Assembly (NCBI RefSeq): GCF_003073045.1
Contig: NC_037594.1
Location: 32,436,338-32,500,337, forward strand
From: Pomacea canaliculata
Lineage: Eukaryota; Mollusca; Gastropoda; Architaenioglossa; Ampullariidae
DNA: 64,000 nt
Direction: 5' to 3'
Shown piece by piece: positions 1-64,000 of this stretch. The position numbers and the translations under genes were made by a program. A model generated the notes under the pieces. That model made no database searches. It was not told the DNA's origin and saw nothing but the letters and a program-made list of their open reading frames with translations. Positions within the stretch are counted from its first letter, which is position 1. Each line of letters starts with the position of its first letter.

Positions 1-81
1 ATGTGGCGTGGTTCTGGTTAGTCTAGATTAGAGGAAGCTTCCGATTCTCTCATAATCAATTTACCTTTTTTATCTTTGTAG
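1..81 (+). other. intron end upstream of the first visible ATP5ME exon
   Basis: The stretch ends in a T-rich tract and TAG acceptor at 79-81. Nothing else is seen in it. Confidence 0.6.
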
Positions 82-2049
82 TTTGGGCGATACACAGCAC
101 TTCTTGCAGGTTTCATGTATGGGGCCAGCAACCTAAGTAAGTATTGGCTAGTTATTTTACAATCACTGTTATATTGATAACTATTAAAAGAGAAACGAAT
201 ATTTTTGAATTGTAAGTAAACATTCAGTATTGTTATTCCTCCTGCCAACAAGAATGGTGCATTGTGTAAAGTAATGCAGAGATCATCTTAAGCACCCTTT
301 CTGTTTTCTACTTAAGGCTACTTAGGGTGAGAAAGAATGGTTCAAGTCATGGAGGAGGGGTATGATCACATGCAGTGGCAGCTATCCTAGGGGTCATGTT
401 TTAGTAATTGATTGCATCCATCTAAGCTGACAAGTATTCTCACCATCCTCCTCAGGCTAAACCATTCTTTCCTGCCCAACAAGTTTGATCTTTAAAGCAA
501 ACAATTTTAGCCAGATAGTTTGAAGCCTGCATAGATCGGCATCTATCAGGCAATGAAAACTAATCCAAAATATTTTTAAAAAATATAAACAGCTTGTTAA
601 GGCAAGTTAGGTGTGATTGAATAGATAACTAGATATTTTACTATAAGATAAGACTTTATTTATCCCAGAGGGCAATTCTGTTGCAGCTCAATTAAAATTC
701 ATACACAATTGCATGCACAAAACTATTCATGCCTCATTCAATTTAATAGTCACTATAAGTGACTATTAAAAGAACTTTGGGCCTCGTTCACCATTTGAGA
801 ACCTGAGTAGGATTCAGCATCTCAGTTTGTGAAATAAGCTTTTTTCTGTATTATACTTTATTTTTACACCTTGAAGATGTTGGTTTTATTTAGGAACTAG
901 AGACTTTCAAAATTATGTACTTCGTGCACACACTTGCTTGTTAAAACAGAAAGACTAACAAGAAAGGAAGAGAAAATTCAGGAACATGAGAACAAATTGC
1001 GGGCTATACGCAATGCAAAGCATCAGGCAGAGAAGGAGAAGCTTGCTAAACGTAAGAACTTTTATGTTTATGTAGTTCTTATCAGAGCATCTGGTTGTTG
1101 AACATCTGAAAGGATTTGTTTGCGTTTTATTTATTTCTTACCTGGGGACTTTTATTTCCATAAGCTTTATTGTTTAGTGACTAAATATAATATACAAACA
1201 TTAAGTATTCAACAATGTGTAAAGTATATCAGTTCCTAAAACACTCAGATGATGTAATACTTTTAAAATAGTATATGCTAAAAAAGGTGGGGCCTGAAGA
1301 CTGATAAATATAAATATCAAGCAATGATCAACAGATATGGGCTGCACCCTACTGGTCATTGCATAAAAAAATATGCAAACTGTTTTACCCCTTGAATCTG
1401 TTCACTTTTTTTTTATTTTTTATATGCCTTCACATGTGTATGTGCCTCAACTGGTTCTGATTTTCTCAATTATGACTTGTTTGATCAGTTTTAACAGTGT
1501 AGGGTAGGAAACTGCATACAAGGGCTTGCGAAACATATAAATCATAGAGAAATTCTGATCACATAAACAGCATTTGCACTGGGGTCTGAAAATGTAAATA
1601 ATTTGTTGTCAAGAGAATATGGAAACGTAAAAGGTCAATGTCATTAAGACCTTCTGTAATAAACCAGGCATGAACAGTGACATTTCATGTTAATGATCAA
1701 ACATCAGTGACATACTTTCCTATATGCAGAAACATTATATCAGGGATGAAAATTTTGATATTAATTAACAGATGCATTGCTGGGTTCTTCTACTGATTAA
1801 GACCGCCAATATTTTTATTGGAAGATGGTTGGGGATAAAAACAACAATTTTAACTGGGGCTCTGAAATTACATTCCTTTTTGTGATGGGGTAAACCCTGC
1901 TGCATATAAATGTTGCCTAAAATGTAAAAATTGGTATATTACAGCCTATACAAAGTGAAAATGTTTTTATAGTTTGATTGTGGAAATTTGTTTCATTTTC
2001 AGTTGAAATGGATGCACTGGGCCGAGAAGTTGGAGTTTTACCAAAATAG
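82..2049 (+). CDS. ATP5ME: ATP synthase subunit e, mitochondrial (3' part; first exon outside window)
   Basis: Three exons are visible: 82-136, 950-1051 and 2003-2049 (stop TAG 2047-2049). Joined, they give 67 residues in one frame. The segment beginning FGRYTALLAGFMYGASN matches the single membrane helix of subunit e, including the glycine-containing face used for dimerisation of F1Fo ATP synthase in the inner mitochondrial membrane. It is followed by a charged helix rich in Lys, Glu and Gln and ends in GVLPK. Known animal subunit e is about 70-80 residues, so only some 12 N-terminal residues should lie upstream of position 1. Acceptors TAG, CAG and CAG and donors GTAAGT and GTAAGA are all canonical. 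The family is short and diverged, but the helix motif and the three-exon frame continuity make the call secure. Confidence 0.88.
325..478. repeat. imperfect inverted repeat (possible MITE or hairpin) in ATP5ME intron
   Basis: The left arm around 329-360 contains GAAAGAATGGTT followed by a GGAGGAG block. The right arm around 443-475 carries the reverse complement, AACCATTCTTTC, preceded by CTCCTC. The arms are about 35 bases with several mismatches, and about 80 bases lie between them. No convincing target-site duplication is visible, so it may be a small non-autonomous DNA element or a chance hairpin. Confidence 0.4.
643..690 (-). repeat. LINE/SINE 3'-tail relic
   Basis: Read on the minus strand, this carries TTGCCCTCTGGGATAAATAA followed by AGTCTTATCTTA. 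The same tail is seen on the plus strand near 14926 and, more diverged, near 18165. This form of tail is typical of the 3' ends of CR1/Rex-Babar-like LINEs and the SINEs that use them; the family assignment is inference. Confidence 0.5.
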
Positions 2050-3336
2050 TTCCATTATTTTTCATCTTCAGAAGGACAGAATATAGTATCAAAGTACAGT
2101 GACATTGCAATTGTCCAGTTACTGGAGTGGGGGGGAAAAAACATAATAGTTGATAAATTAGTTGCTTGGAAATAAATTTTGAAATTTGTTTTTTTAAAAC
2201 AAATGTGGGCTGTGATTGGATTATTTCATGCTGACTATGAATGTTTCAATCAAAAATTTTACATCAGTCCCTCTGACAACCAACTGTTTTTGCTGGATTG
2301 TAATGCACCAAAAGATGACCACCATATTTCATTGCCACATCATAATCCAATATCAGTTAATACATCAGTCACAAAACCATTTTTTAAAAGACAGCAACCT
2401 TTGGCATCAAGGGGCAAAGTGAAAACATGCTGGTTAGCTGCCAACTGCTGAAAATTGTGACGATTTGTCTTAGCTTTGTTCATGGTCAACACACTGTGTA
2501 TGCTGCTGCTGTCTTTTACGCAGTATCTTGATGCACACATTTTCCTCCTTTTCTATCTTCTGTTAAACTCTTATGTTTCAAGCATGTCTGGACATGGACA
2601 ATTTTGGAGAATTATGCATGCATGTGATCTCAACCTCTAACCAAAGGTAGACCACTTTTGGTTTGATGTCGGCTGCTAAAGGCATAGCATTCTTCACCCA
2701 ACCATGACAGTTCATACAATTACAAAAATTATTCTAGACGTTGCTGTGTACCTCAGTCTACAGTTCAGGCCTACAAATGGATTTCCAAAGGATAAGCAAG
2801 TGAAAATGCTTTGGTTGGTAAAACTAGTTTGGGTTTATGAGTTTATTTGTGCAAGTCCATCTAGTGTATATACACTTTGCAAATGCCATGAACTTCTGTC
2901 AGGAAGTATGTGTAATAAATAGTTGTGTTACTTATTTTGTTATGTAGTCTAATGTAAATCCTTGAAGAGTTGTGCATCTCCCAGAGGCTTTCAGTGCACA
3001 TTTTCTGTTAAATAAGTAACCTCCAATAGATAAGCTGCCCCAGAAGAGTTTTAAGGACCTTAAGTGTATCATGCTCTACTTTTCTAAGACTGATTTTGTA
3101 TCCAGATGGTGTATTGATCTGTATATTTACTCACAAGTTTTCTCCCTGGCCACACTGTTACACTGAATTAAGCTTTTTCTTCAAGAATTTCAAGCAACTC
3201 ATCTGGACTCTAGTCTTTAAGGAGTTTAATCTTTTACAACAAACTTTGACAAAAACACAATCAGCAAATCGGAAGTACTAATTCAATTTCCTTGAATAGT
3301 TTGGGCACATGGGTAGAGTGAATGAAAATCTACAAA
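2050..3336. other. gene-free stretch: ATP5ME 3'UTR and spacer
   Basis: Candidate plus-strand poly(A) signals AATAAA lie near 2171 and 2914, so the ATP5ME 3'UTR may be about 130 or 870 bases. The short open frames here (for example 2179-2451) show no family resemblance or splice context. The remainder is AT-rich spacer. Confidence 0.5.
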
Positions 3337-3342
3337 TTTATT
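3337..3342 (-). terminator. candidate poly(A) signal of phosphoglycerate mutase
   Basis: Minus-strand AATAAA about 660 bases beyond the PGAM stop. It is the first perfect hexamer met in that direction, but no cleavage site can be proven from sequence. Confidence 0.35.
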
Positions 3343-3999
3343 AAGAAGCAATAATGAAAAAGGTGAAAAATAAAATTGAGTAGGGAGAAACGTCAATCAC
3401 TAAAAATGGTGAAACTGTGATAATGTTTTAGAAAGAAATAACTGATGTTATCACTCTATCTTGCTCGTCTTCCACAACAAGTGACTGGTCCGGATGTGAT
3501 GGCCTTGGCACTTCAAGAGGAAGTTGGACAAAACCAGAAGTTTTAGCATTAAACTGTTCATATCTAATGATTGTGAAAATTACATCATTCACAGAAACGT
3601 GTAAAGACAATAAATATTATAAGTATTCTATTACTGCATGATGAAACCTCTTTTGTCTCAGACAAAAAAAATAATTTAATTCATAGGAAACATTTGTAGA
3701 AAATAAAAGGTGGTTCTTAATTTAAATGAATAAAAAATAATGTACAAGGTAGAAGTGTCTCTTCACAAACAGTCCACAACATTACAAAACAGTGGCAATT
3801 ACATCGCCAATTCCAATGTACATGGAACACGGGTTCAATACATAACAGGTTTTCAAGTGCACACATTTCAAAGAAAATGCAATGTTTCAGCATCTAAATG
3901 TAAGCATAAAAAACAAACAATATACATTAATGGTGGAACAAAAAGATTACAGCTTCTGTGCATTAATCTCCAGAGAAAACTCTTCTGAACGAATGCCTC

Positions 4000-6871
4000 T
4001 TACTTAGCCTTTCCTTGGTTGGCCACCCTTTCTTGAGCAGCCTTCACCTCTTCCTCAGAAGCAAGATAATAATTCTTTACTGGTTTCAGATCTTTGTCTA
4101 GTTCATAAGCAAGGGGAATTCCTGAGAATAAAAAGACATTTTGACCAAAAAAATGAGCGTTTTTCTTGAAGATACACCAATCTTTTTGATTAGGATAGGA
4201 AAGTAATCAAGATATGCATTTACAGACTATTTTGGGTTTAGCAAATTAAATATTTATAAGCATTCATTTAAATGAAAAACTAAATAACTCATTAGCTTAT
4301 TCTCTTACCTGTGGGGATATTAAGCTCCATGATGTCACTGTCACTAATGTTGTCCAGATACTTCACTAAGGCGCGGAGGCTGTTGCCATGGGCAGCAACA
4401 ATAACCTTCTTACCGCTCTACATGTTTATAAAATGACCATAGCAAATATAAACCACCATAGTAAAAACTAATTTAATTCTAGAATGATTTATCTGGTGAA
4501 CGAAAATCTAAAATTTCTGACATTTCTCATATAGGGACCATGCTGGTCACAAAACTGAACATGCAAAATGTATAGCTACATAATTTAATTACCTAAAATT
4601 TATATAAATAACATAATTATTTATATAAAAATCTAAATACTGTAAAAGCCAATAATATTTTAATGATGTAAAGTGTACTGAGTTAACCCTATCAAATTCT
4701 GTGATGAGTTCCTCAATATTATTGTGCAGCATATTCACCTTGATTGCTGGAGCAATGCTATCAGTCCAGAATGGAAGAACACGTGCAACAGTGTCTTTCA
4801 GACATTCACAGGCAGGAATCATTCTAGGGTCAAGATCCTAATGCACATAAACAGGTTTTATGTCACTCTTATTTTCAGTATCAGTATGATAAAATACAAT
4901 TTAATCCCTGAAAAATCATCATAGCATGTTTTCCACAGCCTGTTATAGAAAGAACAGGGCTATTTAAATCTCAAAGCAGCAAAATCATGTAGTTTGTCAC
5001 CAATGAACTTTGCAGTTGTTCAACATACTTTGAACTGAAGTGGGAAGAAATGGCCAGATCATGATTTTGAAAGAGAGAAAAAAAACATCTCAGGAAACTA
5101 AAACATGAAATGCTAAAGAAAATTTCAAATGAAAAGTGAAAGAACTGAAATGCCTTGTTAATGATTTTCACACATGAACCCATATGACCAACTGATGAGT
5201 TCTGATGTCTAACACCACCATACCTACCATAAAAACCATACTGGCAAGGTAAAAGGTAAAGGTCATCCCCTAACCTTTTCAGTTTGCTGGGGGTGAGGTA
5301 TTATACAGACTTCACTTTTGTTGTGGCCAGCTTTACATGAGAGCAGAGCCCATCTCCTCTCCCTCATCGCCTTACCTTCTCCCACTCTGTGGTGTCAGAT
5401 ACCCATTCTCGCCAACTGGCTCAACTGGGGTAAGGTTGGTGCGCTAATCAGGCATTGAACCAAAGAGCTCTCAATTCAGATGCCAGCACTCTAGCCACTC
5501 AGCTATCCGCTTCTCAAAAACCATACATAACTGCTTCATAGGCAATTCATGATTTTAATAAAAGAGGCCAAACAGGAAATATCAAATGTATGCTCACCAC
5601 ATATCTGGGGTCATTACCAGACCATTCTTTGTCACTTGGGGTCAGTGCTGGAGGTGGTACATCATACGATCGTCTCCAGATCTGGTAACATCAAAAATCT
5701 GCTGAAGATGACTTAACTAAGAAATAAAAGTAGTCACCAGATTTCAACATTTGATTAAAATACTTAAGAAATAGTTACAATAAATGTAACATTTGACATG
5801 AATGCTAGGTAATAATTTATGGCATATAAACACAGAGCAAGGCATAAAGAAGCCTAGGCATATAGGAAAAAAGCATTCTGGATATTAAGGAATGGCTGAC
5901 AAAACAATAGGTGTTTAACAAAATCTAATGCTTCTCTTATTATAGAAAACTAATGAATTTTACTGCATTTATTCTTTTAGTGGCTAGAGTTTTCCTTAAA
6001 AATACAGTTTCATTAGTTTCTATATTTTCTTGACTGATAAACAGGAGCATATGCTCAACCAACTGTACACACATGCAGCAACAACAAAAATTATAAGCTA
6101 TCCTACAACCTTGACTTTTTCTTCCCCATGTCTGGCAGCTGTTTCTGCTTTATTAAGACCTTGTAGACCACCATAATGACGTTCATTCAGGCGCCAAGTT
6201 TTAATAACTGGAATCCAATGTAGATCAAGACCATCTTGTATTAGATAGAGGGTCTTTATGGCACGTGTTAGAACACTTGTAAAAGCCAAATCAAAAGTGA
6301 TTTTCCTCTTCTTGAGCAACTGAAGAAAAAACAAACTTCAGTTACTGGAAGTAAGACATCTTTACATGTACATGTAATTTTTTTTCAGAAGAAAAGTTTT
6401 GTGTGTGTAAAACATACAAAAGAAAGAGTTATATACGTGACATTGCACACACATACACACACAAGTGTAGACAATAAACGTAATTTAGAATAGCATGCTC
6501 TTTGATTTTTATAAAGTGGTCATGATGAATGGGTAAAAAGTGAAACTGGTCTATCTAACGCATAGATATAAACTAAATTAAAATAACCAACAAATAGAGC
6601 ATTGCGATAGTAAACATTTAAATGCACTTAATCTCTGAATCAGGTAATATGGAGGACGTGGCCAAGCCGTCAGTCGTCAGTCGCGTCATATAACGACCGG
6701 CAAGTGAGTACCTATCTATTTAACACAAAAGCTCCTTACTTCAACTGCATATTTTGCCTCGTTTATGCCAGTTTCCGACAAATCTGCATCGTGCCATCCA
6801 CAGAACAAGTTCTTCTGATTCCATTCACTTTCTCCATGCCGAACCAAAACCAAAGTGTACTTAGAAGACAT
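4000..6871 (-). CDS. PGAM: phosphoglycerate mutase, 2,3-bisphosphoglycerate-dependent (complete, 6 exons)
   Basis: Interconverts 3- and 2-phosphoglycerate in cytosolic glycolysis through a phosphohistidine. Exons in transcript order are 6871-6740, 6319-6110, 5681-5598, 4837-4739, 4417-4309 and 4121-4000, giving 251 residues, the usual family length. Visible motifs are [11 protein letters not shown] near the N-terminus (phosphorylated His), [19 protein letters not shown] (active-site Arg and Glu), [11 protein letters not shown], and [15 protein letters not shown] (second catalytic His). The start at 6871 (MSSKYT) fits the family; an in-frame ATG at 6904 would add 11 unrelated residues and is probably 5'UTR. 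The donor after exon 2 is a weak GTTGTA; the others are ordinary. A SINE sits in the intron between exons 3 and 4. The gene is head-to-head with the protrudin gene. Confidence 0.95.
5242..5515 (-). mobile_element. tRNA-derived SINE with perfect 11-bp target-site duplication
   Basis: On the minus strand the element opens with a tRNA-like head (A-box-like TAGCTGAGTGGCTAGAG, B-box-like GGTTCAATGCC) and ends in a short repeat made of TTACCTT. It is bracketed by AAAAACCATAC at 5231-5241 and again at 5516-5526, a perfect target duplication. A related copy in the opposite orientation lies at 9466-9711. It is inside a PGAM intron and does not disturb the splice sites. Confidence 0.85.
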
Positions 6872-6904
6872 GCCGATGGTTCCGAGGTGTGAGTGATGCT
6901 GCAC

Positions 6905-8298
6905 TACAAACTTCTTTTACCTACTGAGTACGTTCAACGACCTCCAGACGTTCCTGAGTCACGACCTTGCCCTTTTAAAGAGGGGAGGGAACTAGACATG
7001 CTTAGCGAAAGGTCAGAGAAATTGCATCCCTTTCATGGGAAAAAACATTTGCATCGATTTCCTCGTGAAACGTTGATTAATTTCCTTGATTTGATATTGT
7101 AACACTGGCTATGATTTCATATTCCACGAAGATCCCACTTAAGCCACATATGATCTACTTTATATACACGTACCTATCTAAAACGGGAGCCGGCCGAGTC
7201 GACCACACTTTATTAGTATCTTTCTCCACTACCTCATCTATTCATGTGATTCGATTACGAAGTAAACTAATTTTGATTTAGTTTCTTCTATTGGCATTGG
7301 TTGACCTGCCTAAGTCGATCTTTGATGCTTTCATAGTTTCTGTCTTTCTCTCTGTTATATAAATCAAAGTTCTCTGCAATTTAATTTTGTATGTCTTCGT
7401 CTTAAGCTTTTTATTCCATATGCACAGGTACATGAAACATAGATTAAGTCAAAGTACAGCACTTCGTTTTCAGACAAATTGTTCCATCGTTCTGTGAAAC
7501 ATCTGCACTATCAGTATGGTATGACTGGCAAGTAATTCCTCGCCTAACACAAAGAAAAGATAAAAGCGAAGAAAATCCTTCATTCTATGTAGGAAGAAAT
7601 AGCGATCAAGCCTTTGACAGGTGCCTGTGCGGTGCGTGACAAGGAAAGACAACCACAGCAAGGGTTCTACTTTTGAGTATTTTCCCTTTGTTTCACCGAG
7701 GTCGGAAATTTTCTCCAAAGGCCGCGCTCCAGCAGAAATAGGGTAGTGTATGCCTTTGAAAACATTTGAGATTATCGAAGCTAGTTTTACTATACATAAA
7801 AAATCTTGTATATGCGTTTTCTTACATTCAAAACTCGACAACCTTTAGCATTTTAATATTTAATATTTAAGCTTCCTTTTTCTCATCTGATCTCTTGTCC
7901 ATTCTTGGAGTAACATGCTAAACTTTGAGTGACTCATTTCGAAATTCGTGCAGGGGAATCGTGATATACTTTCTCGGTGTTAGTATTGCTATGCAGGAAA
8001 TAAATGCAAAGAAAGAAAAATTATACACTATCACAACTGCTTTCTTTCTTAGGGGTGTTTCTTATATAGTACCTGTGCTTACTAAAGTTGACATCCTATA
8101 GAGATGATAGCCTTAGTAACCAATAATACTGTTGCATTCAACCCATACAACATGAAACGCAACTTCACAATCAAATTCATTCAGATTATTTTCATTGTCA
8201 TTGTAATCATATAAAAAGGTTTGCCTAGTTGGTGCTATAAAGCTTATATCTTTTGAAGTCTAATGATGTGTAAATATGAAACTGCTAACATATTTCAG
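6905..8298. other. intergenic region between divergent PGAM and protrudin genes
   Basis: It should contain the PGAM promoter and the untranslated first exon of the protrudin gene, because the first protrudin coding exon starts at a splice acceptor (CAG 8296-8298). No donor could be assigned to that leader exon with confidence. The 123-codon minus-strand open frame at 7470-7841 resembles nothing known. Confidence 0.5.
6971..6981 (-). promoter_or_regulatory. candidate TATA-like element of phosphoglycerate mutase
   Basis: On the minus strand CTTTAAAAGG lies about 100 bases upstream of the PGAM start codon at 6871, next to a G-rich block. Position and sequence fit a TATA-type core promoter with a 5'UTR of roughly 70 bases, but this rests on one short motif. 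Confidence 0.3.
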
Positions 8299-8305
8299 GT
8301 CAGCA

Positions 8306-11300
8306 ATGGGCACAAGGCTGCAGACTAGATCAGAGAAAATGAGGAAAACACAGCGTGAACAGAAGGACAGAGACAGTGAAGTTGTTCTAGATCTAACTAG
8401 CTTTGTTACAGAAGTTGAGCACTTCTCTTCTCTCATTGAACCGTTTGCCTTTTTCTTCTATGCCATTGATGACATAAGGAGGTCAGTTTATTTTCTTCTC
8501 ATGTAACAAGACAGCGATTTATTTACAAATATTTATAAAAGGTTAAAATAACTTTATTGAAAAATTACTGTTTCTTTGTCTTACAACCTATTCAGAAATA
8601 TGTACATTATGAATGTGGGGGTGGAAAGGGGGCAATGAATTGTAAAGATCTTAAAAAAAGAAACAGTAGTATGTTTTGAAGTTTGATTGCAAGGAACAGA
8701 AGTAATAATTAATGGTAAGAGTGTTATTACTAATTATTACATTTTGTGTATTAAATTATGTAGGATACTTTACTGCAATGGCAGTGCCATTGAACTGGAA
8801 AAATCTCTGCTTGTTTAGAACCTGTGACAACATTGAACTTTTGTCTTTGTGGATCTTATTGAGTGTCATAGGAACAGTCTAATAATTTTGCCTGTGCCTT
8901 TGTGCAGATGGCGATTTCCCAATGCTACTATTGCATTTTGGGTTGTTGCCAACATTTGCTGTTTTGTTCTGACACAAGGTTTGTGACATGCTTTTTTGCA
9001 ACCTGAGATTGTAAGAAATATAGTATCTGTCACTTAAACCTGGCTTATTAAACCCGCTTGCCATTCCCTTTAAAACCATTTTAAGGAATGGTGATGAAAG
9101 ACTTGAAAATGCATGTAGCATCTAATCACATATTATCAATAAATAATATCAGTTAACATGCTTGCATTGTTATAGTAATGATATTTGTCATAGGTGCTGT
9201 TTTCATCCTGGTTTCCTGTTTGGTCATTGCTGTTGCAACTATTTGCCTCTGTCAACTGCACACTCGTGTTCTCGACAAGTATCTACCCAAAACCAAACAA
9301 GAGCATGTCCGAAATCAGGCTGAGGACTCCGATACTTTAGAGACCATACAAAACTTTCAATACAGGTTTACTTACAATGCATATTATTAATGTTATTAGC
9401 ATATTTTGAAAAATTGAAACTGATTTACACTTATGTAAATTGATGGTGATGGTGGTGATGATTGTGGGGAAACAGATACCCGAGTGGTTAGAGCACTGGC
9501 ATTTGAAGTGAGAAACACACCAGTTCAACACTCAAGTAGTGTAACAAACTCCCCAGTCAGCCCAGAAGCAGGAATGGGTATCTGATTCCATAGGGGGTTG
9601 GGAAAGGTAAAGCAGCAAGAGAGGAGATAGGCACCACCCTCACATACATCTGGCCCCTAACCCTCAATGACCTGAAAAGGATAGGAGATGACCTTTACCT
9701 TTTTTTACCTTAAATTGTGTACACATATTTCTTTATTGTTTATCTCCTTATTCATATTGTTAAAGTAATACCCAATAAATTTCTTCTTAGCTTGTTTCCA
9801 TTATGCAGTCGGAAACAGGTTTAGAAAATCTTGTGGATTAAATAAAGGACGCAAAATAAGGGAATTGACATAAAACACCAGTCTTGAAGTTCAGAATTGG
9901 AATAGATTCCTTAAATGCATGACACTTTTGTCACCACAACTGTATTTGCAATTTGAGTTGAGTTTTGAAAAAAGCCTTGCATTGTTTTTCTTTTTCTCCA
10001 GCTTGATTCAAATGCATGATTTTGTTGTGAAGAGCAATGAATATTTGACCTACTTCTATGCTGTTCTCAAGTGGGATGATACAGTTCCTGCCATAATGTG
10101 AGTAGCATGCATAAGATGTTTCATCAGAAATTATGTTCCTTCCTTTTCTGGCCATAAAATCTTTGGCTACTGAACACCTGGATATTTGTGTTGATGTTTT
10201 TTCTTCTCATCACAAGAAGTTAGAATCAGTGTTATATCAGGGATAACATACTTTTTCTTTTTTTTCAGTAAGAGAATGCCTTTTTTAATTATAATTTATA
10301 GATCAAATTTTTACTAGATAGTAGATCAGACTTTTACTAGTTTTACAAAGCTAATTTTTTGTTTTGCAACATACAAATTTGTAGAAATTCACATTAAAAC
10401 CATTGTAATATTTTTGTGCACACTGTTTCTGTTTCCAGTTACTACACAGAGGTATGTGTCTCGATGCTGTGTCTGGTTGTATTTCCTGTGAGGTGGAATT
10501 GTTTTCTCTTTTTCAACTGGTTTTTTCTCTGCCATCCAAATATGATAAAGTGTGAGTGGTTAGCTTACATTGTAGATTATTTTGTGGTTTTGTGTACACA
10601 CTGAGATCAGCCATTTTGAAATAATTTGTCAATTGAAATGGAAAATATAATTGCAGACTTTTCAAACTATTGATTACTCAAAATCCATTTAATTCTGCAT
10701 TTGAAGAATTCCTGGTATTGTAATATTATTGAAGATGGCTTTTTGATAATCTGTTTCTAGCAAACACCATGGTAGAAGGTACATCATATAACTTGAGTTA
10801 TTATATGCTGAATGTTAAGGAGAGAACTGGTCACAGCTTTAGCAGGCCCTAAAGATTAGCAGGTTAAATAAAAAAACATATTTCTTTGTTTTCAGCTGGC
10901 TATAAATGCTGGATGGATTTTGTTGAATCTTTTAACAAGTCAAAAGAGCAGAGTGGAAGCACCTTGTCAGCCAGCACAGCTCCAGCATCTACTACTTCAC
11001 AGCAGACTGTAGCTGCTGGGGACATCAGTTCTGCACAAACTGCACAACTTGTGAGTTATATGCTTTCTTGATAGCTTGGGTTTTTTTTCCTCCTACATTA
11101 TTTGCTTAATAATTGTTGCTGCTTATCATTTTTACAGTGTATCGGAATAGCTGCATGTTAACTTTTTTTGTGGATGTAAACTATTACAATATTGGTTTCA
11201 ATCTCTGAAACAAATATTTTAATGATGCAGCTGTAACAGGGAACCCTTAGGTCTGGTTGGCAGTTATGGAGAAAAAAGGAAAAGAGCATCAAGAGTTAAA

Positions 11301-13457
11301 GTGGGTTAGCTGTGCAAAAGAGACTTGAGATGAAGTTAATGGTCAAGAAATGTGAAATTTATGGTTTTGACTCATAATTCTTTCCTACATGTGAAAAAGG
11401 GAAGTTGCAAGTGGTGTACTGAAAAAATGAAGTTTTGTCGCAGAATGAGCTATCCAAAAGCAAGGCGACAGAGGATATTGATAGCCTAGAGGGTGATGAC
11501 AAAGATGATTCTTCTGATGTAAGTAATGTGTGAGTCTTCTCTGATAGTAAAGAAGTTAATCTAAAACCATTCTTTTAATTTTTGTTTTGTCTTTATCTGC
11601 ATGTCTATTTTAAAAGAAAACCCCACATATTTTGATGTTCTACATTTGTGACATTAGTATATTTTTCTTAATAGCTACACTGCTTCTATTGAGAACTATG
11701 TACTTGAAGGCATTCCTTGAAGCAAGCTCTGACTTTCCATTTTAGTTGAAAACATGGAGGGAAAAACAAATACCTACACTTTCTTGCAAGCAAGCAGAGC
11801 AGTGATATTAGCAGTGGTGTGTTAGCTGTGATGTCTGCAGTGACATATCAGCTATATGTTAGCAATGATTTTTAATGATGTGTGAGCTGAAATATGTTAG
11901 TCATATGGTTTTCTGTGATACGGATGTGTTGGTAGTGACACGTTAGTGATGCATTGAACTGTGATGTCAACAGTGTGAGTTTATGCTGTGCCATCAACTG
12001 ACATCAACATGGACATGTCATATAGATGTGTGTTAGCTGTGATGTGTTAGATGTGTAGGAGTGTTACATTCTGGTTCCATTAGAAGCAGCCGGGGCTTTT
12101 CCTGCATGTTCTTGTTGCTTTTGTTTACAAGTTTCATATCTATTGTGAAGCTTATCAGTAGATTGTAAGAGTTGCTTCCAAATGTATACAGATTGACCTG
12201 ATTGAGATGAGTAATATGGTAGATGAGTCATTGAGTAAACTGGAACCATCTCCCACACGTCCAGGCATGGTAGCACGACTATTGGAACTGAGACGACGGC
12301 GCTCACAGATGGCCAATGGTAAGAAACTGAGTGGATTCAGTTGGAAAGGTCTTAGTTAATTCTTTCTTCTGTAAAGGATGCAGAGTTGTCTTTTTTTGGA
12401 ATAACTAGGTCAGGAGAGCATGCAGAAGAACCTTCAGACATTTGTAAATATTGTAGGAATATATATATATCTTACATTGATGATATGTTACATGACATGT
12501 AATCTGCTTAAAAACAAATTTTAATCATTGATGATATGTTACATGACATGTAATCTGCTTAAAAACAAATTTTAATCATTGATACATAGATAGAGATGAG
12601 CAATCTTTGATTATATGTTATTCAACATTTTTCTTTTTTTGAACAGAGCTCTCTTTCTGTTTCAGAGAATTGTTTTGGCTGCAGAGTTTCTTTCACATCT
12701 ATCCTAAAAAGAAGAGTAAGTAGTTATATTTTCCATGTAAACAAAGTTAACTGTTGTCATATAAATGTAAACAAACAGCAAGGCATACTTTGCAAAATCA
12801 TTTGTTCATGCCAATTTTTGTAACCAGAACATTTTTATCCTTATGTATTGCGATGTATTTGCAGGCATGATGTGTTTAAGATTGTGATGAGAGTAAGATT
12901 TTGTGTGTTATTCAGCATTACTGTCGCCATTGTGGTAACAGCTTTTGTAACAAGTGTTGCAATCAGAAAGTTCCTCGCTCTGTGTTTGGAGCTACTTGTA
13001 AGTAGCTTTTTAATTGATTTCTTGTGAAAAATAAATATCAAGCTGTTAAATACATTTCTGATTTTAAAAACTTAAAGAGATATAGCTGAGACAAGGTTTA
13101 TAGTTGACAGTTAAAGTTTGAAGCTCTTCTTTCACAAATTCTACTGAATTGATCACTGGGAAGGGATTCAATTAAAAAACAAGCTAACATGACTGTGTCT
13201 CAACTACAGATATGCTATATTTGTTGATTGGAATAGCTTGTCAAGAACTCCCTTTGTGTTTTTTGGATTTTCCCAACATTTATAATGCATATTTTGCCTG
13301 CAGTTTCAAGAGTTCTCAAATGTTTGGCGGAATTATTTCAGCTCCTGCTGCTAATAAAGAGACAGTTTTGGTGTGCAACACATGTCATGCACTTTTAACT
13401 GGACCAGCAGAAGGGAGTGGTGCACAAGTACAGAAGATTGGTGGTGATTCAAGCTGA
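8306..13457 (+). CDS. ZFYVE27: protrudin-like FYVE-domain ER protein (complete, 11 coding exons)
   Basis: Protrudin shapes ER tubules and promotes directional membrane traffic in neurites. Coding exons: 8306-8481, 8908-8978, 9194-9365, 10002-10097, 10439-10551, 10896-11050, 11444-11518, 12192-12318, 12666-12715, 12916-12997 and 13342-13457. They join in frame to 410 residues; human protrudin is 411. Order: a basic N-terminus, two adjacent membrane segments about residues 66-107 (IAFWVVANICCFVL, then AVFILVSCLVIAVATICLC), a hydrophobic hairpin about 172-209, a Ser/Thr- and acid-rich linker about 225-320, then an FYVE-type zinc finger about 329-394 with four CxxC pairs (CFGC, CRHC, CNKC, CNTC) and the core RRHYCRHCGNSFC. 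The leader exon is upstream and non-coding. The start at 8306 is the first ATG of the exon; a second ATG lies ten codons further on. Confidence 0.9.
9466..9711 (+). mobile_element. tRNA-derived SINE, same family as 5242-5515
   Basis: The head contains an A-box-like GAGTGGTTAGAGCACTGG and a B-box-like AGTTCAACAC. The body shares GAATGGGTATCTGA and GGAGATGACCTTTACC with the minus-strand copy in the PGAM intron, and the tail is again T-rich TTACCTT. It lies in a protrudin intron. Only a short ATTGTG is repeated at the flanks, so the copy is probably older. Confidence 0.75.
11806..12060 (+). repeat. degenerate tandem repeat of TGTTAGCTGTGATG type
   Basis: The words GTGTTAGCTGTGATGT, GATGTGTTAG and close variants recur about ten times with drifting spacing across a protrudin intron. 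This looks like an old, decayed minisatellite. No open frame runs through it. Confidence 0.6.
12475..12577 (+). repeat. perfect 51-bp tandem duplication in protrudin intron
   Basis: A 51-base unit beginning TGATATGTTACATGACATGT occurs at 12481 and again at 12532 with no visible difference. An identical two-copy repeat points to a recent duplication. The unit contains the near-palindrome ACATGACATGT. Confidence 0.85.
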
Positions 13458-14925
13458 CGAAAACGCTGTGTTTTCAGGATGAAGGTAAATCATCTCATGG
13501 GCTAAGAATCTTTTGGGTGTGAGTGTGTAACAGGCTTCAACTCATGAAATTTTGACAATGTGCACCTAAGGTCTGGAAGGCTTTTCAACTCTGTGAAGGC
13601 TGGCACCTCTCATACTAGCCTAAGCCTCATATAAACAATTTGCCTCAAATAAAATAGAAAATCATCATCCAGGTAAAATTTTTGATCGCAGTGAACTCGG
13701 TCTATTTAGGTGAATGGAGGCTTGGTACAAATACAGTTTTCTTCATAGAGGATAAAAAACAATTTTTAACATGAAGGGATTTTTATAAGGTTAATGCTGT
13801 GAAGTCATGTGATGCTGTGGACCAAGGGAATTGTTATGGATGGTTAATGGGAAGGAAAAGCAGGCATTCAAATAATAGTTCTCTTTCTTCATCTGCACCC
13901 ATACCCTCAACTGAAAAAAATCAAGATGGGGGAAGAAGGAAACACATATTCACCTATTTCCTAGCATCAGTCCATGCTTAACAGAAACAGTCTACAAAGA
14001 TTTTTTTTTCAAATGGTTTCCTTCACCTATTAGATGCCATTTAGAGAAGCTTTAAATATTTTAAATTACTTGTTTTAAATTATTTTAAATTGTACATCAG
14101 AAGACCCTAGAGAGATTTTGGCTAGGTCTGTAGGGATGGAACTTATACAGCTGAAAGACACAAGGACCTTCTTAACCAAGTATGTATTGTCAAATATGTG
14201 ACTCTTTGGAAAAACGTATTATGTGTTCGCCATGTACACTTTTCCCAAACATTCAACACATTCAACAGTGGACTGTCTAAGAATGTCCGACAGAGGAATA
14301 ACAAGAACAGGGATTATCATAATTTTGTAATGTGTCACACACATCTGGAATCAGGAACAAGAACTGAGGGTATCATGATTCTGCAGAGGAAGATGAGTTG
14401 GGAAGTTGGACTAGCATTTTGTGGAGTGTTGGTAGGAGTAATGCTGAAGGAAGAGGTGTGTCTTTAATGCATGTTTAAAGAATTCAGTGGTGGGGTAGGT
14501 GGAGGATATGGAAAGGGGGAGATTTCTTCTGTTTTGCTGCACAGTAACTAAAAATTTTTTGACTTTACGTTGTTCTGGTGACAGGAATAGTTAGGATACA
14601 TATTTTCCTGTTACAGCTTGTTACAAGGAGTGTGGAGAAAAACACCTTAATGCTCATCTTTTTCCTGAGTGTGTGCATGTGTTTGAGTGCATGCACATGC
14701 TGTAAGTAGCTTTTAGATAGAACATGGTGGAATATAACACTCATTATTATAAGAATCCTGTTATGCATGCCTGTAAAAATGTTCCTGTATACAGCTCAGA
14801 ATCCATCACTGTTACAGAACTGAGACTACTGGACTATTGTATGATGGTAGGGTTGCTTTAATGGTGCTCAAAAGTTCACAGTCTAATCTCTAATCAGATG
14901 CTGCATTATTGAACAGGATTGCCCT

Positions 14926-14952
14926 CTGGGATAAAGTGTTATATCCTGTGAA
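14926..14952 (+). repeat. LINE/SINE 3'-tail relic
   Basis: It reads ATTGCCCTCTGGGATAAAGT followed by GTTAT, the same tail motif as on the minus strand at 643-690. No body of an element is recognisable next to it. Confidence 0.4.
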
Positions 14953-17900
14953 AGAGAAGGCTTATACATAAATGACATGCTTGGCTAACATTGGCATTTG
15001 CTATGTAATCAATTTGTCCTGCAAAAGAGGGTCATTATGCTTGGTTTTCTTTATTCCAGATTTAATGGACTCTAAGGAAATTGTCCTCATGAAAAGCTGT
15101 TCTCAGTGTTTACCTGTGAAGTAAAACTCAAATAATTTGTGAGCAGAAGGCCGTCAACAGTATACAATTTGACTTATTAGTGTCATAGTGATTGTGTACA
15201 TTCAGTAAGCTGTGATATATATTGCTTTTGGTCAGCAAGTTACAGAATGAGAAAAACTTTATTTTGAATTGTCAGCTGGATTTTGATCATTTGGTTTGTT
15301 CTCTCTTCTTCCCACTTTTATATTTATAGTTATTGTTTTTTTCAGTTATTTTTAATCATAAAAACACCCATCTAGCAGAAATGCAATTCTGTGACATCTG
15401 ATATTTGGACACACCTTACCTCAATCATTTTGCAGGTATTCTAGATAGGCATTTCTGTTAGTATGATTTTTGTCTTATTACATTACAGAAATGTTGAGCA
15501 CCTAAGGATGTATAAATTTACCTGCAGTTATATTCAGGGAATGCAACCGAATCTCTGAGGCTTGACATGTCTGTTATCTAATATGCCATTGTTTAGTCTT
15601 TTCAATAAATCTTAAATTATTACATTTTTTTTTTAAAGAACATGAAATACCATATTTTGAACTTTCTTGATAGCACTATACTGTTTTTATAAGACTTTAT
15701 AATGAGACTATGGTTTCTGACATACACTTCCTTTTAATTAAGATATAGACTGTTAGGTATTAATAATTTTTGTATTCCTAAATCTTTCTTTTTCAGATGT
15801 TATTTGAGTACATTTATTTATATGTGCATTTTTATGTTACAATCATTTGTATGGATGCACCTATATTGACAAGATTTAATAGAAAGGGCCTGGAACCCAT
15901 TTAAGGAGATATTTATTATTTGAATATCTAATTTATAATCATGTTTTTGTTTACAAAGTTTGCATACTTCCATATAATGTTGATAAATACAAACTACTAT
16001 TCTTTGTATTAAGATAGAAATTTTGATAGAAAACAGGGCAGCCATAAAAGCTGGTATTGTTTGTATAAAAATTCCATTCTCTGTTTTTTTAGTATATAGA
16101 TCATAATACACTTGCTTTTACATGACATGTCATTTGGCTGTGGGATTTTGAGGTAACAAAACTGTATGCAGAGACTTATGCTGGACACAGAATGGTCAAA
16201 TCTTCATTGGTGTTATTATGATTGATTTTTAGTTTATGAAGTGTTCATGACATCTAAGAAAACACAATTCTGAGTTTGGCCAGAGGCACAACTTGAAGCT
16301 CCATAGAGGAACAAACTAACTACACAGCTGCAGAACCTTTTTAATGTCAGTAGCCTGTCATCTGTTTATTTTGTTGGGGAAAGTCTTGCAGGCAACTTCT
16401 TACCCTTAATAGCAGGAGGATACAGTGGAGTGGACAGGACTGAAGAAATTGTTTGGTCCACTTCCCATATGTTCACAGGACAGGCATTCATGCCAGCCTT
16501 CATGAGGTGGTGTTGAGGCAGTAGTGTCTGGTCCTCAAGCAGAAGATCAGCATATGTTCATGGCATGAAAGTTGATGGAGGGGATCAGGTGTGGACTGTT
16601 CTGCCATTTTTGTTAAAGAGCTGATTTTCTTTTGTTTGCAATTAGTGTGCTTGTTTCCTTGTATGACCGACTTGTTGGCTATTGGAAGCAATGAGAGAAC
16701 TCTATATGTGAATGCAGGAAACGGAGGTAAGTTACCTACCAGTTATTCCATTTTTTTCATTCAGGCGCCTATGTTGTGTACTTTTTGTAGTCTTATTTAA
16801 CTATCACATATTTTTTGTATGTGTGCTTGTGTGTTATATATATATATGCATGTGTGCATATATGCATGCATTTTGTTCGTGTTTATAAGGATAACAAAAC
16901 TTGAAAATGTAATAGTGAGCACAAATGTCTGCTGCAAATGTAAACAATATTACAATATTTTTTTTTATCCATAATTCTTTAATGTGCTGTCTTCTAAATT
17001 AAAGCTGAGTTTAGACCACTTCAAACAACCATTTATTGTGATTTATTTAAGGCCTTATGTGATGTATGCAAGAGGAATATGTATTAAGGATGAGTAGATC
17101 AGTTTAACATCTATGTGCAGTACCTGTACTTTCTTCACACTTTACCTAGGGTAGCTGCACAACAAAGTAGCATTATGCTGACTGCAGTGGTCATCCTGAA
17201 TTAAAAGATATTAAAGAGTACTTAAAATATTTTGCATGTGATTTATGGTCAGCAGAAGCCTTGTCTTAAAGGCCAACAGAAAGATAATCAGCTTGAGGTG
17301 GGGGGAGCAAACTCCATGCTGGCAGTGAAGGACATTCCCATTCTTGTCTCCTCTGTTTCTTTTTTGAGGGGGCAGCTGCCCCACTGGTTCTACTCCACTG
17401 ACACAAGGGAAAGGCTACAAAGAGCTCAGTCTTGGATTATTTTGAGATGCCTTCTGCAGTTTTGTAAACACCTGATTGAAGTTGTGTCTATATTTCCCCC
17501 CATCTGGTGTTCTAGTCTTCATTTTAAAAAATAAACCTCGCGTGTTTGTGTGATCTTGTCGCTGTATGATGCTGTTTATTTACTAATATCTTTTTTGTTT
17601 AGCTAAAAACTTTTGGAAACATCTAAAAGTGAAAAATCAATCATTTCTCTCTCACACTGTGAGATGGCAGTCAAGCTTGTTGTTAGCTTTATAGGCAGCT
17701 TACATAGCAAATGGGGTTTTAATGCAAGGATCCTCCTATTTGTTTCCTGTGAATGTGCATGATAACCTTCTCTTTTCAACACATACAGTTTCGCAAATGC
17801 ACAAATGCAAATGCTTTTAAAAACTTAATTTGCTGTTTTTATTTTAAAAATTAATATTATTAAAAAATCCTTGTGAATAAAAAGAACTTCAAATTTTGAG

Positions 17901-18164
17901 TTCTCTGCCCCTTGTCTTTTTCTGAAATATAATTGCTGTAATCCGTCATAATGACAGGCAGGTCCTGTGGGCCAAGGATTCTGTGTACCTGCATGCAGGA
18001 CCAACAGACTGAGGCTGTCCTTTGTTGTTTCAGCCATGCGACTTCTAAATGTTACTGTGTGCTGTCTGAACCATGAATGTATGAGTCTGTTTGGCAGATA
18101 TGAATATATTGTGGTAACATTTGGTAGTATTTTTTGTGCTTTCTTATCGCCCTGAACCGAGTTG

Positions 18165-18195
18165 TATCTGGGATGAATAAAGTGTTATCTTAATT
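18165..18195 (+). repeat. LINE/SINE 3'-tail relic containing AATAAA
   Basis: ATCTGGGATGAATAAAGTGT followed by TATCTTA matches the tail at 643-690 with a few changes. It brings a consensus poly(A) hexamer to this place, so it could in principle serve transcripts reading through from protrudin. Confidence 0.4.
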
Positions 18196-19573
18196 ATAAT
18201 TTCAAATTGTTAGAATAAATAAGCTAATTTTATCTTTGGAGAGAACAGTGACTGGCATGAAAGAAAGATGTTTTAATAGGTGAAATGTTATTATATAGGA
18301 GCTGAAAATAGATGAAAGTTCAAGTTGCACAAATTGCCAAGAAAATTGTTTTGAAATTTTTAATTTAAGATAAAGTAGATTAGTTCCTTCGTGGCCACAG
18401 AGAGAAATTGTATTGATAGTGTAGAATGTTGAATAGCTGAGAAATGCTTACAGTCTTAGCAGAAAGGTTTTGGCAACTTGCGATGAAATCCTTTACTTGG
18501 TCTGTCGTCTCTTTCTCAGTTGATCTACTTCTTATACACATGTGACATAATGTAAAGAGGCTGAAAATATACATCCTGTATGAAAGTAGCAGCACATATT
18601 TTCATTGCTTTATTAAAGAAGATTGTCTTCAAAAAAAGACTGTTAAAATATTAAAATACAACATGCTAACAGACATGCATGTAAACATACCAGTTGCAGC
18701 ATAAGAGATTAGTCTTTTATGTTGCAGCATTTTAAAATAAAATTTGTTTTGGCGCTGAGATTTTTAAGACATTGAAGACTTCAACTACATATTAAATATA
18801 GTAAGTCGTAACATACATTTTTCAGATGATCCATGTAAATAGTACCAGCTGTCTCAATATAGTGTAGTACGTGTTGTAGATGGGATTATTTAATCCCTCT
18901 TCAATGTACCTTTGTCTTATTAGCTCTTTGGACAGTATCATTTTAAAATTCATTTTTAAGTTTGTAGTTTTATTACCAAGGGTCTGACAGTTCAACCCAC
19001 AAATTTGTCTTAAATCTTTTCATGGAACAGTTCTTGTATTCTGAAATGTTGACAAGGTTATACTTGTAACATATCTGAACCAAAAGTTTTGTTTGGTTGG
19101 TTTTTTTTGTTTTTTTTTTTTTTTTTTTACCTGAAAATACCCAAGAAAACTTCATAATATACTTTAGGTCACTAAGCGGCTAAGCTTATTTATCGAAAAG
19201 GATTAAATTCCACATTTCAAGCCTGCATCCCTTCACTCAAAACTCAGTCAACCAATGTGGCTGATCATTGTTGACATGATAACTATCAAACCAGCAGTTC
19301 TAATGTTAGAGACATAAATACAGGTGTGTTAAAGTTCTTTTCTAATGGCGCAACTAAGAAGGGGGCGAAAGCTCCTGTCCAGCTGTATTATGAGAAAACT
19401 GGTTACCCATTCTCACTCCATCTAGGACCCCTTGCCAAACATGAGTTAGTGCCTCTGCATGGTGAGGTGACAAATGGCAGAAGCAGTGAAGCAACAGACC
19501 CCCTTCGCTCTACTGGAGCCTAGAACTGCCGTAACAAAATGGGTGTGAAAACTAGCAAGGTGGGGATTCTGCA

Positions 19574-20786
19574 TTACAAATCATACTCTAAAAGAGACGA
19601 ATACTTTGTGCCATCCCCGCCGTAGTTTGCGTTGAGGGAGGCTTTGTTGCACTTGCCTCGGAAGCGAGACAGACCCTTGACAGTGCCCTGCCACAAGCCA
19701 TCCCTCTGCTGCAAGTGAAACCATTCCGTGTCAACGGTCAGGGCCACAGCTTTGGCACCCGGGATTTTGACCTTAAAGTTTACAGTGTCCAGGTTGCTGA
19801 GGTTGCTGAGATGCAGGGGCTCGAACAGGTAGCAGCCCTCCTTCCACTGAGCGTACTGCTTGGGGTAGGGGGGCACGGCGGTGGGTGGGGGACTGGTGCA
19901 CTGGATCAGGTAGTTATAGACGTTCGGGAGGGTCTTGCTGTCGTCTGTGGAGGGCAGTGCGTAGATCTGCAGCTTGAAGAAGCCGGCGGCTGGCAGGCTG
20001 ACCAACAGACTGACCACGTCCCCGTCTGTCTGGGTGAAGACCAGCTCCTTGTACTCGCGCTCGTTTGCGCAGTCTATCAGGTTACTCGTCACCTGTTGGA
20101 GCGAAACAAAGAGTTGCAATTATGTCTTCCTAACTTGTTAATCGTCTGGCGACAGCTCTTTTTTATATTTTGGATTCGCAAGACTAAACTATTCTGTAGT
20201 GCTGCATGCAGTGGCGGTTGACCACAACCGCTCAAAGCATGATAAAGATTGTAACACAGTCGCAGTTGACATTCCAGGGTTGGACAAACCATTGCACATA
20301 GCATTACAGGAATTGCCACTCAGTCACACAAAAACATTCCAGATGTGAAGGAAAGGACAGCTTATCACCACTCAAACTGCAGACAGCTTGGGAACAGAAG
20401 GCGACTACATCGAGGCTGTAGAACACGAGAGTGTGTACAGCAGCGCCTTATGTTAATTGTATGTTGTTATCTTTAAAGACCTATGTGTGTGAGAGAGAGA
20501 GAAAATGTACGCCTGCATGTATAAACTTGCATACACTTCCATCTTCAAGATTCTATCTCTTGTTCATCCAGTACAGACATAATGGTATATGGTGCACACC
20601 ACTGACAAACGGACTCCACTGAGCGCAGCTCACCTTCATGGGCTTGGGCGTGCGCAGTTTAATTTCCAGCTGATTGGAGTCGGTGCGGATGTCGGGGTTA
20701 CTGTGACTGATGCATGACAGGGACCACTCCGAGAACTTGCTCTGAGGGCCCAGGTACCCGTACGGCAACTCGGGGCGGGAAGCCAT
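19574..20786 (-). CDS. stand-alone KY-tail protein A (two hillarin/KY-type Ig-like domains only)
   Basis: Two coding exons, 20786-20634 and 20092-19574, join in phase 0 to a 223-residue protein with stop TAA at 19574-19576. It aligns end to end with the last 230 residues of the hillarin-like protein encoded at 44541-54375. Domain 1 (about 1-115) carries GYLGPQSKFSEW, LPAAGFFKLQIYALP and NVYNYLIQC. Domain 2 (about 125-223) carries YPKQYAQWKEGCYLFEP, VNFKVKIPGAKAV, EWFHLQ and NANYGGDGTKYSSLLEYDL. There is no transglutaminase-like core and no signal peptide or membrane segment, so a cytosolic, non-enzymatic role is inferred. The ATG lies just after a CAG acceptor, so an untranslated leader exon exists (candidate at 24658). 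Function is unknown. Both domains are intact, so it does not look like a decayed fragment. Confidence 0.85.
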
Positions 20787-22329
20787 GCCTGCGACTGCCG
20801 ACTCCGGCGTTCAAACCCTGTGATCCAATAGAAGGTTGTAATTTATGCAGTGTTGATCGAGAATAAGGAATATGGATAGCTGAGACCGGACAAAATTCAT
20901 CATTGTTGTTAACCTCATTTAAGATAAGTAGATAACAACATGAACAACTATCTTATTATGAAATTGCTGTACCCCATCCCCTTAGCTTGTTTTCTAAAAA
21001 CTAAAGGCAGTTGGAATATGACATACTGTTAAGACCCACAGTAAGCCCATTCCATCAATCAGCAAGCAACATGGAGCAGTTACTTCATTAACAGACACAA
21101 ATGTTGATGAGAAGGACTAATTGGTAATCAGCATGCCGTCTAAATAAAGCATAGCGGGGCGAATTTGTTTATGGGGAAAGGGATTGGAACCGAATCAAAT
21201 CCACACCATTAGTCTCGTTCTCACCAAATGTGGTATGAACATTCGTTTCGACGATGGCCCTGTCGTAGGATATTTACAGATCTTCGGGGAATGTTTATTT
21301 TTTACATTTTCCAGACAGAAAAATACTACGCAAGCGACATTGCAACGCACCTCTGCCACGCGGAATAAACATTTATTTACAGTTATGAGAGAGAGATGAT
21401 GTAAGGGGAAGAGAGGGAGAGAGTCGTGTATCGGTTTCCGAACATGACCTCTCAGAGAAGTGACAGGAAGAATACAAGCTCTTCCTTGTTTTGCTGCACA
21501 CCAACAAGCTTACAATGTCCGAAACATCGCGGTCACGTGGTTAATTAACCATGTTTTGAAATTAAAAAAGAAAAATCGCACAAATTTTGGGTCAGCCTCG
21601 CTAGTCAATATTGAAAACATTTCAGGGTATTATTGTAAAATTGTAAAATTTCTTAAAATGTCAGAAAGAGATAAAAATGTTAAAGTTTATTATTTTATTA
21701 ATTATTTTTCTTTACTCATTTTTTTATAAAGTGGTCATCATCTGAAGCATCACAGCAATAAGCATTACCGCGACCAACAAGTTAATTATTTATTTGTGTA
21801 CTCGTCTGCCAATGTAACTCATGCAGACGGCATGACCAGCATCGTTGTTGTGCAGACATCCATTTGCTGCAGGCAGAACAGTTCTGCAGCAGACGATGCT
21901 TTCAGACTGTTTTCTTGGAGAGGGTGTGTGCTGATTCTGCTATCAGTGGTGCCAAGAGAGAATGCCGGCAATAGCTAGAGTGCTTGCGTGGAGTGGGGAG
22001 GGAGCCTGGCAGAGAGGGGACACCTAGCGGCTCTGCACAACACTAGGGTATGGGAGGCTGAGTCGTCGCATCTTCGTTTCTGCTGCAGTGCTCTATCTGT
22101 ACCTTGCGGTCTTCAGCATGCCGGCTGCAAATTTCCCCTCCTTAAAAATTGATGTTTGCTCTAACATTATTCTTGCTCCTGTTTTTGTAGTGAGAGCATC
22201 CTCGCACAATTTCGCTGCTTGCACATAAGCGAGCAAGAGAGATAAAGACAGAGCGTGTGTGCCTTCCCCCCGACTTCTTTTCCCCTCAGCGGCTATGGCT
22301 TTCCCCAACATGGTTCGGTTTTCAGGCAC

Positions 22330-22560
22330 TCCAAGCTTGCGGGTTTAGCATACTTGCTTTAACTCCGGGGTTTAACTCCTGCTCTAGGAGGTGGTGGGGG
22401 ATCAAACCCAAAATGGTCGCACGATTCCCGTGAACCAAAGCTAGAGTGTATGCCAGGTGTGCTCGCCGTGGTGGTCTGCTATAAACAGACTCTGGAAATC
22501 CCAGAGCAAAAAGAGGAAATGACCAGGAACCGAAGCGGCACAAGCGGAGTCTGAACGCAC
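22330..22560 (-). mobile_element. possible tRNA-derived SINE
   Basis: On the minus strand a weak A-box-like TAGCTTTGGTTCACGGG is followed about 30 bases later by a B-box-like GGGTTTGATCCCC, the right order and spacing for a tRNA-like head. No tail or target duplication was found. It may instead be an unrelated repeat. Confidence 0.3.
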
Positions 22561-22603
22561 GTCTCACCCACCTGACATCTGGGAGTCTTTCAGCACTGAC
22601 GAT

Positions 22604-22830
22604 CGCACGTCTTGCTTAGCACGACAAACGCGGCTGCTTGACCTCACGTGACTTGTCGAGCACGACAAACAGGACTGCTGGATCTCACGTGTCTTGTCTA
22701 GCACGACAAACAGGACTGCTGGATCTCACGTGGATCTCACGTGTCTTGTCTAGCACGACAAACAGGACTGCTGGATCTCACGTGGATCTCACGTGTCTTG
22801 TCTAGCACGACAAACGTGACTGCTGGATCG
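22604..22830. repeat. 41/52-bp minisatellite carrying six CACGTG E-boxes
   Basis: The unit contains AGCACGACAAACAGGACTGC followed by TGGATCTCACGTGTCTTGTC. CACGTG lies at 22645, 22686, 22727, 22738, 22779 and 22790. The first steps are 41 bases; an internal 11-base duplication then makes the step 52. The last two long units are almost identical. It lies in the leader intron of KY-tail gene A. Confidence 0.85.
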
Positions 22831-24324
22831 CAAGGCAGCGACACTACACTTAGTTACGCCTGCTTAGTCATTATGACAATCTCGCTCTACCTGAGTTAGC
22901 TATGACAAATGTGCTTCCCGCCATTTCAACATGCCGCGTACTGGGAAAATCAACTGGCTACAGCTGAAGGGGGTCATTAAAATTGTCGACAAATAGAATG
23001 CATTACCTCGACAATATTTTTGAAATGCTTATTGATAAAAATGTGTCCAGAGTTATAAATACACATATTAGACGATTGTGCCTAACAAGACCTTCAAGTT
23101 TATTTATTTAGCTATTTATTTATATACAGTACTCCAGAGAACTTCTATAAACATTTAAGTATTAATAACTGTCACTTCAAAACAACACCAACAACAAAAC
23201 AAAAGGACAACTCTAAAAATAGACCCTCTTGTCGATGGGCTTTGAGTCACAGACGGTACTGAAGGTACCAGATGCCTACTGGGATGGCCCCATACCTGTC
23301 TGGAGACAACTGAAGCTACTTATCCTGTTGCATCAACGTTATTGAATGTAAACAAGTTTTGTACCATTAGACAGGCTGGTATTCATGCGCACGGACACTT
23401 TTTCATTTATTCTGTTTCTCAGTCTCATCGCTCCGTTTGGTGTAAATTCTTGTCAGTCACCTAAAAGGTTTCACTAGATTGTCCAACATCACAATGTGTA
23501 AACTTTAAACCATAGTGAATTTGATTTGTGGACAAAGAACTGTAAACACTGTGTGTGTGTGGAAATGATAACAAACGGAACACGTCCTGAGTAGCGCGTG
23601 CCACGAGCAGCCTGCTTCCGCAAATGATTTCTTCAGTCGAATGCCTCTTTCCTTTCTTCTGGGGTCTGAGCAAACGTTTAAGATCCCGACGATGGACATT
23701 TCTTCCATTATAGCACAACGTGTGTCTCGTTAATACTTCTCTGCTTGGAGCATTCTGGGTTCTTTAAAAATAAACTGCATGTGATGAAGTAAGCATCTTT
23801 TAGACTACAGTAACATGGAAAAGTCTGGAATGGTACGCGCTTGTATTCTCTAGTGTGTGTATGTATGTTTGTTTGGCCAAAGCTCATCAAAATAAAACAG
23901 GGACGAGAGAAAGAGACTTGACCTTTCTGTCACCCAGATGCTTTCATTCAAAAGTTTAAGTTTTGCCTGTTGGCCTCCTTGAGAATTTACTGCAAAAAAT
24001 TCAACAACAGACATTCACTATTGGTGTCTGTGGCATCTATTAAACCGACTATAACTTGATAACTTTCTGGCTTTGCTTGGCTGAGTTCTCTGTGACAGAC
24101 CGGTGACAAAACATATTTTGGCACATGTAGGTAGAAAACAAAGTGGCTTTGCTGACCTGTGCTTATGACACAAAGGTTGGCAAAGCTATGATCTGAACGT
24201 GTATAAAGGCTACACCACTTTATTCTAGAGTTCTACAGCAGCCACCCATGCAGGTGAATTATTTTACCAGGAACAAAACCCGTCTAGTTCAAAGAACGGT
24301 AAAACCGGCAATATTCTCTTCTTC

Positions 24325-24375
24325 TAAAGAGAAAAAAAAAGAAAAAGAAAAAAAAGGAAGATAGAAAAAAAAATG
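24325..24375 (+). repeat. purine-rich low-complexity tract
   Basis: Nearly all A and G, with runs of A broken by single Gs. No element body is recognised beside it. Confidence 0.6.
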
Positions 24376-24657
24376 CGAAAAGTCAAACAATGCAAATCAA
24401 GCAGATGAAAAAGGGAAAAGTTATAACTGGAGGATAAGCAAGAGTAACTGCAGACATAAGGGCGCTCAACCTGTCTAACGTCTATTACACTTCCACTGAG
24501 AGAATCAGCGATGCAAGAAGCAACAAATTATACATTTTTGCTTTCAAATGTATCTGCACGCACGTGTCTGTGGACAAAGAGACAGTCACACCAACATAAC
24601 ATTTGTATTGCTCCCACCGCCAGACACTACTTGACTTACTGAAAGAAGAGTGCTTAC

Positions 24658-24835
24658 CACTCAAATGAAAGCACCCGGGGCCACGCGGGGATGTCAGTGG
24701 AGGAGCCGGCGCTTGAGATAAACCTGCTGACGAAGCTGGCGATGTGTGAAGTGCTGGATGTGAACGCAGTCTCTGCGGCTGCCTGGCTGCTCTGATGTCG
24801 TAGCTGCAGTGCTTCAGCAGACTTCAGACTTCCCG
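24658..24835 (-). other. candidate untranslated leader exon of KY-tail gene A
   Basis: On the minus strand this GC-richer block ends in GAGTG followed by the consensus donor GTAAGC at 24657. It is the best donor upstream of the coding exon, whose 5' edge is a splice acceptor. The 5' limit is a guess, and no start codon belonging to the protein frame is expected here. Confidence 0.4.
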
Positions 24836-25750
24836 GCGGGAATGGAAGCCTTCCATCAGTCTGGAAGGGAAGGGAGAGGTTCCTGATAGCCCGCCAAGTT
24901 CCTGGAATCTTGAATAATGATGGTACGTATGTTCAAAACTCTTCCTGCTGGGAAGTTTAAAAAGGTTTGAAGAAAAAGTTACCTTCCTTCTAGACAGGTC
25001 CCGCCCCCTTTTCATGTGAGTGACAAGCACAGGTAAGCGATAGGCTAAAGCTATGCTTCAGGTAGTTTTTTCTCACCTGTCTGTCTTTTATCTTACAGTC
25101 GGCGCTTCTACTTGCGGTATTTTAGGGAACCTCATCACCTGTTCAACCATATTGCGGGTAAGGAAGGAAGCTGATCTTTTCTTTTAATCCTTTCTCCTGC
25201 TCCCAACATTCCCCTCCCAACATCGCTGCAATCATCCCCGTTTTGTCATCCATCATACGCTGGGTGTTGTGTACACAAACTTCATAAGTTTTCACTTGTA
25301 ACAGGCCACGTCAGCTTATTCATCATCCTGTGTTGCGACATGGCAAAACCAGAACCTAAAGGAGACAAATGCTGGGGGCTATAATACATTAAGTTTAGCC
25401 CCCGCAGCACTCGGGGGGAGCCAAGAGGGGGGAAGTGGACTAAATCTGTTATCGTTACCGGCTTCTGCATGCTCCCGGCATCCTGAAATTTCTCCTCCCC
25501 TAAAACTTTCTCTTTTTCTCCCTTATCTACTGATTTTTGTTAACTGTCCGCTGTTGCCACTTTGATTATTCTGTGGCAGCACACAGTCATCGTGGCTCGA
25601 GGGAAAGAAGTGGGGTCTCTGATGTGTCATCTTGCTTCAAGCCTGACTGACAGTTAATGATGTTTGGCAAACCCAGTGGCGATCAACAGGAAGAACGTCT
25701 CGCAGACTAACACTGTGTCTGGGCCGCTCGCTTTCAACTTCAAAAAAAAA

Positions 25751-25860
25751 AATGCTTTACAGCCAGAGGAATGAGCAGGGCTGGAACCGACAACCATCTG
25801 CTTCACAATCGAGCCTGATACCAGGCTACGGAGTCTCCCTACCAACGGACAGCCATTAAT
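25751..25860 (-). mobile_element. tRNA-derived SINE head
   Basis: On the minus strand the A-box-like TAGCCTGGTATCAGG is followed about 35 bases later by the B-box-like GGTTCCAGCCC, the layout of a tRNA-derived SINE. A related head is seen at 56131. Element ends are not resolved. Confidence 0.5.
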
Positions 25861-26437
25861 GGCTAAGTATGTTTGAAAGGGTTTCATTGGGCCGAAGAGA
25901 TTATTATATGACCTGCTGCAGAAATTTCTAGCACGAAGTACGCAAGATGGAAGCACACAAAAAAAAAAAAAAAAAAGACCGACTGTAGCAAGCGCGAGTC
26001 GCGAATCGACGACCGGACCCGACTACATTTTTCCATTGACATCTTAGCACTGACCTGTTGTACGCATGTGTCGCCATTGCAATGAGGTTGTCAACAATCA
26101 AACTTCTTAGTCATTCAGACAAAAGAACTAATACCTAAACACTAATAAGCTAAACACCAGTGTCTCTTATGCACATTTGTCGAGTTTACAAGTTTAAAAA
26201 TATAGGCGCGCGCATACACACACACCAAGAAGAAGCCAAAACGTGAGTAACAAAGTTAATAAAAAGTATCCGAAAGAAAAAAAAAATACAGTCCTTTATA
26301 TTCCAAACGTTGGCCTTACCCACTATACACTATAGCAGCTTCAGTCAAATTTCCACTAGTTACTCTTTAGAATGAAAGAAGGACAAACTAAAAGACGATC
26401 TGTGCCAAGACGTCCACAGAATACAGTCGCCAACCTG

Positions 26438-26488
26438 ACAGGTAAACAAGTCAAACATGTAAACTGTGGACAGGTAAACAAGGGTTAC
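26438..26488 (+). promoter_or_regulatory. paired forkhead-type sites in a short direct repeat
   Basis: GACAGGTAAACAAG occurs twice, with GTAAACA at 26442-26448 and 26474-26480 (32 bases apart) and a partial GTAAAC between them. GTAAACA is the core forkhead-factor site. Whether it is functional cannot be judged from sequence alone. Confidence 0.3.
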
Positions 26489-29400
26489 AAAGTGTGGAAA
26501 GGTAGGGCGGGGGAGGAATGGGGAATGGAAGAGAAAGGTTAATTTGGTTCACGAGGCACATTTTGTTATTTATGACCTGCACAGGCACGAGACACGTTCC
26601 TCTTGTAACAAAGCATCACACTTTGTGTCTGTGTGTATATTCGACTATGCGGCTGGTGATACATTTAACCTCTTTTCGCTGCCAGAGTGCTAGGTCGTCG
26701 CTTTTTAGTCTTTCCCCGCTCGGGGCTGTTTTATTTTGAAAAACTTTGGAGCAGCTCATTGACCTTTTGACATTTTCACAAACCGTCCGTTACAGAGAGT
26801 GAGTGGTCCATCAGATATGACAATCCTTACATCGATACCACAAAGTTTTTAAACACTTCAATACATCACACTTCTAAGTAGATAAATAGCTATAACAATA
26901 TTATTTTAAAAAGTCTAAAGTTAGAAACTGTCTGGTTAGGTGGGAAGTAACACTTTTAATCCTTAAAAGATAACAAAAATTATAAAAACGTTGACAGGTG
27001 TTCGACATTGTAAAAAGGGAAGAAAGGGGTTAATATTGTGAAATGAATTCTGTTGGGGTTGGCAATCTTGGGTTTATTCACCTCGGTCGCAAAAATAGCG
27101 AGACAGGTGGGGGATGGGGAGGTAGATGTGAGCGGGGGGATAGTGTGCTGTAGATGTTTACTGACCCCTGGCGGCTTCTCACGATCCACAAGTGCAGCAG
27201 CGATTATTTGCAGCACTGTTCAGGGGAAGATGTTGAAGAAACACACAACAGTTGTGCTCAGCTTTAATTTCCTCGTAAACCAATTTTAACTGGGGCTGCA
27301 TGGAAGGCTGTTTATTTGCGTCTGATCACAGCTTTCAGATGAAGTTTTCATCTTGGAGCAAAGACATTCCTGTGTGGACCAACTTGTACACACTGTGTCT
27401 GTCCGTTTGTCGGTCGGTCTGTAAAAATAACAAAAAAACAAGTTTTTAACTTAATTACTGAATACTTTACCTTGATGGTTAGATAACTACAGGTGTGAAG
27501 TCTTTGAACTTCAGAATAAAGTATACAAGTGAAGTCTCAGACGCCGTGGTGAGGTAAGTGCTTCTGCATTATGGAAGCTTGAGGTGAAGCTTACTGCACC
27601 GTTAATTATCGCCACACCTTCCCCAGTCTACTCTGTGCGATAATCCGTCGGCCGGAAGCAGTTAGACCAGGTGGCACGCAGCACCTCTCAGCATCCTTCT
27701 TAACTTCCCTGCTAGCTGTCACTACAAACCAATCATCTTAGACAGAGTTTTTGTCAGTCTCAAGTGTGTGAGAGGCTTGTCAGAACATGATTTCTTTTCT
27801 CAAAACCAGGTTTAGTTTACCACAAGTTACACTGTTACACATTCCCGGCTACTGAACAAGAAATTTCACTTCTTTGTCAAGAAGCAAGTGTTCAAGAAAT
27901 GACATTTTCACCTGTGCACAGACAGAAGCCATTTTGTCAAGTCTTCAAATATCACCATACACAAAAAAGGTCAAAGCTGTGAGGTCACGATATGTTTTCA
28001 GCTCTCCCATTGGCCCTCAACGTAAATGTATCCACGTACAATCCTGACGTCAGCGTTGTTGATCTCCTTCTATGCATGCTGATATCTGTAAGCGTGTATA
28101 ATGTATCTTGAGAACGGAAGAAAACATTTTCCCTTCTTTAGGACGCATATGGATTAAAAAACTGATAAATCAAAAATTCCAAAGATAGATAACATGTCAG
28201 TTTAAACGCAAATACATTACTGAAAGACAACAAACTTTCCGACAGGAGTCGAGCACAAACGCTCTCACAACGCTGACTGACCGGGACTAACAACTATTTT
28301 CTGTGCTAACTTGGATCGCACTCACGCACATAAGTGTGAAACTGAAAATAGAAATGAGTTCCCATAAGTCATTAACTTATAAATTGTAATCTATGTGTCA
28401 GTGATGTGCAAAATATTGATGCTTGCTTCTGCATCCTTAAGATGATGTCAAGAGGGTTATGCAATGTTTGACCGCTCTCAGCTAACGTGTTGCCATGAGC
28501 GATAATAATGATAAAAAAAAAAAAAAGCTTTTCTGCGCTTAGTCACTTTTTCTCTTCTCTGTTTCCAACTTCTCTATCCTTTGATGTTTTAGTGCTGAAC
28601 TCGCAAGAATGGTATTTCGGTCTTCGCGATAGTTCCAGAACTTTACAGCTTCTCCCTTTTTGCAACAAGCGAGGCTGTTATTTGCAGCTTTGTTGCACCG
28701 AAAGATATGTTTTTATCATGCTGTTGTGATAGCCAAATTATACATTCACTCAACGGCGATCATATATTTTTATTTTCAGATGATCAGTAGCACTCTGTTG
28801 CCGTTGCTCAAATTTGGCGAGTCCTGGTCTCCTCTATGGTGCACCCACCACACACTACTGTTAATTCCAGGTGCTCAAAAAAACACAGCTATTCGTCTTT
28901 GGATCCACAAAAGAAGCGATGAACCAAAAGAGCCGTTATCAAGCCTCCCTGCCAAGTCTAGCAATTTATTTTTTCTTCTTCCTTTTCTTTTTTGGCCAAG
29001 CGAGCAAGTGCAAGGCGGAACGCTGAAAAAAGAATTCTCGCAACTCTGTAGTTTTCTTCGACTATCACGACGGGATAAGACTGAAAACAATTGTGATTTA
29101 TAGCTGCAAATGCTATGTAAAATTACCTTTTGGCACAAATCTGTAACTCACAAACACACAAAAAATAAATCCATTGTGTTGTTAGCACGACATACCTAAA
29201 AAGAAGAAGAAAGAGAGGGAAGAAACGCGTTGTAATTATCATTCCTGAAGATGTAACAGTGATACCCATCACACCCCTGGTGGCATGCCAGAGGCTGTAT
29301 TCATGAAGAGAAGATAAGTCATCGTCCCGAGTAAATCAAGAGCAAGCATCTTCTCTAAATAGTCATTAAGAGCGTCCAGGTGTTGATTTTCCGAGGATCG

Positions 29401-32400
29401 TAGTTATAAATTAGTGGAAAAGATGCCTGGGAGTAAAGTAAAATAAATATCCGTGGAGTTTTTAACTACAAAGACGAAATATTTTCCTTGATTTCTCCAT
29501 TCTGCCCAAGAGTGGTAATGTAGTTTCGCTTCATGAGCATGGCCACTGATATTATGAGAGTTGGACTAGTTGGCTGTAACCTGCTGGGATGCCCGGCCAT
29601 TAACCTTACCTACTGGGTTGCGTGGCACAATGCAGTGTATCACCACGTGTGACTGACAGTTCAAAGGTCAAGTCACCTATTATTAACTTCGGTTTTTTTT
29701 TTTCTATTCCAAACCCAGGTGAAAAAAAAAACTGAAAGATTGTAACACTTCTGCGATAAGCCAATAAATGTTGGCAACTGGCTGTCTAAAAATCTCTCGA
29801 TCTTCAGGGGAGAGCCAGGCTATCGTAGACGTGTATCTAAAGGCAACAGTTTGAACTTAAATGCAAAAATCATAGCCTCCTCCCACCCAACCCCTTAAAA
29901 AGGCAAGAAAAAAAGAAAATATGTCGGTGCAAAGTGTGTGAATAGGCTACAAGAATGTTTTAAAGTTTAACCCCTATTTTCTACTGTCTGGATTTGCAAT
30001 CTACTCTTCCTTTCATAACTTTGTGTTCTTCCTGCCTGTACAGTGTATGTGTCTCGACACCCGCCACCTGGGTGAAAACGGTGGGAAAATAGTTGGAGTT
30101 CACAGGTGACACGAAAACTCTCGACAAACAGTCATGCAGGTGCTAACGAAAGACAAATAGGGCAAAGGGCAGGTGTAAGGTTAGCGGTTGACGAAGCTAC
30201 CCAAACAATCTTTCCCATCCATTGAGACCGACGATTAGAAGATTTGTCACAACGAACGTGTATACGATACTCCAACACCAACAAAAGAAAGACCTCGATA
30301 TTCCGATGTTAGACAATTTTCCGGACTAACTTTTCTACAGAAGCAGTCAATTGTAGTTTGATGTCGGTATTTGAAGCAGAAAATTGACTCCTCCCCATTC
30401 GTTACCCATCTTCGGAGCAGCTGGGCTGTGAGAACACCAGGTGAGGAGGATGGTTAGGTCTAGATATAGATATCCCCTCAGAGCACACTCTGTGGATGTG
30501 ATTCTTGTAAACAAGCTAACCTTCACGAGTTTTCTCCGGTTTTCTCCCCATTCCCTGCATAGCAGGAAATCACCAGTGACACGTTCCCACCAAATAAATC
30601 AACCAGGTAACCAGCATCGACACGCTGGGACTGGAGTCTCACCAGGTTTAGTCCACATCATGTTACACCAGGGTGAGCAAAGTTTTCTTCTCGGGCCGGT
30701 CTCACAATTCTAAACTATGGGGTGGGGCGGAGACATAGAAAACCCACGCCATGTTACTATGCAACAAACCTCGTGAAAATAGGGAAAACATGCTTGTGGT
30801 GTTCACAACGAATTTAATGTGAACAATGAATATGTTTGAATTCGCTCACGAGTCTTTCAAAATGTGGCCGCGTTTCCGATGTGACAATTCTCAGAGCTGC
30901 GGCCAAATGTTCATCCATCTCCGCGAACACAGGTCAGACTTGCTCTGCTTCATGATTGAAAAAGTCTGTTCGCAGACAAACCTCGATGCCAACATCAAAG
31001 TTCGGAAACGTTCAACATGTCATGTCGTCTCACTACTTTGTGTGGACGATGTGACGTGACTGTTCCGTGCATTTAACAATGGACCATGTCAACACACATA
31101 AAGATCTTTGCATGTTGAAACTGAATTAAAACACTACTTTACTGTACTGCCGCCACCTGGAGCATAGACACTGTCTGGGCTGGCCACCTTGTCCACAAGA
31201 TTTGAAAAGAACTAGACACTTTCTTGAAGAAGAAACAGCAAGAAATTCAGATGGTAAGCTTAAATTTTATGACCCAAAGAAATTTAGTCTTGAAATTAAT
31301 TATAATTTAACATTTTTCAGTTCCTTTTTGTAAAGCGATGTGAACTTGACTCTGGTTGGAGAACAGTGCTAATTAAACTCTCTGATACTGAGTATTGCTT
31401 GTTTGAGGCGGGATGAGGTGAAGAGCAACATATCTTTCACATGGGGTACAAAATAGCGCATCACCGGAGATAATAGTAATGACACATTAGCAATCACTAC
31501 ACGTGCGTCCATCGATAAATCGAACAGGTGAAACAAGACACACCTACACTCACCATCCCTGGGAGGTTTAACCCCACTGACAGGTGATAAGACCAGCCGT
31601 TCATTTCACTAGAGGAACACATTATGAAAAACTTGCTGAACATTTTAATAATTACATAAATATATGTGTGTACAAAGATAATGCGCCATGCTGCAAAGAG
31701 AAGAAAACAAAATATCTGCCAGCCATGATCTTGTCAAGGGTTTTAAAGTCCAAACAGGAGCTGCTTACAGTCCAGCCAGATAACTGTTTCATGGTAAATA
31801 AATGGATAAATGGACTTGACCTAATCAAACATCACGTGACAATACCTTGGAAATATGCTTTCAGGTGACTCGTTAAACATTCTTAATAAAAGTAAGAATT
31901 CCCAAACTTTTCGACTGTACAAAATGGCGAAAAAAAGAACAAAATATTTTGGTCTAAAGCAGGTCTGTAAACAGGTGCTATAAAAAATGTTTTCTTGAAG
32001 GAGGAAAAAAAGAAAGGTTACACAAATTATAGCTACCGGGCTGCTGTTAAATGAGGCTGTGGACATGAGCCCTAGCTACCCTAAATAGCTGTTTGGCAGA
32101 AAATGGGTGGCAGCCAACCATACCTGGGTAAATAAACAGCGATGGCATCGGCAAGTCTCCATTGTGCGTATTGGGATAAAGCCTTTTCAAATTTCTATAG
32201 TTTAAAATAAAATCACATCAGATGTCCCAGCAGTCACTTATCAACAAACATCCGAGTCACGGTCACCGTGCTGCCACAAACATTAATTTTGAAGTCCGAG
32301 TTCACAAATCAGTTCGTAGTAACGGTTAGTTCGAACACAGGAACACGTTTGTTATGTTATTATTCATATTACCTTTATGAATTTTATGATATTTGAAAGT

Positions 32401-32800
32401 GTTTTTCAAGTGTTATATGGGCAAAGAAAGGTAAAATATAGAACTAAGTGATATTAAAGACGAACTGTAGTATGTGTTTCGACTTAAAGACGGTCTCGGG
32501 ACTCGTTTGTAACCGGAGGCCGACTGTGGTGGTCACAGACCTTCATGATGGTCGATGGTGTTGGTGGTCACTGCATTAATAATATAATGTGTCATCAGTT
32601 CGCATGTCCTCGTTGATACAAACAATCGCCCGTTCCGAGGCAAGCCACGCGACAACAGTTATGGATGCAACGAGACAAAGAACCGTCGCACACAAGCCCC
32701 ACGACCCCACGACCCCACCCTCAGTAACCTATGATCACGTGGTGATCACCCCAGATCGCGTGACGTGGCTTGGCATGCACAATGTCCCAGGCGCTGATGA

Positions 32801-35800
32801 TCAGATGGTGTACTCTAGCAGAGTGTTATATTTGTTGCCACCCGACTTCACGTTGACCTTCACTTTGGTGTTTGGCGGGTAGGACTTGCTGAAGTCGACC
32901 AGACCATCAAAGATGCCAGGCTCCACCTGCTCCAGCTGATTCCAGTCCTCGTCAATTTTCACCTGGAAACCAATATTGTACAATAATGCGATGTGCCTCA
33001 GTAATGTACACCGGGGTATATACTACAAATTGAGGTCAAAATTAAGGTTATGATTTGGGGTGGAAGTTAAGGGTTGGGTCTTGGTTAAGGGTTGGTTAAT
33101 ATTTTCTCGTATAAATACATACTATAGCACGAATAAATCAACGTATGGTCATTTTTTTGTTGTTATATAGGAAACCATTTTACGACATTTGTTGGCTTTC
33201 AGTATTTCTTATAATACATTTTTTATAATCCACATCGGATGGGATGAAGTTACTAAAGTGAAAACACTTACTCCACAATCACATGACGATTTAATTACTG
33301 ATATATTATGGCTAGATGCGATGAGAGCTGTTATTTTTCTCTTCCTGACATCAACACAAGTGTTTACACACGTTACGACATGTCGTCAAGAGCAATATTC
33401 GCAGATCAAAAGTTGCTTAATGCGATTCATTTCTCCTGCCAGCAAAAAATCGTATGTTTATAGGCAATAAGCTGAGATTTTTTTACTCGCACACCTAGCA
33501 GCACGAGAGTGGTTACCGGTCCGCTCTGCCACGAGTGCTTGTCTTGATGTTTGCTGTAAGTGGCAACACGTGGCGCACTTCCAGCTTTTTAATATCTAAA
33601 ATGGCGTCTTGGCTGGCACAGGGTTAATAATAATAAATGTAAAATGTGTAAAGCGCATACTCACACTCCTAAGGAACATGCTCTTAGCGCCTAAGAACAA
33701 GAACGAAACATGAACAGCATACGAGCACGAACTTGTATTACTGGACTGCTAACAACGATTTTTTTTCCCAGTTAACTACTAAAACGAGGTAGGAGTGTAA
33801 AAAGCTTCCGGTTTAGTCACATTCGTTGTGGAGGCTCGCCGAGACTAACAGCAGAGACTTTCGCAAGAGGCTAAGCAAGGGTTGGTCTCGGCAGACAGAC
33901 AGCAGTCCACATACTACACACGTCAGCGATAGAAGTTTATGTCGTCACCAGCTTAGACATCCACAGACCGAACAGTTGGCGGTTTGGGCGTTACCAGCGG
34001 AAGCTGCCATGGTTACGCAGTTACTTCCGATCTTCGCACAATGTTTGTGTTAAGTTACTAACTTCGAGAGCAGAATTGTAAAATGTAATGAACAGGGAGT
34101 AAAACTGAGCCTGCAGTTCGATGATGTGCTTTGAGTGTGTGCTGATGTAAAACTATATTCTAGCAAATAGTTTTTTAATATTTTAACGGAATAAAGAGGA
34201 ATAAAATTTGTCCAGTACACCATAGTGTACACAACCAAAACTTTAGCTTTATCAGAAAATATTAATGTTTAACAGTTAACGATGCCCGGAATAACAGCTG
34301 ATTTCCATAGCAACTGGTACTCATGTTGATGTCTCAGTATTTTGGGCTGTCCTGCCTCTAACTTCCTATTTTTCTAATAGGATCACGGGTGCATGGTTTT
34401 TGTTTTCTTGACCTGTACAGAGCTTAAATGTTTTAATTCTTTTATTTCAAAACTGGTGATGTAGATGTTACTCTTCGTGTCTCACACTGATTTTAGGACT
34501 TGCAATTCTCGCACTTCGGAGGATTTCCGCCTCGGAAATTTTTTTCCACTCAAGAAAAAACTAGGGAATGTCATGAGCAGGGTCTGTAAACATTTTAAGT
34601 TCTACCGACTAAACAAAGGTATTCCGAGGCCCCACCCCTCTCAGGAGTGATCAAAAGGGCGATAAACAGAAGGCTGAAAGAGCTGACAGGTGGAAAGTGG
34701 ATTGCTGGTGGAAGCTGGGAATGAGAACAAGGAACATCGGGGCTACACTTCAGGCCAATACCATGTTTCAAAGCCAAGCAGGTCATACAGTAAAGGATGA
34801 AGTGAGAAAGCAATTATAGGACATAATGCAGTTAATCATGATTTGATTTGGCTAAGCACAACTACTTTGATGTGTTAAACACGCGCAACGAGGAAGAAAG
34901 ATGTCATTTTAGTAATAAGAAGAAAAGAATGAATATCTGATTATTTTATCCTACATTTCCAGCTTATTTTTGAGTGTATTAACGTATTTTGTTCGTGACT
35001 GAGTGATTTGTATTAGGCAGGAGCCCAATCCTTGCCTATCGGATTTCTTTACAAGCTGGACACTACAAGCCCTATAATTTGTACACGAATTGTAAGGTTG
35101 TTCTATGGACATGAAACCAGTATCACCCATTAGTTTCATATCAGTGGTCAGTTATAAGGACAGATGGATACGACAGACTACAAGTGGCTGATGTAGTGTC
35201 CCCCACCTGCACATCTCGAGCTCCTGGAATGTTGAGTCGGAAGCGCAACGGGGGTCCACGATAGCCTCGAGGAATACCCAAGGTTCTCTGAGGTAACATC
35301 CGCCGTCCTTCCACATCTGGTACTGTTTGGGCAGGGTTGTAACACTCTGCAAAAGAATTTGGTATTATTGTGTGAAATATAAACTTCTCATCTAAGGGAG
35401 ATTAATATTTACACGAAGATTTTTTAAAAGTTTTAGTTTAATCCTCTTCGCAACGATTGAAGTGTTAGCCGCCAACTTTCATGCCATCTCCATCGCAGGC
35501 AATCAACTGACTTTCAGGTCTTACTCTACCGCTTTTTTCTTCTTCTTCACAGTTTGTCACAATCCAGTAGCCTGCCTCTCTTTCTTTCTCCTAAAGCCGT
35601 AGTTATGAAGCGAAGGCAAGTCGTTGCCCTGGTAACAACATGAGGAACTCAAGGACAAGCGCCCTGTCCTGTGTTTAGTCCACTGCAGGCCCTGTCGGCG
35701 CAAGGTGGATTTATACCAACGACCAATGAGAAAAGTATCAGTGACAGGATGAACACCTGCTTGACGTCTATGTCCACTCTAAAGGATTCTGTCAGCTGGT

Positions 35801-38800
35801 TGTTGTGGATGACTCGGCACTCGAAGTGTCCATACAATGGATTTGATGACACTGACCAATTTTGTGGGATGCCATAGTGATGTAGGATCTTCTTCTTATT
35901 ATTATTGTTAGAGATTTGGGTATTCATTTAACTTAAAGCCCATCATACTACAATAATGAACCAATATCACTCTCGTCAGTTACTGTGGATTTACATAACA
36001 CATTTCTCAAGCGCAGAGTAGACACAATAAGCAATCAAAATACACAAACTAAATTTACAAAATAAATAGCACGTCTTCAAACACAAACCAAAGACAAAGG
36101 CAAAAACGAAAATAATTCATCCTGGCATTGCTCTGTTTGAAATGGACGGCTGTTATTGTTCGAACAACGAATGGTTGTGTTGGTCATATTTGACATTAAC
36201 AGCTGCTTGTGTTATCGGAGTTCGATTCGCCTAGTGGGTCTTGGATGATTCGGCTTTTGTCGGGACGATGTAGTCTTACCTGGGAGGATATGGACATGGC
36301 TGGGATGATTTGACTTAGTTTGGGGCGAGATGGTCTAGGGCGAAGTGGCCGGTGACCAAAGTCAAATACTCGCAAATCATCAAAAAACCCGTTTTTAAAG
36401 CACATTTACTGGAACACGAGGTATTTTGGATTTGAAAGTTGATTTCACCTGCGCGGTGTTGGGGCAGTGTATCAGGTAGTTGTACACGCCAATCATGTTA
36501 GGCCCCGCCTCCCCCGAGGGCAGGGCGTAGATCTGGAACTTGTAGAAGCCAGGCGCCGGCGGTCGGATGAGGAAGCAGTAGGATGGACCGAGGCAGCGCA
36601 CGAGGGCGAAGTCACTCACGTCCTGCTTACGTTCGTGCGACAGCAGCTTGGACGTGACTCGTGTCTCGGTGGTCGTGCCAATGATGATCTCCACCTGCAC
36701 ACAGAAATGTCACAGGTACCACACACGAACACTCACTTCTAACCGCTCCTGCAACCCTCGCAGTCCTCTGGTACTTTCTCCAACACGTGTTTTCTCGAAA
36801 TGGACGGTGTGACGACTGCTGATGAAGAGCGATCAAATGTATGAAGTCTACCCATAGCCTAAAATTCAAGATAAGTCAATTGATGCTAACAAAATATTTG
36901 GATTAAAAAAGAGATGTTTCATGTTTGTCCGTAGTTTTGATTGTTTGTTTTTCTCCCTCTCTCTATCTCTCTTTCTGTGGACCGATGCCACATAACAGCG
37001 ATCTGGTTCACATCCAGAGAGAAACTACATTTGCCAAAGACGAGATCTGATCCTTCTAAGCCGCGATGCTCACCCTTTTGTGACAAGTTCTTGACCTTTG
37101 CACCACCAGACTACCCCTCGATTAAAATAGAACTTTGCTTCTGACCCTTGTGTTGATGATGCTTATAAGGTTGATGATACATTTATTCACCCTTCCTCGC
37201 TGCATCCTTCGGTGCATTCCTGCACAGCATTGCCCCGCTCTCAACTCTTTTAATTGGTTAACTCCCTGAGCAAACGTTTTGTGGCGGGTGCAGGCGTGCT
37301 GTTAAATAAACAGACTGCAGGGCTGCAAGTTTACTGTAGCCGCCTGCACCTTCATACGGATCTTAATTACATCCATGCTCACCTCACCACGTAGCCCTAT
37401 AGCCTCTTCTAGTGTTTGATCCCAAGAATTTAACTACATCAGCCATGTGTCCGTAGTTTATGGATGCTTTCTGCTAGTTGATCTCCACTTCATTAGCTAG
37501 AGGTACAGTCATTAAGTCACAATAAACTTCACTTGGGTCAGCTGCCTCGTTCTGTCTTCTTCCTTGATCATGTGCGCACACACGACACCCGTGCACACAC
37601 GATACCCACGCACACACGCCACCCACACCCACACGACACCCACACACACAACACCCACACAAACACACACACGACACCCACACACACACGACACCCACCC
37701 ACACACCACACCCACCCGCGAATAAACACCACACAAGCATACACACATACACACATACACACACACGTGACCACGCATACACAGCCACGGAAGATGTCTG
37801 CAATAAAAGTGTTTCGTCTGTTTAAATCTTCAAGTTTTCTAGCCCTATAACTCAAGGGCTATCTGCGAATCACATAAACATAGATCGGGTATCTTAATGC
37901 TCATGCCAACGGTTTAACTTTAACATACGTGGCTGCATCTGGATGGCAAAAAGAATGTCGAATATTCTTTGCCAAACAGGTTTAGTCCGAGCATTTCTTG
38001 TCTGTCAACGTAAACATTAAAACTTTAGAGACCTTGCTTATCTTTTTTGTCAGAAATATGTTTGGCTAAGAATATGTTGTTATATATATATAGTTGAATA
38101 AAAACCAACATTTAACTGCGACGGTGGCTTGAACGTTTGATTTTCAGCGATCTAACATACAAATAAAAAGTAATTCCCGTCATGTTTGCAATCAAAACTT
38201 GAAGAACCACCAAAGCCCAGTCTGGGAAAGCATATCAGGGGACATCACAAGAAGCCAGCGTTCCTGTGCTTATTCTTATCTACTGTACTCAGCATCTTTA
38301 CCTGCCCCTGACCGAGCCATGGCAAGCTGCCTCTCACCGTCAGTTTTTTTCCTCTCTCTCTCTACCCCCATCCTGCCTTCTCGCTCGGAGTGTTGGTACC
38401 GTTGCGCAAGGTTCCAATATTTATATACCTTTCTTGCAGACGAACTGTTGTCTGCAAATCTGCAAAGACTGCGCCAGGGAGGAGCGATCAGAGCATGGAT
38501 GTTGGACCACCAATGTCACAATTCAACAGAAGAGAACACAATGTCGTTTACATAAAAGCTTTCCCCTGATTTCTTGCAAATCTATTTAATTAAATAAGCA
38601 AGTCAAGCGAACTGTGACAACTAACCATACACCTTCACTTCCACTGGCAGGGAAGCAGAGAGAAAATGTGTGTGAGTGAGTGAGGGAGAGAGTGAGATAG
38701 AATGGATGCACACGCGAAAAGTGCAAGAAACTTGTGCTTTCATTAAAACTTTAATTGTTTCCCAGCGCGCTGGTGATGGTCTCGATGCTGGCCTCCACAG

Positions 38801-39053
38801 TGTTGAGACGAGCTCCCTCTAGAGGAGAGCCTAAAAGCATTTGGAAGCTGCAGCGATGAGGAACATAAAAAGCAAGTGGTTTGCGCGGTGGGAAGAGGGG
38901 ATCTGGCAAGCGAAAGTGTCTTCCTACCTCTTCCTGGTCGTCTGTCATGTAAATTACAGGCTCAGGGTGAGACAGGGTGGTCATGCCGTACTCCTCGAAC
39001 TTTGCCTGCGGCCCCAGGTAGCCCTCAGTAAGCTTCGGCAGCTGCACCGCCAT
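32801..39053 (-). CDS. stand-alone KY-tail protein B (two hillarin/KY-type Ig-like domains only)
   Basis: Four exons in transcript order: 39053-38928, 36694-36449, 35346-35207 and 32962-32801 (stop TGA 32801-32803). The start ATG is in good context (AAGATGG). The product would be about 224 residues: domain 1 with GYLGPQAKFEEYG, PPAPGFYKFQIYALPS and GVYNYLIHC; domain 2 with LPKQYQMWKDGGCYLREP, LRFRLNIPGARDV, EDWNQLEQ and NKYNTLLEYTI. It aligns with the end of hillarin and with KY-tail A but is more diverged. Exon 3 is 140 bases, one short of keeping frame: homology runs in one frame up to LREP and continues one frame over from LGIP, so a base is missing near 35280-35282. Either the assembly lost a base or this copy is recently damaged. 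It has no catalytic core. A LINE fragment lies in intron 2. Confidence 0.8.
33622..33705 (-). mobile_element. 3' end of a deeply conserved SINE type (Nin-DC/Deu-core-like)
   Basis: On the minus strand GCGCTAAGAGCATGTTCCTT, then GTGAGTATGCGCTTT and an ATT-repeat tail resemble the conserved 3' domain shared by SINEs across many invertebrates. It lies in intron 3 of KY-tail gene B. The family name is from memory; the head was not found. Confidence 0.5.
35640..35905 (-). mobile_element. LINE reverse-transcriptase fragment
   Basis: The minus-strand translation reads HYGIPQ, then LYGHFECRVIHNNQLTESFR and LSLILFSLVV, matching the fingers-to-palm part of a non-LTR reverse transcriptase (family pattern HYGxP...YxGxxCxVxxxGxLTxxFxVxxGVxQGCxLSPxLF). 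The conserved GVRQGC box is eroded and the frame changes after the LFSLVV block, so the copy is dead. It sits in intron 2 of KY-tail gene B. Confidence 0.75.
37573..37768 (+). repeat. CACACGACACCC-type microsatellite
   Basis: CA-rich repeat with recurring CACGACACCCACAC words. It produces long spurious open frames on both strands rich in His/Thr or Cys/Val. It lies in intron 1 of KY-tail gene B. Confidence 0.85.
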
Positions 39054-39077
39054 CTTGGATCCCCGAACGCTTCGCAA

Positions 39078-42000
39078 GAAGTGGGACTTGGCGTTGCCAG
39101 TGACTATAAGACGTACATATGCTAGCGACCAGCCTCAGCGCGTGAGAACGACTGTGCGATCGGCGAACCGGAAGTCCAAGGACTACTCCGACTACCAGCC
39201 AACCTTTGGCAAGACAGATAATGTCTGATACAGTTGCTAAAGGCGGTAGATAGATATCTCATACAGCTTCCGTTGGGTTCGACCCTCTTGCCGCCAGCAG
39301 CACCCTTCGTGCACTGTCTGACTGCTCGTGCGCGTGTTCAACACCCTCCGCGCCACCTGGTGGTGTCCGACGTCTCCTGACACAAGACGCGCGACGCTTG
39401 TACCTGCCACATCAAACGCCTCTGCCGCAGGTGCCCTACCCCGAGTCGACGGCGTGCAAATGGCGGAGAGGATTACCATATGTGTGGCCGAGAAATGAGT
39501 GTGTTTGTATGACAGTGCACCTCGTCAGCCTGTCGAGCAACTTCTCTGTCAACTCTGCCCTGGTGTCTCCGCTTTATTTCGCCAGATAATGCGAGGACCT
39601 CGAGGCAGACAGCTCAAGCAATTACTTTCCCATTTTGCTCAGCAATGAGGCTGTTTTTGTACTTTCAATGTGTATACATATACATACTACTTGTACACAT
39701 CATGCCATTTTCACCTGCATGTACGCAGCTTCCTTGCTTAACTTGGAACAGATACCGGAGGTAGGGTATCTTGTAGATGGGCGGGTGGGTCTTGTGTGTG
39801 TGTGGCGGGGGGAGGGGCGCGCGGAAGTGTGTATATAGTGCTCAAAGCTTCTCGTGGCAGAATATACCTACATGTACAGCTGAGGCCATCGCTGTTGCTG
39901 GCATCTGCAGGCCCCGGCTGGCAACAGCAGCTTAAAGGTCATAGGTCGAGTCTTTTTACCTGTCACTCACTCGCCCACTGGTGTCTGCACACTCTTGTAG
40001 TCTTGTACACACGTACATACCAAGTTTTTTTTCGGGTGAGTCTCTTGTCTGGAACTACTTATCTCTCGATCAACATTTACATTTCAAGCATTGAATTGTG
40101 CGGCATGCAGAAATAAATATAAATACCATCAGTTGACTGCTGGTGTTCTGAAATAACATTTTAATGTCTTGGCAACGTGAGTTTTCAGGTTTTGGATAAT
40201 TCGGGAACTTCTGCAGATTTGTTTTTATCTTTATAGCTTACTCGTAGAATGTTTGTGATATCAAAAGTAAACAAATTTAAAACCACGTGCAACACGTGAC
40301 CATGAACACAGTTTATGACAACAGTTTTGTGGTTCGTGACATGCCACTGTTTAATTCGTGACACAGCTACACGGGTATCTGGAGACTGCAGACATGTGGT
40401 TAGTGACTATCCCGACACACCACCAGCACTTCTTTTTTTTACAAGAAAGGGAGAAAAGAGGGACGATGCGAAGTTCCAGCATGCATTGTGCTCCTCCGCA
40501 GCGCCTTGCGTAAGAGGGAGGATCGTGTTTCTCTGGCCTTCTTGGTGAGGAGGCGGGGCCGCAGGTACCCGCCACTTCCTGCAAGTTCTACCTGTTCCTT
40601 CCTATTGTGCTCATAAACTATAAATAGACTAGACATTGTGAAGTCTGGAGACTGCACATAAATAGATATTATAGATATGCAGGAAGTTGTTATAAATATG
40701 CAAATGTAAGCAGCGACAGAGTGTTTGCTGCCATCAGAAGTGTACAAAGGAATACAAATAGCTGTGTGCGCATGGCATGTGAACACCTGTGTCTCTGGGT
40801 GGATACACACTGAAGAAGTCAAATCTCTTATGACAGACGAAACAGTCCCATTCAACAACAAACGGATGGAGCACCCCAAATATAAACACAGGTCCCAACC
40901 AACCATGGATTTCAAAGAAGAGCGTGGGCATTGTACATATGTTTATTGGTTGCATGGTCCGTCAGTCGGCACCCGGCCCTGACTGTTCATACAAACCATG
41001 GACGCTCCTGATAAAACGGTCTGGCTCCCATTATGGCATCAGCGTGATTTCTTGTGTTGCTCGTGGTTTGCGCATGCGGTGAGTAGGAGACAAGGTGTGC
41101 TCCAAGGTTCTCCATGTTTGCTTCTGACAAAACGTGGAAATGGAAGCGATCGTCGCCGTCGCCTCTATTTTTAGCCTCGCTCATCATCCGAGAGTAGTGG
41201 AGATAGTGCGTTGAACAGGTATTAAACGAGGCATCCCCAAGCAAATGAGATCTGCACCTGCAGTTGCCATTTATGAGAGCATTGCTTCACAACCCGTTTG
41301 GTTGCCGTACACCCACCCACACACCCCTGTGCAGGGGGGCTCGATCCCAGACTGATGTGTGAGCGCATGCATGTATGTTTAAAGTGTTGCAGAGTGCTTG
41401 AACACAAGATGTAGCTAAATGACTTCTGATAAAGGGAACATCCGTGCTCTCAGACCTCAGGCTGTTGATATGGTAGTGGCCTAGCTGCGATAGCAGTGCG
41501 TGGGGTCTACCCCAGCCTGCCCGGAGAAATATAGTTAAAATCTCTTTATGGTGCTGCTTTTTGATTCAATCACTTTCAACAATAATTTTGTGAGCTAGCC
41601 TTCCATGGGAACTCTTATTCCTGCAGTCTATAAGCTCTTAACATGACCACAGAAATATGGACAAGCATTTTCGTGGCCTACAGCCCTACACAACTACCTG
41701 AGCCAGACCCTGGCCCACACACATTTTAAAAGCAATTTGTGTATTGGGCACTTTCATGAAATATTTCTGGTACACAGCTCAAAACAGCTGGAATTATCTG
41801 AGCATGACTTTCCACATCTACATACTAAAACAGGAACAAAGTGGATGCTGTGTTTCATAAAACTGATGGACCTCTGCAATTAAGTTTCCATTTCTTGGAA
41901 ATTATATTTTAATAAATTACTTAAAAAATGAATCTGTTGTTCATAGAGTAACACTGATGATGTTATACAACACTTATTATAATTTTTTTATTTGGTATTT

Positions 42001-43565
42001 TACCACACTTTGGACATTATCTGATATATGACTACACACATTAACTCTTTTGTGTCTGTTCTCAAAGCTTTATTTTAGATGTAACTCAGTCTTCATGTTG
42101 AAAAACACACACACACAAACATGGTATTGCAAAAAAGCAGTTTATTGTAAATAGCCTACTAATAGATAAGTTATAACCACAAGATTATTTTCATTTATGT
42201 GTTCATTATAAAGCATGTCACTTCTAGCACCAGTAGAAGGGATAGGAAGAACCACAAATAGTGCAGACCTTGTGCAGACTGGAAGCTAATAACAGGCAAA
42301 TATAAAAGGAATCAATAAAAAGGTATTGAACAATGACAAAAGCACACAAGCACAGATGTTAAAAACTGGAACCTCCTTTATCAAAATGAGCATACACTCC
42401 ATCACATGATAAGGACAGCAAACTTTCATCACGGTTGAATCAGGCAAATCTACTACCAGTGTGGATTGGGCACAGCCACTTCAATTCCTCCGAGTGCTTC
42501 CTTGAAACACCAACCACTTGTTGTCCATATGGCAAAGCTGTGTACACAGCTGACACATGATCCAAGATTGAAAGAGCGTTAAAGAAAATCTATGCACTCT
42601 GGCAAAGCTGAGGATGATCCTATTCATTCCAAGAATTACTGTCCAGATATAATGGATAAAAGGAGAAGTGAAAAATAAAACCAGAAACAAAATCCCTGGG
42701 TAACACAAGGTGCCTTGAAAAGGATGTCTCAAAGATTTCAGAAGGCTTAAAAAAATTTTGAAGCAGAGAAGAGCTGCATCAAGCAGCTCCAAACGAGGAA
42801 AAATTGCTTAAACTGTTACACAAATGTAACTGAATCAATATGGAAAGCTTATAAAATGTATAACTTTGTGATTTATGTGCTTAACAAAGCAACAAAAAAA
42901 ATATATTTTTTAATGTAAACATTTCTCAAAATAATTACATATTAACATGTACAACAATTATCTACTCTGCATTGCATAATAAAAACTAGGGAAATGCGGT
43001 CCATGTTTGCACTGTACAAAAAGAAAATCAGTGATCCACAAGCATAATCATGCCAACAAAAATCAGCAAGGAATAAACGCCACCACTGATATGTGCAGGG
43101 TGACATAAACATCCGCCAGAGAGCATCCCATGCTGGGCTTAAGTCTCTCCATTCGATTTGTTAAAGCAACAATTTTGTTCCCACTAAACAAACTTTGTGA
43201 ACTGGAAAAGGAGGCAGTGCTTGGGAACAAACTATATAATTTCTGGTCAAGCAAGCACACAAGGCCACAATGATAGTGCAAATCAGAATAGTTTGCTACA
43301 GAGCATATACAGTCATTATGATTAAATGCACTAAGCTGATGCTCTGTCATAAGACAGATGTTCACTTTTTAAGCACAAAGTCTGACAAAGGCCACCTTTG
43401 CATGGACTCAAAAACTTGCATCAAAAAAAAAAAAAACCTGACTCAATCCTATCAGCAGAGTAAAAACCTGATGTCTTTCTGTTTTGATCTACCAAGTGTG
43501 TTCTCATTACCTCCTGCTGGCTTCCAGCCTCATTCCCTCAGCATGTAACAATGTCTAAAATAAGC
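39078..43565. other. 4.5-kb gene-free stretch: KY-tail B promoter side and distal hillarin 3' side
   Basis: It should contain the promoter of KY-tail gene B at its left and possibly distal hillarin 3'UTR at its right. The 158-codon minus frame at 40439-40915 has no recognised domain. Minus-strand AATAAA near 42141-42146 is an alternative distal poly(A) signal. No RNA gene or transposon was recognised. Confidence 0.45.
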
Positions 43566-43571
43566 TTTATT
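43566..43571 (-). terminator. candidate poly(A) signal of hillarin-like gene
   Basis: Minus-strand AATAAA about 970 bases after the hillarin stop codon. Another lies near 42141, so the true end is uncertain. Confidence 0.35.
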
Positions 43572-44540
43572 TTCAAAAGTCCATTATGATGATGCTGTTA
43601 GTGGATATGAAGTTGTAGTGCACAAATACCCTTATAAAATAAAGCTGGGTATCACGATCATCTTTTCCGATGTGTTTTCTTTTAAAATGTGCATAAACAA
43701 TTGAAATACAAAAATTCACAGTGCTGTTAGTGTTTGCCATTAAAAAAAAGCACATTAGTGGCTGTTTATTGAACAAAAAGCTTCAATGCCAGTCTGCCAA
43801 ATATTGTCTGCCATTACATAAATTTATTCCAGCCAACACTAGTGCATTTTCTTCCTCTTTAATACATGTTAATACCAGCTTTATGATGTTCATGAAGCCC
43901 TTATGCAAAAGTGATCTTCCTTCTTAATAGCTGAATTATAAAATTATATCAAAGTAACAGAAGGCAATATACTTCAATACATTAAAACTTTTAAAAGAGT
44001 TCAAAAAAAATAAAAAAGGAAAATGTCTAATTTAATCAGAGTTCTGGTACTTTGAACAAGTGATTTACAAGAAGTATTTAAAATACAATAAGTTTTAGTA
44101 AATATCAATAAGAAAATGCCCAGTCATGCAACACTTCATCCTTTACTGAGAAAAGATGAATTACATCTTTATCTACTTGATTAAAAATTAGTGGAGAAAA
44201 ACTATCCACTTAGCTCTACAGGAGGTTTTGTGGTTACACTGGAATGCAACTAACAGAAGCCTTGCATAAAAAACATTTTTCTCAAGCATCTCAACTAATT
44301 CTAACCCATAAGCAGAGGGATGAATACATCTTTTGCAAAAAGAGCCAGATACATGTGTATGCATTACTTTGGAAGTGCAGTGAAACTTACAAAATTTGAA
44401 AAGTCATGGATAACAGGGACGAAAAGAAGTAACAGCACTAAAAAACCTTCTGTTGCCCTTCCTAATCCTGGGGTTTTGGGGTTGTAAGGGTGGTGGAGAA
44501 GGAAGGGAAATAATGTGAGCAAAAGCTCTGTTAAGAATGG

Positions 44541-47500
44541 TTACAGTACATACTCCAGCAATGTGGCATAACTGGTTTTGTCACCTCCGAAGTTGGCATT
44601 GAGAGTGACCTTGGAATTAGTGCCGTAACAATGAGATACTTTAACAGGACCACTCCACTCGTCACCTTCGCCTTGCTTGAGGTGTGTCCACTCATTGCTG
44701 GCAACAACAGCAACAGCCTCAGCACCAGGAATCTTCACTCTGAAGTTTACGCTCTCAGGCAATCGGTTAATCTGCACCTGTAAAAAAGAAGTGATTTCAA
44801 GACTGAGAATGTCATAAAGTGTTTCCGCTTTTTAACAACACTTGAAGGAAGGTAGGGATTTACTCTTTTCCTTTTGAAACACAGAAGTAAGATGAATTAC
44901 ACTCTCTTCTAAAATGCAAAACTTAATGTCAACAAATGTCTAAAAATCCTTCAAAAGAAGGCAATAAATTCTGACATCAAACCCCACAAATAAACTTGCA
45001 AACTAATTGTCACCAGTGTGAGACATAAGCTGAGGGTCCTTGGGGCAAGGAAAAAATGGATTCCGAGGAAAATAGAAAGTATAAAACTTTGACTGAAGGA
45101 AAAAAGAACTGTAAGGAAAAACTGTCAGCATTTGAAATTCTAACTGTTTAACAATAATGATGCTACCTGATGCGATGAAACCATAAATCTTTTGTTCTCT
45201 GGGTCAAGGTCTTTTCTATAGCACACCCTAAGATCAATTCTTTAAGAGATATGCTATGAAAGTGTCATAGTAAACATACCTGATTGGAAAATGGTCCTCT
45301 AACAGTGGGGATGACACCAGGTTCTGCCATATAGCAGCCTTCCTTCCACTGAGCATACTGTTTTGGGAATGGGAAGACAGCCTGAGTGACTTGCTGGCAG
45401 TTGATGAGATAGTTGTACACACCTGGAAGTTCCTGTCGCTTATCGGCAATGAGCAATGCATAAATCTGCAGCTTGAAGAAGCCAGTGGTAGGAAGATTTG
45501 CTATGAAGGTGATGTACGATCCCAGAGTATTAGAGAAAACGAAGTCTGGGAACTCCTCCTCCTGCTCAACAGAGATGAGATTCGCTGTCACCCGCATAGG
45601 CGCCTCAGACTTAAACTGAATGGTGACTGTGTTGACATCAAGGTGAATGATGGGGTCTTGGTGGGAGACAGCAACAAGACCAAACTCAGAAAATTTGGGC
45701 TGAGCTCCCAAGTAACCAGGTGGCAATTTGGGCATTGGTGTTGTTTTGACATCTTCCTGGCACAGCACAAGAAACTGGGCTACATGGTAGAGGGTCTGGC
45801 CCTCTGTTGCTGGGTTGTTAGCATAAATCTCAAGTCCATATTCCCCGCGTCCTGGGGCAGTGATGTTGAAGTAAGCAGTGTTCCCAACTGTGCGGTGGAT
45901 AACATACGCCTCCAGCTCAGAATCACCAATGCGGTTGTGCTTCAGCTTGGCCATGAACTGCATGGGACAGGGCTGGCGGATCTGCAGCTCAGCTTTGCCA
46001 TCCCGTGTGTAGATTGTGCATGACTGCTGGTAGGTTGTCAGGCCATAGCGGTAGAATGCAGACCCTACACCCCAGGATGAGCTTGAGCATGGTGGGTAGG
46101 GTTCGGGAGGAACATCAGATACTGCCTCATGTTCAATCTTGTATTCGCAGACCTGGGCAAAATTGTAGTCCTTGGTTTCTGGTGTGTCCTCTTTGGCATA
46201 AATGAAAAGCATGTACGAGCCTGAGCAGGGTAGACGAAGAGAGAAAGAGGCAATTCCACCTGTGCTTTCTTGAATACAATACCTGTAAAAGGAAAATTTT
46301 GCATAACCAGAAATCTAAAATGATAACAGCACTGCTGCACTGATCTTCCATATTCTTGAGCTCTATCTCTTACTTCAACTTCAAATCATACAGGTCCCAT
46401 AATCTAAGACTATGACATCTGAGTAATAATTCAATGAATTTCATGTCAACTTCAATTACAAAAACTTTTATGAGAGAAGACGAGACTGATCATAGAATAT
46501 GGTTGGCAGAACAAGGTCAAGAACTGACGATAATAAAGATATGCTTGAATTAATAATGGCTTGTTCAAAAACCAAGTGATTAAAAAGTGAAGAAAAACAC
46601 CTATGTATCAAGAAAAAGTGTAAATGATACTGAGGATTTTACAAATCAGAAAGCCTCACCTATTCAGCTTAACACCATTGTATTCCTCCACACCACCTTC
46701 AAACTGGATGGTGAAGCTGAAAAGCACTGCAAGTCTATGTGCTGGGTATCGAAGGCGAATGTGTATTTCACCTCGGCTGTAAATGACTGCAGTGCGGTGA
46801 GTCACAAACTCCAGGCCATACTTGAAAAATTGTGGCTTCATGTGAGGCATGTTCTCAAACTCTTCCAGGGTGACGGGTCTTTCCAGCAGCTGCCACCGTG
46901 GGTCATCAGGAAAGTGGGTGTAGATGAGCTGGTGAGGGTCTGGCAGGAAGAAGTACTCATCAAGCTGGTAGTGGAACTCTTCTGTAGAAGCTTGTTTGCC
47001 AATGATGCGACGTGCTGCCCAGTGTGCATCAATAAGGCACCAGGTGCCATAGATATAGATTGCATTCCAAGAGTGCTGGTTCTGGCCTGGTGAGAACTTC
47101 ATGCCTGGCGTGTAGTCAGCACCTTTGGCATAACCACTGATGATTTTGGAGTGAAGTCCTGCATAGCTGCACAATAATGCTTTACCCTTTAAACAACTAC
47201 ATTTGATGAATCCACTACCACTTTTCTTCTGCAGTCATTACACAGATTTTTGCAAAAATCTATTTTATTTTTAATCAGTAATCAAATTAAGTTTCACTGA
47301 CTTTTTTCTGGAAACACACATCACTTCAAATCACTCTTATACCATTTGGAAATCACGAGTTTAAAAAGGCCTTTAAACAATAACACTGTTGAGCTCTTAC
47401 TTGCACATTGTATCAAAGACCATTGCATAAGTTGTTGTGCCTGTCTTCAGCCCCATGAGTACTTCCTCAGGGCTGCCCTTCTCCACACGATCAAAATTCA

Positions 47501-50500
47501 TTTCTTTCAAGTTTTTAGTTGCAAGCCATCGAAATATGACACTGAAAAACACAAATAAAGTCTTTACAATTATGTTGTGTACCAGGCCGACATAATCCAA
47601 ACTGAGCCAGGGAAATAGAGAATCAGTCAAGAAATCAATAACTAAATAAAAACCACACTCTTGGCAAATACAAAATTGCTATGATGCTTACCGCACTTTT
47701 TCAATTTCATTTGTGATATTCTTTGAATAGATAAGATCCCAAACCAAATCACGGAAGCTATTGTGGTCCGACTTGGACACCTGAAATAGGAAACATTACA
47801 TTTATAATAAATGCCTCTAAAAGGTAAAAGGAAAAAAAATCAACCTACCAAAAAAATAAATCAGTAAAACTCTGACCTATTTCCAGGAAGAACTGATTCA
47901 GGTAAAACTCCCTCATGGGCAAGCATCCTAAAAATTTGCATCAATAAATCTAGAAACAAATTCAGGACCTCTAGGAGTCTTTGTGCCTAAGACATCTATG
48001 TTTAGACTACACACAACATGAACAATAATAAGGCAACACTCTTGGAATAGTATATATTTTTTCTTTCTTTAATCCTCAACTTACCTGAATGGCATGGTCA
48101 TCCACACTCTGCAGGACCTGTCGGTCAATGGCTTCCAGAGAGGGTTTCTGCTGGGGACCACCAGCAGCAGGCCCAGGTGGTGGTGCATCACCTTTGTCCT
48201 GCTTAACAGGGATCAGGCGGAAGTCCTGTGGGGGAGCAGGAGGTGCTTGACCGAGGGACCTCTGCTGCACATCCAGTGGCTTTGTACTGGCTGGGACTGA
48301 CTGCACAGTAGCCTGAAAAAGGTTTTCCTCTATATATGACAAATCAAAGCTGAAACCTGTAGCTAGACTACTTATTCTGAAAATGTAACAGCAGTTTCTC
48401 TTCTGGTGGAAACAGTAGAAGTTAAGTTTGACCTGAATTTATAGAGGATTAAACTTTGCATGACATTTATTCACTTTCTCCAAAAGCTCTAGCATTAGCT
48501 TACTATCTTTCCATTTCCTTTTTCTGCATCAGTCTGATGCACTGGAAAATTTAACCCTAAACAGGATCTATCTGTAATCTGACATCAAGGAGTCATTTTT
48601 ACATTCTGTGCACATTCACTGTATCCCCTAACTGCGATCAACATAGTTTTACACAACATCAAGAAAAAGGACAACTTAAATCATGCTTATTTTGTTTTTA
48701 ATAAAACATGCATGAAAGCACATCGTGCTGATTCTTCCTACCTGCTGAGGCTGACCAAAGTCCATCTGTCCCGAGCCAGGAGCATATGCTGGGTAGCCCT
48801 GGCCACGAGAGGGTGCATAGTGGGTGATGATGGCCTGTTGTCGAGTATCAGGCATGGTACCATACAAGTACTGCTGCTGCAAAAGCTCTGGAGGAGGAGG
48901 AGGAAGGTTATCTGCGTCCTCAAGGTTTAAGTTGGCTGTACCACTTGCCAACTGAAAAAAGAAAGTGTGTATATACAGCCTAGATACTCATGTTCTCTGT
49001 TCTTTATCCTTAAAAAGTAATGAATGGGCATTTATAACCATCAATATCTGCCAGCTTTTTCCTTTTGGCAAGGAAGTACTGAGGCAAATAAAAATGATGT
49101 AAAGGAAGAAAAGTTTCACTTATTTTAAATAGTTTAAAATGGATTTTATTATATGGAATACAAGCAAATGCCATTTTCACTTATTTTATGTAGTAAACAT
49201 ACCCCTGCAACACCTGGTCGGTAAGCACCTGGTGCGGTGGCAGTGCCACCAGTCTTTCCTACGGCAGTTCGGCGATCTGGTGATTCTTGGTAAAAAGCCT
49301 GCTCTTGCTCTTTGGGAGAGGCATAGTGCACATAGTACTGGCAGATGTGAGTGTAAGTGTCTCCATCTTTAGCAGGGTCATTACCATAAACTTCAATTCC
49401 GTATTCACCTTTTGCAGGAAGAGTGGCTGTTACCTGTTTGACAAGTTGGAAGAATAAGCTTTAGTCATTTTGCTTATGCTGTGCTTGAAAAACCCAAAGG
49501 CCAGACTGAAGTGATGATACACAACTGATTGTGACATTATCACTTAAAAAGACCAATAATCGGATATTTTTGTATATGTATCATAGATACAATGAAAACA
49601 ATACTAATGATGAAAAAAGATGTGAAAAATGCATGAAACATCATGTCAATTGGTCTAAAATCTTAAAATTGTTTTACATCAAAAATGAACATGTGTAATA
49701 TTTTCATAGGTGGCAAGTTAACATCCAATACTGTGTCTAAATTGCACATGCATATCATGTGTATTATAAAAGCAAAATAATAAAAAATCTGATATCCCGA
49801 ATATTATTTGATGTCTTGATCTGCTGTTTAGTGGACACAAGTTTGACATAAGAAAATAAGTTTGCAATATGCTGTTTATATCATGCTGTAAAACCCTTTT
49901 TTTGAAATATAAATTTTGTCAAACAGAATCGTTCTTTTATTACAGCAAGTGAATGAAACAAAAACAGTAGCTGAACTATTGTTGATTTAAACTGAATTAT
50001 GTTATCAGCTCCAGGGTTTACCATTAACACAGAATTGACCTGTTCAAGAAAACCTTACCTGAACTACATCCCCAGTGTCCTTCTCAGTAATGCACTTCTC
50101 TAGTTCCTCATCGCGCATACCATTTTTTCTCAGCTTGCAAAGAACAAAAGCTGGCTTTGTCTTCTTAAACTCCAGGTTGACCTGGCCATCTTCTGTAGTG
50201 ACAATGCCTTCAGGAGGGTTGGCTACAAGCCCCAGCTGGTCAACTGCCACACCTGGACCCCATGAGGAATCTGAGCATGCTGGGAGAGGAGCAGCATCGC
50301 TTGAAGCAGTGTCTGCAACTACCTACAACAAGAAGAATATTACATGAACCATAATCTCAAAGTTAATTATAAATGTGTAAGATATACAATAGACATACAT
50401 GTCATGTCTTTGGTCTCTCTACTGATATATAAAAACTTGATAGTTAAAAACTAAAGGTGCCACAAAATAAATCAATGATAAAAGATCTACCAACAGATAT

Positions 50501-53500
50501 CTAGAATTTCTGTTTAATGAATGAGGTGTCTTGTTCAAAAGGTAGGTAGTTCAATATGCTGCCTCTCTAAATCTGATGTAATAAGTCTCAGACATCATAA
50601 CCATGCTCCAGCTCTGCTCAAGTTCTGCATCAACATTTATATTTCATATTTCTTGCGGTTATCCCACATCAATACCAGATAGTCAAGTCTGTTGTCTGAC
50701 CAGCAAGCTGTATTTTCTTATGCTTAGGATTCTGGTTGTGGGATAATCAACTGTCTAATACACAAATAGTTGATCTTGGCTACAGAATATCTTATTTTGT
50801 GGCTGCAGGCATAATATCACTTAAAACAGCTTTTGTGTCAGGACTTAGGGATACAAGCATTGAGATATAAAAGTTTATTTCCATACAAATGACGTCATAA
50901 TTAATACACCAGCTCATGTGGGAATAGGAAAGAAAGCAAAGAGAAGGAAAGCATCTTTAGAATGTACATAGCAAAATGTTCCACAAAAACCAATGTGTGT
51001 TAATACGCACCTTGTACTCACAGGAGGCAGTGAAGATGTTCTTGACACCCAGTTCCCCTGTCAAAAGTTGGGCAAAAATGGTAAAATAGTACTGGCCAGC
51101 TTTTGGTGCACGGAAAACAAAGGTACCTGTCTGGTTTTGACCATGATGTTGCAAAGCAAAATTTTTTAGCTTCTGTCCCTGGTATGTCTCTTCTCCAGTA
51201 TCCGCAAAAGTGATCTTGTATGTAAAGTTTGTGGGCTTGCAGTATCCAAGTGTCAAAGCAATTCGACCTACAATGAAGAAGAAACAGCATTACCCATTTT
51301 TCTAGTCAAAATTAATTTCTCAGACATAAATTCACACAGCCTCCTTAGTGCATAAAAGCAAAAAATATCTAAAATTTCTATAATTTGAAGAAAAGTGTGT
51401 AAACTTTGAGAGCACAAATAAGGGTTTTTATGATAAAAGTGAGCATCTGGTAATAGTTTAGTATAACTTATTTTTGTTTAAAGCATAAATTGTGCTGAAC
51501 ACACAAACAGTTAAATTCAACCTACTCACGTATCACATTAATGTAAATTAGTGCCCAATTGTGCACTATATGTCAACAAGCATCTGATAATTTCAAAAAG
51601 AGATTGCTTGTTTAAAAATCATCCACAAACTAATAAAAATAAAAAGCCCATGTGAAAATTGTTAATCTGATGAGTAAATAAAATGCTAAAATCTGTAATA
51701 TCCACAATACAACTGATTATGCAGTTACCTTTCTTTGTTTCCACTACTCCATTATGATGGGAGACAAAAAACATGCCACATTTAAAAAAATAGGACTTGA
51801 CAAGTGGAAGATTCTCAAAGTCAGCCAGTGTGATTGGGCGCACCAACAGCTGCCACTCTGACGGTGTGCCCAGTGAGAATAAATCAGCTGTTCTGGGTCA
51901 GTCAGGAAGTAGAAGTCATCATACTCATACACCTGTCAGCATAGACATCCAAAAATCTCTGTTCAGGCTTTGTAACAGCTAATAAAAATGCTTTTATAAA
52001 ATACTGCCATAAGGGATATGCATTTATTTCTACTGTCAATAATTTCAGCACTTTCACATTTATAAATGAATTCAATAAAATCATTATTGAAAAAAATGGC
52101 AAAACTTTTAAAATTAATTACTAAAAAAATGAGATATTACAATCAGTATGATGTGTCTATAAATCTTACTGAACTATTTTTGTGCTTTCTCTAACGTATG
52201 TCCCTTACAAATCCAATATTATTGCATGAATAAACGAAAGTTAAAAGCAGTAAAGTTTCATTGATAATGCATATTTAAAGTAACAGAATTCTGGATTAAT
52301 CTTATATCTAAAGATTCATTGTTGTCCTAATCACCTCTTAATCACCTTCTGACTTCAGGTTTGTTTAGTAATATTTCTGTTATATAAGTGAATGTATGCA
52401 TGTGCATCTTTTAACAGTTTTCGTGATATCTGAACTGGTTCTGAAAAAAATTCCTAGCACTAAGCCTGACTTCAAGATCTTCAAGATTCTTTATTCTGTC
52501 ACTCTAAAAGGTTGGGGAGTACTGAGATATTAAAAATATATCCATACATGTTCACACACATTCCTATCTTTATAAATAGTATCTACTTATTCACACACAA
52601 ACACACTGGTTGGTTTATGATAGCTAATAAAAAAAATCAGCAAGAATACATGTATTTATTTTAAACTTCATTTTTCTTTCAAGAGACCTTTATTTACTTT
52701 TCTTCTTCGGCTGTCAAAAATTATAATGAGCAACAAATACCTTCATGCATTTTAAAATAATAACTGTGCACACTTACCAGATTCTCTGGCATGTTTTTCT
52801 CTGAGACCAGGTAACGAGTGGCCCAGTGTGAGTCAACCAGATACCAGTTGGAATCAATCAGTACAGCATTCCAGCTATGATTGTAGTCTGTTCCCTTGAA
52901 CTTGTCACCAGGGCGATAGTCCAGTCCCTTGGCAAAGCCTGTCAGCACCACGGCAGTCACACCAGAATACCTAACAAAACAGGAAATAACAGATGTGTCA
53001 TGATGCACAATCTGCAGATATAAAAGCATTATTTGAAATATTTCTGAAGTATTTTAAGTGGAAAAAATGAGTGTTCTTTGGTATAATATTTTTTTAGTCA
53101 CTAACACAGGTTTAACAGTGATATGTCCTCATGTCCTCATCTGGCTTGTAACCTGTCAAAGCCGTTTAAAATCTTGAAGGACTGAAATCATGGCCCATGT
53201 GAACTACACAAATTTCATCATAATTTACCAAAAAAAAACACAACCAAACTATTTAGCATGACATTTTTTTTAGTTGACACAAATTTTACCTGCACATGGT
53301 TTCAAAGATGCGAGCATATGTGCCCTGTTTGTTTTTGAAAGACTGCAGAACCTCCTCTGGGCTCCCAGGTTTGGCACCATCTCGGAAAGAGATGGTGTAC
53401 ATATTCTTTGATGTCATCCATCGAAATATTGCTCTAGGGGTGAAAAAAACATTTTAAAAAGACATCAAATGAGAACAAATAAGCATAAGTTTAAACTATT

Positions 53501-54375
53501 TATGTCTTTTTTTAATATTAATCCTATAGCTAGCTTTTCTCACTCTGCTGAAATAAAATTTACAGTAAAAAGAAATTGAACAATGGCGTCCTTAATCATT
53601 TTCAAAATTTTTTTCCAATTTACTTGCAAGTATTTCAGCCATTTTGTTTTATCAAAACTATGTTTTATCAAAACTTTCACAGACAAAAATATGTTGCGAA
53701 ACCAGTTTCACCAAAAAAATTGTCATAGCAGGTAATACGAAGAATGGGAATTACCTGCACTTGTCAAGATCTGACTGCAGGTTGGAGCTGTAAACCAAAT
53801 GCCAGATGAGATCAATGAAGTTGTCATGATCTGTTTGTGCCACCTGCAACACAATAGCAACACATGCACAATCAATACCCAGTAATATCAAAATATCACT
53901 GATCTAATGACCAAATTTCCACACTTTTGAAAATAGTTAGCACAGGACAGACTACAAGCTTCAGCTATCTGCAGAGAACGTGTGCACTTTTTGCGTTTCG
54001 GCGAGATAACAAGGATCACACATACACCAAAAGTACCTTCCATAATAATTTTCTGCATATATCTTTGGCACACCTAATTATATAATGGTCCATAAACATG
54101 CTGCTAAAAAGTACATAGAAGTGAAGTAAAAACACAAAAAAACTGTAATAAATAATTAAATAATACCATGAAATTAGTAATAAAATAAAGCAAAAATTAT
54201 GACATTAATGTTTCAAAAAGCTAGGCACCTGTACTGCATGGTTGTCAATGTGGTAGAACTGCTGCACATTACGGTACAAGTCAAACTTTCGGTATCGAGA
54301 ATGGACAGGAGGTGCATTGACTTGTTTGGCCTTGGCATCGTCAGGCCGCCAGTCACGGGGAGCCTTGATCTGCAT
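44541..54375 (-). CDS. hil: hillarin-like protein: two transglutaminase-like modules plus KY-type Ig-like domains
   Basis: Fifteen coding exons in transcript order: 54375-54229, 53843-53755, 53433-53290, 52970-52778, 51932-51729, 51267-51011, 50322-50059, 49433-49203, 48951-48742, 48312-48085, 47780-47692, 47541-47401, 47166-46660, 46282-45280 and 44777-44541. The product is about 1314 residues. Module 1 core (about 50-215) and module 2 core (about 656-850) both show HAxQV, an IFRW helix, GYAKG/GFAKG, NHSWNAV or QHSWNAI, and VDSHW or IDAHW. The family's catalytic Cys is absent in both; His and Asp remain. Pro/Gln-rich linkers (about 510-655) separate the halves, and the tail (about 1085-1314) is two KY-type Ig-like domains. 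Relatives are cytoskeletal scaffold proteins of muscle and neurons. Exon 5 is 204 bases, one short: homology leaves frame near 51872. No LIM domain was seen. Confidence 0.9.
48085..48951 (-). other. Pro/Gln-rich interdomain linker exons of hillarin-like gene
   Basis: Exons 48951-48742 (70 residues) and 48312-48085 (76 residues) encode low-complexity sequence with NLPPPPPELLQQQYLYG, SRGQGYPAYAPGSGQ, QAPPAPPQDF and GDAPPPGPAAGG. Both exons are a multiple of three and phase 0 at each end, so they could be skipped without breaking the frame. Polyproline stretches of this kind often bind SH3, WW or EVH1 domains; that is family-level inference. Confidence 0.7.
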
Positions 54376-56130
54376 GCTGGCTATGGGCTGTTAACACTGC
54401 AATACACAATTTATCAAAGAATATTTCTGTCTTTTATAACAACATAATCTATTTCTAAATTCTCAAAAACAATGAAAGATAGATATGCTTGAAATATTTT
54501 ACTTCCTAAAAAAAAAATGTTTCTGTCTGCATTATAACAAATTAAATGCTATATACATAAAGGAAACTAACTTTGATCTGCAATTAAAAAGCCACGAATC
54601 ATTTTAATGCCATAATCTTTTCTTAAATTACATCAAACAACTTGTGACAACACTTTTGTGATTGGCACACCCAATGTCAACTTCCAACTTTAATTTCCCC
54701 CCTGCATTTTTACAAAGTTATACACAGAACAGTCAATATACTTTGCTCTTATACACTGCCAACATTAACACCTTGTTCTGTATGGTCTACCTGCTACATT
54801 TAAAATCTTATTCACATGATCCTATATTCAATATATTTAAGTGGCAAAGTAGAATATGTATGTGATCATAAATATATAAGGAAACATTAGCACTTTAATT
54901 TATGTGCCTCAAAATTTAAACTGTAACTGGTTATAAAACAATGGTTAATCATATCATGACGAGGGACAATTTTTATTTAGTGATAACTGTCCACGTTACA
55001 TCCAAACTAATAAAAAAAAAAAAAAAAAAAAATTGAAGGTCTTTTTCCACACAAAATAAAGAGGCAGTTCGTTCAGTGCACACACACACACAAACTTTTG
55101 TCCACACAATGATGCAAAGAGTCTCACATATTGCTGAAAGATGCCCAGATGTCAACAAGTTATGAGGAAACAACAGTAATAAACTCCAAGGAACTGCTTA
55201 TTTTTCTGCACTCTCCCCATACAGATCAGCATTCAACATGGATGCACTGTCAGCATGAAATGCGCCAATGCTATCTTGCCAGCAGCTTAAAAACCAATAT
55301 CTGGCAATCACACCTGACTACTTGAACTTACTCCTGTAGCTATTCTCAGTCTCTGCCAACTAACTGCCCAACATTCCAAACATCTGACTCTGCAACTGCC
55401 GTGGTTTTCGCCAACTTAACATCCTGCCAGCAGCCACCACATACACAATACAACGACTGTCTATCAGCCTGCTTCCCAAAATGTCATCTTTCACAGTCTC
55501 TATTTCACATCACAAGCAGGCGCTCTAGTGCATGTACAAGTCCTTAAAACCGCTTTCAGGTTACCCTTTGTTAGTGTTAGTACCATAAAGAGAAAACACA
55601 CGATGAATCACACCTTTTTTCAGCAAATATCCATAGAGGCTCAATCAAGAAGTCTTTGCAACAAATATTGTTGGTTAACTCAGTTTCACCCAAACACCAA
55701 GAAAACTATCCCAAATATAATTTTCTTAAGCCAACTTTTCAGTGAAGAATGATTTGATCTGAAAATATCAACTTTAGCTGCAGGTTTTTTGGTGCCCCTT
55801 TCCAAGCTGCTTCAAACATGCACTGTCAGCTTAAATGCTTCTTTGGTCCCAACACCTCATGTCTTCAATCCTGCTGTTTCCAATCTAGCCACCTGCTATA
55901 AATAGAACTGTTTACTTCTGTTCCCCTTGGGTCAAGGGAAGGAGGTGCACAAGGAGGGAGGAGTGTGCTCAAATCAGTCACTTTCAGCTCCAAAAATATC
56001 CCAACTTCTCTTGGCTTTTCCTCCTCCCCCACAACTCAGACTGGTGTTTTTACCACCTTACATGCCCCATGATGTACTATATACTGCTAACTCTTCCTCC
56101 TCTTTGGGTTGTTGTTGTTGGAGAGAGGGG

Positions 56131-56390
56131 GGGGGTCATAGCCTGGTGGTTACTGTGTTCAGCTTCCCAACAGAATGTCGTCAGTGAGAGCTTTGCAGGC
56201 CCGAGTATAAAACTCACCCTGCCCATGAAAGAAGGCAAAAGGCTATGAAAAATGATACTGGCTCTGCCTCCTACCCATACCCAGAAATGGTGAAACATTT
56301 TATGTCCACTGTTCATATGTCCAGATGTGAGATCCTCTGCCTTTCTATTTCTTGGTTGTGGAGACAAGAGCCGATGCTACCCTTTCTATA
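56131..56390 (+). mobile_element. tRNA-derived SINE
   Basis: Starts with an A-box-like TAGCCTGGTGGTTACTGTG and a B-box-like GGCCCGAGTATAA about 50 bases on, followed by CACCCTGCCCATGAAAGAAG. The head resembles the minus-strand copy at 25751-25860. Ends are not resolved. Confidence 0.5.
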
Positions 56391-56797
56391 AGCAGTGTAC
56401 TTGGAGAAATGAAAGACTAATAAGGATGAACAGCATGGCTACAATGGCTACATAACAGAATGTCAGTTGGTCTTTTCTGCGCAGCAGCAAGAAAGTTAAT
56501 GTGTTGACTGGAGTCAGAAAAAGGGTGGAGGGGGGAATTACTATATTAAGTAGTTGTCTATATGATTTCTAAAGAAATTAACACACTTTACTTAATCGTG
56601 CTCTCAGCCTATTAAACAGAATGTTTTTCTTCTAAAGAGCACTCACTTTTAACTTACATGTTACAGGAGTTTGTTCTTGACTAGTTATGTCAGTATTTAA
56701 AAAGTAGAGATTAAAACCTACGAATAATTTTGTTTCCTATTTGTAATGATCTGTACAATGACTGTGGGGAATTGTCCATAAGCTCACTGATTTAGAT

Positions 56798-57222
56798 CAG
56801 TTGTTCTCAAAGTGTGGCCCAGTGGACCACTCATGGTCCACATGCATGTCAGTTGGTCCGCTGCTGACAGCCATCAAATGTCAGCAAAGTGATGTTTAAA
56901 TCACCAGATATACTAATAAGTCCAGTGTTGATTTCACACAAGTTTTAATTTTATCAATGCCCAACTGCTTTGTCATCCTTTACCCCTTAGTAGCGCAGTG
57001 CACTTCTATTTTTAATTTTTATGTGTACTTTGCAAGGAATGTCATTTTATGTAAACGTATTACTATACTACTGTCACAAAAGTACATTTAGTTTTGAATT
57101 GAAATGAAAAAAATGCAGCAATTTACATTTGAAATTCACGGTACAGAGTGATTTTAGACCTTGGTGGTCCGCCATATTTTTTTACTTTAGTACAATGGTC
57201 TTAAATACTTTAAGAATTCCTG
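56798..57222. mobile_element. hAT-type MITE with near-perfect 8-bp target duplication
   Basis: The left end reads CAGTTGTTCTCAAAGTG and the right end, reverse-complemented, CAGGAATTCTTAAAGTA. CAG, TTCT and AAAGT are shared, as in hAT elements of the TTCTCAAAGTGTGG class. Flanks are ATTTAGAT (56790-56797) and ATTAAGAT (57223-57230), 7 of 8 matching, the target-site length of hAT. No transposase is present in the 425 bases. Confidence 0.75.
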
Positions 57223-60200
57223 ATTAAGATGATTAACTCAACTTATTATCCCCCCCCCCTCTAGACTCTAATCTCAAGCACTTTTCATCTTATAAGCTTG
57301 GATAATAAATGTAAATAATTTACTACAACAGACCCTATGTCAGCTATCACAGCTGTAACAATGCCAACATAAATGATGTCTCACAATAAAATATACTATT
57401 TATAGTGCATGAAAGACTGAAATTGTGCATTCATGAGCAGTGCTGTCAAAAATACACTGGACATGTTCTTGTGCATACAAACATCAATACGTGGATTTTA
57501 ATGCATTTGTTATTTTTATATATATGAATGAAAATGTGTGTGCTTATAAAGTGTGCTGCAAGAGGCATTTGTGGTTAGCTTGCAGCACATAACATTTTTC
57601 TTGCCAATGAATAATCAAACTATAAACATTTACAAGTATCTGCAAGCATCTTAATCCATAAACATGTGCAATTCACAGAAGACTTGTTTTTCATTGCTTT
57701 GTTTTTTTAAATAAAGACTTTCACCACTTTTCTCTTTGAAAACACCAAAAATCTACTCCTGTCAGAAGGATCAATGTAGTAATAAATGCTGACCAGAAAA
57801 GTCCCCCATGTACCCATTCATACAACCCCAAACCACAGCTAAAACCAGTCAGAAAAGTTGAACAAGCACAATACTTTATTTGTCACTAGACACTTTGCAC
57901 ACCACTGACTGCCACTTCAGTCTGCACACAAAGGCATATTATGCAGGACACGCAGCACAGCATGCCTGTTTACCTCAGTGAATCTGACAAGATTTTGATC
58001 TGACAATGGTCTTTGTGCTACTTTTGCTGGACTGCTTCTACTTACATATTGGAGCACCTTGAGCCTGACAAGTTGCGGAGAATAAGCAAATGTAGCAAAG
58101 CTACCTGAAATAATGTAAACTGCTGGAAAACAAAATGCTGCAATCAAAATGACTGAAGAAATAGCTACATGCAGAACTGTCACTTTTGACTTTTAGGAAA
58201 AATTGGTTAGAACTTTCTGGACTACCCTGTACCGTTTCTCATCTTCTATCACAATATTTTGATGGCCTCAATGTTTTTTTCTGATTTTTTATTTGAAAGC
58301 TACCACATAACATGAAGCACACTCTCATGCTGTCAGCAACATTAACTCTTTACAGTTTACTCAAACAATAGTACAAAAAAAAGCAAAAACAAACCCATGT
58401 CTATTCAGTATTTGAGCAAAAAATTGTAAACCGAACAGAATTTGACTACCAAATATGAATAGCAGTAATGGTATGCAAAGGAACCACAATGTCCACAACT
58501 AATAATCTTTCCTTTTCTGTCTTTGGCCCAGTTTTTGGTCAAGTATACCACCAGACTCTACTCCCACATTTTTTAATGACTCATTCTCATTGTCACGTCA
58601 TCTATATCTTTTCTTTCTGTTACAGACATTTGTTCCACTGCAGAAAACATATCTCATAACATTATAGTAAAAAAGCAATGATAGACAAATCACATCTGCT
58701 GCTTCAGCAACAGGTTTTTCAAAACAAAAGTCAAAGAAGAGTGGAAGAGTGTGTTCAGCCAACACATAAAAGACTCTACAGCCCCATTTACTAGTGCTTG
58801 GCACAACATCTACTTTAGTCTTTTAACATATTGTGCAGTTGTTTGTTTAATGTTTGACATTGGCAAGTTTTACAAGATAATGAAGTTCAATTACACAGCA
58901 CCATTTCCCCCCAGCACCACCTGGGATCAAAGTGCTTTAGATGCACACATGCAGGTGCACAACCACATATCCTTTTTTAAGAATAGATATAGCAAATGCA
59001 CCTTCATACATGAGCATATATCACATACACAACCACTACACTGCCACCACCGCCCCCACACACAAACACACAGGGTGGCGGAAACCAGAGTACCCTTAAA
59101 AAAACAAAAAACAAACCAATAGTCAGAACTGTAAAGAGTCAAGATATGAACCCATGATACCCTGTTCTTGCTGTCTAACACTAAAACAAAAAGTCTTAGC
59201 GCAACAGTCTGTATCTGTCTGCTATGTGACATATAATGTCTTTACTTCAGTACTTTCAACATCTGTGCAGTCCTTGGCAGTGTTCTCATAAATCTTTATA
59301 TTATTAATTGTTAAAAGGAGTATACAGACCTCGGAAGAGGAACAAAGTAATAAAGATAAGAAGAGATGGAAATGAGCATCTACTGCAGAAGAAAACCGAA
59401 TGCTCATCAATTGCTACAATCAAAGAAGCTCCATGAAATTCACAGTGTATGATTAAGTCAAAAAAAAAAAAAAATAAAGAACGAAGAGAAGCACAAATGC
59501 ACTGAGTTAGCATAACCATTTGTAGATATCAGCAGTAGAAATCAGCATGTTTAGCAAGTTGTTAGCTTTAGTACTAAGGATGAGAATAATAATGAGTGTA
59601 AAATAATTTAAACAAATTATTCTCAGAAGATGCTATGAATATTGACAAAATACTAATTTTGTGTGTTAACCAGTGTCTGTTTTAAATATGCAGACAAAAT
59701 TGTTTAAATTAAAATTTTAGCATTGTTATTGTTTTGTCTCATAGCCAACATAATGATACAGAGAGATTTTCCCCAAACTGTTGGTACGTTTCTAGAAAAA
59801 ATAGTTGGTTTAAGATCAATACCAGAAATGTGCCACTTTACAGACAGAAAAGTTATGTAGATAATTTTGTATAATATACAGATCTTTTTATATTATAAGC
59901 GGCATAAAAATGTCAGCCTGCTGAAGTAGCCGGACTGAAACTGCTACCGTGACCCCCAGAGTGCAACTGTCTGGTGCTGCCGACTGCACCATCGATCACC
60001 AACCTACCCTAGCACGGCCAGCCAAAAACCGACAGGCAAAATAAAGGATAGAATGGATATAAAAATGAAAATTGAAACCGTAACTGATGACTTGTTTATC
60101 GACAGAATGACTTTGTCCTACCGTATACCTGATACCTGCAACACAGTCGTTGGCTGCGGTAGTTTTTCTTTGTGAAAGCTGGGGAAGGTCTAAATTTTGG

Positions 60201-60693
60201 GGCAATGAAAGCAGCACAGACGCTGCAGCTACAAAGCAGAATAATCTATTAACAGGTGCATTGATGAAAATCATTTAAAAATGAATGTATTGTGTTCACA
60301 CTACTATCGAAGAAAGCCGGTTTATAATACGCACACTCCCACGTTCAGATGTTGTTAATCATACGACTACCCTAACCCACCCTCGATTCTTTGGTAGCAA
60401 AGCTGACGTACTGATTGCTGCATATCTGGCGTGAACAACTTATTTTGGAACTAGCTCGGTTTCGTAGCGACTTTGTACTACACCTATCCTGCATCGTATT
60501 ATCTGTCTAGACAACCAAAACGCTCCTTGTTCAGCTGTTGACACTTTGCCAAACATGGGCATTGCTGGCGAATTTCGATCGAGCCGCTTCCGGGTGGAAT
60601 CTAAGGAAATAGTGAGTCGGGCGGTTAAAAGTGAAACACTTCAAGGTACTCAGGTGCATGCATGATAAGAAAGACTGAAAGTTGCTGTCTTAC

Positions 60694-60900
60694 CTGACTG
60701 CAAGCTGGGTTGAGTGGCGGCGAGGGTGGAAGACAGAGTTCAAAGCCAAGGCTAGGAGCGGAGAGTGAGCGGCTCACCGTGTATGCGCAGAGCTGGTGCG
60801 CACAGGGCGGCACGGAATGTGTAGCGTGCCTGCCCAGTGACAACAGGCGAGGGGAGGCAACATCGCCAGGGTCTTTGTCTACCAAGTTCTGAAGTTTTTC
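60694..60900 (-). other. candidate untranslated leader exon of hillarin-like gene
   Basis: On the minus strand a GC-richer block ends in TTGCAGTCAG followed by donor GTAAGA at 60693. The first coding exon begins at an acceptor (TTGCAG upstream of 54375), so a non-coding leader is needed. The 5' limit is a guess. Confidence 0.4.
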
Positions 60901-61225
60901 ATTGCAGTCATTTCTTGTGTGATGTGTAGTTACTAGCAAACTATACTTCAGTTTGATGTGCATTCATGATTAAGACGCTGACGCATTCAACAAGTGGATT
61001 CATGTGTATGCACACTATATAGTCTGTGTGTGTGTGTGTGAGCGCGCGCGCGTGTGTATGTATGATTACTGTTTAAGTTCAATATGTAATTTGATCATAC
61101 AGATCGAGGAGCTATGGTCAAGCTTACAGGTGAATGTTTCTCTCAAGACAATAGCACTTGCAAAACACACACACACATTAAACAATTTAGCATTCACTTT
61201 ATTACACATTTCATAAACAACATAT
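60901..61225. other. upstream region of hillarin-like gene
   Basis: No gene recognised. It holds a TG/CG microsatellite at about 61025-61058 and a short CA run near 61165. It may include the hillarin promoter. Confidence 0.4.
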
Positions 61226-61233
61226 AATACTGC

Positions 61234-61411
61234 CAGGGCCGTGCTTAGGGGCAGGCGGACGAGGCATCTGCCTAGGGCCCCGCGCTTCAAGGGGCCCCGC
61301 GCTTTTGATTGATATGTGACTTTAGATCCCAACTAAAACCGTGTGATCGTGGCGTGAGGGCCCCGCACATGCCCTTTGCCTCGGGCCCCGCGGGGGCTAA
61401 GAACTGGCCTG
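61234..61411. mobile_element. hAT-type MITE with perfect 8-bp target duplication
   Basis: 178-bp GC-rich element. The left end CAGGGCCGTGCTTAG and the reverse-complemented right end CAGGCCAGTTCTTAG form terminal inverted repeats, and both ends carry GGGGCCCCGC-type blocks. AATACTGC flanks both sides (61226-61233 and 61412-61419), a perfect 8-bp duplication typical of hAT. No coding capacity; its movement would have needed a transposase from elsewhere. Confidence 0.9.
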
Positions 61412-61498
61412 AATACTGCGATAAAAAGGAAATTATTTTAGAAAAATCGTTGTTAGAGAAAATATAACTATAATGACATTCTTCATATTGGTTCTCAG

Positions 61499-61950
61499 TA
61501 CAGGCGCACCCCAAGGTTGGGTCCTCTCTCCCTTTCTTTGTTGCCTCTTCACAATGTCTCAGTTCACGGATCCATTTTGATGGTGAAGTTTGCCGATTAC
61601 ACTATATAACGATGTAGGGTTTCATTACGATCGAACAACGATCGATGTATCGTCATGGGGTGGATCACCCGCATAGTGGCGTGTTGCAGTGAAAATAGTG
61701 TACATTCACTCACTGAAAATGATGGTCGTCTTCAGCAGGCCCTGTACGGAGCCTTTTGTCATCAACGGTGAGACCATTGAGCAGGTTGACCATTTAACTG
61801 TTAACAAGTTCGTGGGAACCACCACCTTGAATGACCTGCAGTTGGAAAATGATGTGGTGTCGACTATCAATTAAGAAGGCCCAACAACTACTTTACTTTC
61901 TGCAAAAGCTGAAAAAGTTCGGCCCTAGAAGGGATCGCGATATTCAGGTG
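61499..61950 (+). mobile_element. LINE reverse-transcriptase fragment (Rex/Babar- or CR1-like)
   Basis: Translation gives TGAPQGWVLSPFLC (the GxPQGxxLSPxLF box), then KFADYT (degenerate FADD box), then MVVFSRPCTEPFVINGETIE, VNKFVGTTTLNDLQLENDV and KKAQQLLYFLQKLKKFG, in the order seen at the palm/thumb end of a non-LTR reverse transcriptase. The blocks lie in different frames and stops interrupt, so it is a dead fragment. The nearest family is judged from the INGE...KFLGT...KKAQQRLFFLRQL pattern. Confidence 0.8.
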
Positions 61951-63286
61951 TATTAATTTGCATGTGCATGTGAAAGGACTACGTACGCGTGTGCCTCATT
62001 CATGTTCCAGCACAAGGAGAGGATCGAATTTTCATTTTCTTTTGCATTTCATTTCTTGGGTACACATAATAATGAACATATAATAGTGCGAATCATATAT
62101 TCGTATTGTATTCAATTCCCGATTCCCGCATAATAGTGTGAGAAGTGTCGCGGTGTGTGTGATTCATTATTGCCGAGTAAGTGGCGGCCATCAAGACATA
62201 TGTTCATCGTGCAATGTCACTTAGCAAACAAATTAATTCTTCTTCTGTCTCAAAATTTCAACATTCAGAGGAGTTGAACAAACAAGTTAACTGTTAAGTG
62301 CATTTACTAATGCCTGCAAGTTGTTATAGAATGCCTATCACTATAGTGCTTAGAGCTCAACTGGCGTGCGACAATGACCCACCCAGCTTCACTACACTTA
62401 TTCGGGAGCAAAACACATCCGGCGAGCAACCCACACCCTTTTGGAGGCAGTGTTATAACTTATTGACTGTCGTGAGCAATGCCGCCGGGATTTGAATGGC
62501 GTGTGTCATTCTGCCCTCGTCTGCGCGTGGGTGCATCTGATAACGGATAGTCCCATACAATGCAATCCAGCTGACTACGGCAACATGCAATGTAATACAA
62601 CATTAAATTCAAATTGATCGAAGTGCAATAATCTTGTGCAATTGTGTAACTGCTAAATGTCTGAACTAAGATGTTCAAGCACATATGATTTATTCATATT
62701 GAAAATGCATTTTCAACTTTTAATTCATGTCTTCACTTTAACATTTATATTTTGTCAGACTCTCTTCTCCGCAATGCGTGGCGTAATTAAGTTCAACGCT
62801 CTTCAGCACGCCTGGCTGACCCAGCAGTTCACACCACGGAGGCATTTAGGAAATTAGTTCATGGTTCACACAGGCAGGGTCGTGTCTCATTTTCCCCACT
62901 TTCACCGCCAATATTATTCACTGTGTGGGCGGGTCACCTGACGTGATACCAGGCTGTCACAAGTGTCCTCTAGCAGCCACCGTGTCGGGTCACGTAGCAG
63001 ATGTGGGAGAAGTTTTCGCTTTCGGCGGGAAAGGTGTTTACTTAGTTTGAAGGTCCCCCCCATGCTGTGTTAGTCACACCTTTGGTATGTCCGACTACAG
63101 GCCATAACGACTGAAGAAAAAGGTATAAGGTGTCGAAAGACTGGAAATTAAGAGAATATTTGATAACATTTTTTTGTATTACTCATGCAGTGGGCGTACG
63201 GTGGAGTGGATTTCTATCAGCGAGTTCTATAGGTATGTGGCGCCCTCGGCGAGAGACAAGTACATGCTGTGCCGCAACCTATAAAC
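61951..63286. other. gene-free stretch
   Basis: No recognised gene, RNA or transposon end. Open frames here are short and show no known domain. Confidence 0.5.
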
Positions 63287-64000
63287 CAGCGGTTCTCAAC
63301 CTGTGGGGCGCGACCCCCTGGGGGGTCGCGACGTGCCTACAAGGGGGTCGCGAAGGTGGTCATTTTTTAAAAAAGTTTCTTATACTGATATTAGTGAAAT
63401 TAGTTTACATTGTGTAACCGAGTGGTGAGGGCGATCAAACTCCAAATCTCTTCTCCCTATTCAAGTACACTGTCTCGGCAATGCAGTGACTTCTCACTTC
63501 CAAAACTCAAAACACAATCCCCCTCTCAACAATTAAGCCTCCAATCTCCCTCCTCTCACCTTTTGCCCTCTCTCTTCCCCAATCTCTCATCGCTGACTCC
63601 CCTCTCCCTCTCCAGTCACACTTCTCTCTTTTTTTTAAAACATCTAAAAGGCACGCATTCAGGAAACGTCCATCATTCACCCTTTCATTCGCACGTGCTC
63701 AGTCCTAGTACTCTAGGTCCCTGACAGAAGGCCATGACCAGACAAGGGAAGGACACCACCATATTACAAACAACTGACAAGATGAATGCTTTCGTCCGAA
63801 ACATTTCGTTGTGGACGCAGAAGATACTCCAAGAAAATATTTTTGATATGTTTCCGTGCTTGTGTAAGTGAAAGGCTGACAACTTGAATCTTGATCAGGT
63901 GAAGAATGTAATTATTGCCCATCTAAGCGGACTGCAAGAAAGGTTTCAGCATTATTTCGCTGAAATTGATGTGACTAAATACGATTGGATTCGTAATCCA
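63287..64000 (+). mobile_element. hAT DNA transposon, 5' end and transposase start, running off the window
   Basis: The terminus CAGCGGTTCTCAACCTGTGG with GGGGGTCGCGA repeats is the signature of a widespread hAT group. From 63779 the plus strand encodes KMNAFVRNISLWTQKIL, NIFDMFPCL, an in-frame TGA at 63869-63871, then LNLDQVKNVIIAHLSGLQER, FQHYFAEIDV and DWIRNP, matching the hAT transposases behind ZBED5/SCAND3-type genes. The stop suggests decay, unless an intron covers it. The 3' half lies beyond position 64000. Confidence 0.8.

Follow-up and report, generated by a model that had tools for sequence, protein, structure and literature searches.

Tail-only relatives of the KY/hillarin family in the snail Pomacea canaliculata

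The locus and its genes

The window that we analysed is a stretch of 64,000 nucleotides of the Pomacea canaliculata genome (C5:32436338-32500337), and the genome that we searched comprises 440,159,624 bases in 24 contigs. On its minus strand, the window contains a hillarin-like gene and two genes, here called A and B, that match only the tail of this neighbour. The features are listed below in window coordinates.

20634..20786, minus strand: gene A exon 1, ATG at 20786
19574..20092, minus strand: gene A exon 2, with the remainder of the KY Ig-like domain, the C-terminal domain and the stop TAA at 19574
38928..39053, minus strand: gene B exon 1, ATG at 39053
36449..36694, minus strand: gene B exon 2
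35207..35346, minus strand: gene B exon 3 (140 nt), in which the frame shifts by one base after CYLREP
32801..32962, minus strand: gene B exon 4, stop TGA
39101..39500, no strand: CpG-richest 400-base step of the window (34 CpG, o/e 1.07; window median o/e 0.37), directly upstream of the gene B ATG
44541..44774, minus strand: final exon of the hillarin-like gene, with the stop and the C-terminal domain
45265..46314, minus strand: open frame of the hillarin-like gene, three Ig-like_KY stretches, the last of which is the first domain of the tail
46656..47678, minus strand: transglutaminase-like core C of the hillarin-like gene, two exons inside the span
51622..53453, minus strand: transglutaminase-like core D, exons inside the span, frame break near 51880

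Gene A (20786-19574) consists of two exons with GT-AG splice sites in phase 0 and encodes 223 aa in an intact frame. Its sole match in Pfam is PF23265 (Ig-like_KY, residues 15-126, E 1.5e-23), and it aligns with the tail of its hillarin-like neighbour over 217 residues at 51.6% identity. An earlier note on this DNA had described gene A as a minus-strand gene of this length that matches the tail only, and had found neither a signal peptide nor a membrane segment in A and B. Both descriptions agree with our results, as a hydropathy scan shows no such stretch. The 400 bases 5' of the gene A ATG are not CpG-rich (9 CpG, o/e 0.56). A CpG-rich region with up to 27 CpG per 400 bases lies at 22300-22900, and its reading frames show peptide-like units that recur.

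The neighbour is named hillarin by its family content (core and Ig-like_KY) and by its earlier naming; leech hillarin and fly D-hillarin entered our comparison by description only. Between 44541 and 54390, the minus strand carries core D followed by core C, and the sequence that separates the two contains Ig-like stretches and one rich in proline (~48076-48987). The joined exons of both cores were confirmed as core by Pfam, and the two possibly belong to one double-core hillarin gene.

Tails without a core

When searched exon by exon over the genome, PF01841 alone gave four matches, none of them in KY loci. We thus sought the cores with KY-type queries, which resulted in a set of 46 places (45 of 61 search rows and one further). 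On C5, these queries matched only inside the window and nowhere else on the contig. A profile search for PF23265 gave at least 45 matches in the genome, and in 42 of these 45 a transglutaminase-like core lies within ~2.7 kb upstream on the same strand. The three matches without a near upstream core are gene A, gene B and a third gene, E. Their nearest upstream cores are found at a distance of 10 kb for gene B (past the hillarin-like gene's own stop), 27 kb for gene A and 11.3 Mb for gene E. Between genes A and B and the hillarin-like stop, the KY-type searches found no core; the earlier note had seen none in either gene. Neither the window nor loci L023 and L024 contain runs of N. Since genes A, B and E lack an upstream core, we regard them as tail-only relatives of the KY/hillarin family and not as full members.

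Gene E (C5:21137094-21135850), which is absent from the earlier note, lies on the same contig ~11 Mb from the window. Its three exons form an open frame of 227 aa with an Ig-like_KY match in Pfam (E 1.7e-21), and its best matches besides itself are gene A and the hillarin-like tail.

Alternatively, splicing could join genes A and B to the core exons of the hillarin-like gene as alternative 3' ends. Both genes have the same strand and order and follow the hillarin-like stop by 24 kb (A) and 5.5 kb (B). However, an in-frame TGA was computed 9 codons 5' of the ATG in gene A and 28 codons 5' of it in gene B, which leaves room only for cryptic acceptors. Furthermore, gene E has the same form 11 Mb away, with an in-frame stop read from the sequence 2 codons before its ATG. 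We thus consider alternative 3' ends very improbable, and the upstream stops make the three genes look separate. The tail-only form with own starts, as proposed earlier for A and B, is therefore supported for gene A and also for gene E, whereas the frame of gene B is broken in the assembly.

The comparison to known proteins follows the same division. All three genes match the hillarin-like tail of the window but are far shorter than hillarin, lack its transglutaminase-like core and have start codons of their own. With vertebrate KY (kyphoscoliosis peptidase), genes A and E and the first part of gene B share the Ig-like_KY domain, whereas the core of KY is missing from all three.

The broken frame of gene B in the assembly

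Gene B (39053-32801) has four exons with plausible splice sites, and its first 146 residues match PF23265 (E 9.6e-19). The length of exon 3 leaves a remainder (140 mod 3 = 2), and within the exon VTTLPKQYQMWKDGGCYLREP and TLGIPRGYRGPPLRFRLNIPGARDVQ are read in different frames. Due to this frameshift, gene B encodes no continuous protein of ~224 residues in the present assembly. Of the protein of that length that had been proposed, the exons, the splice sites and the domain in the first part are retained, but the frame is not open, and the LLEY motif lies in exon 4, beyond the frameshift. By eye, we found a candidate donor, GTATTC, within exon 3, whose use would mend the frame at the cost of ~24 residues.

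Gene B may be a third functional copy in which the assembly has an error, or a copy that was disrupted recently. As a pseudogene, it would leave the window with a single functional tail-only gene beside a copy in decay. The one-base break in exon 3 speaks for a pseudogene, as does the genome search, in which exon 3 was found at a single place and no second, intact exon 3 was detected. Against it, the break is the sole lesion seen, and start, stop and splice sites are intact. GC3 is 0.78 before the break and 0.65 after it, compared to 0.79 in gene A, 0.78 in gene E and 0.51 in the hillarin-like tail; high GC3 may reflect strong expression. The 5' end of gene B also carries the top CpG count of the window (35 CpG in the 400 bases 5' of the ATG, o/e 1.06). 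Moreover, similar breaks occur at five other KY-family exon places (one in core D of the window, two in L016, and one each in L018 and L025) and in two of five intronless-looking HSP70 copies, the other three being open throughout. Such breaks fit assembly errors, although some of these places could be pseudogenes as well. Weighing both sides, we consider a pseudogene a real possibility that falls somewhat short of an even chance.

One HSP70 copy (C1:14727105-14728920) has adjoining pieces in several frames and is a pseudogene or a poorly resolved stretch. A published assembly of Pomacea canaliculata was built from PacBio data, polished with Pilon and resolved into 14 chromosomes (PMC6129957).

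Relationships, domains and possible function

The four tails (A, B, E and hillarin-like) have pairwise identities of 31-52%, and intron positions are unlike among them. A recent local duplication is thus ruled out. In an alignment of five tails, 19 columns are invariant; these include W134 and, in the LLE motif at the end of the C-terminal domain, L218, L219 and E220 (gene A numbering). In gene B, this motif lies past the frame break. Codon positions 1 and 2 are more conserved than position 3 in all seven comparisons, although the excess is small at position 1 of gene B after the break against gene A (0.44 against 0.41).

In the tree that includes L025, genes A and E and the hillarin-like tail are separated from gene B (86/93), and A groups with E (75/86). 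Without L025, A again groups with E (81/87) and B is unplaced. The earlier note had called the tail-only genes a branch; the trees neither support a clade of A, B and E nor speak clearly against it (p-AU 0.053 with L025, 0.141 without), so that, judged from their sequences, the tails may have one origin or several. Of the stretches that match a pattern in the collections of prokaryotes (57) and viruses (109), none was confirmed as a relative; thus, a foreign origin gets no support.

Two Ig-like domains had been proposed for the tail. The first is recognised by Pfam as Ig-like_KY, whereas the C-terminal domain has no Pfam match, also none to CBM48/E-set, and a PDB sequence search with tail A gave no match up to E 10. 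We modelled gene A exon 2 (170 residues, five sequences; mean pLDDT 58.8) and the last 97 residues (three sequences; pLDDT 72.4), and both models contain a beta sandwich at the C-terminus. In Foldseek searches against the PDB, the best-ranked matches of both models were mostly CBM48/E-set, with a probability of up to 1.00. This could indicate a glycan-binding CBM48-type module, and the genes would then encode carbohydrate-linked adaptors. However, the best E is 7.8e-3, with none below 1e-3, TM is ~0.4-0.5, and the models were built on few sequences with the pLDDT given above. We thus consider a glycan-binding module quite improbable; the resemblance of the last ~75 tail residues to E-set/CBM48 sandwiches is weak and serves as a lead.

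As a reference for the catalytic residues, we used a core of the transglutaminase type from the snail's own genome (C13:22595475), which we take to be PNGase-like. In all KY/hillarin cores aligned to it (8/8), the catalytic Cys column holds another residue. The His column is retained in cores C and D, and a candidate Asp lies close to where it would be expected but is offset by two columns in the alignment. The missing cysteine makes it probable that the hillarin-like neighbour is a pseudoenzyme, and the loss of a core need not equal the loss of an enzyme. Because the tested cores themselves lack the catalytic Cys, the label 'enzyme-free', by which the earlier note had set the tail genes apart, is not distinctive. 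In the vertebrate KY core, by contrast, conservation of the putative catalytic residues has been reported (PMC6078408).

Core-bearing KY genes also form a tandem array at C11:15259418-15615970, of which L029-L032 are parts. Twenty-two places match the second half of an array core; we inspected four 10-kb stretches and found a core exon in each, and the remainder is taken from search rows. The array is a large expansion of core-bearing KY genes that apparently lack the Cys. Among solved structures, the snail KY core profile comes closest to FAP246 of the ciliary central apparatus (PDB 7n6g chain 6E, E 6.4e-12).

The tail-only genes, at least three in number and with A and E looking intact, probably represent a modest variation within a family that is already known. 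In our explanation, A, B and E would be paralogous to the C-terminal region of hillarin/KY proteins, would start from ATGs of their own and would have arisen by an old 3'-partial duplication or by core loss after duplication. The products of A and E would be short (223-227 residues) and apparently cytosolic, with a KY Ig-like domain and a C-terminal beta sandwich. They may keep the putative binding surface of the hillarin tail and serve as adaptors in their own right, or compete with hillarin and so restrict it at cytoskeletal sites. Taken as a whole, we hold this explanation to be about evenly balanced between right and wrong. As to function, small cytosolic adaptors that have partners in common with the hillarin tail appear most likely. 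Against this, a domain of the Ig-like_KY or E-set type may have been recruited to a different task once it stood on its own. In other animals, hillarin has been linked to septins (PMC3081291) and KY to filamin C (PMC6078408). In the open-access papers that we consulted, we found no description of a tail-only KY/hillarin protein. A bolder reading is that tail-only KY proteins form a long-lived, well-expressed class of small mollusc adaptors, which compete with hillarin at its cytoskeletal sites or cap it there, and that the family as a whole has already abandoned catalysis and expanded as scaffolds; we regard this as unlikely.

Expression of genes A and E would mean that the KY/hillarin tail functions in the absence of the core. 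They would then offer a minimal natural construct for finding the partners of the tail, a question that arises for human KY disease as well. Since the tested snail cores lack the catalytic cysteine, the KY family of this snail may act by binding and not by chemistry.
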